Shown piece by piece: positions 1-64,000 of a DNA stretch of 64,000 bases (within the stretch, counting starts at the first letter, position 1; every line of letters starts with the position of its first letter). The stretch is from Chrysophaeum taylorii. Lineage: Eukaryota; Sar; Pelagophyceae; Pelagomonadales; Pelagomonadaceae. The position numbers were made by a program, and so were the translations under genes. The notes under the pieces are model-generated. The model was not told the DNA's origin. It did no database searches and saw only the letters and a program-made list of their open reading frames with translations. Location: NCBI GenBank assembly GCA_029834535.1, contig JAQMWT010000105.1:62001-126000 (forward strand), read 5' to 3'.

Positions 1-69
1 CCAGCGGCGTGGGCCAGCGGCGTGGGCCAGCGGCGTGGGCCAGCGGCGTGGGCCAGCGGCGTGGGCCAG
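1..69. repeat. 13-bp tandem repeat
   Basis: The unit CCAGCGGCGTGGG is repeated about five times without interruption, and the array probably continues off the left edge of the window. The unit is not a multiple of three and no gene is recognisable across it, so it is best read as a minisatellite. Confidence 0.9.
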
Positions 70-582
70 CGTCATGCCGCTGCGCCCCGAACCTCGTCGC
101 AAGCCACGAGCGCAATGAGGCGACGACGTTTAACAACGCGAAAGACGGCTTCGAGCCTCCTCTTCCCCTCGTCGTCACGACTTGCGCGCTTGAAGTACTC
201 AGCAGGTTTGAACATTTCACTTTTGCTTTGCCGTCCCCTGCAGAGAACGGGTGCACCATAGCTACAAAAAAAGGGCTTAGCAAACCAGATCATTTATTCC
301 GGAATCTTCTGGGGTATCCATTTCCGGATTTTTCATTTTTTTTTTCCCGCGCGAGTCATAACTCTCTTCGTCCACCGGACTTCTCGACGTTACCGCTCGT
401 TTTCACCCGGGGTATAGTTTACGACCGTTTTTTTGAGTTTGGACGAGAGACGCTGTGCGGCGAAGCCGCTGGAGCTGCCCCAAGCTCGGAGCTAGTCGCT
501 AGTAGCCGGCGTCTCTGACGGCCAACAGCGCCTCCTAGCACGGCCACCCGTTACTAGCGGTTCCGAGAGGCTTCGAAAGGAT
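70..582. other. No gene recognised
   Basis: The stretch has open frames, but none has a recognisable domain or a composition that looks like protein. It lies between the left-edge minisatellite and the reading frame that starts at 583. Confidence 0.4.
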
Positions 583-1311
583 ATGAGCGACGTTATCGAC
601 GCCGCCGCCGAAGAGGCCGCTGCGGTTGAGGACGCACTGGCTGGAACGGAGCCGGTCGGCATCGACTTGGACGTTAACGATCTCGTGTACCGCATCTGTC
701 GTTTAGCCCCGAGGGGGCGCTGGTTGGCGCTCGACGATGACTTCTACGGCCCCCACTTCACATAGGCCATCGGCGTCGACTTTGGCGTCGTACACCGCAT
801 CTGCGAGAAGCACGACTGGCTTGAAAAGTTCTTCGTCCGATTCGCTGATGGCTCGGGGTTCTTCCACCGCCCGAGAAGCACGCTGGCGCGGGTTGTGAGC
901 AGGGAGGAGGTCGACCAATACCTCGCCAGGGCCAGGATTTCGCAGCTGAACAAAAGGGAGCGCAAGCGCCTGCAATTTGCCATCGGGAAGGTCAGATGGC
1001 TGATCGTCGACCCAACTCGCTCGTCGGCGCAACTCATCTGTCCGGGTGACCAGATTCCACTTCGCAACTCCCAATACCGCATGGCTGCTCTGCGCAAAGG
1101 CTGGGCCGCCCTTGGGGGGCCGCCGAGGAGCGTCAGAACCATCGACGAGCTCATCAACGAGAACGCCAGTGGACTCTATGGCCGGCCGGCACCCGAAGTA
1201 GGATGGCATGAGATCGAGGAGGTGCCCGAACCCATGGATCTTGACCACACTGACGTCCGGCTTCGACGACGACGACGACGACGCCCCGTCTCCCAGGCCT
1301 ATGCTCCATGA
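583..1311 (+). pseudogene. Unknown protein, interrupted by one in-frame TAG
   Basis: From the ATG at 583 a single frame runs 242 codons to a stop at 1309-1311, interrupted only by TAG at 763-765 (codon 61). The sequence on both sides looks protein-like: an acidic, Ala-rich N-terminus (DAAAEEAAAVEDAL), then a basic helical stretch (REEVDQYLARARISQLNKRE), then an acidic tail and an Arg run at about 1262-1285 encoded by a GAC/CGA microsatellite. I do not recognise a family. It could be a recently inactivated host gene, a base-calling error at the TAG, or two genes. The Arg-rich end may already be outside the original coding region. Confidence 0.4.
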
Positions 1312-1646
1312 GCGTAGCCATGTCCGCTTCGATCGAGGCGTTGATCTTACGCCACTTCTCCTTCCCGTAAGAAGGGAGCACCTCCTGGAAGAGAGGAATG
1401 AAGAAGTGAAAGAGGTATGGGCGGTGCTGGATGATGCTCTCCGAAACATGCTTGCGATTGTGTAGCTTGGGCCAAACCAACCAGATGTTTTTTTTTGAGA
1501 TGGAGCTTGCGAACTTCCTGTCAAAGCTGAACGCCGCCGTCGTGCTCGTTGTCTGTCTGCTGTGTCGTCGGATGCGACCAGTTCGTGGAGCCGCTCCGCC
1601 TCCTCCGCGTCGAGTACGTCGTCCAGATCACCGTCGTCCATTACGG
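1154..1646 (-). other. Coding-looking fragment, unclassified
   Basis: On the minus strand an ATG at 1646 opens an acidic segment (MDDGDLDDVLDAEEAERL). A second minus frame from about 1480 to 1280 carries a protein-like stretch with motifs such as HVSESIIQHRPYLFHF and YGKEKWRKINASIEADM. The two are in different frames, so either an intron or an indel lies between them. No family is recognised. It overlaps the 3' end of the plus-strand frame at 583-1311, so only one of the two can be a normal gene there. Confidence 0.3.
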
Positions 1647-1873
1647 ACGGCCCTGGAGAAGCGAGCCGGCATGGCGCCGCCATGAGCACCGTGACAGCAC
1701 GTTGCGTCAGAAATATATATACCGCAGATACTTTAAACAATATCAAGTTAGGGTTCTAGTAGTATCAGGGTATAGTAGTTCTCCTCGCTGATTGGGAAGT
1801 AAGTGGTTTAGGTTTTGAACCGCCACGTCAGCTCACCCCACCCGCTAACCCCGAGCCTTGCCGTCCCCCTCCA

Positions 1874-1947
1874 TTTCAGCTTGACGCCCTCTCTAAGCTG
1901 CTGCTTCGCATGTTTGCTAATAAGCTTTGAGTCTTAACTCCTAAACA
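1874..1947 (+). repeat. Dispersed repeat R1, copy 1
   Basis: This stretch shares an ordered set of blocks with 23971-24066 (same strand) and 35972-36056 (reverse strand): TTTCAGCT.GACGC, CTAAGCTGCTGCTT, then TTTGAGT..TTACTCCTAAAC. It is non-coding. The family is unknown and no terminal features are visible. Confidence 0.6.
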
Positions 1948-2046
1948 AACAAACCCCGCGTTGTTGACCCCCCGAGAAGCGCGGGGCGAACCTCGGAGTG
2001 GCGTGCTTGCGGGGCGAAGCGTGCGGGGGCTTCTGCGGTTTGCCAC

Positions 2047-2513
2047 CGGCTTCGGTGCTGGCTAAGCGTCGTCGGTGTCGTCAGAAGCGGCGACGGGAGC
2101 GGCAAGGGACTCGATGAGCAAAGGCTCGTCGTCGTCGTCGTCGGGCGTGCCGTCTTCACAGACATCCGCGCACTCAAGAATGAAGTCGCCAGGCTCCGCG
2201 GTACATTGGTTGAGGAGGTTGATGTAGGTGAAGAGGAGCTGGTGTCCGTGTCGGGACTTGGTGTGGACGACCCCGGGGGCCTTGCAGCAGCGCTCGCTCG
2301 ACGTTGCCGGCCTGAACGGCGAGGCGATCAAGTCGAGGGGCGGTCGGGGGGATCTAACTGGGCAGCGCCATGGACGGCCCAGTCGGAGGCCACTGCTTCC
2401 ATATCTGGACGACAGCGACGAGCGCCGCTCAACCCGTTGAGCTGACTTGCCCGTCGCGCGAGCGAGTGCGTGCAGCCGCGTGCATTTCCGTTCGAACGTG
2501 CCGTCACCCTCAA
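2047..2513 (-). pseudogene. hAT transposase C-terminal relic (family B)
   Basis: A minus-strand frame (2062-2331) contains the degenerate SSER core of the hAT C-terminal dimerisation region, followed by HQLLFTYINLLNQ and an acidic tail with a run of Asp. It aligns along its length with the minus-strand frame at 40363-40746 (VHQLLFSYVNLRLLN), so the two are relics of one family. The catalytic part is not visible here. The upstream part (to about 2513) is in other frames. It is a fragment, not a gene. Confidence 0.55.
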
Positions 2514-2593
2514 AACTCTAGCCCCCCCGCCAAATCCGCAAGTTCAATCAATATCCCCCCAGCGACCTATGACAACTCTATCCCCCAGTGGGA

Positions 2594-5500
2594 TTAGCCT
2601 ACGCCCCTCGTTAGTTTCGCACGAAGCGCGATTCGTTGTTTTCCGAAGAACGTTTGCAGCTTTGCCCGGAGGTAAGAGTCCTGTTCTCGCTCGCCGTGGA
2701 GAGCTTGCCACTCAAAAAAAGGAATGTGAATAACGTCCCAGCCAAGCCGCTTCAGTAGTCGGGATTTGAAGCGCGTAGAGCCGTTTTGAACCGTCGTTCC
2801 CCTGAGGTAGTGGGACGGCCCGTCGACTTCGACCGCACGTTTGGTGTCTGGTTGCGCCATGTCGAGCGACAATCCCTCTTCGGTCACGTACTCGAAGACG
2901 TGCGGCGTCCAGCCACCTCGGTCTAAAGCGGTCGCGACGTCGCGCTGGAGCTGGGACGGCGACGGGTCCCGACTTTGATACGACGCCAGGAGGATCTGCT
3001 GGTGGTTTGAGAGCGGGAAGCTCCGGTAGTCGTCGGGCCACTCGAGACTAAAGTGCAACAAGACGAGATGGAGCTGCGACAGGAGGCGATCATCGAGGGC
3101 ATCGAGATCTGCAACGGCGATAAAGGCGAGCTCTGAGAAAATCCGAGGTTCTTTATTCCAGTCGACGCAGGCGAATGCCCACGCCGTGTTGGCGAGCTCC
3201 TGCGGCTTGAACTCCATCAGCCGCGAAGGAGCCACATCGGCGATCGCATCAAACAGCTGAGGTGCTTCGAAGCCGGCCTTGGCGAAGGCCCACGCCGTGT
3301 TGGCGAGGTTTTGCGGCTTGAATTCGCGCAGCCGCAAAACAGCCGCGCCGGCGATCGCCGCGAAGAGCCGAGGTGCCTCGATGCCCGCCTTCGCGAAGGC
3401 CCACGCCGTGTAGGAGATGTTCTGTGAACTGAATTCGCCCAGCCGGGAAGAGGCAGCGCCAGCGATTGCCGCGAAGAGCCGAGGTGCCTCGATTCCCGCC
3501 GTAGCGAAAGCCCACGCCGTAATAACGAGGTCCTGCGGTACGAATTCGCCTAACCGCGAAGGAGCCGCCTGGGCAATCGCAGCGAAGAGGTGAGGTGCCT
3601 CGATGCCCGCTTTCGCAAAGGCCCAAGCCAGGTTCGCGAGGCTCCGAGCTCCGAACTCGCCCAGCCGCGAAAGCGCGTCCAAGGCGATCGCTGCGAAGAG
3701 TGGAGGCAAGATGATGCGCGCTGTTGCGAAGGCACACGCCGTGTTGGCGAGATCCTGCGGATTGAATTTGCGGAGCTGCGAAAGAGCGGCGACGGCGATC
3801 GCGGCGAAGAGCTGAGGTGATGAGATGCCAGCCGTCGCGAAGGCCCACGCCGTGTTGGCGAGATCCTGCGGATTGAGTTCGCCCAGCCGCGAAAGAGCGG
3901 CGACGGCGATCGCAGCGAAGAGCTGAGGTGCCCTGATGCCCGCCGTCGCGACGGCCCACGCCGTGGTGGCCAAGTTATGCGGTTTAAATTCGGCCAGGCG
4001 CGAAGAAGCCGCGCCAGCGATCGCCGAGAAGAGCTGAGGTGATGAGATGCCAGCCGTCGCGAAGGCCCACGCCGTGTTTGCGAGCTCCTGCGGATTGAAC
4101 TCGCCCAGCCGCAAAGGAACAACGCGGGTGATCGCTGCGAAGAGCTGAGGTGCCACGATGCCCGCCGTCGCAAAGGCCCACGCCGAAATGGCGAGCTCCT
4201 GCGGATTGAACTCGCCCAGCCGCGAAGGAGCAGCGCTGGCAATCGCGTCGAAAAGCATAGGTGCTTCGACGTCTGCCGTCGCGAAGGCCCACGCCGCGGT
4301 GGCGAAGTCCCGCGGATTGAATTCGCCCAGCCGCAAAGGAACGAGGTAGGCGATCGCCGCGAAGAGCCCGGGTGCCACGATGCCCGCCGTCGCGAACGCC
4401 CATGCTAACATGGCGAGCTCCCGCGGCTTGAATTCGCGCAGCCGCAAAACAGCCGCTCTGGCGATCGCGTCGAAAAGCATAGGTGCTTCGACGCCCGCCG
4501 TCGCGAAGGCCCACGCCGTGGTGGCGAAGTCCTGCGGCTTGAATTCGTCCATTTGCAAAACAGCCGCGGCGGCGATCACCGCGAAGAGCTGAGGTGCTTC
4601 GACGCCCGCCGTCGCGAAGGCCCACGCCGTGGTGGCGAAGTCCTGCGGCTTGAACTCGTCCAGACGCAAAGCAGCCGCGCCGGCGATCACCGCGAAGAGC
4701 TGAGGTGCTTCGACGCCCGCCGTCGCGAAGGCCCACGCCGTGGTGGCGAAGTCCTGCGGCTTGAATTCGCCCAGACGCAAAACAGCCGCGCCGGCGATCA
4801 CCGCGAAGAGCTGAGGTGCTTCGATCCCCCTTGTCGCGAAGGCCCACGCCGTGGTGGCGACGTCCTGCGGCTTGAATTCGTCCAGACGCAAAACAGCCGC
4901 GCCGGCGATCGCCGCAAAGAGTTGAGGTGCTTCGACGCCCGCCGTCGCGAAGGCCCACGCCGTGGTGGCGAAGTCCTGCGGCTTGAATTCGTCCATTTGC
5001 AAAACAGCCGCGGCGGCGATCGCCGCGAAGAGTTGAGGTGCTTCGATCCCCCTTGTCGCGAAGGCCCACGCCGTGGTGGCGACGTCCTGCGGCTTGAATT
5101 CGTCCATTTGCAAAACAGCCGCGGCGGCGATCGCCGCAAAGAGTTGAGGTGCTTCGATCCCCCTTGTCGCGAAGGCCCACGCCGTGGTGGCGAAGTCCTG
5201 CGGCTTGAATTCGTCCATTTGCAAAACAGCCGCGGCGGCGATCGCCGCAAAGAGTTGAGGTGCTTCGATCCCCCTTGTCGCGAAGGCCCGCGCTAAGCTG
5301 GCGAGCCCCCGCGGATTGAATTCGTCCATTTGCAAAACAGCCGCGGCGGCGATCGCCGCAAAGAGTTGAGGTGCTTCGACGCCCGCCGTCGCGAAGGCCC
5401 GCGCTATGCTGGCGAGCCCCCGCGGCTTGAATTCGTCCAGACGCAAAACAGCCGCGGCGGCGATCGCCGCAAAGAGTTGAGGTGCCTCGATCCCCCTTGT

Positions 5501-6055
5501 CGCGAAGGCCCACGCCGTGGTGGCCAGCTCCAGCTCGTTGAAGTCGCGAACGCAGCGCCGACAAGCGTCCGCGAGAGCCGTCACGCGGCAATCTCTTCGG
5601 ACGTTTCGGCCACCAAACTTGGCAACGCGGTGCGCGGCAGTCGACAAGTTCCGAGCGCTGAATTTGTCGCCTCGAGCCGCGAAGAGCGAGAGAATCGTCT
5701 CGGGAGTCGCGCCGCGGCCCGTCATCTGCTTTCCCCATTCTATTTGCTGCCACCGCGGTGCCTCAGCGCGGGATTTGGTCTCACTAACCGACGGAGAACA
5801 GTCTCGATCGCTCGCGCGCTGGCTCGGCGAGGGATAGGATCTTCGACCGTCGCGCACCCACCAGTCCACGTCGCCTTGGGTGAACAGCGCAGGAATTCGT
5901 CGTTGATCTTCTCGGCCCAGGTCGTCGAATCGGTTCCCACTTCTCTCCCAGTCCCCGGCATCGTCGCTGCGCCCCGGGTCCATCATCTGCCTGCGCCGAG
6001 AGGGCTCCTCGACACCCAAATCGTCCTCGCGCTTTCTCTTTTTTTTTGTATCCAT
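2594..6055 (-). CDS. Heptatricopeptide-repeat (HPR/OPR-like) RAP-domain protein
   Basis: The 1,153-residue protein is encoded by one uninterrupted ORF. Residues about 1-165 are a charged leader starting MDTKKKRKRED, which looks like a nuclear localisation signal rather than a transit peptide. Residues about 175-970 hold 21 tandem 37-residue repeats and a diverged last unit, with the core AWAFATAGVEAPQLFAAI. The C-terminus has a RAP domain (about 1075-1135) with the hallmark AVEVDGPSHYLRG, then LLKRLGWDVIHIPFFEW. HPR, OPR and FASTK-like RAP proteins are helical-repeat RNA-binding factors that usually act on organellar RNA. The 37-residue period fits HPR better than the 38-residue OPR. Central units are nearly identical in DNA, so the array has expanded recently. 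RNA target and compartment are unknown. Confidence 0.88.
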   Translation of the reverse strand: MDTKKKRKREDDLGVEEPSRRRQMMDPGRSDDAGDWERSGNRFDDLGREDQRRIPALFTQGDVDWWVRDGRRSYPSPSQRASDRDCSPSVSETKSRAEAPRWQQIEWGKQMTGRGATPETILSLFAARGDKFSARNLSTAAHRVAKFGGRNVRRDCRVTALADACRRCVRDFNELELATTAWAFATRGIEAPQLFAAIAAAAVLRLDEFKPRGLASIARAFATAGVEAPQLFAAIAAAAVLQMDEFNPRGLASLARAFATRGIEAPQLFAAIAAAAVLQMDEFKPQDFATTAWAFATRGIEAPQLFAAIAAAAVLQMDEFKPQDVATTAWAFATRGIEAPQLFAAIAAAAVLQMDEFKPQDFATTAWAFATAGVEAPQLFAAIAGAAVLRLDEFKPQDVATTAWAFATRGIEAPQLFAVIAGAAVLRLGEFKPQDFATTAWAFATAGVEAPQLFAVIAGAAALRLDEFKPQDFATTAWAFATAGVEAPQLFAVIAAAAVLQMDEFKPQDFATTAWAFATAGVEAPMLFDAIARAAVLRLREFKPRELAMLAWAFATAGIVAPGLFAAIAYLVPLRLGEFNPRDFATAAWAFATADVEAPMLFDAIASAAPSRLGEFNPQELAISAWAFATAGIVAPQLFAAITRVVPLRLGEFNPQELANTAWAFATAGISSPQLFSAIAGAASSRLAEFKPHNLATTAWAVATAGIRAPQLFAAIAVAALSRLGELNPQDLANTAWAFATAGISSPQLFAAIAVAALSQLRKFNPQDLANTACAFATARIILPPLFAAIALDALSRLGEFGARSLANLAWAFAKAGIEAPHLFAAIAQAAPSRLGEFVPQDLVITAWAFATAGIEAPRLFAAIAGAASSRLGEFSSQNISYTAWAFAKAGIEAPRLFAAIAGAAVLRLREFKPQNLANTAWAFAKAGFEAPQLFDAIADVAPSRLMEFKPQELANTAWAFACVDWNKEPRIFSELAFIAVADLDALDDRLLSQLHLVLLHFSLEWPDDYRSFPLSNHQQILLASYQSRDPSPSQLQRDVATALDRGGWTPHVFEYVTEEGLSLDMAQPDTKRAVEVDGPSHYLRGTTVQNGSTRFKSRLLKRLGWDVIHIPFFEWQALHGEREQDSYLRAKLQTFFGKQRIALRAKLTRGVG
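3190..5530 (-). repeat. 111-bp tandem array coding for 37-residue repeats
   Basis: About 21 copies of a 111-bp unit lie inside the HPR-RAP gene. Units between about 4490 and 5490 differ by only a few bases, with two alternating variants (an RGIEAP form and an AGVEAP form). Units near 3200-4400 are more diverged. This pattern indicates recent unequal exchange or gene conversion in the part encoding the N-terminal repeats, and older, functionally differentiated repeats toward the RAP domain. Confidence 0.9.
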
Positions 6056-7140
6056 CGCGCGCTGGTTTCGACGACTCCTTTTTAATCCTTACCCTCGATT
6101 ATTCTATGGCCGGGCACAACTGACCGCTGCGTCATCGAGCTTTTCGACAGCGTGATCTGAAACGCCCCCTGTCTGCGGCGGCGACAAAGTGGAGAGCGAC
6201 CGATTCGTGGTCGCTGCTGCGACGGGATTTGCAGCGGGATCTAGATATCCATGCGGGAAAGCGATGACCTAGGAGGGAGGTGTGCACAACTCGGATCATA
6301 GCGGGAAGTTGCTTGCTGTGGTCACTGCTCTTCTTGCCGCCATAGGCACCCTTCGACGTGATGCGAGGTTGTTGATGACCATATAGTTTGCGAGTAGTGC
6401 CGTTCTTGTATCCTTGTTCCTTCCTTCGCGAGGTGTTGCCGACAATCTCCACGGGAAAAGAAAGGCTCTCTCTCGACCTTAGTCTCGCGCCTTGACGTCT
6501 CAAGCAAAAAAGGTTCAGGATGATTTTGCAGGAATGTTTTAAATCTCGAAAAAATCGTTTCCTGCGGAGGTTGAGGCGCCAGAGACAGAGCCCCCACCCA
6601 TCGTCGGCTCGTCCGCGATGCCGCCACCATCCGAGTCATAGCGCTTTGTGGAGGAATGAATGCAGACCGCTCTTATTAGTAGAAAGGCGCAAAAAGCCGA
6701 AAAAAAAAATGTCACCTAGACAGCAAAGCAAAAAAAAACGGATCAAAAAGCTGAAGGATGCCGGGGCCGAGGAGATGACGCACGCGCCACCTAAAAGACC
6801 GCCACCGCCGCCGGAGTTGCTGCTCGAGGAAAGTTCGTACCGCAAACTCCCAAGATTCTCGCTCAAACTTCGTCCAGCGCTCTCACGCTCTCGTGCACGC
6901 CGAGAAGTGCGGGCGCAAAACCGTTTATAAATAGCATTGCTCGGGGCGCGGAGAAGAACAGAAAGTAGAGCCCGGGTGAAGCGTTGTGAAATGAATCGGC
7001 AGGCTGTCTGTCAGCAACGTCTTGTTGTCTTAACTCAGTCAAGAAGATCAATGCTCGAGACCCTCGGACCGTACACCACCCAGGTTTTACGCCAGAAAGA
7101 TATCACCATCATTCGTCACGAGTTCGGTCAATTTCGTTGA
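6056..7140. other. No gene recognised; one Lys/Pro-rich ORF
   Basis: This is the 5' flank of the HPR-RAP gene. A plus-strand ORF at 6520-6930 encodes a basic, Pro-rich peptide (KKRIKKLKDAGAEEM, a run of five Pro) with no known domain. Its coding status is doubtful. No RNA gene or transposon end is seen. Confidence 0.35.
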
Positions 7141-7330
7141 AGTTTGATCAATATTGTGGTTGTTTTTTGAAAAATTATTAAAAAAAGCTTGATCAACTTT
7201 GTTGCTTTCGTTTGATCATCATCACTTGAATTTCGTCACTCCGAAGTTGCAATAAGTTTGATCAACACCAACCGTATAAGTTTGATCTGTCTTACCACCA
7301 AGTTTTTGATCACTACTCCTCAAACTTCCA
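7141..7330 (+). repeat. AT-rich block with repeated AAGTTTGATCA motif (block 1)
   Basis: At least six variants of AAGTTTGATCA lie in the same orientation at irregular spacing, at about 7141, 7187, 7209, 7254, 7278 and 7300. The block is clearly richer in AT than its surroundings and has no ORF. A matching block lies at 8206-8385. Such repeated short motifs occur in the subterminal regions of some DNA transposons, but no terminal inverted repeats could be delimited. Confidence 0.6.
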
Positions 7331-7705
7331 CGGTATATTGAACAACAAACTTTGGCACTGACAACCGAACTTTAGTACGAGGCATCATTTTAAGAGGGCG
7401 CGTGTTGGTGCGAAAAAAATGCTCGAAGTACGAGAGCTGCGGCAGATTTTACGGTGGCGTTGCACGCACGGCATGGGCACCCCCCCGTGACAGACAGCCT
7501 TTAGAAGGAGATCCTAAGACAGCGCGGGAGTTTCACGCAGAGAGGGCAGCGACCTCGCCACGCAGTATCCCACGCCTTTGCGTGGGCTAACTAACCTGGG
7601 CTCATTCTCGCACTTTCCATCGTTCGTAGACGCACCCCAAACCATGGCGCTGTTGCCTTTGTTTTCCGCCATTCTTCAGCAACAAGCGGACATCGGACAC
7701 CAGAC

Positions 7706-8135
7706 TTACGCGGTGGTGGTGGTCTGCGCGAGACGGATCAGCCCATTCTGGATCCAAAAATCTCTCCGAGAGGGCGAGCGTCTTTGGAGAATCGACTCGA
7801 GGTCGAGAGCGCGAAACTCGACAACCTCGAGGTGCAACGCTCCTGGAGCCCCCGATGATTGTAGTCCCACACCTGCGCGAGACTGTACGGGACCACGCTC
7901 AGGAGTTCCTCGCCGTCGCGTACCCGATCCGAAATTATCTGTCCAGCTGGAAGATGGGACGCGAACACGTGCCGTTACGCCCGAATAAACAACTCCCCAC
8001 GACACCGTAACTGAACACCTCCTTACCCTCATCCTCGAGCATCTCGACAACCCCATCCCGCCGAAAGATCTTCCGCTCCTGCGTTAGCGTCGAGCACTGC
8101 ACGAGAAAGTCGGCAAATACGACAAGCTGCGGCAT
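7706..8135 (-). pseudogene. Coding-looking fragment, unclassified
   Basis: A minus-strand frame at 8135-7935 (motifs VVFADFLVQCSTLTQERK and VVEMLEDEGKEVFSYGVVG) is followed by protein-like sequence in another frame at 7968-7738 (HLPAGQIISDRVRDGEELLS). The two read as one protein broken by a frame change near 7970. The fragment sits between the two AAGTTTGATCA blocks. I do not recognise the family. Confidence 0.35.
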
Positions 8136-8205
8136 CTCAAGATGTCAACCACCTCGCTGGCACCACCCCTGTTATTCTATAACCCATTCATCAATACGAG
8201 ACTCA

Positions 8206-8385
8206 AAGGTTGATGTGATGATTGTTGATGAAGTTTGTTCACACAAAATTAAATTAGGTTTGACCAAAAAAAAGCTCTAAGTTGTTTTTGGTCACTAATA
8301 TAATGTGCAAGTTTGACACTACTTGATCATCGTAGCTTTGATCATGCAATACTACAAGTTTGGTCACGTAAGTTTGACCATACGC
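8206..8385 (+). repeat. AT-rich block with repeated AAGTTTGATCA motif (block 2)
   Basis: Seven or so variants (AAGTTTGACCA, AAGTTTGGTCA, TTTGATCATG and similar) lie in the same orientation as block 1, at about 8206, 8229, 8257, 8310, 8333, 8355 and 8370. The composition is AT-rich and there is no ORF. Blocks 1 and 2 bracket about 0.9 kb holding the fragment at 7706-8135. Confidence 0.6.
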
Positions 8386-8553
8386 ACGCACCAACACTCG
8401 GAGAGTGATCATCAGGCTTGTCGCCGTGCGACGCGGCGAGTCTCCGCGATGTGACTGACAACCAACTCCTCGAAAACGCTCCGTCTGCCCCCGGCCCCAC
8501 TGCGAACGTTCCGGCTACCAACCGGCCCGCCCGGGAGGCTAAGAGCTACCATC

Positions 8554-9400
8554 CTACGCCGGGAGGGCATTCGCAAGGCTCAGGATTCGTGAGGCACCGT
8601 CGTCCTCCATCATCGGCCTCGTGCGGTCGGGCGAGTAGTGCGTGTGTGTCTTCACCCGCTGAATAACATCCACACACAAGGCCGGCGCTGATACCGCGCT
8701 GTTTTCTTCGTCGCCCAAGAGGATTCGGATGGCATACTTTAGTTCTTCGATGTTTATGACAGAAAAATCCCGGTTCGTCATCATCTCCGTGCCTTTAGCG
8801 GAGATGACGTTGTTGTGGATGTCTATCAAACGCACGTGCCGAGTAGAGCCTTGACTTGCCCTCCATAGAGCCAACCGATACGGCCTCGCGCGGTAGCTGG
8901 ATCTTGTCGGCACAAAGGCTCGGGCTTGTCAACTCTTCTTCTTCGATGAGGTTTCAAAGCCGATCTCGGTCTGGTGCTCGTCGAGCACTTCAACTCGAGG
9001 CAGCGCGGGTGCCAGCAAGTCACTCACTCGGAGGAGAGGGTCGTCTTCTCGATGTACCGCGTATGCTGGGGAGATAGTAGTAGTAGTTGTTGTTGAAATA
9101 GTAGACGGCCGCACGTCCTAAGGTGCGACAGCAAAAGATAAGGACTCGGGGTTGGGCAGTGGGATATTCGTAGAGAGAGATTTTGGCGTTGCGGCTGCAG
9201 CAACGAAAGCAAAAGCCATTTTTACTGCTTGGTACGCTCCCTCGGCAGCCACCGCAGATGATTCAATTCACCCGTTTATATCATCCCGCGGCGTAGTCCT
9301 TGCCTTCGACCGGCGGCTTTACTCGTGCGTCGATGCACGGAAGCGCGTCGTCGTCGTCGCCAATCGTTGGAAGCACCTTTTTTGATCTGCGATGGTGGAT
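8554..9400 (-). CDS. Unidentified gene fragment(s)
   Basis: Three minus-strand tracts look like protein: about 9390-9270 (VLPTIGDDDDALPCIDARV), 9060-8932 (LLRVSDLLAPALPRVEVLDE) and 8830-8554 (RLIDIHNNVISAKGTEMMTN, then NIEELKYAIRILLGDEENS). They are in different frames and end at a stop at 8554. They could be exons of one gene, but I could not fix splice sites with confidence. No domain is recognised. Confidence 0.35.
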
Positions 9401-9453
9401 ATCATCATATTCGGACAACGGAGGAGTCGACAAACGAAGGCGTTTTGGGGAAG

Positions 9454-9990
9454 CTAGGAGGGCAGGCGTGCGGTCTTAGAGGCACGCGCGGCCGTGCCGA
9501 CGAAGTCCGGCCGCATCTTCTTCCTGTAGGCGGCCAGCTGAGTTTGCGCCCGCCTCTGGTTCAGCCCGTGCTTTGCGACCAGAGAATCGAGGTCGGGGAA
9601 TTCGCCCTCCTTCGGGAGGCTCGCCGATGCCCGCGTATCGACGGTGCTCGCGAACCACGCCCAGAGCTCAGCCTTCGCTTCTTTCGAAATCGCCGTCGCC
9701 CGTCCCGAAGAAGAACAAGCAGCCGGCAACAGGAAAACCAATCTCATGGCGGACGTTGTTTCGACAGCTCCTGAGGTGGTCACTGGTTCAAGTGCTCGCC
9801 TTGATGCCCCGCGGTGAGAGTTCGTAGTTTGGTCGACGCGAGACGCACGAGGGCTTTTTCTTGGAATTGACGACCTTCGTGGCTGGCTTCTTGGAGACGG
9901 TGGGCTTCTTCACGATGGCTTTGCCTTAGCTTTCTTCTTGCTGCTCCTTCCTGTGCGGTGTGGGAGACAGCGAGTTGAAACAACTGGATA
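9454..9990 (-). CDS. Lys-rich protein with a possible divergent homeodomain-like fold
   Basis: The last minus-strand ORF (9783-9454, 109 residues) has three predicted helices: EAKAELWAWFAST, FPDLDSLVAKHGL and NQRRAQTQLAAYRKKMRPD. The third resembles a homeodomain recognition helix, although the invariant Trp is Gln. Upstream, at 9940-9790 in another frame, lies a Lys/Ala/Pro-rich stretch (KPTVSKKPATKVVNSKKK) like a histone-H1-type tail. The frame change between them means either an intron or an indel. The homeodomain assignment is tentative: plain Myb/SANT or an unrelated helical domain would look similar. Confidence 0.3.
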
Positions 9991-10350
9991 CTGTTGACGT
10001 TTCTACCGCTCCTCGAGGATTATGCTCGCTCGACGTTGTTTGAGCTCCAGATAAAGTTCGTAGCGATTTTGCCCGCGGAAGAAGTTCGGAATAGAAAAGA
10101 TGGCGGGTTGCTTGTATCAGAAATAAAACCCCGAAAGAATGTAAATTACAAGAGCCGCGAGCGATCGACCTCATTGCGGCGTATGCCGGGATCGAAGAAC
10201 GGGCTCGCGGCGTTGAGGTATCTATGCAAACGCTGTATAATTGGATATGACGGGGGGTTGTTTCTCGAGCGGCACTTCAACAACAACGCACGGGATCAGC
10301 AGCCCGAGCAAGCGGCAAGCGAAGATGATCTGTGAATGAGTGGACGTGCG

Positions 10351-11350
10351 TCAAAGACGAATCGTTGCAGAGAAAGACGGGACACTGGCGCGGGCCAAGT
10401 CGATTTGATATAAACGGGCGACCTCGAGGCTGTCGTTGGCGCGGGCTTGAAAACTGGCGCCATACGCCGGCCATTTGAAGCTGGTTATTTGGTGGGAAAA
10501 AGTGAGTCCAAGCTCCTTGGGCGTGCGGTCGTCGAACCGATCCGTGAGGCGAACGGGTACGCCACCTCGGGCGCCACCTCCTTTGCAGACCTCGAGGATA
10601 GAGACGATAATCTGCAGAGCCTCGAGCACGCTCCTCGGATCGTTCGGGATGAAGTCGTGCGAGCGAAGCTGCGTGGATGTCGAAAGGTTACAGAAGCAAT
10701 AGAGCGATGGCAACAATCACAACAAACTCAAAATCATCATCGTGAGATTCATTCAAGACGCGGGTTGTTGTTGTTGTCAAGGACGATCTTCTCGACGACG
10801 TAGATCAACACCTCGACGATCGGCCCGCGCTCCAGCACGCGCCTTTCGCGAAACAGTCCTGGTATGGTCCACTTCTGGAACTTGCGGTCCCGCGAGATGA
10901 CGTCGTAGCACGTCCGGGGCTTGAGGCTCCTTATGGAGTCGAAGTCTTGGAGTTGTCGAGCCACACTCGCGTGCGCGATCGCCACAGCCCCTGCGCGGTT
11001 GGAAGATGGTCGAATGTGGACAGAAATCTTGGAAACTATTGATGTGAAACGCTGTGCGAGTGGTTGACGATAAACAACGCGAGCGACGTGAGGCAACACC
11101 CGCGCAGCGTGACTCAAATCAGTAAGTGTCGAGTGCTCGAATAGCGACGCGGCCATGGTGTCCGACATCCTCCTCGAGCGTTGCGGTCGCGCCTGCGATA
11201 CACGAGATCAATATCCGCGAGTTGAACACCTCAAATGCTGAGAGCAAACCAAGACTCGCCAGGTGCCGTGAGCTCGAGGAGACGCTCGCCGCTTCGGGCT
11301 CGATGCTCCACTGTTGTTCGAGCTGCTGCCGCGCCGCCGCAAGCGTGAGC
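10351..11350 (-). CDS. Unidentified gene, several coding tracts
   Basis: Minus-strand tracts at 11340-11165 (LSAFEVFNSRILISCIAGAT), 11168-10749 (ARVLPHVARVVYRQPLAQRF, then SRDRKFQKWTIPGLFRERR) and 10716-10351 (DPRSVLEALQIIVSILEVCK, stop TGA at 10351-10353) all look like folded protein. The second and third are separated by about 30 bp of low-complexity sequence and may be joined by an intron. No domain is recognised. The order and strand match the Myb/SANT gene just upstream, so it could be the 3' part of that gene. Confidence 0.35.
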
Positions 11351-11379
11351 GTCTGAGCGCGAGCCCACGCGGCCTGTTG

Positions 11380-13017
11380 GTGGTTTGACGAAGGAGAGCT
11401 GGTTCACTTGGATGGATTGGTCAGACCTTGTTCCGGGCAGCACAGCTTCGATTGATACGACTCGAAGGCTTCTTCCGGGGGTGTTCGGTGTCGACCCACC
11501 GGCGCCAGACGACGAGCTGGTTCGGTACGAGGTCTTCGAGAGTCTCGGGGAACGACTGCTGCTCTTTGGTGACCATCGATAATGACGATGATAACTCGCG
11601 CTCGCGTTGTTCGCGCTCGGCAACCCGTTCGCGGATTTCGGTGGACGCGAGGACCTCGCCCGTCGTTTGGTTGATGCGAATGACCTTGTCGACGGGCTCC
11701 GGAGAGGGTGTCGACGAGTGGTCCTCCTCCTCTTGACCACCATGCGTTGGTTCGAAGTCGTCGTCCTCGAAATCAAAAGCTTCGGCGGGAAGACGCGCGT
11801 ACGAGCCGTCGGGGCGGCGGAGACGGTGCATCGCGAGCACTGCTTCGACGACGGCGTCCTCGAAAGCTTGCTGGGCTCCAAAGTATGTCTCGTACATGTC
11901 GAACTCTCGCCGGCGTCCAATGACACGATCTCGTACGTAGTCCACCATCGTCTCCTCCTCCGACTCGTTGCGCGTCAGCTCTTCCGCTTCCAAGGCAAAA
12001 TAGGCATCGAGCGAGGCCTCGTGGTCCTCGAGACTGAGTTGGTGAATCGGCACGTCGGGATCGACAGTGGACGGAAGTGCCCACGTTCCTCCTTCGAGAT
12101 CGTAAACGTGATTCCACGCGTCGCACTTCGCGATCTCCTTCTGCAAAGCCTCTCGTCGTGCCTCGAGGTCTGCCTCGCGCTACGTATTCGGCTTCGTAGG
12201 TGTCGTGGTAGTGATCGCTACACTGATTCGTAGTTCGCCGACTTCGCGCGCAACCAATTTCCAGTTCTTTGCGTCGTATTTTTTTGACGGCGACAATGAG
12301 ACGCTTGTGCTCATCCGCAGTCCAGCGTACACAGGGACGAGGGCGCCGCCTAGTCACTTTCTCTTCCTCCACTTCCTTCTCGTCGACACAATCCTCGTCC
12401 TCGCGATCGTCGTCACCTCTCCGCACGTCGTCCTCGTCTTTTTCGGCGTCAGAGTCTTTGCCTTCGTCGTCGTCGTCTTCATCGTGCTCAAAATTCCGAG
12501 TTGTCGGGAAGGTCTTCGACGTCTGCCATCGCCGCGCGAGGACGTTCGTAGCCCATCGGTGGCTCGTTTGCGATTCGTCGATCTTCGCGGGCGCGAGCTG
12601 CGTGGACGTCGTCGACAGACTCGCCGACGCCATGATGTCGCTCGGCCAACTCGGGGTACCTTGGGAGCTGGTCGGTCGTATTTTGTGCGTCGAGCGACTC
12701 GGCGGGGGTTGTACCAACATCTAGTTCCAACTTGGCCGGCCCACGTCGTGAATTTTGTTGACGAGTGTTCGCAACAGCGTCTTCTGCTTGGTCCGGAAGG
12801 AACTGGTCCATCTCTCGTCCGATGCTCTAGGGAGCGTGTGTCCAACGTAAGTGGCGCGCCTCGTGGCGGTGTTGCGCGGCGACTTCACCCTTTGTTGCTG
12901 CTCGGCGGCCTCCGCCTCCTCATCATCATCGGACATGGCGGCGACGACGACAGTACCATCGACGGGAGGAACGTCGGCCTCTTGGGGGAGCGGCGTCGGT
13001 TCGTCGTTGTCCAACAT
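11380..13017 (-). pseudogene. Myb/SANT-domain protein with frame breaks
   Basis: The likely start is the ATG at 13017, 13 bp after the stop of the upstream gene. An acidic N-terminus (MLDNDEPTPLPQEADVPPVD, later a D/E-rich run) is followed near 12350-12190 by a Myb/SANT repeat. Its parts lie in alternating frames: WTADEHKRLIVAVKK, then YDAKNWKLVAREVG, then TTNQCSDHYHDTYEAEY. The first change falls at a run of seven T/A at 12279-12285. A further change follows before READLEARREALQKEIAKCD. The rest (12170-11421) is an acidic, coiled-coil-rich region. Such proteins bind DNA or chromatin. Either the gene is decaying or the assembly has indels. The homopolymer position favours the second for at least one break. 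Confidence 0.5.
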
Positions 13018-13027
13018 TTCGAGATGC

Positions 13028-15610
13028 TCTTAGAAAGCGGGCGGCGGCGGCAAGAGCGAGGGTGGCGGGAGCGGCGGGAGACCAACGGGGATGCGGTCGG
13101 CGTGTTCGTTAGAAACTGCAGACCACGTCAAGCTCGCTGCGTCGAGGAGATGCGTCGCGTGGCGTTTCGACTCGTAGTCGGACCACGGCGTCTCGAGCGC
13201 GTCGAGACCATCGCACGACAAACCGAGCGATTGCAGACGACTTCGGAGGTCTCGGCGGTCGGCGAGACGCATCGGACGCGTGATTTGGGTCGCGAGGAGC
13301 ATCGCCGCCGGGAGCGCGCCGGGAAATTCGATCTGAGGCACGAACAATATGTCGGGGTCGTCGGGGTGGTGGACGATCCGAAGCTTCAAAGCAACGCCGC
13401 GATCTTGGCAAAGTACCGAGCAGAACATGGCGCCGACCGGTCGCACCCCTGGAATCAAATTGGACCGCATGTAGTAGTTGTTGAGGCAGGAGATGTGGGC
13501 ACCGTTCGAGCACAATCCTCGGCGGCCGTTGTTGGAATAAGTTTCGATGAGGTATGCCGAGCACGCGAAGAACTCGCCTTTCCTGCCCTTTGGCGGCTTA
13601 CCACAGATGATGCCTACGTTGGGACGGTGTGCAGAATCTCGAAACGACAAGGTCGACGCTGGGAATCGGTGAGACAGGAAAGACTCGTCGTGTTGGTCTG
13701 GCCGGCGGAGGCACGAACGATCGCGCTCCTGATGGTCGACCGGATCTGCTGTTGTTACTCGCGAGCAAGTGGTAACAGCTCGAGCTCGTTCGCGCGCGGC
13801 ACCAAAGTGTAGTGGGCGAGCACGATGAAGAGTCCGGCGACGGTTTGCGGTGCACCCACGGCGGCGGCGGCTTCGACAACGGAAGGATACGCGATGCCGT
13901 CGGGGTCGACGTAGCAGTCGTCGCCGGTGATGGTTTTCTCGACGACGCCCCCCATCTCTTGGAGCCGCGCAACTATGCACAAGAGAAACTTGGTCAAACA
14001 AAAAGTCGCAGAAGATCGACGAGTGCTCACGCATTTGAAGGTGCGGAGAGAAAGTTTTACACGGCGACGAGTGTGAGCATACCTCGGTGAGGAGGCGCGC
14101 GCGTCGGCCGTCGACGACGTAGACGAAGACGCCGTGGGGGCGTTCGGGTCGGACTTCGTCGTTCGGGCCTGGTTCGCGCGAGACGGGTCGCCGTGGGTCG
14201 GTTTGGCTGATGCCTTCGCTGGCACGTTGTTTGGCGGCGGCGGCGAGCGTGCGTCCTCGCGAGTCGACGCGGGCCTCGACGACCGAATTCATCACGTCCT
14301 CGATGCGCGTCTCGGCCTTGAAGTGGTGGATCGGAAACTTGTCGCGCAGGGCGCCTGGTAATGAATGAGTGAGTTGGGCGGTACTGGATACGCACGAATC
14401 TCCGGAATTCGTCGAAGCGCGGAGGAGGCGCGCGCAGAGGTCGGTCCAGTTTTGGGCTCGCAGCGCGTGCCTGATAGAGTAGCCCATCGGCGGCGTCGAG
14501 TCGTCGGCGGCAAAGATCGGCGATTGGTTCCTGCGAGGTAAAACCCGGTGAGGGAACGAACGCGGCGGCGATTCTAGGACGCGGAGGGTTTGGACCCGGC
14601 GGCGAAGTTGTACGAGTTCTTGAGGACGATCGAGACAAACTTTTCTCGTTGAAATGCGCGGCCTCGTTCGCGATCCAAAACGGCACGCTGGCTCGAGCGT
14701 CGCGGTGAAGATCATGGTATGGAACGAGTGGAACGCCGCGAGCTCGAGCAGCGCGGCGATGAAGCGCGTGCCTGTGAAGGAAGGGTGTCGTGTTTAGAGG
14801 GACACGAGCAAATCGAAGTTGACAGTAGGAAAGAATATCAAACAACACGTTAGAAATAAACGCCGAAAAAAAAAAGTTCTCCTCACCGAGCTTGAGGCCG
14901 TTTCCTCAAGTCGGCGCGCACGACAAAAGCGTGGACGTACAGGATCTTGTAGTCGCCGTGGGGCTTGGTTGAGTGCATGGCCTCGACCACGGCGATCGCG
15001 ATCAGCCCGAGGGTGTCGTCGACGAGCGCTATGGCCTGAGGCACGAGTGGTTGTGGCTCGAATTGAACACAGCAGCAGACAAGCGAAACATGCGGCGCAC
15101 GACGCAGCGAAACGACGATGAACGGGCTCTGGAATCCGGGCGCAACAGACCCGCGGCTCACGCGAGAAGACGTGTCGCGGTAGGCCACGCGCGCGCGGCC
15201 GCCACAACAAACAGCAAGGTCCACCATGGAGCGCGCGACGAGGATCACGACGAGCCGCGGCGTGTGCGACAGACAACGAGGGCCTCGGCACTTTCTCGAG
15301 ACACGGTCCCGCCGAGCCGCGAGCTCGAAGAAAAAAAAACAACAACAACAACGGCCTGGCACTCCTCGAAGGGCTTGAGTCGCCGCAGGACCATGCGGAA
15401 GTGTTGCCGGTTCCCCCAGAACGCCTGCGTGCGGAGTCTGACGGTAGTACGGAGAATCGACAAGTCGCCTCAGCCAGGAGCTCGACGGCCTCGCGGCGGC
15501 GCGACCGCGGGAGGAGCTCGAGGCGGAGACCGAGGATCGGGATGTGTTCGCGGCGCGGAACATGTCGTTCGTGAAGAAGTGGTAGTGGACGCGCATGGCG
15601 CCGGGGTCGG
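13028..15610 (-). CDS. Unidentified multi-exon gene
   Basis: Coding tracts with splice-like borders run from about 15610 (MRVHYHFFTNDMFRAAN) to a stop at 13030. One clear intron has donor GTGAGG at about 14887 and acceptor TTCACAG at about 14779, joining a tract with LVDDTLGLIAIAVVEAMHS to FIAALLELAAFHSFHTMIF. A second (about 14077-13975) joins HGVFVYVVDGRRARLLTE to LQEMGGVVEKTITGDDCYVD. A third (about 13768-13613) leads into the last exon, which has ICGKPPKGRKGEFFACSAYL and a Pro-rich end. Some tracts in the middle still need a frame change that I cannot explain by splicing. I do not recognise the family. Confidence 0.45.
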
Positions 15611-15762
15611 CTGCCGGCATGGCGCGACGACGGTTCGTTGGCTGGTTATTATGTGTTTTTAGCTTGGCGGTCGCAGTTCGCGCGTTCGGCCGCGAAGCAT
15701 GCGTGACGTCGCATACATCCTCACAAAGTATTGTCGAATTCGTTGCCGCAGATGGGGGTCTT

Positions 15763-15820
15763 GAAAGAAAGAAAGAAAACCCGTTGAAGTGATTATCTTT
15801 GGAAGGAAGGAAGGAAGGCG
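15763..15820. repeat. GAAA and GGAA microsatellites
   Basis: There is a short (GAAA)n run at 15763-15779 and a (GGAA)n run at 15801-15818, in the intergenic gap before ARPC2. Confidence 0.85.
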
Positions 15821-16018
15821 TGTTGATAGAGCCGTTGAAGGGGATTCGTGCGCAGGCCGGAGAAGTTATTAGTAGTACGGAGAGCCGGTCAGGAGTGCAG
15901 CAAGGGAATAGTAGTTGGTCGACATGAGATCATCATCATCATCATCAAGGGGATGGATATAAAAGTTGATCGCCAGCTAAAAAACTCCCAAGTGGTGTCT
16001 TGTCCACAATATTGATAT

Positions 16019-16840
16019 TTACTTGCGCACGAAGGTGCGGCCGGAGATGGTCTTTTTTTTGGGGGCGGCGTCTTTGGAGGAGGTAGTGGCACTGGAAGCG
16101 TCGAGGAGCTGGGCGCGGTTGAGGACCTGGAGCCAGTCGAAGACCTTGCGGCGCATGCGGATGTGCATGTTGGTTTTGGCGGCCTTGATGTGGTAGAGGA
16201 GGTAGTTCCGGAAGCCGACTAGGGCTTCGACGACCTTGTCGAGTTTTTCGGGCGTAGCGACGTGGCGCGGGAATATCGAAAACGTTATTCCAAGGCCGGT
16301 TTTGTTTATCGAGGCGATTCCAGCGAATTGTTGTAAAATAATTTTACAAATAGAAGCGTCGGCAGCTTCACAAAAATTTAAATCGAAATTGAATATAGTG
16401 CTCTGGGGCGTCGACGTGCAGGTGACAGTCTCGTCGGGCCGCCAAGGGAGCACGAAGCTCGTCGACGGCGTTGTCAGAGCCGTCCGGAACGGAGCGCCGA
16501 GCAAGTTCTTCTTCACGTATATAATACTCTGCAACACTTCTGATTTGTTCGCGGCATCGCAGTCGATTTCAAAAGCGACCGAATAGCCCGGATCCGGCGG
16601 CCGCGTCAGCCCCTTGTAGGTCGTGTCTAGAACCTCTTGCGCCCCAAACTCTAACAGAACATCCCAGGATGGGAGGTCGACGTTCACCAGCACGAGATGC
16701 TCCGAGCCCGGCTGAACGCTCACCTTGAAACGCGTCGTGTCGAACTCGGACACCGTCAACTCGGCGGCCTCTCGCTTTCCGTCGATCCGCGACCCTATCG
16801 CCTCCTCCAACACGCTGCTGTACGAGTCGAGCCGCAACAT
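16019..16840 (-). CDS. ARPC2: Arp2/3 complex subunit 2 (p34-Arc)
   Basis: This 273-residue protein is a single uninterrupted ORF and is close to the usual ARPC2 length of about 300. ARPC2 forms, with ARPC4, the core of the Arp2/3 complex that nucleates branched actin filaments. The N-terminus MLRLDSYSSVLEEAI and the strand pattern that follows match the first ARPC2 alpha/beta domain. The C-terminal half carries the most conserved block of the family: GITFSIFPRHV, then FRNYLLYHIKAAKTNMHIRM, LQVLNRA and the terminal KKKTISGRTF. There is no intron. The start is 88 bp from the left end of hAT copy 1, so that element sits in the promoter or 5' leader. A short duplicate of the 5' end is found near 23788. 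Confidence 0.95.
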   Translation of the reverse strand: MLRLDSYSSVLEEAIGSRIDGKREAAELTVSEFDTTRFKVSVQPGSEHLVLVNVDLPSWDVLLEFGAQEVLDTTYKGLTRPPDPGYSVAFEIDCDAANKSEVLQSIIYVKKNLLGAPFRTALTTPSTSFVLPWRPDETVTCTSTPQSTIFNFDLNFCEAADASICKIILQQFAGIASINKTGLGITFSIFPRHVATPEKLDKVVEALVGFRNYLLYHIKAAKTNMHIRMRRKVFDWLQVLNRAQLLDASSATTSSKDAAPKKKTISGRTFVRK

Positions 16841-16928
16841 CGGGCGATTTTTTGGGGTTAATTTTTTTCATTGAGGGTTTAAGATTATGGATCGGCGGCG
16901 TTCTCTCCCAAGGCGGCAATAAACACTT

Positions 16929-19900
16929 CAGCCTTGGGAATTCACTGACCTCACTTCACTTCACTTCACTTCACCAAAAATTTTCGTCCCAAGTCCAATG
17001 TTCGCTTCACGTTCATTCACTTCGGCTGACGGCCCTGACCCCGTCTGATGAGCCAAGTCGAGCCGCCTATACCTGGAGGTGGAGGATAATGTTGATGATG
17101 AGGAGGAATTTAAACGCGGTGTTAACAGAAGGAGGAAGTTCACAAGAACGACGCGATGGCGATGTTGTGACGTCGAACACGCTTGGCACCAAAAGTGGAC
17201 GATCAACAACCAGGTTTTTCTTTCCAAGGTGTGGTGGTGGGACTGCGTGCGTCGACCGAAGGAAAATCATCCTGACTACCGCGTTGACCAGTGGGAAGGC
17301 GACGACGCATGTGTGTATCCTGTGCTGGGAGCGCCTGAAGGTGACGAGAGATTTCAAGAAAGGCACATGGCAGACAGACGACCATGCCCTCTTGGGGCCG
17401 GCCCACTTCAAGGCTGCGCATCCGGAGGAGGATTCGATTCGACGAGCTGGGACGTCAACAGCTCACCAAGAAACAGAAGACAGACCAAGAAAAGGAGGAG
17501 GGCGTTTTTTATGACGGCCGTGGGCGTTGTGGCAGCCTCGAAGGGTAAATCGGATATTACGAGATACTTCATGGCCATGCCCAGCCAGGCAAAAAAGCAC
17601 TCTTCCCTGATGGCGGCGTTCTCGGCTCGGCACTACGTGTACACGTCGCAGCGGATTTTTTCCAAGCGCACCTTTGACTGACGACGAAGATCATCGCAAC
17701 CAAATAATTGAGGCGGCGTATTACCGCGGCGGTGGCGGCGGAAAAGGCAAGCGCCCTCGTTCATGACTCGAAAGGTGCTGTTTGATGAATGGGTGGACGC
17801 TGAATATCGTTGTTTTGTTGTTCGAATCTTGAAGCACGTCGTTACTATGGAGTGTTATTTATGAAGCGGCTTTCGGCAATCCATTCGCCCAGGTGTCTGC
17901 TGCATGACGGCGGCGGGACACTCAAGGATAAGAAGTTCAAGCGACAGGCCATTGGCCTATCCTTCATCTGGCCCGATTGGAGTGGCGTTGAGACGGTGTT
18001 CCCGCGTGGGCCTCGTTCCAGCTGACGACGGAACCGATTCCGGCACGTCTTCTCTGCTCCGTTCTGTGGTCGCGGAGCGTGCGGGAATCGATATCGATTT
18101 GGCGGCCCCAACCATTGTTCACGAGACCGGGCTGCACTTGGCGTCGCCGAAGAAGTTTTTGTTGAGGTCGAAGCGTGTGTCATGCATGATATCTCAAAAA
18201 ACTCGGCAGCGGCATGTGGCTACTTGACACGATCCAGAGGCAAGCAGGTGATCAATCCATTCCCAGCTGGCCAGGAGCTGCTGAACAGTGGTGGCCACGA
18301 TGGAACCAAGTTCTTTTCTTGCGACACACACGTTTGAAGGATCTGCATGCGCTTTTGCTATTACAGCCGGGGAAATAAATCGCCGAAGCTCAAGCTCGAC
18401 CTCAATAAGACGAGGTTCCGGGCGCGATACCAACTTATTCGTTCCTTGCTGCGTATGCGCCACGTGCTCAAACTGTACGCGGCTACCAACATTGGACTCC
18501 CCTGGACAATCAGTGATGAGCAATGGGTGGCGTTGGCTGAATTCGAGGCGATTTTTGCTATAACGGACGAGGCCGTTGTTTTCGTGCAACATGAACACTT
18601 ATACCTGGGGGCGTGTGCCGCATTGATCAGGCACAACATGATCGAGTCTCTGCGAGCTGGGACGCTAGAAGTCATGGATCTCCCGAACATAACTGCGAAA
18701 TCCATGCCACGCAAGACTGTCTCGATGTTGACGATCTCAGCGAGACCGGCAAAAATCTGTCTTGAACGGGCTATTCTCGAATGTGAGCGTCGGTTTTGCG
18801 GGAATAATGAAAACTACGTGCGTCACTTCGACTACGAATTCGACGATCGCGAGTTGATTGCCTTCCTTCTTGACTTTCGGACTATCAACTGCCGGCAACT
18901 GTCGTCCAGTCCAATCAGAGAGCTCGGGCCAGGAAGTTGCTCACGGAAGAATATGTGATTTACGCACACGGACTGCGTTCCACCACGAAAAAAAGGCAAA
19001 GACTTCCTCCGAGCCTGCGCCGCCCTCCGAGCCTGCGCCTGCCCGCAATCTCTTGGCGGCACTCGACGCACCCGACGCTTGGGACGACGACATTAGTGGC
19101 GATGAGCCTTCTTTTGCTATGCCTGAGAACCAGAGATGCCCGATTTCAATGTGGAGGAGTTTGAACAGGTCTTCACTCAATGGATCATCAGGCTGTCGAG
19201 ATCGCGCAACTGGAAAGAGCATTATCCTGAACTTGAGAAGAAGGATGAAGTCGGCTTCAGAGATCTGGCTGCTGTGCTCGACGTTGGGCAAGCTGTATCG
19301 ACCGCTCACCAAGGAAGGAGCAGTATGGGTTCGTTTCTTCCGGACGTGGCGAGAGCCTGCCTCTAAGGGTTTTTTCAATTGGAACACATGGCGCGCAGAG
19401 CTACTTTAAGCGCTGCCTGAGCATTGGAAATCTTGTCTCCTGACCGAGGGAAACACGTTTCTCGTCGTGCGGACGAGACGGACAAAGTTGCCCTACTGCG
19501 CATGAACAAGAATTTCGTTGCGGCGGCGGCCCGGATTAAGTACAGGGACCTCGTGTGACACGAGACCGAATTTTTCAAACACGCCGAGAGCACCATCCCC
19601 GAAGACTCTTCGGAGATGGAGGTTGATGAGGAAGAACCAGACGAAGATACCGAGGTCGTTCGTTCACGTCGCCTAAAGTAAGAAACACTGAACCCCATGC
19701 GCGGTAACTCCTCCTTTGCCCCGAAACTCGAAAGAATCTAAGAGCACCAGACCTAGGCAATAGTGCGCGGGGGGCACGGAACTGACGGTGCGCGACAGGG
19801 ACCGGCGCTGGCGTAAAAAAAAAAAAAAAAGCGGCGTTCACTTCACAAAGGTTCACGATGGCCACCCACGTAGGGCGACGTGTTCACTTCAAATCACTTC

Positions 19901-19963
19901 ACCAATATTGCGTGGCTGGTGAAGTGGTTCACGTTCACTTGCTGAAGTGAATTCCCAACGCTG
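16929..19963 (+). mobile_element. hAT DNA transposon, copy 1 (family A)
   Basis: This is a 3,035-bp element. Its terminal inverted repeats begin CAGCCTTGGGAATTCACT on the left and CAGCGTTGGGAATTCACT on the right, read inwards. The flanks carry a perfect 8-bp target duplication, AAACACTT (16921-16928 and 19964-19971), which is diagnostic of hAT. Subterminal regions are packed with CACTTCA/TGAAGTG motifs. It lies 88 bp upstream of the ARPC2 start codon. The perfect duplication suggests a fairly recent insertion. It is nearly identical to copy 2 at 36444-39499. Confidence 0.93.
17051..19570 (+). pseudogene. hAT transposase, copy 1, interrupted frames
   Basis: Domains in order: an acidic N-terminus; a BED-type zinc finger at about 17300-17430 (VCILCWERLKV, then HFKAAHPEED); a segment with HDGGTLKDKKFKRQAIGLS near 17905-17960, typical of hAT transposases; the central helical part (IGLPWTISDEQWVALAEFEA) at 18490-18560; and a C-terminal dimerisation-like end near 19420-19550 (RPRETRFSSRADETDK in an alternative frame). 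No single frame spans them. Most frame changes are in the same places as in copy 2, which points to introns or to a shared broken ancestor. The protein would cut and move hAT ends; this copy is unlikely to do so without splicing. Confidence 0.75.
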
Positions 19964-19994
19964 AAACACTTGGATCTTTTTGGGGGGGGGGCGC

Positions 19995-20030
19995 AGTCTC
20001 AGCTCAGCTCAGCTCAGCTCAGGTCAGCTC
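19995..20030. repeat. (CAGCT)n microsatellite
   Basis: About six copies of the pentanucleotide CAGCT follow a run of G just right of hAT copy 1. Confidence 0.85.
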
Positions 20031-20059
20031 TTTTCTTTGCGGACCTTCTCGAGAAGCCA

Positions 20060-20754
20060 TAATTTCATGGCGTGACGGCGTACTCGCGATCACATCGTCG
20101 TGGACCGTTGAATCCTTGCGCTTGGAGCCGACGACGGTCGCCAGCACCTCGGCGGTGGCGGAAGTTCATGAGCACTCCCTGACGTGGTTCTGATATGCTT
20201 CGAAATGAACGAACTTCGCGCAGTTCGAGTTGGTGTACTCGACGACGTCGTTTGCGCGCATGGCGACGAAGCCCACGACCCGGAGGGCGGTCCTTTGCCA
20301 GTGCCATCGCCGTAGCAGCGATAGAGCGCCCGGCCAAGGACCGAAAGCGGGCGAGCTTCCACCGCCTTGCCGTTGACGCAACGGACGATCGGGCCGAGGT
20401 TCTACTCGCGAGCTCGTTTTCGAAGAATTTCCAGAGATGCCCGGCGAGTGCCTGCAGGCCCGCTCCAGCGCCTCTTGATCATTCCGCGGGGCTTGTCTGT
20501 TTGACCTCTGAAAGGCCTCGACCGCCACCACGTCACCGCGCGCGTCCTCCGAAGTCCCTGACGACGAAAAGAGAGAATGCGATGAACTGTAGCACGCGAT
20601 AGTCCGTCCGCTTGATATGCAAGCAGTCGAGCGGGTCGCGAGGACTCCGAGGAGGAGGTGCTTCTGGAGGTGGAAAAGGGCGAGGCAGACGATGACGTTC
20701 TGGCAGCCCTCGTAGTCGAAAACGCTGTACAGGTCATAGAGCAAGGCTCCGGGT

Positions 20755-20785
<31 letters not shown>

Positions 20786-22484
20786 GTCCGGGGAAGGGAG
20801 GTTGACTGCGACGCGGATCTTCGTGATGGCAACCAAGATGATGTTTTTTCTTGAGATCCTTCAACGAGCCTCGAGCGATGGCTGCACTATCCTGTCCCGG
20901 GCCGGGCCCTCAGTTGGGGATTCGCGGCGGCTGCGCTTCGTGAGGGTCTGGTGGCGGCCGAAGAGGTCGATGCCGCTCGTGTCGAGGCACACGGTAGGAA
21001 GGTTCGAGGTATTGTACTCGGTGAAGAAAGCCTTGTTGCGGGTTGTGAAGTTGGGCGCGGCGACGGGCTCCATCGCCGGCAGCCGAATCGGGTTGCTCGA
21101 CAGCTCGCACTCGCCGCCGGAGATCGGTGGGGATCGGCAAGGCGAGCATGGTGATGATGTAAATCGAGCGAGGGAACGGCGACCCGTCGTCGGGGTGGCG
21201 CTCGAACTGGAGGAATGCCTTGTTGTCGAAAATGATCACGATGCTGCAACACCGAGAAAGCTGAGCCACTGTTGTTCGATGCGCCCGGCGATGGCTTTCT
21301 TCCACTGACGTCCGTCTCGTAAGCCAAAATGTGTGACAACGCGGCTCTTGATCACGTGACGTTTATGGCGAGAAGCGTCAGGATGCGAAGGTCGAGCTTC
21401 GTCCGCATCTGGGCGAGGACCGACTGGAAGGACAAGGAAGGAACGTCGGGGTATCGGTACTCGCCCGCCAAAGGGCCCTTGTCTTCGGATGCTCTCGGCC
21501 TGCCGGCGGATCGCGGACTCTACTCGCTTGACGACGTTGGCTTCGAGGTGACAGAGGTTGAGTGCACGGCGAGGACCGACGTCCTCGCCGAGTCCGCGGA
21601 CAATCGATATGGTTTCGCTCAGGTCCAAGCCGCGCGAGGTTGTCGACGTAGTTTCCCGCGGCTGTTTTGGCTGCGCAGGAGAGGCCGGTAGTGATCGCCT
21701 TGGGCCTCGAGATTTCCCGCAAACCCACGATCTCTCGAGGAGCCCCCAAGTTCTTGGCCTCTAGCTGCGCCACCTCCTGTTCGAGCTCCCTTTTCTGCGC
21801 AGCAACCTTAATGGACTCCATGCGGGCGAAGTCTCGAGCGCCGTCGTAGTAGTGTGCAGCAGCAGTGTCAGTGTTCGCGATGACGTCGCTTCTCGTCGAT
21901 CTGGGCTCGTTGCGCGGCGATCTTAGCGGTTGCGTTGATGACCGCGCGCTGCTTGTCGATGGTGGCGTCGCGTTCCTCGTAGGCGGCGATGATGAATCGC
22001 AAGTTGTAGAGCTCATTGCGCAAGTCGACAATGGTTACCTCGGCAACGGAGACCGCCGTTTGAGTCTCGGAGAGCTCCTTTTTGAGTCTTTTTTGGTCAC
22101 TAGTTAGTGTTCTTGACGAGCTGGTTCTCCCCGACCAGGCGCGACATGTCGCGCCGTACGTCGCCGGTAGGGATCTTGCCCATCCCGAGGACGGCATTGG
22201 GGTCACGAGCAGGCGCCGGTGCATCCTTCTGCGGTCCCTTGGCCGGCGTCGGGTGCGCACGCCGTTTCTCTCGTTGGCGGAGGATCTTCCTGCGTCGGCG
22301 CCGGAGTAGCGGCCGACGTCGGGGAGTCCGGAGCGTCTGGTTCTCCAGGCCGCCGGCGAGATGACCCCCAGGGAGGTGCATTGGAAAAGTTCCAGCGGTG
22401 GCAGCCGAGCTGGTGGTCCTTCGCATCGGCGTCGGCTGGCAAAGTTACACGCGCAGCCAAAGCGTCTAGGAGAAGTTGGAACAT
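20060..22484 (-). CDS. Unidentified coiled-coil gene, fragmented frames
   Basis: The probable start is the ATG at 22484 (MFQLLLDALAARVTLPADAD). A Pro/Ala-rich segment follows, then a long coiled coil at about 22080-21860 (KKELSETQTAVSVAEVTIVD, then ERDATIDKQRAVINATAKI) and 21840-21700 (KRELEQEVAQLEAKNLG). Downstream tracts include FERHPDDGSPFPRSIYIITM (about 21200), TRNKAFFTEYNTSNLPTVCL (about 21030) and YDLYSVFDYEGCQNVIVCLA (about 20720). Frames change between tracts. Some changes may be short introns and others look like indels. A (GAC)n run lies at 20757-20783. No family is recognised; it may be a large cytoskeletal or scaffold protein. Confidence 0.4.
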
Positions 22485-22519
22485 GGCAGGACTGCTGTTG
22501 TAGTGCTGTCGGCACTTTG

Positions 22520-22887
22520 GTACTAACGCTCGATGGTGTCTAATGTTTTGCTAAAAACCTGGTTGAGCTCGCTGCGAGAGATTGGATTCGTGATTGGCTT
22601 CGCTCGGAGACACGGTCCGCGAAGTTCGAATTTATAATAACCCAGCGCCCCGCCGTGCAAACTTGCGACGCGGCCTCGCGGATTCGGTCATTACAGCGCT
22701 TCGCAGCCGTCTTGAGAAGCCGTGTCACGACGCGTCCCGTAGGGCGTCCGCTTTCCACTCCTCTCCGCTTCACAATGACTCGACCGTTGGATGAGGGAGT
22801 CGAAAACTTGCTTTGGAATTTTAATCAATAAAGTCCGTTGGAAACGTATCTTGAATTATTGTTTGCAACTCCCAGGCTCAAAGAGCC
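22520..22887. other. No gene recognised
   Basis: This stretch lies between the coiled-coil gene and the LTR fragment. It has no protein-like frame, repeat end or RNA gene that I can support. Confidence 0.4.
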
Positions 22888-22990
22888 TCATGAGCGCATA
22901 TCTGTTCTTCTATCATAAACGAGATCTCCGAGCCTCAGGTGAGAGGTTTGCGTGTTTGTGGCGACGACGCGAAGTAACAAAACCAGAAGA
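22888..22990 (+). mobile_element. Ty3/gypsy LTR fragment (copy A family), fossil
   Basis: The segment shares with the copy A LTRs the ordered blocks ATCATAAACGA, AGCCTCAGGTGAGAGG and TTGTGGCGACGA. Only part of an LTR is present and no internal region is attached, so it is a solo or truncated LTR remnant and old. Confidence 0.6.
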
Positions 22991-23084
22991 CTGCACTCCT
23001 GAGAGCGTGATTGACGTAAAGGGGGGAGCGTGTGGTGGGTGGACACAGTCTTCGTAACTCGAACTGTTCTTCAAGCAAAAACTG

Positions 23085-23150
23085 TAGATAACAAGGGTCT
23101 AGGGTCACTATGAAAGGGCTAGGGTCACTAACGAAGGGTTAGGTGCACTG
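23085..23150 (+). repeat. Short tandem repeat with core CTAGGGTCACTA
   Basis: Two to three imperfect copies of a 22-23 bp unit (GGGTCTAGGGTCACTA, GGGCTAGGGTCACTA, GGGTTAGGTGCACT) lie in tandem. They resemble plant/algal telomere-like GGGTTA sequence, but the array is too short and irregular to be a telomere. Confidence 0.6.
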
Positions 23151-23329
23151 AACACCCCCTCGAGTGATGCTCTGGTGTACGCAGGTGCACGTGGCTCACT
23201 CGGTGGTGCGTCGTAATGTTTCATTCGCTGACCATGTAATGACGGAGAGCTTGAGAGTCATACAAGTCGGTGAGGAGCAGCTTCGTTGGAGTGTCCGAGA
23301 AATGCGGTAAGTCGTCACACGAAGTATCT

Positions 23330-23800
23330 AGGGGAGAACCTCCTTCGTCTTAGTGTGTGAGGATGTCCTTTTGCTCCTCGTTGTATTAAATCCACGTTCA
23401 CCCGAAATCGTGCAAGTCGTGTGGGAAGTCAGTCCACGGTTGGCTGGAGCTTCGAGAAGAAAGAAGTTCTGCCACATTGGTCTTTCTTTGTTGGAGACAC
23501 CAGAAACAGCGCACGCGACGTGGGTCACCATGATCGCCCGCGCTGATAGTCGAAAAGATCCTTATGTCGATATCTTTGGATGGTTGGCTGTCGATACAGC
23601 TCCCTCGTTGTCAATCAGCACGGGTATTGCTGTGACCTCGTGACAGGTGGAAAACCCGAACATGAACGGTACCGGTTCCATAGGCGCATGGAACCATACT
23701 GCTTCATCTGCAATGGATGCAGCAGCAATGATCTCTGCATGCAGTGTTGATTTAGCCGTGATGGTTTGTCTCTTGGAGGACCAGTCGTGAGTCGAGCCGC
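23330..23800 (-). mobile_element. Ty1/copia RNase H-region fragment, fossil
   Basis: The minus strand carries copia RNase H-type sequence, including the block TITAKSTLHAEIIAAA, which corresponds to the family's STEAEY region, and downstream DNEGAV. Only the end of pol is present. The fragment is broken and no LTRs are attached. It belongs to a different lineage from the copia element at 48.6-53.7 kb. Confidence 0.65.
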
Positions 23801-23870
23801 AACATTCTTGTCTCGGGCTTAATGCTGCGTTTCTTAGGGCTTACCCTAAATAACAGAGGGTTTATAAGAT
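23788..23870 (-). pseudogene. Duplicate of the ARPC2 5' end
   Basis: GAGTCGAGCCGCAACAT at 23788-23804 is identical over 17 bases to 16826-16842, the first codons of ARPC2 (MLRLD) on the minus strand. About 50 bp farther on, GAGGGTTTATAAGATTATGG matches the ARPC2 upstream block GAGGGTTTAAGATTATGG at about 16874. Two blocks in the same order and similar spacing make chance unlikely. It is either a gene-fragment duplication or a repeat that overlaps the ARPC2 start. No further ARPC2 coding sequence is seen. Confidence 0.5.
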
Positions 23871-23970
23871 TATGGTCGATGATGACGTGGAGTGCAAGAA
23901 TGTTGACGTGGCGGAGAGCGAAGACACTAGCGCATTGCCATCCCCCTTACACCCACTCACCCCACTCTCC

Positions 23971-24066
23971 TTTCAGCTCGACGCTCTCACCCCCGCCAAT
24001 CTAAGCTGCTGCTTTGATCAGCGCACGCTCCGCCCTCTAGCCTTTGAGTTTACTCCTAAACCCGTG
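23971..24066 (+). repeat. Dispersed repeat R1, copy 2
   Basis: This copy has the same ordered blocks as 1874-1947, ending in TTTGAGTTTACTCCTAAAC. A partial extra copy (CCGCCAATCTAAGCTGCTT) follows at about 24079-24097, immediately before the 5' LTR of gypsy copy A, suggesting the retroelement landed beside or in the repeat. Confidence 0.6.
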
Positions 24067-24100
24067 TGAACACCCCACCGCCAATCTAAGCTGCTTTTCG

Positions 24101-24438
24101 TGTAGGCGTAAACTTCTGCTTCTTAGGGCTTACCCTACCTCTTAGGGCATACCCTACCTCTCAGGGCTTACCCTACCTCCTTTCCTCTGACGTCAATGCC
24201 ACCTGTATTGGCGACGTCACTTTATTTCCGTGACATTGCGTCACCCGTTTTTCTTCACCAAGGGTATCTTTTTATCATAAACGAACTCCCAACCTCAAGT
24301 TAAGAGGCTTGGCGAGTGACTTGTGTGTGGCGACGAACGGCCGGCCCCTAGCCTAGCACGCCGACCTCGAGTCTAGAGGTGATCGATGTGTCGGCGAAAC
24401 ACCCCTGAGCCGGGCCCGGAGCCGTTTCTCCCCCCACA
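24101..24438 (+). repeat. 5' LTR of gypsy copy A
   Basis: The LTR begins TGTAGGCG and ends near CCCCCCACA, aligning with TGTGGCGG...CCGCCATA of copy B and with the 3' LTR of copy A. It contains an internal tandem of TTAGGGCTTACCCTACCT (24120-24180). The downstream sequence (GTGGTGGAGGA) corresponds to the presumed primer-binding region and matches copy B. Confidence 0.75.
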
Positions 24439-27400
24439 AGTGGTGGAGGACACGAGACTACGACGACTACATCGGTCGCCGCGAAACGAGCGTCTTGCTG
24501 TTGCTCTACACGGTCGGAATCAGCGTGCACGCCTTGATCAAGCGTGCCGAAACGTTCCCGAACGACCGTATTTACGCGTGAGTATCTCCGCGTACTTTTT
24601 TCGTTTACGTACATTATCCTCGAATCGTACGAGCGCGCATCGTTCTCGGCGACGCGCTATCCGGATTTGCCGCCGAGAGTATCCTGTCCGCGGAGTGGTG
24701 TCGCGAACCACAGGCATCTGAAGTGCACGAAGCAGAAGAGGTTCCCCGCACACGTTTTAACTTTGTTTTGGTCGACGTGAGTACGCACGATTACCGATTG
24801 CGGATCGCGTCGTGGGCATTGTTGAGCCCGAATTTGCGCCGAGTTGAATACGGCACCTTCACTCTTTTGGAACTGTTCTGCACTCGGTCGACTTGGGCGA
24901 ACGGCGATGGCGGCAGAGTCGGCTGACGAGCCGGCGAACCGCCCCCCAACTCCAATACGTCAATTCGAAGACGAGAAGGTTGACGATGTTGAAGAAGTCA
25001 GAGAGAGAGATGATGATGATGACGACGACAACGACGGCGAATAGTCAAGCCGCCGACCGCCGACGGCGCCGCACCCAGGACCAGCTCCAGCGCCCGGCAG
25101 AGGTCCAGTTGACGACCAAGAAGAATACAACGCGATGGCGTACTTTCAAGCCGAGTTGGAAAGGACAACTGCGGCAAGGAAAGTTCTTGAAGCTGAGTTA
25201 CGACGGCAGCAAGAGGAGGATGAGGAGCTGCTGCGCCGACAAGAAATGGACGCGATTCGTGCAGAGCTGCAACGAGAACGAGAAAGGCTGCATGCACTCC
25301 GAGAAGAGTCCAATCGACGCCGCCGTGAGGCCGAACACAAGTCCGCAGATATGAACGCCGATGAGCCAAGAGGCACGGGTCGATGCCGTCGAGTTTCGGC
25401 GGAACAATCGGCTCGAGATCGTGACGCCGACGTTCCCAACGTAAGATCCACGAGCAACGACGATGAGGGCAAGGAGATGAAGTTTTTCAAGGGGTTATCC
25501 GAAGCGTTTTCGACAGCAATCACCAAAGCCATCACGACCTCTAGACGACGATCGAGCGGTGGACTGAAGACCGTAACCTTTAAATTGATTATTGATGGAC
25601 GTGATCAAGATCAATTCGACCTGGATTCGGCAGTCGTGATGACTGCGTTATCCGAGGAGCATTATAGCTTAGAGAAGCTGCGCTACCTTCTGCCGGTTCA
25701 TCTCCGCGACACAGTTGCATCTCTTTTCAGGGAACATCTGCTAGAGCATGAAAGTCATTGCGAAGAGCTGGCACATCCCTCGCAATTCTACCTGCGGTTG
25801 GACGTTGGCGACGAGGATTATGTATCAGAAGTCCGACGTTTACGGCAGTTCAATAAGCGTTTTAACCGCCGCGTTTTGGATTACTTCCGGTCTACCTGCC
25901 GACCTCCACGGATGCAAGAAGAGCTGATAAGAAAGTTAAGAGGGGTCACCCAGGACATGATTCCGAAGAAGAGTAGCGAACGCCGTGTGCATACCTACTG
26001 CACGAAATTTCAAAACGAAGCCCTGGCTTTTTGTGCCGCCTCTGGCCGCAGTGTCGATGATGTGGAGAACTTGGATCATTCGGCTCGCGGTTTGGAGTCG
26101 GAACAGCTCAGACGGAGGGTCCGCAACACGCGGAGCGGCAACCCAGACCTCTACACGACGTTCGCGGGGACGATGGCCTTGATCCTGCGGTTGGGAAAAT
26201 GACCATGTTTTGTCGCTGGAAGAGAGGAAAGAGCGTGGCCAGCGACCGCCTCTAAACCCGAACCGGCCGCCGCGAGTACGTGGAGCTCGTGCTATGGCGA
26301 CTTCCCACAGAGGACCAAAACCGTCGGAAGATGAGTATTCCAAGCTATTCGACGACCCAACGGCCTGGTTCAAATTGCCGTGTATGAGCTGTGGGTTCTT
26401 CTTGTCGACTCACGATGATGAAGCGAATGTAGATTATGTGCGTACCCGCGATCCGGATCCTTATAATTGCGCCATGTACGCGCGTATCGAAAATGGAGGA
26501 CAGCCAATGTCTCGCAAAGTGTGGGCGCGGCACCCTCGACGCAAGAAGGACGAGCCATCTAATCGACGCCGACACGAGAACCCGAAGCGCGAGGAGCCGC
26601 ACAAGGACAGAAGCAACGCCAACGCGACCATTGGCTCTGTTGATACGGCGCTGTTGAACGAGTTCCTCAAGGATTCCAAAGAGAATAAGGCGAATTCGAC
26701 GTTCTCAGCGAAATCTCGATCGTCGAGTCGGCGGCGCAGTCGCAGTCCCCGACGGCGCAGTCGCAGTCCCCGTAAACGCCACCCGCGCGATGAAGAGGAC
26801 AGGCACAGCGACCGATCCGATGCCGGCCGCTACTGGGAAGAGTCGGGCCATTCGAGTGCTACCTTTGCGTTTCTTCGGTTGTCTTCGGCTATGACGGTGC
26901 CTTATGGCGCTTATTTCTACCCGAACACGGTCACCGAAACCAACCAATCCACCCAAGTCCCCACAGGTTCAACCACCCCGGATAGCCTCGCTCCTCAACA
27001 GCCTCTCGCACTGGTTCCGATGGCTTCCGATGCGAGCACCGTTCGGAGGGATTCTACTCAGGCTTTCGACGAGTTAACAGGTGATGAACTGGAAGCTCCC
27101 TTGCGGTCCGCCGAGGACCAGTCGCTCCGAAGCGCCCCGCGCTACTGGACCGACGGCTCGGACTCCGGTGAAGAGTTTTTGGATCTTTTCGACCCAGCGT
27201 CCCGTTCTGCGGGACAACATGATTCGTCGTACGACGACTCCACTCGTGTTTTTGACGATGCTGCGCTTGATGCCATTGGTTTGGACTCGAATTCTCCTCC
27301 GGATGATCAGCCAGAGGCTGCTCCAATTCCCGAGTTGATTGATCACCCCTCCGAAAGCGAGCTCTCCGATGAATCCAGCTATGTTACCGACGATGGCCTT

Positions 27401-28803
27401 TTGTTGCTAGATTTGACGTCGAGGACGACGCCTTCCTTTTCTGCAGCCCACCCCCGACCAACCGTTTAAACCGCTTTTGATCACTTCGATCTCGAGTGCG
27501 ACGGCCAAGGAGGTAGATGTGGATGCGCGAGGAATATCGGACGAGATGCTGCAAGATTCGTTCATGGAATCACAAGATGACTCTCGCGTTTCGCCAACAA
27601 AGGATTGCCAGGCGCCGCCCTCGATTGATGAGAGCCGCGTGATTTGGGAGGAACCCGAGCGGACTATGGCCGATGAGAGAAGCCGCCGCCAATTGTCCAA
27701 TGTTGGTCGCGAGAGTGACGATGATGAGACGAAATCGAGTTTACAGAAGCTGTGGACAAGAGTGCAAACTTTCTAGCGAAGAAACCGCCAGAACGGAAAG
27801 AAGTTCGATTCCGGCGTGAAGGCCAGGAGCTTTTTGCTGATGAAGGGTTAATCGGAGTCTGGTTTTGCTCTCGACAAGAGGATGACGAGGGTCGAAGCAA
27901 TGGAAGAAGTCTGGAAGAGCTCCGATGTCGCAGTTGGGTGCGAAGAAGAGGCCGAAGCCCATTTGCTGAGCCCCGTCGAGCTGCCGCCGGAATGGGATAA
28001 GGAACCTCTAGACAAAGTTTTCGAGGATGAGACAGATTTTTGGACGACGGCATAATCCTTTATGTGGAGAATCGCGTCTGTGACAATGCCAGAGCCCGGC
28101 GACGCGAAGCCCAGGTCCAGATGTTATCAAACACGCTCTCGCCGAAGGACGGAAGGACGATCGAACAAGATCGAGTGACCATCAGCTGTTTAGACCCGGG
28201 TACGTTAACGTTCATGGGAGGTCAAATGGACAAGGATCGAGACAGACCGAAGTACGCTACGACACTTGGCGTGGATGATGTTTCCTATATCTGTCGAAAT
28301 TTGGCTGCCCAACTCGAGGATGAAGGCCTGATTATGGGCCAAGGAGAGCTAGCTGCCCGTGAAACGCACCCTCTATGGGTCAGGTTTGAATAAGACGACC
28401 ATCCATAAATGGATCGCTTTACGCGTTGCATTGGCTGACAAAGTCACAGCCCCGATAGTTGCCATTGTCGCTGATACCGACCGATTGTTCCTGCTTGGAG
28501 GCCGCGACCTGCGCGTGATGGGAGCTGTCGTGGATTACCCTCGTAATCGGATTTCCTTTTATCGGACTCGAGTCGCGTATGGTCGCCAGTCGGTGTCGAC
28601 GACAATTGGAGTACCACCAACCCTGCCTTCTCGGATGTCAAAAGAATCTGATAGACCGAAGTGATCGCCTATGCCGCGCGCACCCTAATGGTTGAGCCCG
28701 GTCGAACCTATAATGTTCCAGTTTCCCTTTCGCAGCCCTGCAACCCGGTCAAGTCTTCGTCTCGACGTCTGCGAGCTACGAACAGCTAGGACTTGTCAGC
28801 GGC

Positions 28804-30034
28804 ATGTGTTCTTCCTGTGACGAACAGGACAAGCGATCCGCTCGAGTGGCTGTGTTACAAGAAGTGCCGACCACTGTGATGCAAGGCGAGGTTATCGCTC
28901 TAGGCGACATTGTTCGGTACCAGGACGAGTTGAACGTGGAAGCAATCGAGGCTGTAACGAAGGAGCTTGGTGCCAGTTACGACAAAGGGAGTCTCTCCTT
29001 CACTGTCTCTGTCGAAAGTTATTTGAGTCACAGCGATGAATCCTCTCCGCCGATGCTGTTGGGAGCCACTTCGAATGGTCTTCGTTCGCCTGAGCCAGTT
29101 GCGTCTGCTCGAAAGGACGAGACAGCCGAGGACGATTTCGTTTACCGATCTGACGAGGACGAGCGGAGGTGTCGATACGCTACCAAAAGTGAGATTCGCA
29201 AGCGGTATGAAAAGGCCCAATGGCTGCCGATCACCTATCGCAACGTGGCTATGCTGTTCAGCGGACCCGGGGGATGCACTTTAGGATTGCAACGAGCTAA
29301 CGAGATGTGCGAGATGTCTTTTCGGGTCGTCTAAGCCCTCGACTCTCCCGAAACTGCCAACAAGATTCATCATGCGAACTTCCCGAATATCCCGATTGTT
29401 CAGCATACTCTCTGCGGTCGGTATGACACAGCCTTGCGTTTGATCAACATCATATTTGATAGGGAAAGAATGGTCATAATCGATGTGCATTGCTTCGCCG
29501 CCTTGCGTGCATTCCGCAGTGCAATCTGACTTTAAGGGATGTGGGCAAGGGTGTCACTGCAAGTCACAATGGACCATTAAACTGTGCAAGAAAGCCGGCT
29601 TTCTACTCTGGTTAATTGAACAAGAAGCCTCGATCATCTCCTACGTGGCCCAATTGCACTCTTTCGTTTATGTCGTCAATTTTTACGACATCACGCCCAA
29701 CCTGATGAGCTGCCGCGTGCGTTTGTTGATTTCCAGTCACCCGCTGCACCTGCGAGAAGCCCCAAAAAACTTGCTCGAACATGCACAAACCAAGTTCGCA
29801 GCACAGCCTGGCTATGGTGGCGAGCGACATTTAGTGCTTCAGATGAACGATCTTGGTTCGTCCCGAGACGCCACGGAGGCCGCCTACACGGTCACGCGTG
29901 TCCCTCTTCGAATGGGGCCCCATCGCTCCGAGGCCAAGCCGTTGACCCTCAAGATGACCACCGAATTGTTGACTATGCCGCCGGATTATATGATTGGGCA
30001 GGCTTATCCAAGACAGCCTCGCTCAAAAATCTAG
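28804..30034 (+). mobile_element. Cytosine-C5 DNA methyltransferase-like domain inside gypsy copy A
   Basis: Blocks in the order of the C5-methyltransferase family are visible: the AdoMet-binding motif I (LFSGPGGCTLGLQRAN) near 29254-29300; the motif II-III region with NFPNIPIV near 29380; the catalytic-loop motif SPPC near 29492; and the motif VIII-X region to about 30000 (KPLTLKMTTELLTMPPDYM). In this family the Cys of the PPC motif attacks C6 of cytosine. The domain lies between the protease-like and reverse transcriptase regions and belongs to the retroelement, not to a host gene. It is a fossil here. No such domain is seen in copy B. Confidence 0.72.
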
Positions 30035-33000
30035 CGTCTATCGTACCTCCAGACACTCTCGCTATCCTAGCTACCAATCTGCACAACTCCGTGTCCAAAG
30101 GATTCCATCAAATTGGTGAAATCTTACCGACCGCGATGAGTCCCGCAGACCAGCCTTCCGAGAGTTATTTGCAAGTCACCGACACTACTCTCCGGCACGT
30201 GCAAGTTCCACTGATGAACACGCGCATCCGTGTCGTCGTCGTCAAACAGGTGTCCGCTGCAGATCGACAGGATCGCACCAAGTGGGAACCTCCCGAAATA
30301 CCTTTGCTTCCGCCTACAACAGATACGTCGGGGACGTCCCATGCTTCTTCTTCTGCTGACCCCCCCCGACAACCCAAATTGGACGTTCCGCCGGATCCTG
30401 AGCAGAATAAGGAACCGAAAGTGAAGAGCGAACCAAGCGTGCGAGTCAAAGGCGAGAAGATTAACAAAAGAAGTGAGGTTCAAATATGAGGAAAAGTTCG
30501 ATGTGCCGTGGAAGAATGCACCGCTTGATACAGATGGCGTGCCTTTGCCGCAAACTCCCGAGCACGTTAAGGATAATAAAGAGATGAAAGTGAAGCTGCC
30601 GACGAAAGAAGAACTCAAGAAAGTCGTGAAGGAATTTGGAATACCGGACAATCCGCACCTGTGTGATGATGATGCAAAGCTGATGCTCAGTCACTGCGTT
30701 CAATATGCATGGGCATTTTCCGACCCGATCATGAGACCAGTGGACTCGCCGCCGGTATCTTTGCGTTTTAAGGACGCGAACCCAAGGCCGATCAAGATGA
30801 CGCCTTATCGTTTGATTCCGGCTAAGCTCGAGATTGCCTTCGCAAGCAGAATACTGTGTGGTGTCGCGATGGAGTGATCCCACTTGCGAATTCTCCAAGA
30901 GGATTTCCCGTGCTCGTGCTGCCCAAGAAAGGAGCTGAGATTGGGACGTCGAACGCTATTCGTGCCGCCGTAGACTTGCGACAGCTCAATGATCAGCTGG
31001 TCAATGATAGCTGGCCGACCATTCGACAAGATGATGCCTTAGCCTTTCTTGCGATGCGCCGCTGGAGAACATGTATTGACATACGATGGGGATATCATAA
31101 TCTTCGTTTGGAACCTGCAGCTCAGCACGCTGTCACGATGGTCAGCCCTCTTGGAGCCCGTAGTTTCCTACGCTTGCTTCTAGGAGTGAAAACCGCTGGA
31201 GCCCTCTTCTGCAAGCAGATGGCCAGCGATGTGTCGACATGGATGTACAAGGATTTGATTGCTTTCATTGGCGATACATCATGATGGGATCGGACGATCT
31301 CCACCGTCATCAACAAGTTATAATCGAAGTTTTGTGCCACTTGGCGCAACGAGGATATAGCGGTCGAACCGCGAAGTTTCACCTTCTCCAGGATGATATC
31401 GAGTTTCTGGGCCATATTTCTACTCCTGACGGTTTGAAGCCGAAGCCGAATCCTAAGACGCTGGAAGCACAGCAGAACATGCCAATTCCATTGACCCTTC
31501 CCAACACTTAACCAAAGACTCAGATGAGGCCCTTCATCGGCATGAGCAACTACTGCCGCCGCCGATACGTAGACGACGACTCCTAAATTGTGGAGCCGCT
31601 GAAACGGGTGTGTCTTGAAGGTGTACCGTTCAAGTGGACGCCCGAATGCCAGGGATACGATCATCGCTGCCTTAGTCGATTCCAGAGGAGTGTATCACCC
31701 TGACTACGACTCGCCGTTTCAGATCCGTTCGGGCGCGTCTAAAGATGGTCTTCGCGCCTACCTCTTCCAAATTGTCGAAGTCAAGGACGATAGTGGAAAG
31801 GTTTCGCGAGAGGAGCGAGTGATCGAGTATTGGAGCCGCGCTGTGCCGAAGGAGATGCGATATTACGAGCCCCGTAGGTTGGAGCTATTTGCAGTCATCC
31901 TCTCCCTGGAACATTTTCGAGCATACGTCGAAGGTCATAGGACGGTTCTCGAGACGGATCATCGCAACTTGATGTTGTTGCGGAAGGCTACTCACTCTTC
32001 TGGCCAACTCGCTCGATGGACGATGCGACTCGCGAACTTTGATCCCTAACTTGGATACCAAACTTGGATACAAGCCGGGAAAGTCGCCGGGAATGATGAT
32101 CCCCGACTGTCTCTCTCGCAGTCCCATAGATCAACATGCTATCGAGACTGACGAGTTCGGCGAGCCTCTCAATCACGCTTGTTTGGTGTTCCAAGAGTTG
32201 CCGAGACCTATCGATGAGAACGGAGTGCCCTTATCCGGATGCCATGTCATATTGTCGTTTATCACGACCGACTTAATGGAGGAGGAGGAAACAGACCCTC
32301 CAGACGATCCTATGTATTTAGCAGTCAGTCTCCAACGCGACGATGCAACGTCGGACGTGTCGATTACAGACCCAGCCGAGTCGGATGCTGCTGCTAACCG
32401 GGGGCACATCGATAAGAGACCCCTGACAATCTGACGATCGAGGAGATAATTCGAGAGCAGAAGGAAGGAAGATCCTACTTGTGAAAATATCCTCTCGCGG
32501 ATGGCTCAGGGCCACTCTCTCCGCCGTTATGGAGCGAACACCCGCTCCGAACGTGTAAAAGAAGTTCTCTACCGTGCTGCCGTAGATTTGCACCCAAGGA
32601 TTGTCGCTCCTGCTAAACTCCGTATCATTCGACTGTACCATGATAACACCGTCAACGGTGGTCACATTTGGTCGCGAGAGTACTGTTCAGTCCACATTGG
32701 AGCGCTCGCTTTTGGTGGCTGCACATGTCGAACCAAGTTGGAGCCTTTAATTATTGGCCCAATGTTTGGTGTGTCAGAAAGCTCGTACGCCCGAGCCGAA
32801 GAGAGCCGGTCTCCTCCTACAACAACCCGTGTATGATGGTGATGGTGCCGTTCTTTGTATGGATCTGTTCGGACCCTTGACGTATCTTATCGTGTTTTTC
32901 GACCCTTTCTCCCATTTTCTGATTTTGGACGTCCTTCACAACAAAACTGCTGAGTCTATTCTCGAATCCTTTGTCACCAACATACTGCTCAAGGGATATT

Positions 33001-33104
33001 TGCCTCAGTTGATCCGTACGGACAATGGGAAAGATTTTGTCACCAAGTTGATGGAGGAGTTTTGTCAGCTCTTTCTAAAATTCGCGATCAGACCAAGATC
33101 CGTA

Positions 33105-33299
33105 GAGATAGAAAATTTTTGAATTAGGGTTAGTACCCCCTATTCTAGGGTTAGTGCCCTTAACTTTAGTACCTTTTGATTTAAGAAAACGCGGTGTTTT
33201 TCACACCGGCTGTCCTCGTTCTAGGAGACAGATTCGAGGGCAGACTACCACTGCTCTCTCGCTCTGCTGAAGGGCAACACAGTTGAAATTACTGTTCTC
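33105..33299 (+). mobile_element. Small TA-flanked element (MITE-like), copy 1, inside gypsy A
   Basis: The 195-bp segment interrupts the retroelement relative to copy B. Its ends are GAGATAGAAAATT and AATTACTGTTCTC, imperfect inverted repeats, flanked by TA on both sides (33103-33104 and 33300-33301). A second copy with the same ends lies at 54024-54390. TA flanks and short imperfect termini suggest a Tc1/mariner-type non-autonomous element. There is no coding capacity. Confidence 0.65.
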
Positions 33300-34346
33300 T
33301 AATCCCTTATCATGCCCAATCGAATCCAGCTGAGCGTGTTGTGAACCGCTTTATCGAGGCTTTTTTTCGTGCCTGCCGTCAGTGCCGGAATATTACTGAC
33401 TGGCCCGCTTTCACTCACAATGTCGCATTTTGCTACAATCGCAAGTTCATTCCGGGCACCGAGATATCATGCTTCGACTCAATCGCCAGGCCACGATGTG
33501 GATACTAGCAGGCTGCCTAAGACTCGTACGGATGCGCTGACTGAAACCCGAGAGGCGTTGAAGTTTTACACACAAGTTTTTGTCAGAGACGCCCGTGACA
33601 AGGCTCAGCGTAAGCAGAAGTTGGCCTACGATGCAGATCATGTGGATTGTCGAATACGATGAAGGAACCCATGTTTAGCTGTACATTCCTCACGCTCAGA
33701 ACAAGTTGCGTCCGGAATGGCGAGACCCGTTTCTGTTATCGTCGAACGACTTTCGCCTGTCACCTACAAGAATGAGTCTCTTGACTCACCACGGCAGCGA
33801 CGCTATGCCCATGTCCAGCAGATCAGACCTGTTATGGTCCCTCCGATAGTCGATCGCGCAATTCCAAAGCCGAAAGAAACTTTCCGCGACGACTACAACC
33901 ATGGCAAGTTCGTTGTTTACCGGATTCCCGATCACAAGAAGTCCAATTGGCGCAAGAAGATTTATGTCGCCGAAGTTTATGAGCCTTACGAGAATGAATG
34001 ACCCTGTTGCACTTCTACTACTCGGATCTTGGTCCACAACACAAAAAAGTTTCGTAAGCCTACTTCTCATCTGTCTACCCGCAAGCTCAAGCCAGAATAC
34101 GACAAGGATTTTGACGGTAAAAGTTTCACCGACAAGTCCAAAGTCACCGCTAGTACTACGCCCTGTGTCACCGACTTTTCTCCGCACGAGATTGATGTGT
34201 TAGTTCCCAAGTTCGCGCAGCGGTCGCGTTCCTGAGGGGAGCCTCTGTCGTCAAGCGCACGTACAACCGAATTAGGTCCCGAGATGCTCAAGATGCAAAG
34301 GCTCTCTCTCGCGCTGAGGCTAGCTCGAAATCTCACTCGCTCGTCC

Positions 34347-34650
34347 TGTGGCGGAAACTCGCTCCTGCTTCTTTAGGGGAAGGCTTACCCTACCTCCTTT
34401 CCGTCAATGGTGCCGCCTGTATATTGGCGACGTCAGTTGTTTATTTCTGTGACATTACGCCACTCCCCTTTTCTTTCTTTCTTTCTTCAGCAAGAGTATC
34501 TTTAGCATAAACGAAGAAGTCCCAGCCTCAAGGTGAGAGGTTTGGCGAGCGAGTTGTGTGTGGCGACGAAGGGCCGGCCCCTCGGCTAGCACGCCGACCG
34601 CGAGTCTTCTAGAGGTCATCGGTGTGTCGGAGCCGTTTCTCCTGGGCGGC
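34347..34650 (+). repeat. 3' LTR of gypsy copy A
   Basis: The LTR begins TGTGGCGGAAACTC and shares ordered blocks with the 5' LTR (CTTACCCTACCTCCTTTCC, ATTGGCGACGTCA, ATAAACGAA, TGTGTGTGGCGACGAA, AGCCGTTTCTCC). The right edge is approximate. It ends about 130 bp before the start codon of the TALE-RING gene. It holds a short TTTC microsatellite. Confidence 0.75.
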
Positions 34651-34781
34651 CCGTTGCTGCCTCTCTAGGGTAAGGGTCAAAAGAATCTGAAGGGGGGTTA
34701 GCTATTATTGTTGGGTATTTGAAGGAAGCGATGGTAGGAGGCGGGAGTGGATCCAAAATGAAGTTGTTGTAGGCGGAGGCG

Positions 34782-35553
34782 ATGGTGAAGAAGGAGCTGG
34801 AGAGCTGGGAGGAGGAGCCGCAGAGAGCACGGGGTGGGTGGGTGTTTGTCGTTTTGTGGGACGCTTCTTTAGGCCGGTCGCGGCGCGAACTTCCGGCGCA
34901 CGCCGTCACAATCTTAAAGGCGTGGCTTGTGAGCCCAGAGCATTTTCACCATCCGTAAGTTGTATGATCGTCCGTGGTGGATCAAGTGTTGTGATCGCCG
35001 CCTGTCTGTGGTAGCCGGCTAATTATCGTCGGGAGTCAGCCCGCTGATCGTGTGCTAGGTACCCGACGGCCCAAGACCAGGCGCAGTTGATGGTGAGGTT
35101 TGAGTTATATTTTTGAGTTGAACTCAGGCGGAGACGGGTATCGACAAGAAACAGCTGAAAAATTGGTTTACGAACGCGCGGAGACGAATCTGGAAACCGC
35201 TCGTAAAGCACAAGCTTCAGCAGGAAGAGCCGGACGAAAGGGGATCAAACAACTCGATGGCCTCGCGGCGGACGAACTCTAGTTTTTTGGATCTACTCGC
35301 GACTGCCGTGGACGGCGAGAACTTTCGCGCTCAGGAACAAAGGGACGACGAACCAGTCCGCGTCTCGCCCACCACCGCCTGCGCCTTTTGCCTCCGGGAC
35401 CGCGTCGACACCCAGCTCATGCCCTGCAAGCACGTCTTCCACGGCTGCTGCCTCCGCCCCTGGCTCGAGGCCACCGTCACTACCCCATGCTGCCCCGTCT
35501 GCTCCGTCGCGATCGCGAACTGTGTCCTCGCCGATACAACGCACGACGCCTGA
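34782..35553 (+). CDS. TALE homeodomain protein with C-terminal RING-H2 finger
   Basis: Four exons give 197 residues in one frame: 34782-34833, 34873-34954, 35059-35092 and 35128-35553. The introns are GT-AG: 34834-34872 (39 bp, in frame, possibly retained), 34955-35058 (104 bp, donor GTAAGT) and 35093-35127 (35 bp). The homeodomain runs from RRELPAHAVTILKAWL through the TALE loop HFHHPYPT to helix 3, LKNWFTNARRRIWKP, with the diagnostic WF.N.R core. After a short basic linker comes a RING-H2 finger: CAFC, CKHVFHGCC and CPVC supply all eight metal ligands. TALE proteins are DNA-binding regulators; RING-H2 fingers are usually E3 ubiquitin ligases. The start is the first ATG after an in-frame stop at 34770. 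An upstream exon cannot be excluded because TTGTAG at 34767-34772 could be an acceptor. Confidence 0.85.
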
Positions 35554-35670
35554 TTTTTTTTTATTTTTCGAGTAGCCGAATCTTCTTGGGTCGTCTGGGG
35601 GGCGCTGATGATTAAAGCACCTTGGGATTGATTTGCGGGGGTGAGGGGAAGGTCGTTCCCTGAAGTGTGC

Positions 35671-35971
35671 CCGCAATGCCGGAGGTGGCTGCACCGCCTC
35701 CGAAATACTACTGGTGGCCCGCTAGGAGGAGGAGGAGGAGGAGAGGGCTCGCAGTGCACCGTGATCATGGAGAGACGCCGGTAGAGGCGGCGCGTTGTCT
35801 GATCTGCCGCCGCGAGGGCAGTAGTGAGTTGATGCCAATTTTTGACGGTGGAGAAGGCCACGTAGTATTAGGTTTGGCGATATTATTAATTACCAACAAC
35901 AACAACAACAAACAAACCCCCGGCAATCCAAACTCCGCGAGGCGGTCCCGAAACGGGCGCGCGATCTGCAA
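35671..35971 (+). other. Gap with a possible broken RING start
   Basis: A plus-strand frame contains CLICRREGSSELMP (about 35797-35838), resembling the first half of a RING finger and the CAFCLRDRVDTQLMP stretch of the gene just upstream. The remaining metal ligands do not follow. It may be a degraded partial duplicate of the upstream RING exon. A (GGA)n run at 35724-35742 and an (AAC)n run at 35896-35911 flank it. Confidence 0.3.
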
Positions 35972-36056
35972 GGGGCTTAGGAGTAAACTCAAAGGTACCC
36001 TGATCGAAGCTCAGATTGGGGGGGGGGTTAGGAGTAAAATCATTGGCGGGGGGTTA
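35972..36056 (-). repeat. Dispersed repeat R1, copy 3 (reverse strand)
   Basis: The reverse complement contains TTTGAGTTTACTCCTAAG, preceded by AATCTGAGCTTCGATCAG, matching the copies at 1874-1947 and 23971-24066. An extra CCGCCAAT...TTTTACTCCTAACCCC unit is present, so this copy is partly duplicated. Confidence 0.55.
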
Positions 36057-36083
36057 GAGTCTCTTGATTTTCGGTACAAATTC

Positions 36084-36125
<42 letters not shown>
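36084..36125. repeat. (GAAA)n microsatellite
   Basis: About ten uninterrupted GAAA units. Confidence 0.95.
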
Positions 36126-36443
36126 GACCGTGACAAGAGGTCGGCTGCGCACGTACTGGAAGTGGTGCTGGACACTCCTACAACTGTTGATGGCCTCCTC
36201 AACGGACGACGAAACGCGCTTCAACTCCGCGGGACTACGCAACAACTCAGGTGACAAGCATGACAAGTAGCGACCAAAGATCCCGATTCTTAAGACGGAC
36301 GACAACGAATTTCAATCACGCCCTTTGAAAAGGTCTTCCTATCTGAGCGTTGCGTCAAGTGGGTTCAGTCTCCAGACGCTCAAGACTTCTCGGACAATAT
36401 TCTTCTTTGGGTCGAAGACGTCCTCGCTGTCGTGGTGATTTTT
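36126..36443 (+). other. Left flank of hAT copy 2; possible interrupted gene
   Basis: The last 130 bp before the transposon read as a protein-like frame (FEKVFLSERCVKWVQSPDAQ, then NILLWVEDVLAVVVI) that runs straight into the element. No matching continuation could be confirmed on the right flank, so whether the transposon split a gene is unproven. Confidence 0.3.
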
Positions 36444-39400
36444 CAGCGTTGGGAATTCACTGGGCTCACTTCATTTCACTTCACTTCACTTCACCGAATT
36501 TTTGTTGTCCGAAGTCCAATGTTCACTTCATATTCATCCACTTTGGCTGACGGCCTGACCCTGACCCCGTCTGCTGCTGATGAGCCAAGTCGAGCCGGGC
36601 TACCTCGAGGTGGAGGATACTGTTGATGATGAGGAGGAATTTAAACGCGGTGTTCACAGAAGGAGGAAGTTCACAAGAACGACGCGATGGCGATGTTGTG
36701 ACGTCGAACACGCTTGGCACCAAAAGTGGACGATCAACAACCAGGTTTTTCTTTCCAAGGTGTGGTGGTGGGACTGCGTGCGTCGACCGAAGGAAAATCA
36801 TCCTGACTACCGCGTTGACCAGTGGGAAGGCGACGACGCATGTGTGTATCCTGTGCTGGGAGCGCCTGAAGGTGGTGACGAGAGACTTCAAGAAAGGCAC
36901 GTGGCAGACAGACGACCATGCCCTCTTGGGGCCGACCCACTTCAAGGCTGCGCATCCGGAGGAGGATTCGATTCGACGACCTGGGACGTCAACAGCTCAC
37001 CAAGAAACAGAAGACAGACCAAGAAAAGGAGGAGGGCGTTTTTTATGACGGCCGTGGGCGTTGTGGCAGCCTCGAAGGGTAAATCGGATATTACGAGATA
37101 CTTCATGGAACAGGCAAAAAAGCACTCTTCCCTGATGGCGGCGTTCTCGGCTCGGCACTACGTGAACACGTCGCAGCGGATTTTTTCCAAGCGCACCTTT
37201 GACTGACGACGAAGATCATCGCAACCTTCTTGAAGCGTATTACCGCGGCGGTGCCGGGAAAGGCAAGCGCGCCCTCGTTCATGACTCGAAAAGCGCTGTT
37301 TGAATGGGTGGACTCTGAATATCGTTGCTTTGTTCGGATCTTGAAGCACGTCGCTAAGGAGTGTTATGAAGCGGCTTTTGGCAAACCACTCGCCCAGGTA
37401 CTGCATGACGGCGGGACACTCAAGGATAAGTTCAAGCGACAGGCCATTGGCCTATCCTTCATCTGGCCCGATTGGAGTGGCGTTGAGACGGTGTTCCCGC
37501 GTGGGCCTCGTTCCAGCTGACGACGGAACCGATTCCGGCACGTCTTCTCTGCTCCGTTCTGTGGTCGCGGAGCGTGCGGGAATCGATATCGATTTGGCGG
37601 CTCCAACCATTGTTCACGAGACCGGGCTCCAAAATCGGCGTCGCCGAAGAATTTTTTGTTGAGGTCGAAGCGTGTGTCATGCATGATATCTCAAGAAACT
37701 CGGCAGCGGCATGTGGCTACTTGACACGATCCAGAGGCAAGCAGGTGATCAATCCATTCCCAGCTGGCCAGGAGCTGCTGAACAGTGGTGGCCACGATGG
37801 AACCAAGTTCTTTTCTTGCGGCACACACGTTTGAAGGATCTGCATGCGCTTTTGCCATTACAGCCGGGGAAATAAATCGCCGAAGCTCAAGCTCGACCTC
37901 AATAAGACGAAGTTCCGGGCGCGCTACCAACTTATTCGTTCGTTGCTGCGTATGCACCACGTGCTCAAACTGTACACGGCTACCAACATAGGACTCCCCT
38001 GGACAATCAGTGATGGGCAATGGGTGGCGTTGGCTGAATTCGAGGCGATTTTTGCTTTAGCGGATGACCCCGTTGTTTTCGTGCAACACGAACACTTATA
38101 CCTGGGGGCGTGCGCCGCATTGATCAAACACAACATGATCGAGTCTCTGCGAGCTGGGACGCTAGAAGTCATTGATCTCCCGAACATAACTGCGAAATCC
38201 ATGCCGCGTGAGACTGTCGATGTTGACGACCTCAGCGAGATCGGCAAAAATCTGTCTTGGGCGGGCTATACTCGAATGTGAGCGTCGGTTTTGCGGGAAT
38301 AATGAAAACTACGTGCGTCACTTCGACTACGAATTCGACGATCGCGAGTTGATTGCCTTCCTTCTTGACTTTCGGACTATCAACTGCAGGCACCTGTCGT
38401 CCTCCAATCAGAGAGCTCGGGCCAGGAAGTTGCTCACGGAAGAATATGTGATTTACGCACACGGACTGCATTCCACCACGAAAAAAAAGGCAAAGACTTC
38501 CTCCGAGCCTGCGCCGCCCTTCGAGTCTGCGCCTACCCGCAATCTCTTGGCGGCACTCGACGCACCCGACGCTTGGGACGACGACATTAGTGGCGACGTG
38601 CCTTCTTTTGCTATGCCTGAGAACCAGAGATGCCCGATTTCAATGTGGAGGAGTTTGAACAGGTCTTCACTCAATGGATCATCAGGCTCTCGAGATCGCG
38701 CAACTGGAAGGAGCATTATCCTGAGCTTGAGAAGAAGGATGAAGTCGGCTTCACAACAGACCTGGCTGCTGTGCTCGACGTTGGGCAAGCTGTATCGACC
38801 GCTCACCAAGGAAGGAGCAGTATGGGTTCGTTTCTTCCGGACGTGGCGAGAGCCTGCCTCTAAGGATTTTTTCAATTGGTAGTACACATGGCGCGCAGAG
38901 CTACTTTGAGCGCTGCCTGAGCATGGGAAATCTTGTCTCCCGACCGAGGGAAACACGTTTCTCGTCGCGCGGACGAGACGGACAAAGTTGTTGCCAGCAT
39001 ACTGCGCACGAACAACAAGAGCTTCTTCATTGCGGCGGCGGCGGCGGCCCGGATTAAGTACAGGGACCTCGTGTGGCACGAGACCGAGTTTTTCAAAAAC
39101 GCCGGGAGCACCATGATTCCTTCCCCGAAGGCTCTTTGGAGATGGATGTTGATGAGGAAGAACCAGACGAAGATACCGAGGTCGTTCGTTCGTTCGTTCA
39201 CGTCGCCTAAAGTAAGAAACAGTGAACACCATCCACGGTAGTGACCCCTCCTTCGCCCCGAATTTAACGCGAATGAATCTAAGAACACCATACCTAGGCA
39301 ATGGCGCGCGGGGGGCACGGAACTGACGGGGCAGGGACCGGCGCTGGCGTTACAAATTAAAAAAAAATGGCGTTCACTTCACCAAGGTCCACTTTAATTA

Positions 39401-39499
39401 ACCACGTAGGGCGACGTGTTCACTTCAAATCACTTCACCAAAATTGCGTGGCTGGTGAAGTGGTTCACGTTCACTTGCTGAAGTGAATTCCCAACGCTG
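36444..39499 (+). mobile_element. hAT DNA transposon, copy 2 (family A)
   Basis: The element is 3,056 bp with terminal inverted repeats starting CAGCGTTGGGAATTCACT at both ends. The flanking 8-mers TGATTTTT (36436-36443) and AGATCTTT (39500-39507) agree at six of eight positions, so the target duplication is imperfect or eroded. The sequence is nearly identical to copy 1 along its whole length, with small indels of mostly one to a few codons, plus isolated base changes. Confidence 0.9.
36580..39230 (+). pseudogene. hAT transposase, copy 2, interrupted frames
   Basis: It has the same domain order as copy 1: an acidic start (MSQVEPGYLEVEDTVDDEEE), a BED zinc finger near 36830-36960 (VCILCWERLKVVTRDFKKG, then HFKAAHPEED), a block with VLHDGGTLKDKFKRQAIGL near 37400-37460, a central helical part (RFRARYQLIRSLLRMHHVL-type, 37915-37970), and a C-terminal dimerisation-like block near 38920-39000 (PRETRFSSRADETDKVVAS). 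No frame is continuous. The tracts are slightly longer here than in copy 1. The shared breakpoints with copy 1 argue for introns or for amplification of an already non-autonomous copy. Confidence 0.75.
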
Positions 39500-39507
39500 A
39501 GATCTTT

Positions 39508-40362
39508 TTGGTTCCCTCATCACAAGTTACTAAAGAGGTTGACCACTCGTCGGGACACGACTAGTTTGAACCCGATTGCCTCAATGTCAACAACAACATG
39601 TTGTCCGGCGGCGGCAAGACGCAGCGCCTCCTCCGAACCTCGATGAAACTCGATGCGGGCTGCATTGGGCCCCATCATCCGGCCATCGTCGAACTCGAGG
39701 TCGGCAGCGGCAAGCGGCAGAAGGTGGTCCTGTCATGGAACGTCGTCTCGAGCCCGGCCGAGAACAGCTAATGATATTCCAGCCGGGTGATCCGCCGCCA
39801 TTCAAGCACCCCGACAGGAAACCCGAGGCCTTCCGTCGTTGGTTTGATTAAAAAAAAAAAAGGTAAGCTTGGTTGGATCTTTCGATACGAATCTTCCGCA
39901 GGCAGTTGGTTGGGTTGGATTTAGCGGACCTCCTCGGTTATTAACCGGAAAAGTCTTTCCTCGAGATTTACGGTTAATAATAACCGGTTAATAATTGTCG
40001 TCAGGGGGGGTTAATGATCGGATGACGTTTTTCCCCGGACACGTCGTGCCACGTAAGCTTACCTCCCAATAATTTTGGACACCACCTCGCCCCACCGCCC
40101 CGGCGCGCACCCCGCCCGCCCCGCCCCGGGCCTTGAGCGCTTGACTCTCACCTCGCAACCGCAATGCAGGTGGTAAGAGGAGGAGATTCTTATGCGCGGG
40201 GGAAAGATGGGGTATGGGGCGGGGAAGGGGAGGGCGTTGTGGGGCGAGGGTGGGTGCATCTTTTTATTCTCTTTCTTCTCCTTGCTGCTGCAAGGCTGCT
40301 AGAGGTCATCCTCATCTGTATCGTCGGCGGCAGCGACGCGCGCGGGCGGCAGCTCGACGATC
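39508..40362. other. No gene confirmed; AT-rich inverted motifs
   Basis: At 39580-39770 a plus frame (MLSGGGKTQRLLRTSMKLDA, ending VSSPAENS) looks weakly protein-like and may be a host gene remnant. At 39938-40010 the motif GGTTATTAACC and its complement recur (TTATTAACCGG, CCGGTTAATAA), giving a palindromic AT-rich patch. The rest is low-complexity GC- and purine-rich sequence. Confidence 0.35.
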
Positions 40363-40746
40363 TCAACGTCGTCGTCGTCGTCGTCTTTGATCGAAATCTT
40401 CTTTGATGCACTCCAAGAGCCAATCGCCTATCTCCAAAGTGCAAATGTTGAGGAGGCGCAGATTGACGTAGGAGAAGAGGAGCTGGTGGACGCTCTGAGT
40501 CTGAAGAGTGGCGAGCCTTCGCGTGGATGAGGTACGCTCGACGTTGGCAGACTGGACGGCCAGTACATCGAGGCGCGAGGCGATTGGAGCGAGCTTTGGG
40601 AATTGCTCGCCTCCTGTGACCTTCCATTCGTTGAGCGAAGACGGCATTTTTTTCTGCTTCGCGAGTGTTCGCATGCCCACCTCCTCGAGCTTCGTCCCCA
40701 AGACGTAGTCGCGAACCGAGCTCTTAGGGCGCCCGCCCTTCGACAT
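40363..40746 (-). pseudogene. hAT transposase C-terminal fragment (family B)
   Basis: The 127-residue minus-strand ORF contains NEWKVTGGEQFPKLAPIASR, then VQSANVERTSSTRRL and VHQLLFSYVNLRLLN. This is the W...FP.L...SA..ER.FS...VHQLL pattern of the hAT C-terminal dimerisation region. It ends in an Asp/Arg microsatellite-encoded run. The catalytic domain is not seen upstream. It is homologous to the relic at 2047-2513 and different from the family A elements. Confidence 0.65.
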
Positions 40747-40939
40747 CCGAGCAGCGCAGCAAGCAGCTCGCCGACTTGCCCGCAGAGGTCGACGCGCCTT
40801 TTGATGCGCTACTCGAATTGCATTATCCAGGTTTGTTGATCTCGGTTAATAATAACTTGTCATTAACTAATCAAAAATCCAAAACCCTCGAACTATTTGA
40901 TCGGCTAAATAGGTCCGCTAGTTCGATTACCATCGTGAC

Positions 40940-41520
40940 GCGACGCGTCTCCAGGTTGGTTTGGTTTGGTTTGGTGTTTGGTTTGGTGTTTGGTGTTTGG
41001 TTTGGTGTTTGGCTTGATTCGATTCATTCTCTTCGCCGACGCACGCCTATTTTTCTATTTGTCTCTTCGCCGACGCATTCCTGAACCATGGACGACACAG
41101 CTCGAGCTGCACGCCGGGGAGAGTCGAAGGACCTGTTCGACGAGAAGCTCCGGCTGAAGCCGCCGCTACAACTGTGTACAAAAAAAAAAAAAAAGCGACA
41201 GCTTACAAGGAAGACATGCAAAACCGTTGATTGCATCCTTCTTTGTCGGTTCCATTGCAGGTCCTCGCGCGCCGGCCGTCGCCATGCCGCCGTACGAATA
41301 TGAGGTGACCAACGCAGAACGTGTTCGTGACCAAGATTATTTGCCCCAATGATGCGCGTCGCTCTGAAGGAGCGTGTCTCGCAGCCCCAGAAGATGACGC
41401 GACCGAGAAATTATGCTGGATGTCGGTTTTGGCTTGATGGTTGTTTGCGTTCGTCTGGTTGGTTGGGTTTGATTTTCTAGGATTTCGCCTGGTTGGTTGG
41501 GTTTTTGAACAACCTCCTCC
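40940..41520 (+). pseudogene. SHOCT-like gene fragment, arm A of an inverted duplication
   Basis: A TTTGG/GTTTGG-rich minisatellite (40956-41013) is followed by an ATG at 41088 with MDDTARAARRGESKDLFDEK, an interrupted SHOCT-like helix. A poly-A run (41180-41194) follows, then PYEYEVTNAERV (about 41290), and finally GTTGGTTGGGTTTGATTTTC (about 41456). Each piece recurs in the same order on the opposite strand at 43560-44400, where the coding part is better preserved. This arm is the degraded copy. Confidence 0.6.
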
Positions 41521-42453
41521 AGCAGCTCGTCCTAGACCGTACTCTGCACCCAGAGCTCGCCGGGCGATGGTGTTTATGGCTGGGGCCAGTCAAAGCGGCA
41601 CTACCGGCGCCGACGTGACACCGGAACAAAAAGTCAGCGCCGAGGGCACCGCCGAGTTCGAACTTGAAAAAAAAAATAAAGAATCATCTCAAACGCAAAC
41701 ACACCTCCCATCGCAAGATCGTCAAGTCTATCCGCGGTGACTGACTCCGGAGGCTCTGGTGATGGATGACCTCGGCACACGAAAAGCTTGGCTAGCGACG
41801 AGTCGTCGGTGGCTTGGAGCTACCACTCGTCGTCCGCTTTTTTTTGGGATGGCGAGAGAGAGGCACTTCTCAACCTTGGCACTCCCCCGAGACCAGAGTT
41901 TGCGACCTCGCGGGAGTTGGTCTTGACGTGTGACGTACTCGGTAAGGAATTCGAAGTGGTGGAACCGGCTCGTCGGGTCCTTGAGGTGCAGGTCTTGGGT
42001 CCGATGATGCCGACGACGCGTTGAGGACGTTCGAGACAGGTTTGACTTTCATGGCCTCTTAGTCGTCCAGTTGCTCTATCCGCGCCGCCAACCGGCGCGC
42101 GGACCACGACGAGCCGCCTCCTCGAACGTCGTCGCTGAGCATGGCATCAACTCGTTCACGCGTCCTTCGTTTTCGACCTCATCGGCGACGCGTGGCGCTT
42201 GGACGCCGCAAAATTTGTGGCTCGAAGTTGTGGTTGGCACGAGACGGCACGCAGCTGTCGAAAAAGGAGGTTGTGACACTTAAAGGTGCTAAAACCCGAG
42301 TTCCGTCCCATCGAAGAAGGGAGCTCCGGCGTCTGGTTGCTGCCCGGAGCGCGTCGTGGTATCATTCGTGTCAGTCGGCGAGGAGAGCCACCTTCGAACG
42401 GCCTCGTGGATCGTGGACTAAGCTACAACCGTCAATATCCTCGGGCTTGCGGC
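41521..42453 (+). other. Unclassified sequence between inverted arms
   Basis: Plus-strand tracts such as TSRELVLTCDVLGKEFEVVE (41910-41970) and CKRRRELRRLV-like sequence near 42310 look partly protein-like, but they switch frame and match no family I know. The region sits between arm A of the SHOCT duplication and a gypsy fossil, so it may be part of a composite insertion. Confidence 0.3.
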
Positions 42454-43230
42454 TTACGGTAGGAAGGCTTGTCCTCCGGACCGAGATCTCGGAATAGAAA
42501 CGCAAAGCAACGTCGTCATTCTCGAAATCGTAGCGCTCATAAATCTTCTTACGCCAACGAGGAATGCAACGAACTTGCCACGCTGGTAGTCGTACCGAAG
42601 AGTTTTTTTTGGCTTAGGAAGTGCACGATCGATCATCGGAGGAACCATATCAGGCGTGAAAAGAGTGTGTCCGTCGTTCGGGCGGAATATCAAGAGATTC
42701 GATATCGAGAAGGTGGCGGGCGGAAGTCGCTTGGTGGTGACAAACGGTCCGCGCCACTCCTCGTGTCGCAGTTTGTTGTTCTGTGGACGACGAATGTGCA
42801 ACAAAAAAAATCCTCGACTTTATTGCGCTAACCCTTCTGGTGCAACAACTTGCGCGTGTAGAATAATATCAATGCGCTTTAATTAGTCTCAAATAAGGCA
42901 CGTGTATTAAGTAAGCAATTGACCTACGGGCGGAGTGAGCAAAGCGTCGTCGACTAGTCGGGTATATATCGGCTGGGCACGAATGGTGAATGAAGTTGCG
43001 ATTGTAGCGTACTTCGCAAATGCAGGGCAATCCGTAACACATCGATCTTCTCGAGGACATGCTCGAAGAAAAAAACGGTTCGCTCGAGCATGATAGGGAA
43101 TCGTTGTCTTGAAACAGAAAAACTCTTCCATCAAAAAAGTCACGACACGCTGCGAATTCCCACGCAACGAGATGTTCGCGACGAAAGACATGCCATATGG
43201 CGGTCTTAGCGTGAAGCACCACATATCAGG
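42454..43230 (-). mobile_element. Ty3/gypsy integrase-region fragment (copy D), fossil
   Basis: The minus-strand sequence matches the integrase and post-integrase part of copy B, including TTIPYHA, EWRGPFV and RALPKPKKT. Only the 3' part of pol is present, with no LTR recognised. It is broken (several breaks) and old. It lies directly against the hAT-like relic at 43240. Confidence 0.75.
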
Positions 43231-43239
43231 GCTGCACCT

Positions 43240-43530
43240 TGACTCGAAGTTATTGTCGCATCAAAAATCTTGGCTTTGACGTCACGCAGACAGAAAAGAC
43301 GAGAAATTAAGTCCAAGGTGGTGGGACAGCGTGCGACGTCTGGCGGCGGAAAATCATCTTGACCGAGCATGTGTAGGCAACGTGTTGGGAGCGACTCAAC
43401 GTGACGAAAGGCGCCAAGAGAGGCACCTGGCAGTCGACCCGGCCTCTTGCGCACTGTAAGGCTGAGTATCCGGAGCACGAGCCGGCCCGTCAACCGCTCA
43501 CACCAAGAAACAAAAGACGGACGAAGTACC
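43240..43530 (+). pseudogene. hAT family A relic, BED-finger part
   Basis: The nucleotide sequence follows 17190-17470 of hAT copy 1 block by block: AAGGTGGTGGGAC, GGAAAATCATC, GGGAGCG, AGAGGCACCTGGCAG and CACCAAGAAACAAAAGACGGA. It is strongly diverged and has many indels. The matching 3' end of the element is at 44490-44735 on the same strand, with the SHOCT arm B in between. Confidence 0.65.
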
Positions 43531-43613
43531 GTCATTGACATCAACTAGGTGGCAGTTCCCAGAAAATCAAACGTCATTGACATCAACTAGGTGGCAGTTC
43601 CCAGAAAATCAAA
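43530..43613 (+). repeat. 42-bp tandem duplication
   Basis: Two identical adjacent 42-bp units begin GTCATTGACATCAACTAGG. They lie at the junction between the hAT relic and arm B. Confidence 0.9.
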
Positions 43614-44400
43614 CCCAACCAACCAGCGAAATTTGTTGACCCTAGAAAATCAAACCCAACTAACCAGACGAACTTAATCAACCAGGGCAATCCAACCGCC
43701 AAACCAAAACCAACATCCGGCGTTCTTCTCGGTCGCGTCGTCTTCTGGGGCCCTCAAGGCACGTGCGCCGTTCCTTCAGAGCATCATTGTGGCCAAAAAA
43801 AATCTTGGCATGGAGATGATGAACACGATCTGCGTTGGTCACCTCCCATTCGTACGGCGGCATGGCGACGGCCGGCGCGCTAGCACCCGCCCTGGGACCA
43901 AGAAAGAAAGATTCAACCGGCGGTGTTTTACATGTCGCTTCGTTGTAAACGGTGCAGCGGCCGCAGTCGGAGCCGCCGCCGCCGTTGTCGTCGCTGGTGC
44001 CGTTGCTGGTGCTGGCGCTTGCGGCGGCGCGGGCTCTGCAGCGTATTTCTTTAGGATTTCCTCGACAGCAGCGTCGTACATGTCCTGGGTGAGCAACTTC
44101 TTGTCGAACAGGTCCTTCAAAATTTTAAACTCCGCCCGGCGCGCAGCTCCAGCTGTCTCGTCCATATGGTTCAGGAATGCGTCGGCGAAGAGACAAAATT
44201 ATTATATATAGAAAAACAGGCGTGCGTCGGTGAAGAAAATAAATCAAACTAAACCAACCGAAAAAGCGCACGTCGGCTAAGAAATGAATCAAACCAAACC
44301 AACCAGGAGACGCGTCGCATCAAAATGATAATCCAACCCAACCAACAGATTTGTATCAAAAGAAAGATCCAACAAAAACCAAACTTACCCTTTTTTTTGG
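43560..44400 (-). CDS. SHOCT-like domain gene, arm B of an inverted duplication
   Basis: On the minus strand the ATG at 44165 opens MDETAGAARRAEFK, a SHOCT-like two-helix motif (KDLFDKKLLTQDMYDAAVEE, then ILKKYA) and a Pro/Ala/Thr linker. Another frame then continues with MPPYEWEVTNADRVHHLHAK (ATG at 43863). An intron or indel therefore lies near 43900. SHOCT motifs are short oligomerisation modules, often at protein ends. The 5' flank holds AACCAAACCAACC repeats, the complement of the TTTGG repeats in arm A. This copy is better preserved than arm A, but its integrity is unproven. Confidence 0.5.
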
Positions 44401-44489
44401 GGGGGGGGGGGGATCAAACCAGGTTAGATCGGCTCGGCCAATGACGGTAAAGGATCATCATCATCATCTAATGCAGGAAATACCCCTCG

Positions 44490-44735
44490 CGGCTCTCGAC
44501 CCCTCCTTCGCCTCAAAACGCGAATGAGACTAAGAGCACCACCAGGAGTGGGCAGTAGCGGGCGGCGAGAATTGGCGGGGCGGCGGGGACACAGAGCGTT
44601 AAATGAAAAAAAAAAAGTGTTCGCTTCGCCCTAAAGATTCACAGTCGCCACGTGTGGGTCGACGTGTTCACTTCACTAGACTTTTGCGCTGTGAAGTGAG
44701 ACGTGGGAAGGGTTTAGTGAATACGCAACGCTCGT
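44490..44735 (+). pseudogene. hAT family A relic, 3' end
   Basis: The order of blocks matches the last 270 bp of hAT copies 1 and 2: CCCTCCTTCGCC, ACGCGAATGA, TAAGAGCACCA, then CGACGTGTTCACTTCA, GTGAAGTGAGACGTG and the degraded terminus ACGCAACGCTC. It is the right end of the relic that starts near 43240. Confidence 0.65.
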
Positions 44736-45289
44736 TTTTTGAAGGTTGATTGCGGAGGGTGGGGTGGTGCGTGCGGGTCTTGGGAGGAGACGCGACCCAA
44801 ACCCTCGTTCCGTCTGACAATTTTGACACACTGTTATGACGGCGTGAGCCATGCATCATGGACCGCCATGCGAACTAGAGGTGGCGTATCACACACCACG
44901 CTCAAGACCATTTCCTAGCCATGGCACGTTTCAGCAGGAGACCGGCATGGCGGGAAACGGGTCCGCTGGGCAGGCTATGGCAAGGAGCGAAAACAAGGCC
45001 ACCTCAGGGGGTTCACCTAGACACGCCTGCACCTCTCTCTAACACTCGGTGTAGTCGGCCTAGGCGGGGGGTGCGCCTCGCTCGTCGTAACAAAATATCG
45101 CTCGCGAAGACCTCTTACTTGAGGAGGTTGGGAGATCGATCGTTTATGATAGAAGATACTCCTCACAGAATCGAGGTGGTAAGCCCTAAAAGAAGCAGGA
45201 TGCAAAGTGAACAAACATCATCTCGCGAGGAGAAAAGTCGGTAACACTGGGAGTGGAATCTTTGGTCGGCTTCGACCCGTCGGACCGTT
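44736..45289. other. No gene recognised
   Basis: Short open frames only, none protein-like. No repeat ends or RNA genes are seen. Confidence 0.35.
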
Positions 45290-45425
45290 TGAGCTCTATG
45301 TTTTGCAAGCAGAGTGATCTGTCGAAGTGGATGTACTTGATTGCTTTCATCATCGACGATATTATTAGGATGGGAACGCGCCATCGTCATAGTCATTTCC
45401 TAGTCTTGATACAAGTTCTTTGCCC
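45290..45425 (+). mobile_element. Ty3/gypsy reverse transcriptase fragment (copy E, left part), fossil
   Basis: The sequence matches the reverse transcriptase catalytic region of copy B (58.68-58.81 kb), including the active-site neighbourhood around LIAFI-DD. It is truncated, old and broken. Its continuation is at 47005-47145, so about 1.6 kb of other sequence now lies inside it. Confidence 0.7.
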
Positions 45426-47004
45426 ACCGAAGTTAAGCGCTGAACGACGTGCGGACGACGAAGTGGAACCAAGGGCCAACACTCTGTGTGATACGGCGAC
45501 CCGCACCGTCGTGGAAGCTTGCCCGGCACCCCCCGCAGGTGTTCCAAAAGGCCCGGCGTCGCGCGACCGCGATTTGGCCGAGCTCGGGGTGGTGGCGGCG
45601 TCGGCCGTGTTGACGAGCACAACACCTCGGAGGCCCTGTGAGAGCGCGGGACGGCGGGCGGGAGGTGACGGGCGGTGGTGGCTACTCGACACATAGGGTC
45701 ACAGGCGAGCCATGGCCGACGGTTCCGAGCGTGGCGACGACCGTGGCGCTGCTGCAGGCGCGGGTACCGACGCTCAGATCGAGAGCCGGGCGGCGCCCAT
45801 CTCTCAGGAAGTCCTGAAGGAGGGAGTACTTTGCGCGCCAGCAACCGCAGGCGCTGGAAGTCGCCGAAATTACCTCGGGCGAATGCCGACTCTGAACTCG
45901 ACGCGATCATTAACAAGTTTGGGCTTTGAGGCAGCAGCAGCAGCAGCAGAACATCCCTTTTTTCTTGTCAAATTCTCCGCTGACCCGGAGACGTTGACGT
46001 CAGCATTGGTGGTTTTAAATGCGCCGTCGACCACACAACCTCGAAGTTATTTAGGCGAGTAATATTACTGCATAGAGTTGCTGCCCGGTCGTCGGCACCC
46101 AGATGTAGAAGTGCGGTTGAGACCCGGCCGCCGACTTGCACACAATGTTGTGTGGTAAGCGAAGTGCGGCTTGGTCCGGCTGGAAGAGTACGCCCATGCT
46201 CTCAGCAGTCAACGTGGACGCGTCGTCATCATCGTCGTCTTCGGCACCGTGTCGCCGTAGCCCATAGCCCAGATCCAGTAACAAGTACCACCAGTCCCGC
46301 GCCGACTCCGGCAGCGCCAAAACGAGACGAACGACGGTCGATGGCGCCGGCGACACACACGTAATACATGACTGCCTCGCCATAGACGTTGCGAACGCTC
46401 CGATGCTTCTTCACGGTGCTGACGTAGATGCCTTTCCTTACTGGCGAGATCTTCCACCGTCTTGCTCAACAACTTGTCCTACCACCAGGAGCAAGGGGTC
46501 TGTCTGCCCGCACAATCAAGAGGTTCATGATGTATGGTAACACGATAGTCACGCGCTCAGAGCCAACAGGGCGCGGACTCGGGTGGTAGATTAATCCAAA
46601 AGGAAACAGCACAAAGGGGAGCTTCTCATACAGCGAGGTCATGACCGAAATCTGGACTGACGCGCGGTATAGTCGCCAAAACATACGAACGACACACAGA
46701 CATCGCCAGGCCAAAAAAAAATTGTCGATCCCGAGCCGGCACTAACGGATTAGGATCACCTCCGACACGACCTTGGTCGACCAACAGACTTCGCACCAAG
46801 CACGTTGCGCCGGGTTCTGAAATAAGTTGCGGAGGTAGGTCGGGTCGTCGACGGAGGCGTCGTCACTCGCCGCGACCTTGTGGGGATCCGCCCGGTCTCG
46901 AGGCTGTTCTGCAGGCCGCCTCATCGTTGTCTTAAAGCACAAACTACGGTTTTCACAAGCTTGGGCCGAGCAATGAGGCTCTGTTAAGCCTTGTTTCCAC
47001 CCCA
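45426..47004 (-). other. 1.6-kb sequence interrupting gypsy copy E; unknown ORFs
   Basis: The best protein-like tracts are on the minus strand: 46930-46742 (AASDDASVDDPTYLRNLFQN, then WCEVCWSTKVVSEV), 46714-46466 (SLYEKLPFVLFPFGLIYH), 46430-46330 (SVRNVYGEAVMYYVCVAGAI) and 46383-46051 (ESARDWWYLLLDLGYG, then PHFYIWVPTTGQQLY). Hydrophobic segments suggest a membrane protein or a transposon-borne gene. A (GCA)n run lies at 45932-45948. No inverted termini or target duplication were found, and the family is unknown. Confidence 0.35.
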
Positions 47005-47145
47005 GATGGTTCCATCTTCTCGAGGATGATATCGAATTTATAGGCCATATTTCATCGCCCGACAGTTTCAAGCCGACGCTGGAAGAAGAATATGCGCGCA
47101 CCCGAAACACTTCACCAAAGACTCGATCTTTCATTCGGATGAGAC
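47005..47145 (+). mobile_element. Ty3/gypsy reverse transcriptase fragment (copy E, right part), fossil
   Basis: The sequence matches the part of copy B pol just downstream of that in the left fragment (about 58.85-59.00 kb), including the stretch around EFIGHIS and the later motif SPKTRSFIR. It is old and broken. Confidence 0.7.
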
Positions 47146-47379
47146 CGATATTATGCGATGGATTACTCCACGATCGCAGAATCGCTCAGACGCCGACATG
47201 CGGGCCGACACTAAACATTACAGTTTTGTTGCCAGGGCCGTACCATGGACTCGACCAAGATGTGAGACGCTCGGGCGCACTCCCGACGACTCTCCTTTCG
47301 GACCTGGGGCACGCAGTACCCCATTTTGAACGTGATCGTCGTATGGTGTGGGGTAATGTCAAGCAGTACCCGGCGGTAA

Positions 47380-47810
47380 AATTTACCAGGCACGGGGAAG
47401 AATCGGATGGCGAGCCACACTAGGTGTCGAAATACGCACGAACGTAGCTCCCGGAGTGTCGGAGGGATCCCTGGGAGCTAGCTGCTTTGGGGCGGGTTTG
47501 AGGTAGCTGGTTGGTTCGTGGCTGGGCTTGGGTGTGTTGCCCGTCAGCATCGACGCCTCAACCGGCTCCTGCTCGCGCTCCTCCTTCTGCTCCGCCGGCG
47601 CCGTTTCTTCCTCCTCATCGACATCATCCTCCGCCTCTAGGTACTGCGGCTCCACCACGTCGCGCATATACGTAGACGGAGGGTCGGCCGTCAGCTCGGT
47701 GGATTGAATGTGAAGTGTATTTAGGCAGGGGACAGAACAGCAAAGTGAATGCGAATGTGAATTTGGTGAAGTGAGCAAGGGTTTTTTGAATGAACGAGTT
47801 GAGAGGCGCA
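47380..47810 (-). pseudogene. Relic related to the hAT family A 5' end
   Basis: On the minus strand, CACTTCACC-type subterminal repeats and ELTADPPSTYMRD are followed by VEPQYLEAEDDVDEEEE. This parallels hAT copy 2, where VEPGYLEVEDTVDDEEE follows subterminal CACTTCA repeats. The rest (to about 47383) is an acidic, Pro-rich stretch (EASMLTGNTPKPSHEPTSY). Only the 5' terminus is present. It is more diverged than copies 1 and 2, perhaps a separate subfamily. Confidence 0.5.
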
Positions 47811-48289
47811 GACCTTTTTTTCTTTTTTTTCCAGTAAGTACCCCATACATCTGCTTTTTTTGATACGGGGTGATCGTTATAAAAAGCAGTGGGGGTCCCT
47901 TGTGACAGACGGTCGCAAGACCGTCGGCGATGCGTTCCTGCATGTCGCGTGGTGACTGACCCCACGAATGACGACAGTGGTGGAACCACAGTCTTTATTT
48001 CATTGTCATTGTCATCACTTCTACACGAGAAACCGGCCAAACGGTCTTGGTTGCCGGCTAAATATTTCAGCCAGTTATCCTCTGTGGATTAGAACATGTC
48101 GAGAGTGGCTTCGTCTCTCAGGCGACCAAAAAAATATCGAAAACCGGCGTCGTTGTGTTGATCCTGGCATATCGTGGTACCTGGGGGGGGACTTTGTCGG
48201 TAGTTCGAGATATTCGGGCTCTCTTGTTCGTAAGGGGCGGTGGCCTCCGCACGCGAGAAACGCGTCGTTTTGCATTTTCAGCGCGGTGG
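47811..48289. other. No gene recognised
   Basis: Short frames only. It lies between the hAT-like relic and the 30-bp repeat array. Confidence 0.35.
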
Positions 48290-48540
48290 CTATATGTGTC
48301 ATATGAACTATAATATTTGTTATACGTGAAATTATAGTACATTTAATTGTTATAAGTGTCATTTTATGTACGTAAAATATTTTAAGTGTCACGCTTTTAT
48401 GTAAATTGTATTATGTGTCACAAATTTTATTTTAATGTTATAAGTGTCACGTCCTAATTTTTGTAATATTTTTATATGTCACTTTTTTAGAGTTAATTGT
48501 TATAAATGTCACAACTCTTGCATTTAAATTTAAGTATTGT
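48290..48540 (+). repeat. AT-rich 30-bp periodic repeat with core TTATAAGTGTCAC
   Basis: The core (A/G)TGTC recurs at 48296, 48356, 48386, 48415, 48444, 48476 and 48506, with spacings of 60, 30, 29, 29, 32 and 30 bp. Between cores the sequence is AT-rich and poorly conserved. A degenerate unit (TATACGTGAA) fills the 60-bp step. The array ends about 25 bp before the left LTR of the copia fossil. Confidence 0.8.
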
Positions 48541-48564
48541 CGCAACTTATTTGTAAACACTTAT

Positions 48565-48662
48565 TGTGAGGAAGCTATGACACTTACCCCTCCACCACCT
48601 ATCCAGTATCCCTACGTCATTCCCTTATCTGGCTAGTGTAACGCCCCACTCCAGTTGTCACA
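48565..48662 (+). repeat. 5' LTR of the copia fossil
   Basis: It is 98 bp, begins TGTGAGGAAGCTATGACACT and ends GTTGTCACA. TGTGA and TCACA are the terminal inverted repeats. It is unusually short for a copia LTR. Confidence 0.75.
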
Positions 48663-49909
48663 TGGCAGCAGGTGTTCTCCACGGTCGAGCCTGTGCTTGA
48701 CTTCGTGGCGACTCCTCCTCGGCTTCAGTTCATTGCTACGTGTTCGGTTCGTTCTCGTCTCTCATGTCCTCGATCGCAATTAAAGATAGCATGCTTTCGC
48801 AAAAAAACTTGATGCCTTCAGCGGTGCGCGACATCTTTTCCACCACGGACCACGTCGTCTTGAGAACATGATCTTTTCTACCGGCGATCACATTATCTCG
48901 ACCAACGATCCTTGGACTAGCATCTCAGCATCTCGCTGCTCTGAGCAGAAGCATCTCGCTGCTCTGAAGGCGAATTTCGCGTCAAGCAACAACGTTGATA
49001 TCCATGAAAACCGCGACATGAACTTCACGCGACTTTACAAGCGCATTACCGATGTCTACATGGGCCGTGGGGATCGCGTAGCGAACTTCCTCAACAAGTT
49101 CATCATCGGAGTATACAAGTTGCTCGGCATTGTACCTATCACCGGCGTTAAAGTTGCTCGGCATTGTCCCAATCACCGGAGTTCAAGTTGCTCGGCATTG
49201 TACCTGATCCGACGTACCCTCGAGTGTGTCCTCGCATTTGCCTACGTGCATCGTGCTTCAAGACTTATTGGCTTTGTTTTATCGTCTCGCGTTTCGCACC
49301 GATGAATGTGGTTGTACCCTTGAGAAGTTCAACAACAAACAATTTGGATGGCAACCACAACCACTACCGTCGCGCTATCCGCCGCGTCGTCAGCCACGAC
49401 TTCAGACAACTGACCTACCCTAGACGCTCACGTTTCCCAACAACCTGGCTCTACTCGATTCCGACGCACTACCCAATGTCATTTTGGCGGCTCCAAGGAT
49501 CACTGTAAGGGGGACTGCCGCAAGTTTCAAAGTTCCTAGCTATTCCACGACAACGCCCTACCCACCATCGCCGTTCTTCTCAACAGCGCAACAATCCCAA
49601 TGACTCCAACAACACCCAACAACACCAACCCACCAAAACCAACACCAGTAACACTACCTTTTCTGCTCCTATGCCTACTCCAACCTTGACTGATTCTAGT
49701 TCCACTCCGCCGCTTTTCTTAATACCACCACCTATTACACATCTTTGCACATTTCTGCCAATCAAGATAATTCCAAGTCAGCGTGTGTACCGCCGATTTT
49801 CTGACGAAAGCACATCAACAACCCCATCCCACGGAAGCCCCTCGTTTTTGTGAAGGAAAAGTGTTTTTGTGGAAGCCCCTCGTTTTTGTTTTTTAGCTCC
49901 CATTGCACA

Positions 49910-50455
49910 GGCGCCCTTCGTTCTGTATTTTCCGCTATTCGTTGCTCAACCCCCCGTTCTGTATTTTCACCTCGTCGCTGCTCCTCTCCTCGTTCTGTAT
50001 TTTCCCCTCGTCGTTGCTCCTCTCCTCGTTCTGTCTTTTCACCTCGTCTTTGCTCCCCTCCTCGTTCTATATTTCGCCTATTCGTTGCTCCACTCCCCGT
50101 TGTGCACTTTCAGCTATTCGTTGATCCACTCCCCGTTGTGCATTTTCAGCTATTCGTTGATCCACTCCCTGTTCTACATTTCTGCTATTCGTTGATCCAC
50201 TCCCCGTTGATCCACTCCCCGTTGTGCATTTTCAGCTATTCGTTGATCCACTCCCTGTTCTACATTTTCTGCTATTCGTTGATCCACTCCCCGTTGTGCA
50301 TTTTCACCTATTCGTTGATCCACTCCTCGTTGTGCATTTTCACCTATTCGTTGATCCACTCCCTGTTCTACATTTTCTGCTATTCGTTGATCCACTCCCC
50401 GTTGTGCATTTTCACCTATTCGTTGATCCACTCCTCGTTGTGCTTGTCGGTTTTG
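49910..50455 (+). repeat. 39-bp minisatellite inside the copia fossil
   Basis: About 14 units with core ATTCGTTGATCCACTCCCCG. The left units are variants with CTCGTTGCTCCTCTCCTCG. The period is a multiple of three, so long open frames arise on both strands without being genes. Confidence 0.9.
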
Positions 50456-53404
50456 GTAAAACCAGCGACTCACGTTCCATCGCGCATTTCACCCGCCACA
50501 ACTAAGCTGTGCCTGTCAATTTTTCGCGTGCGCAGCTTTCGTGCTTGGATAGCTCATCTTCGGGATCCTGGACAGACGCTTCTTTGCTGTGTGATTTGTG
50601 GTTCTCCTTCGCGCACTCTCGTCTTTTCGCCGTTTTTCTGACCTTTAAAATCTGGTTTTGCTATCGCAGTCAATTCCGTGCTCAGCACCCGCGACGCTAT
50701 CTGCAATGTTCTTGCGTGTCACTGCGACGCTATCTGCAACGTTCTTACGTGCCACAACTGTTTTGCCACAATCGCCAACTTCTACCGCGGTCTATTCGAG
50801 TATGACGAGCAAAGATCGCCGCTTGCTCCTCCAACGTTGGCCCATAAGGCAACTTCGTTCTTGCGAATGCGAAAACGGGCCACTTTCTTATCTGCCACAG
50901 CAGGCTGGCATACAGCAGCCTGGTCTCCCCGTGTTCGTTCCTTACACCGCTGGCGCATCAGAAGTCTTCCATCTTCGCGTACAGGACGCGATCGTGCCCA
51001 CGGCAACTTGCTCGCGCCACAACAACCAAACATCCAACGTTCGCATCAACCCTGTTTACGCCTGTTTTTGCTTCAGTCGCCTCCGACCATCGTCATAACC
51101 TGGTCACCATACAACATATCTGACCAAAGGCACCGTTCTCATCAGACGTCTGGTACACTGCCCTTATATATACCAGTTCCCGCTATCTTTGCCCCGCTGC
51201 GATTCTCAGTGGTACCAATCGTCTAACGCACGTCATCCCAGGCACTTTTGTCGCTATTGTTCTTCAGACCTCGATTTCGCTGACAGTTTCGCTTATCAGA
51301 TTTCCTGCAATGTCAACCACCGAAGGAACTTCAACGTTGTTCTGACTTTCTCGAATCCTACTGTTGCCCCATTGTCACCTGTTCCTGCTGTTGCCCGATT
51401 GTCACCTGTTCTTCCGCTGTTGCCCCCTTGTCCCCTGTGTTTGATGAGAATGCGCCGGCTTCACTGGGACTGATCACCCCATCACGTGAACCGACCATTC
51501 TACGAGCTCATGAACTCCGACGAACCAAAGAGAGAAAACAACAAAACGTGCACAACAAAGTCGAGCCAACCAGAGCCGACAAAACAACAAGCATGCGAAA
51601 CAAAAAGCATGCAAAACAAAGTCGAGCCAAACGGAGCCGACCGCGCAAAGTCGACAAAAAGCGCACATCATTCAGAAACAAATGGAGAACCAACTCAAAC
51701 CCACAATACTGGTGTTTTACCACGCACTGTCGATTCTGTGTCATCTTGTCATTCGCTTCGATTCTGTGTCATCTTGTCGTTCCCTGTACGTTAATTATTC
51801 TAGCTTTCGTTTGTTAGTTCATTATGTCTTCCTTCCCCTCTCCAAATCCTGCACGTCGGTTACAAGCCATTGCCAAAGAATATCATTCCCTCCGTCAGCT
51901 CGGTTGCTGGGATGTTGTTCGTGTTCCTTCTACTTTTTCTGGCACCAGATATCTGCCCTTTGAAGTGGGTCCACCGCACGAAGTATGAATCTGGCCGCTT
52001 CAAATCGTACACTGCTCATCTCGTTGTCCGCGGTTACACCCAGGTTCACGGCATTGCTTACCACGACACGTACCGTCCTGTAGATGTCATCTCTGCTTTC
52101 ATACAAGCCCCTGTCTGGCGTTGCTGTTCACGACTGGGATTTGCATAAGTTGGATGTCAGCTCCGCTTTTATCCAAGCTCCCATTGACGAAGACATCTAT
52201 GTCTGGCCACCCGAAGGTTATGCTCCTCGCCAACCCACCGATGGTTTCAAAATCATTTACACGCACCGTCGCTCTTGGTATGGTTGCAAACAAGCTTGTC
52301 GTAATTGGTGGCTTTATTTGGCACGCTTTCTCGTCAGTGACTGTGGCTTCGTCCGCGGATCTGGTGACACTTGCCGTTACAAGCTCGTGCTTAATTCTAC
52401 CGTTGTCCTACGTCTCGTTCTTGTCGTCGATGATCTTCTTGTGGCGCACCCTCGTCCTTGCCTTGGTCATTACCCAGCCTTCTTCCTCCGTTTCCGAACC
52501 TTCACTGATGTTAACGAGCTTGATCTGACCACTTACGTTGGTCTCCGCATTACGCGTGCTCGCGCACAACCAGACTTGACTCCCGCTCCCAAAGTTCTTC
52601 CTCTTTCCGCGGCTGCTTCTCCTGCACCTGGCTCCCCTGCTCACGTCTTCATGGCACGCATCCCTTTTCGTCGTATCTTCCGTTGTGTCTTGTTTATCTC
52701 TGTCATGACTCGCCCTGATATCACTTGGTCCGTCAATCAGTGTGCGCATTTTTTTTTTTTACACAATCCTGGTACACCCCACTGGCACGCTTTATCCCAC
52801 ACCCTTCGTTATCTCAATGGTTCTCTAGATCTTGCCCTTCTTCTTGGTCGCGATTCTACCCTTCGTCTCTGTGGTTATTCCGACTCCAGCTGGACCGACG
52901 ACCCTGATGACCCTGATGACCGCCACTCCACTACTGACTTTTGTTTTCTCCTTGCTGGCTCTATGATATCCTACTGCTCACGCTCGCAGTACCTGCTCGC
53001 CCGCTCCTCTTTTGAAGCTGAATTGCTCGCTCTTTACGCCGCTACTGCTGAGCTCTCTTGGCTTCTCAAACTTTTTGATGCCTTTGATCTCCCTCGTCTC
53101 ACGGTCCCAACGTATGTCGATAACACCACCACCGTCACCCAAGTCCGTCTCCAATGTCTCATGCGGCGCACCCGCCATATTGCCATTCGCTTTTACAGCA
53201 CCGCTGAATATCATCGCACCCACATCATTGATCTCCAACACAATCCCCGCCTTGACAACCTTAGCGATATCTTCACCCGTAGTACGGAAGCTCCTCCCTT
53301 CCTCCGGCTTCGTGCTCGTTACCTCACCTCGCGACTTCGCCCTGATATCTCCTGTCTCTTTCTGCCACACTGCCTCTCCTGACGTCTTCCTTCAAGCTTC
53401 TCCT

Positions 53405-53515
53405 CTGTGAGCGTCTCACTTACCCCTTTTTCCCTTCTTCCTTTTCTTTCTTTTCCAGCACCTGTGTGAGGACCTCACTTCCCCCTTTTTCCTTTTCTTT
53501 CTTTTCCAGCACCTG
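53405..53515 (+). repeat. Tandem duplication before the copia 3' LTR
   Basis: Two copies of a roughly 55-bp pyrimidine-rich unit each begin TGTGAG and end TTTCTTTTCCAGCACCTG. The third TGTGAG starts the LTR itself, so the region repeats the LTR start with its upstream flank. Confidence 0.75.
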
Positions 53516-53663
53516 TGTGAGGAAGCTATGACACTTACCTCTGCACCACGTCCCCATTATAGTTCTCACATCCCATTTCAGTTGTCTTTAAATGTCGACT
53601 GCTAAGAGGGGGGTGTGTGGGGGGAGCATGAAGGATGTGGGTGGGTCCATTTCAGTTGTCACA
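53516..53663 (+). repeat. 3' LTR of the copia fossil, containing a 60-bp insert
   Basis: The LTR starts like the 5' LTR and ends GTTGTCACA. A 60-bp block (53587-53646) is flanked by the direct repeat CCATTTCAGTTGTC (53573-53586 and 53647-53660). The 5' LTR has the corresponding site only once and without the block. Confidence 0.8.
53587..53646 (-). mobile_element. 60-bp insert with 14-bp target duplication
   Basis: The block is the reverse complement of 54261-54320, with only about three differences. It is flanked by a perfect 14-bp direct repeat. In its own orientation it ends GTCGACATTTAAA, exactly like the longer insert at 54140-54320. A fixed 3' end, variable 5' end and 14-19 bp target duplications are the signature of target-primed reverse transcription (LINE/SINE type). 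Confidence 0.6.
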
Positions 53664-53799
53664 GGATATATAATTGCGGAAGGGTAAGGAAAGGAAGCAG
53701 AGGGAAAGCCGTATTACGCGGAGAGAAAACCCTCAAGTAGAAGAAGTGGAAAAGGGGGAGTAAGGAATGCCAGTGTCGTACACATTGTAGTGTAGCGCT

Positions 53800-54021
53800 C
53801 TGGACAGGTGACCCAGGCCGCCGGTCCATCCGGCCTACCCAGGCTATCCAGGCTATCCAGGGTGGCCAGGTGACCCAGGCCGCCGGCTCATCCAGCCTAC
53901 CCAGGCTATCCAGGCTATCCAGGGTGGCCAGGCGACCCAGGCCGCCGGTCCATCCGGCCTACCAGGCTATGGGGTAGGGTCGGCGGCCAGATAGCCTATC
54001 CAGCCAATCCAGTGTGTCCAG
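53800..54021. repeat. TCCAGG-rich satellite, left part
   Basis: A unit of about 70 bp (GACCCAGGCCGCCGG...CATCCGGCCTACCCAGG, CTATCCAGG repeated, GGTGGCCAGG) occurs about two and a half times, then shorter TATCCAG units follow. The tract continues after the small element (54393-54461) and after gypsy copy B (61976 on). It is therefore one satellite split by insertions. Confidence 0.85.
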
Positions 54022-54023
54022 TA

Positions 54024-54390
54024 GAGATAGAAAATTCCCATCTAGGGTTAGCCTTACCACCACGCACTAAGAAACCAGAAATCGCTGTGTTATCAACACC
54101 GTGCTGCCCTTCGTCGTTAGAGACAGGACACGGGGCAGCATGCGTACGACCTACGGGCGGGGCCCGTCCTCTCTTCGCCTGCCCCACGCCTCGGCGATGA
54201 CCCCGACTAGGTCCCGCGTACTTATCTCCGCCCGTCAGGCACATCCCTCATACCCCACAAACCCACCCACATCCTTCATGCTCCCACACACACCCCCCCT
54301 CTTAGCAGTCGACATTTAAAGACAGGACACGGGGCAGCCTACCACTTCTCATCTCTACCGAAGGCGAACACCGTAGAAATTGCTGTTCTC
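54024..54390 (+). mobile_element. Small TA-flanked element (MITE-like), copy 2
   Basis: The ends GAGATAGAAAATT and AATTGCTGTTCTC match copy 1 at 33105-33299. TA flanks both sides (54022-54023 and 54391-54392), and removing the element restores a plausible satellite junction. It contains the 181-bp insert at 54140-54320. Copy 1 lacks this insert and therefore shows the empty site. Confidence 0.65.
54140..54320 (+). mobile_element. 181-bp insert with 18-19 bp target duplication (SINE- or LINE-end-like)
   Basis: The insert is flanked by AGACAGGACACGGGGCAGC (54121-54139 and 54320-54338). The paralogous small element at 33105-33299 has the single, uninserted site. The last 60 bp equal the reverse complement of 53587-53646, and both end in GTCGACATTTAAA. 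There is no ORF, the 5' part is GC-rich, and no poly-A tail is seen. Confidence 0.6.
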
Positions 54391-54466
54391 TATCCAGGGT
54401 GTCCGGCTTATCCATCCAGGGTGCCCAGCCTGTTTAGGGTATCCAGTGTATCCAGCGTGTCCTTGG

Positions 54467-54791
54467 TGTGGCGGCAACTCCTGACCGCTAAGCCTAAGGC
54501 TTACCCCCCCTCTCTCAAGGCTTGATACCCGTTCAACGGGACACCTTTCCCGATCTTAGTGACATCATACCTCTCTTTTGTGAGAAGCATTCTTGCTGTA
54601 TTCTTGTAGTTTCCTTGCTATCATATTCCATCTCTCCATCTTGTTGAGAGGCTTGGTGAGCGTGAGCAAGGTGTGTGGCGAGCTTATCCGACCCCGCGTC
54701 CGTGTTTTCCTCGTTCAGTGAGGTCTCGGACGAGTCGGTGAGTACCCCCTTTGTCACCCGGGGGTCGGGAAGTTTTTTCTGTGCCGCCATA
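54467..54791 (+). repeat. 5' LTR of gypsy copy B
   Basis: 325 bp, TGTGGCGG...CCGCCATA. It is followed by CGTGGTGGAGGA, the presumed primer-binding region shared with copy A. Confidence 0.92.
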
Positions 54792-57700
54792 CGTGGTGGA
54801 GGATATGAGATCGTGCGACTACATCGGTCGCCGTCGAGCGAGTGCTGCCGTACGTGTTGTATTTCGAGGTCCGGATTTGTACGTGCGCCCTGATCAAGCA
54901 CACGGAGTTCCATTGGACCGGTTTGCGTTGAGAATATACGCGAACGTTGTTTGTGTTCGTACGATCCGAGTGACGACGAACACGCGTGCGAGTTGGAATC
55001 GCAGCGCATTCTCCCGGGAATTGATTTTGGTATAGCTGAACGGTGGAAGCTGTTTAGCGAGTGGGATCGCTACCCACGGGCATTTTTGAATTGCCAGCGG
55101 ATTGGAATTCCGTGAGTGCTGTTTTTACAGCGACAGATAGCGTTGTTGGAATCAACGTGAATTACTTCGAGTGATCGGATCCGGACGTGTTTCGAGATTC
55201 TTGATCGATATTTGATACAGTATGGAGATAAACGCAGACGTGCGTGAGGAAGAATCTCCTCCAGTTCTTCCCGCCGCCCCTGAGATAGGCCGCGAGGAAG
55301 GTGAATTAAGAGAGGCCAAGGCAGTCGACGTTGCTGACGTGCCCCCTGATGTGCCTCCGGATGCTGCCATTTTTTCGCCGTTGAGTCCAACGACTCCGGA
55401 TCGTGGCGAGCGTGTTACTATTGAGCGCGGATCTGCAGCCCGAATTCGACTTCGTGAAGACCTCGAGCGGAGACGTCGCGAAAATGAACGATTAGCTGAG
55501 CTTTTGCTCGTGAAAGGGCTGAAGCGAAAGAGGAAGCGGCTCGACGAGAAGTTGATATGCTCAATGATGCATTACAGCAAGAGATCGAGACCTTGAAGAC
55601 CCTACGCGAAGAGGTTGAACGATTTCGTCGTGAACGAGATGAATTGTTAGCCGAACGTACGCGTCGGGAGAGTAGCCGCGAACGACCCGTGAGTCGACCC
55701 GAACCGGAAACGCCCGTGAGGCCGCCTGAACCGGAAAGGAACACTGAAACGGGGAATGAACCTCCGCCCCGAGTCGATACGGAGAATGAGGGTAGGGCGG
55801 ACATTGAGAATGAAAGTACGAAAATTTACGGGAATTATCGCGGGGAATATCGCAGACGGTTGCCAACGCCTTCGAAAAGGGCAACTTGAGCCGATCCCAT
55901 CGACCCACTTCCAGTTTGAAGCCTGATACCTTCAAACTCGTCATCGACGGCCGAGACCAACGGCAATTTAATTTGGATTCGGCGGCGATGATGCATACTT
56001 TAGCAGATGACCATTACTCGGTCGAATATTACGTTATTTACTACCTGTGCATCTACTGGACACCGTTGCACCAATTTTTGAGGAACACTTGCAGAAATAC
56101 GAGGAGCTCTGCGATGAGCTACCACACGGTCCGTCGTTTTACTTGAAATTAGATATTGACGATGAAGAGCATGGAGTCTCGGTTCGTCGTATCCGTCGTC
56201 TTAACAAGACGTACTGCGACAAGATTTTGGATTATTTTAGATCGACTTGCCGACCTCCACGCACGCAGCAGGAGCTGCTTGACAAACTGCGGAAGGTCAC
56301 CCAGGCTTCAGTTCCGAAGAAGTCTGGGGAGCGGCACGTCCAAACGTACTGTACCCGATTCCAATCTGAAGCCTTGGAGTTTTGTTCCGTGTCCAGCCGC
56401 ACGATGGATGATGTCGATATCCTCGACCAGCTTATCAGTGGATTGACGTCCAAGGAGTTGAGGACCCGTGTGCGGACTATGAGGAGCGGACATCCTGATA
56501 GTTACGTGACTTTTAAGTCGATGGTAGCGCTTATTACGCGGCTCGAGAACGACTTACGAAAGTTGATGGAGAAGGAGAAGGACCAATGCCCACCTAATCC
56601 GAAATCGAATAAACCGCCGCGATGGCGCGGAGTTCGAGCTATGGCCTCCGATCAACAAGCCAAGCAAGATGCGGATAAACCGTCTGGGAATACGGACCCG
56701 CTGATTTTACGAGATCCTTTTTTGTGGGGCAAGCGAACGTGCCCGCACTGTGGGTTCTTCTGGACCACCCATGATGAAGATGAACACGGAAATCGCGTAG
56801 TTTGCAACCGCGATCCGGATCGTCATTACTGTGCGATGTGGAAAAGAATTCGTAAGCAGAAGAAGCAGCCCACATCGCGGTCCGATTGGGCAAAGCGTGA
56901 TGATGCATCTAATGCGAACGCCACGCACGGATCGGAGCCTTCTCATGAAATTCAAACGGCCGTCATCGATCTTGGAATCACAATGGCGACCATGGTGAGC
57001 GAGGTCAGAAGCATCAAGGATACTACGTCGTTTTCTACACGACAGCGAGACGGACGATCACCTTCTAGACGATCGTCACGCCGACATCGAAGCCAGAGCC
57101 CTAATCGAAAAGCCCATACTGCTCAAGACAGCCCGAGTCCTTGCTGTCACCGGAGCTCTAGTCACAATTCGCGCCGGCGCCGACGTCATCGACATTACGA
57201 TGACGAGTATGACGGAGGCAGATATCAGGATAGTTCGGGACATTCGAGCGCATCTTTCGCGTTCAAATCTTTATGCGACGCGCCGCCAATGTCGGGGGTT
57301 GTCTTTTACCCGACGGCGCGCCCTGCCCGAGTCTCCGACGATGTTGCCGATGTCGCTGTGACGAGCAGCCATCGTTTGCAACAGGAGCAACATACCACCA
57401 ACGCTCGGATCGTTCGGTGGCCTTCTACATCGTATGTGGAAGCAATGTCAGATGCTACTTGGGATTCTCCGCACTATTGGGAAGACTCAGATTCGGAGAC
57501 CGACGAACCCATGCCGCAGGTTCCAGTGTCCCCCCATTCGTCAATGTGCATGTCTTGCAGGGCAGTTCACGATGATGACGTTAGACCTTTTGAGTTGACG
57601 TCGGGGACGACGTCTTCTTTTCCTACGCCCCCCCCCGAGACCGTTTTAGCCGTTTTAGCCGATGTTTTAGCCGATACAGTTTTGGTCGCAGCAGAGCAGA

Positions 57701-60700
57701 CCACAGCGGCGCCGATGGAGGAGAAGTTGACGGGAATGTCCGATTTGATGGACGAGAAACGACGATTACCAGAAGTTCCTATGCTTCCGCTTCCAACTGA
57801 TGCGCCGGGGACGGCTCATGTTTTTTCTGCTGCCCCCCCAGACAATCAAAAGTGGACGTTCCGCCGGATCCTGAACCTGAACAGGAGCCGAAAGTAAGGA
57901 GCGAGCCGAATGTGCGCGTCAAAGGTGAAAAGATCAATAAGAGCCACCCTGAGGTGAGGTTCAAATACGAAGAAAAGTTCGATGTGCCATGGAAGGATGC
58001 ACCGCGCGATGCGGACGGTGTACCGTTACCGCAGATTCCCGAGCACGTCAAGGACAATGATGCGATGAAAGTCGTAATTCCGACGAAGGAAGAAGTTGAA
58101 AAGGTTGTTCGAGATCTAGGAATTCCCGACAACCCGCATCTGGATGATGATGCGAAGATGATGTTGAGCCATTGCGTGCAATACGCGTGGGCTTTCTTTG
58201 ATCCGATTATGAGACCCGTGGACTCGCCACCGGTTTCTCTACGCTTTAAAGACGCAAACCCACGACCGATCAAGATGACGCCGTATAGGTTGACGCCAGC
58301 AAAGCTCGAGTGTCTCAGAAAGCAGATCACTGAGTGGTGTCGCGATGGAGTCATCCGACCGGCGAACTCTCCGTGGGGATTTCCTGTACTGATGCTGCCT
58401 AAGAAAGGAGCAGAGGCCGGGACGTCGAATGCTTTTCGTGCTGCAGTTGACTTGCGTCAGCTCGATGATCAGCTGGTCAATGACAGTTGGCCGAATATTC
58501 GTCAAGATGATGCTTTGGCTTTTCTTGCCATGCGCCGTTGGCGGACGAGCATTGATATTCGATGGGGTTATCATAACTTGCGTTTGGACGCCGCTGCTCA
58601 GGACGCTGTTACTATGGTTAGTCCACTTGGAGCCCATAGTTTCTTGCGCTTGCCTCTAGGAGTAAAAGCAGCAGGAGCTCTCTTTTGTAAGCAGATGGCT
58701 AGCGATTTGTCCACATGGATGTATAAGGACTTGGTCGCGTTTGTCGACGATATTATGATGGGATCGGATGAACTCCATCGACATTTACAAGTTTTGATTG
58801 AAGTGTTGTGCCATTTAGCACAGCGAGGATATAGTGGACGAACTTCGAAGTTCCACCTCCTCAAGGATGAAATCGAGTTTTCGGGACATATTTCGACTCC
58901 GGAAGGCTTGAAGCCGAATCCCAAGACGTTAGAAGCGTTGCAGCAGATGCCGATTCCCGGTACGTTGCCCAATACGTCCCCGAAGACCCAGATTCGATCT
59001 TTCATTGGTATGAGCAACTATTGCCGCCGATATGTGAAGAATTATTCGAAGATTGTGGAGCCGCTTAGGCGATTGTGTCTTGAAGGCGTTAAGTTTGAGT
59101 GGACGCCTGAGTGCCAAAAGGCATGGGACGCGATCATCGAAGCTTTGGTGGATTCTCGTGGAGTTTATCATCCTGACTACGATCTTCCTTTTCAGATCCG
59201 CTCGGATGCTTCCAAGGATGGTCTGGGTGCGTATCTTTTTCAGCTCGTGGAAATCAAGGACGAAACTGGCAAGGTGACACGAGAGGAACGAGTAATTGAG
59301 TATTGGAGCCGAGCTGTGCCGAAAGAGATGCGGAACTATGAGCCTCGCCGGCTAGAGCTCCTGGCAGTTATTCTGTCTCTTGAGCATTTCCGCTTGTATA
59401 TTGAAGGTCACAAGACGATCCTTGAAACAGATCATCGCAACTTGACGTTTTTACGAAAGGCGAAGCACTCGTCTGGGCAGTTGGGTCGATGGGCGATGCG
59501 GCTCGCCAATTTTGATCCTGAATTGGGTTACAAGCCAGGGAAGTCGCCGGGAATGAGCATCCCTGACTGTCTCTCTCGCAATCCTATAGATCATGTCATC
59601 GAGACGGACGAGTTTGGTGAACCCTTGAACCACGCGTATCTAGTGTGCCAAGAACTCCCTCGTTCTGTTGATGATGAAGGAGTACCTTTACCTGGGTGCC
59701 ATGTCATTCTGTCGTTTGTTACGACTGAGTTGCCTGTGGAGGAAGAGGAAGAGGAAGAAGACCTCGATGATCCGATGCAATTGGTCACGTCTCATGCTAC
59801 GAAACAACGTCAGAAGCAACGACTTCAGACCCAGCCTAGTATTTTCCGTGATGCCGATGATTACCAAGAGCACATCGACAAGATTTCGGATAATTTGACT
59901 TTGGAAGAGATAGCCAAAGAGCAGATCACTGATGCTACTTGCGAGGACATTCGTTATCGCATGGCTCAGGGCCATTCTCTTCGTCGGTACGGAGCCAATT
60001 ATCGCTATCAAGTGGTGAAAGGAGTTCTCTACCGTGCCGCACCCGACTTGCACCCGATGATAGTCGCACCCCGAACTTTACGGACGCGCATCATCCGATT
60101 GTACCATGACACACCTCTCAATGGTGGTCATATGGGTCGTCAAAGTACAGTGCAGTCGATACTTGAACGTTTTTGGTGGCCTCATATGTCTAATGAGGTA
60201 GGTGCTTTTGCATTGCTGGTTGCATAGTGTGCAAGAAAGCTCGTACGCCTGAACCAAAGAGAGCAGGTCTGCTTCAGCAACCGGTGTATGATGGTGATTG
60301 TGTCGTACTTTGTATGGATTTGCTTGGACCTTTGCCCAGTGCTGGTCCCGAGACATATTTCATCGTCTTTTTTGATCCATTTTCTCATTTCTTGATTCTT
60401 GACGTACTACACCATAAGACTGCTGAGTCAATCCTCGAGTCTTTTGTCGCGAATATATTACTCAAAGGTTATCTACCTCAGAGGATTCGTACCGACAATG
60501 GGAAAGAGTTCGTCAACAAGTTGATGGAAGAGTTTTGTCATCTTTTCAACGTTCGGTATAGTACCACGATTCCGTATCATGCTCAGGCTAATCCTGCGGA
60601 AAGGGTCAACCGCTTTATCAAGGCTTTCCTCCGTGCGTGCCTTCAAAACCGCAAGATCACGGAATGGCCCGAATTCGCGGAGTACATTGCTTTCTGTTAC

Positions 60701-61648
60701 AATCGTAAATTTATTCCGGGGACTCAGATCTCACCTTTCATGCTTCGTCTTAACCGGCAGCCTTTATTGCCAACCGATTACACGATCATGGATCTTGATG
60801 TCCACCGCCTGCCGAAAACTCGCTCCGATGTTGTGGTAGAGACTCGCGAGAGGCTGAAGTTCTATACCGCTACGGCGAACGAAGCTCGTGAGAAGGCTCT
60901 TCGTAAACAACGTCTCGCCTATAATGCGGACCATGTTGATGTGGAGTATGAAGAAGGTTTACATGTTCTGCTCTACATCCCTTTTCTTCAGAACAAGCTT
61001 CGACCGGAATGGCGCGGTCCATTCGTTTTCTTGGAACGCTTTTCCCCGGTCACTTACAGGATTGAGTCTCTTGATTATCCTCCCGATCGCCGTTGCGTTC
61101 ATGTTAGTCAGATTACCCCTGTGATGGTTTCTCCAGTGGTCGATCGAGCTGTGCCCAAGCCCAAGGAGACCTTTCGGGATGATTACAAGCATGGTAAGTT
61201 CGTTATTTTTCGGATTCCGGATAATAAACGGTCCGATTGGCGAAAGAAGATTTATGTCGCTGAAGTTTATGAGCCCTATGATTTTGTGAATGATCGAGTC
61301 GCTCTGCATTTCTATGCTGATCTCGGTCCCCATGACAAGGTTTCTTATTACAAGCCTACTTCACATCTCTCTACTCGCAAGCTTAAGCCGGAATACAAGG
61401 ACGTGGACGGTCGCAGTTTCACCGACAAGACCAAGGTCAACAACAGTACCTCTCCTTGTGTCACCGACTTCGGTCCGCATGAGATCGATGTGTTGATTCC
61501 TAAGTTCACTCTGCGTGGTGGACGCGTTCCTGAACGTGTCGTTGAACGTGCCTACAAGAAGATTCGTTCTCGAGATGCTCATTCAGCCAAGGCTCGTGCT
61601 TCTCGCCGGACTCGCGGAGGGCAGCTCGTGTTCTCACCAGGGGAGTCC

Positions 61649-61970
61649 TGTGGCGGCAACTCCTGACCGCTAAGGCTTACCCCCCCTCTCTCGAGGCTTG
61701 ATACCCGTTCAACGGGACACCTTTCCCGATCTTCTTAGTGACATCATACCTCTCTTTTGTGAGAAGCATTCTTGCTGTATTCTTGTAGTTTCCTTGCTAT
61801 CATATTCCATCTCTCCATCTTGTTGAGAGGCTTGGTGAGCGTGAGCAAGGTGTGTGGCGAGCTTATCCGACCCCGCGTCCGTGTTCTCCTCGTTCAGTGA
61901 GGTCTCGGAAGAGTCGGTGAGTACCCCCTTTGTCACCCGGGGGTCGGGAAGTTTTTTCTGTGCCGCCATA
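61649..61970 (+). repeat. 3' LTR of gypsy copy B
   Basis: 322 bp, with the same ends as the 5' LTR and about three base differences plus two small indels. It is followed by the target duplication CTTGG. Confidence 0.92.
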
Positions 61971-61975
61971 CTTGG

Positions 61976-62229
61976 GTTCCAGGGCGTCCAGGGTGTCTAG
62001 CCGACCCAGGGTGTAAACGGCCGATCCAGGGTTTCCAGGGTATCCAGGATTTTGAGGGCATCAGTAGTGCGCCCAGAACAGGCCTCTTGTAAGGTCCAAG
62101 CCCCATTATGGTCTGTTATTCCATGCCAAACAGGGTTGGCGTGCTATCAGCCAGTCTAAACAGGGTTGGCGTGCTATCCAGGGACAGGGGTCTACCTCGG
62201 GCTCATTTCATGAAATGTGCCAGATAGGG
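61976..62229. repeat. TCCAGG-rich satellite, right part
   Basis: Irregular CCAGGGTGTC, ATCCAGGG and GGTATCCAGG units continue the tract seen left of gypsy copy B. A direct repeat AACAGGGTTGGCGTGCTATC occurs at about 62129 and 62159. There is no gene before the stop codon of the kinase-like gene at 62230. Confidence 0.75.
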
Positions 62230-63936
62230 TTAACCCAGGCCTAATTTGCATACGAGATTCAGGATACGGCGGACACGGTCCTGTCTTGAGTTTGCAGGCT
62301 CGGTTTGGCGGTGAACGACATGCGCCTCAATTAGGCCAGCTAGATCAGAAAGTGAAGCGTTGTCGAGTATGCACTTCCACGAAGTCTCCAGATTGCCCCT
62401 TAGCTTGTTCGAGATCGACGCAAAGAGGAGTGCGAAGTCCATGCAATAATCATCGGTAAAAACTGACTCCGGGGAAAGTAGCAGGGCATGCGAATAGTCG
62501 ATCAGCTTGAATTCGCGATCAACAACGATAATGTTTTCGATTCGAGCATCAAAATGGACGATGCCTGCGGCGTGGAGCTTGTCGATCGATGCTATGATTG
62601 ACATGATATGATCAATGCCCAGCGGGCTATCTTTTCCGTCAGTCGAGGGAACGATCGGTTTATGTGATAGTCGATCTCGGCGAAGTGGTCTGCCAACGGG
62701 GAAAGTGAGTATGGCACACGCTCGTCCATGTGCACCCGGAGGTTCCCATTCGAAACACGAGACGAAGGAGACGCTGCCCGCTTCTTCGGGGAGATTTCGT
62801 AGGATTTTCATTTCGTTATTGGCATATTTCGAAGAATCAGCTCGAATCAATTTCACCGCGATCGGCTTGTCAGCGCTACCTTGGCGGGTCATCTGAAGGA
62901 CGATGCCAGTCAAGCCGCGGCCGAGAACTGGACGCTCCTTGTGGAGAACATAATCCCGAAGTTGATTTTGTTCCAGCGCCGACGTCGCAAGTATTTCTAG
63001 CGGATCCATGGCAGGCTGACAATCTGGAGACGGCATGGTGTACAACTTGCCAGAGACCGGACTAGGTCCCATCAGAAATCGGGCCACGAAACTCTTTGAA
63101 CCATGGCTGGTGAGTTCCCCCTGGACACAGCGCAGAAGTCGATCCTCATCCCAAACCGTTGCACGAAACTGCATACTGTCGAGAATTAGAACGTGGATGA
63201 GTTTCACGTCTCGGGCATGCCGGTTATTATTCTTCTTTGCATGATACGATATGTTCGAGGCATACATCTTTGCCTCACCCAGGGCTTGACAGCTATTTGC
63301 ATTGAAGCCCCTCGTGCCCTTAATCAAAGATCGAACACACCCGTACAACGGTGGATCGAGGGCAGGCTTACCTTCGCGCTCGCGTTTGGCGTGTTTGCGC
63401 GGCTCAAATAGTATCTCGTTAATAACGAAGCCGTCGGGTTTCAAATAGTACTTATGAAGACCTAGCCGGCCTCGTCGCAGCCATGGGACGTTCTGACTGT
63501 CACCAAGCACCAGCTGCTTATGTTGCATGGCATTCCGGAGTGTTGGGAAAAGCACCGACATGACGTCTGCTTCGCTCGCACCCGACGCGATGGGTTCAGC
63601 AAGTAGAGGTTCTCCTTCTTCTGGCTCGTACGGTTCAATTGCGTGACTTAATTGGAACCTCCTCAGCTCCTCGTCACCTTTGCTCGCGGTTGTCGCATCC
63701 CCAGAGTTGTACTTAGCGTCAATTTGTGCTCTAATTTCTTGCAGGACTTCTTTAATTGATTGCTGGACTTCTTTAATTTCTAGCTGGACTTCTTTAATTG
63801 CTTGCTCGTCTTCTTTAATTGCTTGCTGGCTTTCTTTAAGTCCTCGAATAATATCCATTATCTCCTGTTTTAAGCTGACCCAATCTGCTTCGCGGTGCCG
63901 TTTCGATTCGTGCTCCGCAGTGACGCCGCTGTCCAT
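62230..63936 (-). CDS. Crinkler-like protein: coiled coil, PD-(D/E)XK nuclease-like and kinase-like domains
   Basis: The 568-residue protein is one ORF starting at the ATG at 63936. Residues about 20-75 form a coiled coil of near-repeats (IKEVQLEIKEVQQSIKEVLQ). Residues about 120-285 resemble a restriction-endonuclease fold: LKPDGFV supplies the Asp, and GEAKMY the E-x-K. Residues about 325-540 are a protein-kinase-like domain: Gly-rich loop LGRGLTGIV, lysine in IAVKLI, C-helix Glu in NNEMKIL, catalytic loop GIVHFDARIENI and metal-binding Asp in KLIDYSHAL (DFG replaced by DYS). This combination matches the C-terminal toxin-type domains of the Crinkler/CR effector class known from oomycetes, fungi and various protists. 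No signal peptide or LFLAK motif is visible, so export is not indicated; an intracellular conflict role is an inference. It lies 255 bp from gypsy copy B. Confidence 0.75.
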   Translation of the reverse strand: MDSGVTAEHESKRHREADWVSLKQEIMDIIRGLKESQQAIKEDEQAIKEVQLEIKEVQQSIKEVLQEIRAQIDAKYNSGDATTASKGDEELRRFQLSHAIEPYEPEEGEPLLAEPIASGASEADVMSVLFPTLRNAMQHKQLVLGDSQNVPWLRRGRLGLHKYYLKPDGFVINEILFEPRKHAKREREGKPALDPPLYGCVRSLIKGTRGFNANSCQALGEAKMYASNISYHAKKNNNRHARDVKLIHVLILDSMQFRATVWDEDRLLRCVQGELTSHGSKSFVARFLMGPSPVSGKLYTMPSPDCQPAMDPLEILATSALEQNQLRDYVLHKERPVLGRGLTGIVLQMTRQGSADKPIAVKLIRADSSKYANNEMKILRNLPEEAGSVSFVSCFEWEPPGAHGRACAILTFPVGRPLRRDRLSHKPIVPSTDGKDSPLGIDHIMSIIASIDKLHAAGIVHFDARIENIIVVDREFKLIDYSHALLLSPESVFTDDYCMDFALLFASISNKLRGNLETSWKCILDNASLSDLAGLIEAHVVHRQTEPANSRQDRVRRILNLVCKLGLG

Positions 63937-64000
63937 ACGATGCCTGTGGGCGAAAACTCAACTCATTAAGTTCGCAACAAGACATCGATGATGTGTCTTC

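Follow-up and report, generated by a model that had tools for sequence, protein, structure and literature searches.

A decayed candidate C5 cytosine methyltransferase module in a Ty3/gypsy retrotransposon family of the alga Chrysophaeum taylorii

In 2011, Iyer et al. reportedly linked DNA methyltransferases (DNMTs) to reverse transcriptase (RT) domains. Three retroelement groups that carry such an enzyme, KnitGypsy-Dnmt3, SymbioDIRS-Dnmt3 and SymbioLINE-Dnmt, are described by De Mendoza et al. 2018 (PMC5890265), who also report CG methylation in yeast by SymbioDIRS-Dnmt3 enzymes. The same paper calls the Klebsormidium element Gypsy and presents Symbiodinium Copia elements without a DNMT, and PMC12344493, referring to the 2018 paper, places DNMT3 in 'LTR Copia and DIRS' elements of streptophytes and dinoflagellates. 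As described in PMC5890265, KnitGypsy-Dnmt3 of Klebsormidium nitens is like the element reported here in having a C5 DNMT inside a gypsy Pol, several copies and purifying selection; its DNMT groups with Dnmt3. It is set apart by its DIRS-like repeat structure and the few copies reported, whereas the elements studied here have plain LTRs (copies A and B), a 5-bp duplication (copy B), an E-Q-E motif VI, another host lineage and far more copies. SymbioDIRS-Dnmt3 and SymbioLINE-Dnmt of Symbiodinium likewise illustrate many retroelement-borne DNMTs in one alga, but they are DIRS and LINE elements, in contrast to the LTR gypsy and copia elements here, and SymbioLINE elements are CpG-depleted, which the gypsy elements here are not clearly. 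A DNMT-bearing gypsy is thus already known from Klebsormidium, and the present element is a variant in another host lineage. A literature search, a weak one with subscription papers mostly outside it, found no ochrophyte or haptophyte for which DNMT-bearing elements had been reported.

The window, that is, the whole 64-kb (64,000-nucleotide) stretch of DNA analysed, belongs to a genome of 70.8 Mb in 697 contigs. The host is photosynthetic, with 84 light-harvesting matches. In PDB searches, one antenna protein (L066) matched 'FCP6 and FCP10' best (E 3.4e-67) and then mostly fucoxanthin-type and related chlorophyll a/c proteins; another (L065) matched four long LHCI chains of 9vfj first, with the same kinds of protein after them. 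These mostly fucoxanthin-type matches agree with the proposal of the first-pass annotation that the host would be a lineage other than dinoflagellates and charophytes, and they suggest an ochrophyte or a haptophyte.

Copy A (approximately 24165-34630) is an old, decayed Ty3/gypsy LTR element with broken frames (Table 1). Positions 28804-29220 form a linker upstream of the DNMT proper (~29221-30095), and the module lies between both LTRs in copy A and also in a related copy (C235), the contig of which stops within the 3' LTR. The placement of the module between protease-like and RT regions, first proposed from the letters and open reading frames, was recovered by tblastn in copy A. A relative (L064) holds DNMT, RT, RNase H and integrase in one stop-to-stop frame of 3,063 aa (RVT_1 at 1997-2161), and so has the Ty3/gypsy order of RT, RNase H and integrase in a single frame; the label 'protease-like' was assigned by eye from D-T-G in this relative. 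Between DNMT and RT of copy A lies a run of C (30360-30367) whose length differs among copies (L001-L020), a variation that may reflect slippage, a programmed shift or sequencing error. Within the integrase region, 33075-33232 was left uncovered by tblastn with the relative's frame and is perhaps a small insertion. Copy A is flanked by a direct duplication of ~3.1 kb (16927-19983 and 36442-39511, 91.5% identity), and a TALE-like homeobox and a RING-like stretch were recognized by eye 3' of it (35120-35550, plus strand).

Table 1. Features of gypsy copies A and B and motif positions of the copy A module (window coordinates).
Element	Feature	Position	Strand	Basis
Copy A	5' LTR, aligned part	24165..24394	+	77.8% identity to 34382-34630
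Copy A	Primer-binding site, resembles tRNA-Ala end	24441..24457	+	TGG-led sequence at 24441; tRNA-Ala(AGC) gene in L068
Copy A	Two gag-region ORFs (355 and 419 aa)	25135..27469	+	No Pfam match; gag named by position
Copy A	Protease-like region, broken	28133..28595	+	tblastn with L064 frame; no Pfam match
Copy A	Putative C5 methyltransferase module, pseudogene	29221..30095	+	Motif places; tblastn; PF00145 in related copies
Copy A DNMT	Motif I VAMLFSGPGG	29245-29274		
Copy A DNMT	NFP	within 29374-29394		
Copy A DNMT	CIASPPC	29486-29506		
Copy A DNMT	Motif VI-like WLIEQEAS	within 29600-29632		
Copy A DNMT	Motif VIII-like SCRVRLLISS	within 29690-29737		
Copy A DNMT	PLTLKMTTELLTMPPDY	29939-29989		
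Copy A DNMT	Last conserved stretch	to ~30095		
Copy A	Reverse transcriptase region, broken	30832..31652	+	tblastn with L064 frame
Copy A	RNase H region	31654..32079	+	tblastn with L064 frame
Copy A	Integrase region, broken	32042..34247	+	tblastn with L064 frame
Copy A	3' LTR, aligned part	34382..34630	+	Alignment to 24165-24394
Copy B	Target-site duplication CTTGG	54462..54466, second 61971-61975	.	Flanking sequence
Copy B	5' LTR	54467..54791	+	320/324 ungapped letters identical to 3' LTR, 9 gap columns
Copy B	Primer-binding site	54794..54811	+	18 nt complementary to tRNA-Ala(AGC) 3' end with added CCA
Copy B	gag-region ORF, 616 aa	56047..57897	+	No Pfam match
Copy B	Deletion junction, 7-bp microhomology	57769..57775	+	Alignment to C235 copy
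Copy B	ORF with RT, RNase H and integrase zinc-binding domain	57852..60227	+	PF00078, PF17917, PF17919, PF17921
Copy B	Integrase core ORF	60227..61666	+	PF00665
Copy B	3' LTR	61649..61970	+	LTR alignment

Motif I, NFP, SPPC and the C-terminal pattern, reported in the first-pass annotation to follow the family order, were all located in copy A, whose DNMT is a pseudogene: a stop interrupts the frame within 29320-29352, and the frame shifts before SPPC. The profile search that it had recommended was negative for the three pieces of the copy A module, which had no Pfam match even at E 10, and positive for related copies; the methyltransferase identity of the copy A module is therefore drawn from the PF00145 matches of these relatives. 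PF00145 was found in all 11 aligned gypsy-1 modules (the family of copy A) at E 0.01 or better (best 2.1e-6; profile positions 2-52 in the member shown). Measured against the curated cut-off of 22 bits, the trimmed gypsy-1 module scored 26.6 bits, two open copies were just above it (22.8 bits in L012 and 23.4 bits in L013), and two long gypsy-1 frames fell below it (19.2 and 18.4 bits). Seven aligned sequences, two gypsy families included, were invariant in motif I and in A-S-P-P-C, which contains the catalytic P-C of motif IV, as well as in the glutamate of motif VI and a single arginine of motif VIII. Motif VI reads E-Q-E in the gypsy modules (E-E-E in L077) instead of the usual E-N-V, with the glutamate kept. 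In gypsy-1, this glutamate stands 38 residues past the cysteine, presumably the spacing of M.HhaI. With PF00145 in the related copies and the module inside the LTRs of copy A and C235, the sequences point to a C5 methyltransferase carried within a Ty3/gypsy element, as had been suggested.

A survey of other genomic copies, also recommended at the outset, showed that many of them carry the module. A DNA search of the contigs with gypsy-1 gave at least 42 rows (40 of 356 candidates scored) and a protein search at least 117 matches (117 of 1,061 candidates scored), which form one group at ~87-100% and another at ~78-81% identity. By our own count, 94 of the 117 listed matches have no in-frame stop, and open frames reach 3,067 aa. 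Among the 121 matches listed in a PF00145 search of the genome, by our reading, 2 were host genes, 56 fell in the profile range of the copia module described below and 63 were others. Two loci (L013 and L019) were 99.6% identical over 3,895 columns at nearly equal contig positions; such near-duplicate contigs are probably haplotypes, so independent insertions are fewer than matches.

Between the gypsy-1 subfamilies, dN/dS was 0.055-0.083 in 25 of 25 pairs, at dS values (1.5-2.3) near saturation; these pairs combine stop-free copies, five of 12 from the first subfamily and five of six from the second. Within subfamilies it ranged from 0.068 to 0.72 (20 pairs). When one pair was divided by domain, dN/dS was 0.060 for the DNMT, 0.017 for RT, 0.034 for RNase H, 0.045 for integrase, 0.059 for the integrase C-terminal part and 0.17 for the linker, indicating that the DNMT is held about as tightly as integrase and less tightly than RT. 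The gag region gave 0.35 on a poor alignment, and dS of the protease-like region was saturated (one pair). The gypsy-1 DNMT module is under strong constraint, and we regard its assignment as a constrained C5 methyltransferase as very nearly certain.

In a second family, gypsy-2, whose module is 39-40% and whose RT is 61% identical to that of gypsy-1, PF00145 was found in three of three loci (L074, L075 and L077) as two stretches, with a best protein E of 2.6e-10 and 40.7 bits for the L075 module. The best stretch covers profile positions 7-75 in L074 and L075 and 260-321 in L077, and a search with the gypsy-2 module gave at least 123 matches (122 of 912 candidates scored). The gypsy-2 and gypsy-1 DNMTs are homologous, and the module would have been present before the two families split. 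The gypsy-1 module alone matched nothing in the protein databases at E 0.001; a profile of gypsy-1 and gypsy-2 together retrieved one metagenomic relative (6.6e-36) and one weak PF00145 protein (3.2e-3), and the viral and prokaryote contigs searched contained no relative of the module. P0001, a metagenomic protein of 322 aa, has the module and the E-Q in common with the gypsy DNMTs, so that the clade is probably not confined to the Chrysophaeum taylorii genome. Structure predictions of P0001 gave a mean pLDDT of 31.0 alone and 32.8 with the window pieces. A tree of 10 rows, with no Dnmt3 or Klebsormidium sequence among them, grouped gypsy-1, gypsy-2 and P0001 (98/96). A host DNMT2 (L021; PDB DNMT2, E 3.9e-39) and a host DNMT5-like gene with an SNF2 domain (L053) lay outside the groups of the retroelement modules, which were the only ones supported; both belong to the same C5 methyltransferase superfamily as the modules, but are host genes.

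A DNMT also accompanies a different LTR superfamily in this genome. At L055 (604-6207, minus strand), a 1,868-aa frame holds PF00145 at 355-492 (E 5e-7) and RVT_2 at 1686-1848, domains that identify it as a Ty1/copia element with its own DNMT; the linkage of DNMT and RT within one frame comes from this single copy. By tblastn, the copia module is held by 28 of 28 loci (L023-L050). PF00145 was matched by 10 of 10 aligned copia modules (best 3.4e-10), and the copia DNMT keeps P-C-Q and E-N-V, with dN/dS of 0.09-0.63 (66 pairs among 12 copies, two with a stop). By eye, the copia DNMT is preceded by a protease-like region (L-I-D-G-G-A). Some 300 more unannotated residues follow the module; a late motif X-like LANAVP, recognized by eye, may mark the end of a DNMT whose target region is very large. 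We also considered, and dropped, an oxygenase-like H-x-D in the linker of the copia element, as it was changed in 1 of 10 copies and had no Pfam match. The window contains a copia RT ORF (RVT_2; 52084-53382, plus strand), but tblastn at 1e-5 with the L055 frame, which includes the DNMT, found nothing in the window. PMC12344493 is similar in naming a DNMT in a Ty1/copia element in print; it names DNMT3 in Copia, whereas the copia module here has no profile similarity to the gypsy module, both alignments being shallow. Separate capture would follow from this lack of similarity, although a common but very distant origin of the copia and gypsy DNMTs is possible. On balance, we lean slightly towards at least two captures of cytosine methyltransferases by LTR retrotransposons in one alga, in Ty3/gypsy before the split and in Ty1/copia, each directly after the protease.

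Copy B (54467-61970) is younger than copy A and has the Ty3/gypsy hallmarks of LTRs, a tRNA primer site and a 5-bp target duplication. Compared with C235, it lacks 2,559 bp (including one copy of the 7-bp microhomology), which amounts to the protease-like region and the DNMT together. At least 19 places, copy B included, span its junction (41 rows; 40 of 889 candidates scored), a count that gives no proportion. Derivatives without DNMT and protease-like region have thus multiplied and would borrow proteins, the DNMT not being needed in cis. Decayed gypsy pol fragments also occur at 42482-43188 (minus strand) and 45292-47141 (plus strand). Elsewhere in the window, a protein of 1,153 aa that combines RAP with FAST kinase-like domains (2594-6055, minus strand) has a middle encoded by 21 copies of a 111-bp tandem repeat, and a 568-aa ORF (62230-63936, minus strand) shows a weak protein-kinase match; Rfam and tRNA scans of the window found none.

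We consider the following reading, taken as a whole, likely. The window interval represents a decayed C5 cytosine methyltransferase module of a Ty3/gypsy family in a chlorophyll-c-type alga. The module would be made within the Gag-Pol polyprotein and cut out by the element's protease; lying in the Gag-Pol frame, it should enter the particle and travel with RT. It may then methylate cytosines of new cDNA (or RNA) before integration and so serve the element population; the gain may be that of looking like self, shielding or self-restraint. Since elements that lost both the protease-like region and the DNMT have spread, the module must be capable of acting in trans, or of being dispensed with. 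Methylation of cDNA or element RNA, the simplest reading, is favoured by the constraint, the kept residues and the presence before the gypsy split; for the narrower proposition that the module acts on the element's own nucleic acid, we put the chances at about even.

That the module methylates RNA (element genomic RNA or tRNAs) and not DNA seems unlikely to us. It would suit the top PDB hits for the gypsy-1 profile, two DNMT2-type tRNA methyltransferases (E 0.047 and 0.05), the alignment across motifs I-VIII between the combined gypsy-1 and gypsy-2 profile and the host's DNMT2 (E 1.7e-4, probability 49%) and the lack of a clear CpG scar. These matches are weak, however: a full-length DNMT2 match failed, with gypsy-1 covering ~60 residues at E 0.047 against the E of 3.9e-39 for the host gene, and once gypsy-2 was added the best PDB match was a bacterial-type cytosine methyltransferase (E 0.67). 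The primer is moreover tRNA-Ala, which is not known as a usual DNMT2 substrate, which also weakened the idea of a DNMT2-like enzyme tied to the tRNA primer.

Similarly small is the chance we give to a module that restrains its own element, marking new copies for silencing by host maintenance methylation (DNMT5) and thereby sparing the host. This possibility is named in PMC5890265, and both the host DNMT5-like gene with its SNF2 domain and the multiplication of DNMT-less derivatives are in its favour, but the DNMT-bearing families are abundant (at least 117 and at least 123 matches) and the gypsy sequences show no clear CpG decay. CpG observed/expected was 1.19 (copy A), 1.21 (copy B), 1.19 (C235) and 1.35 (C5) in gypsy. 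Six stretches of host DNA, of which two overlap, gave 1.17-1.44; with all but one of the four gypsy values below five of these six, gypsy is at most slightly deficient in CpG. Transition frequencies between gypsy-1 S1 copies were 0.028 for CG, 0.033 for CT, 0.026 for CC and 0.020 for CA. Neither CpG observed/expected nor transition contexts between copies thus gave a clear CpG mutation scar in gypsy-1. In gypsy-2 and in one copia pair, transitions were most frequent at CG (11 of 162 and 27 of 453, respectively), although the counts are small, and two copia ORFs had CpG at ~1.0 with TpG and CpA at 1.14-1.22. The earlier suggestion that the element marks or protects its own copies found no backing here, given the lack of a clear scar and a window copy that is dead. 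Least probable, and in our view quite improbable, is that the module is no longer an enzyme but is kept within Pol for structural reasons or to bind DNA or RNA, as the change of E-N-V to E-Q-E and the short, near-cut-off PF00145 match of gypsy-1 might suggest, since seven sequences of two families show no change in motif I, in A-S-P-P-C or in the glutamate of motif VI, which in gypsy-1 presumably keeps the spacing of M.HhaI.

On the preferred reading, a methyltransferase acting on element nucleic acid, elements thought to be silenced by host methylation would carry a methylation enzyme themselves. If the two captures are true, they would imply strong selection for a methyltransferase that travels in the particle of LTR retroelements, and an orphan clade of enzymes, marked by E-Q in motif VI, that lives in retroelements. 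With one more host lineage, two superfamilies of LTR elements, high copy numbers and DNMT-less derivatives alongside, this genome would be a natural experiment, in which copies that have the module and copies that lack it may be compared in the same cell for their methylation, activity and spread.
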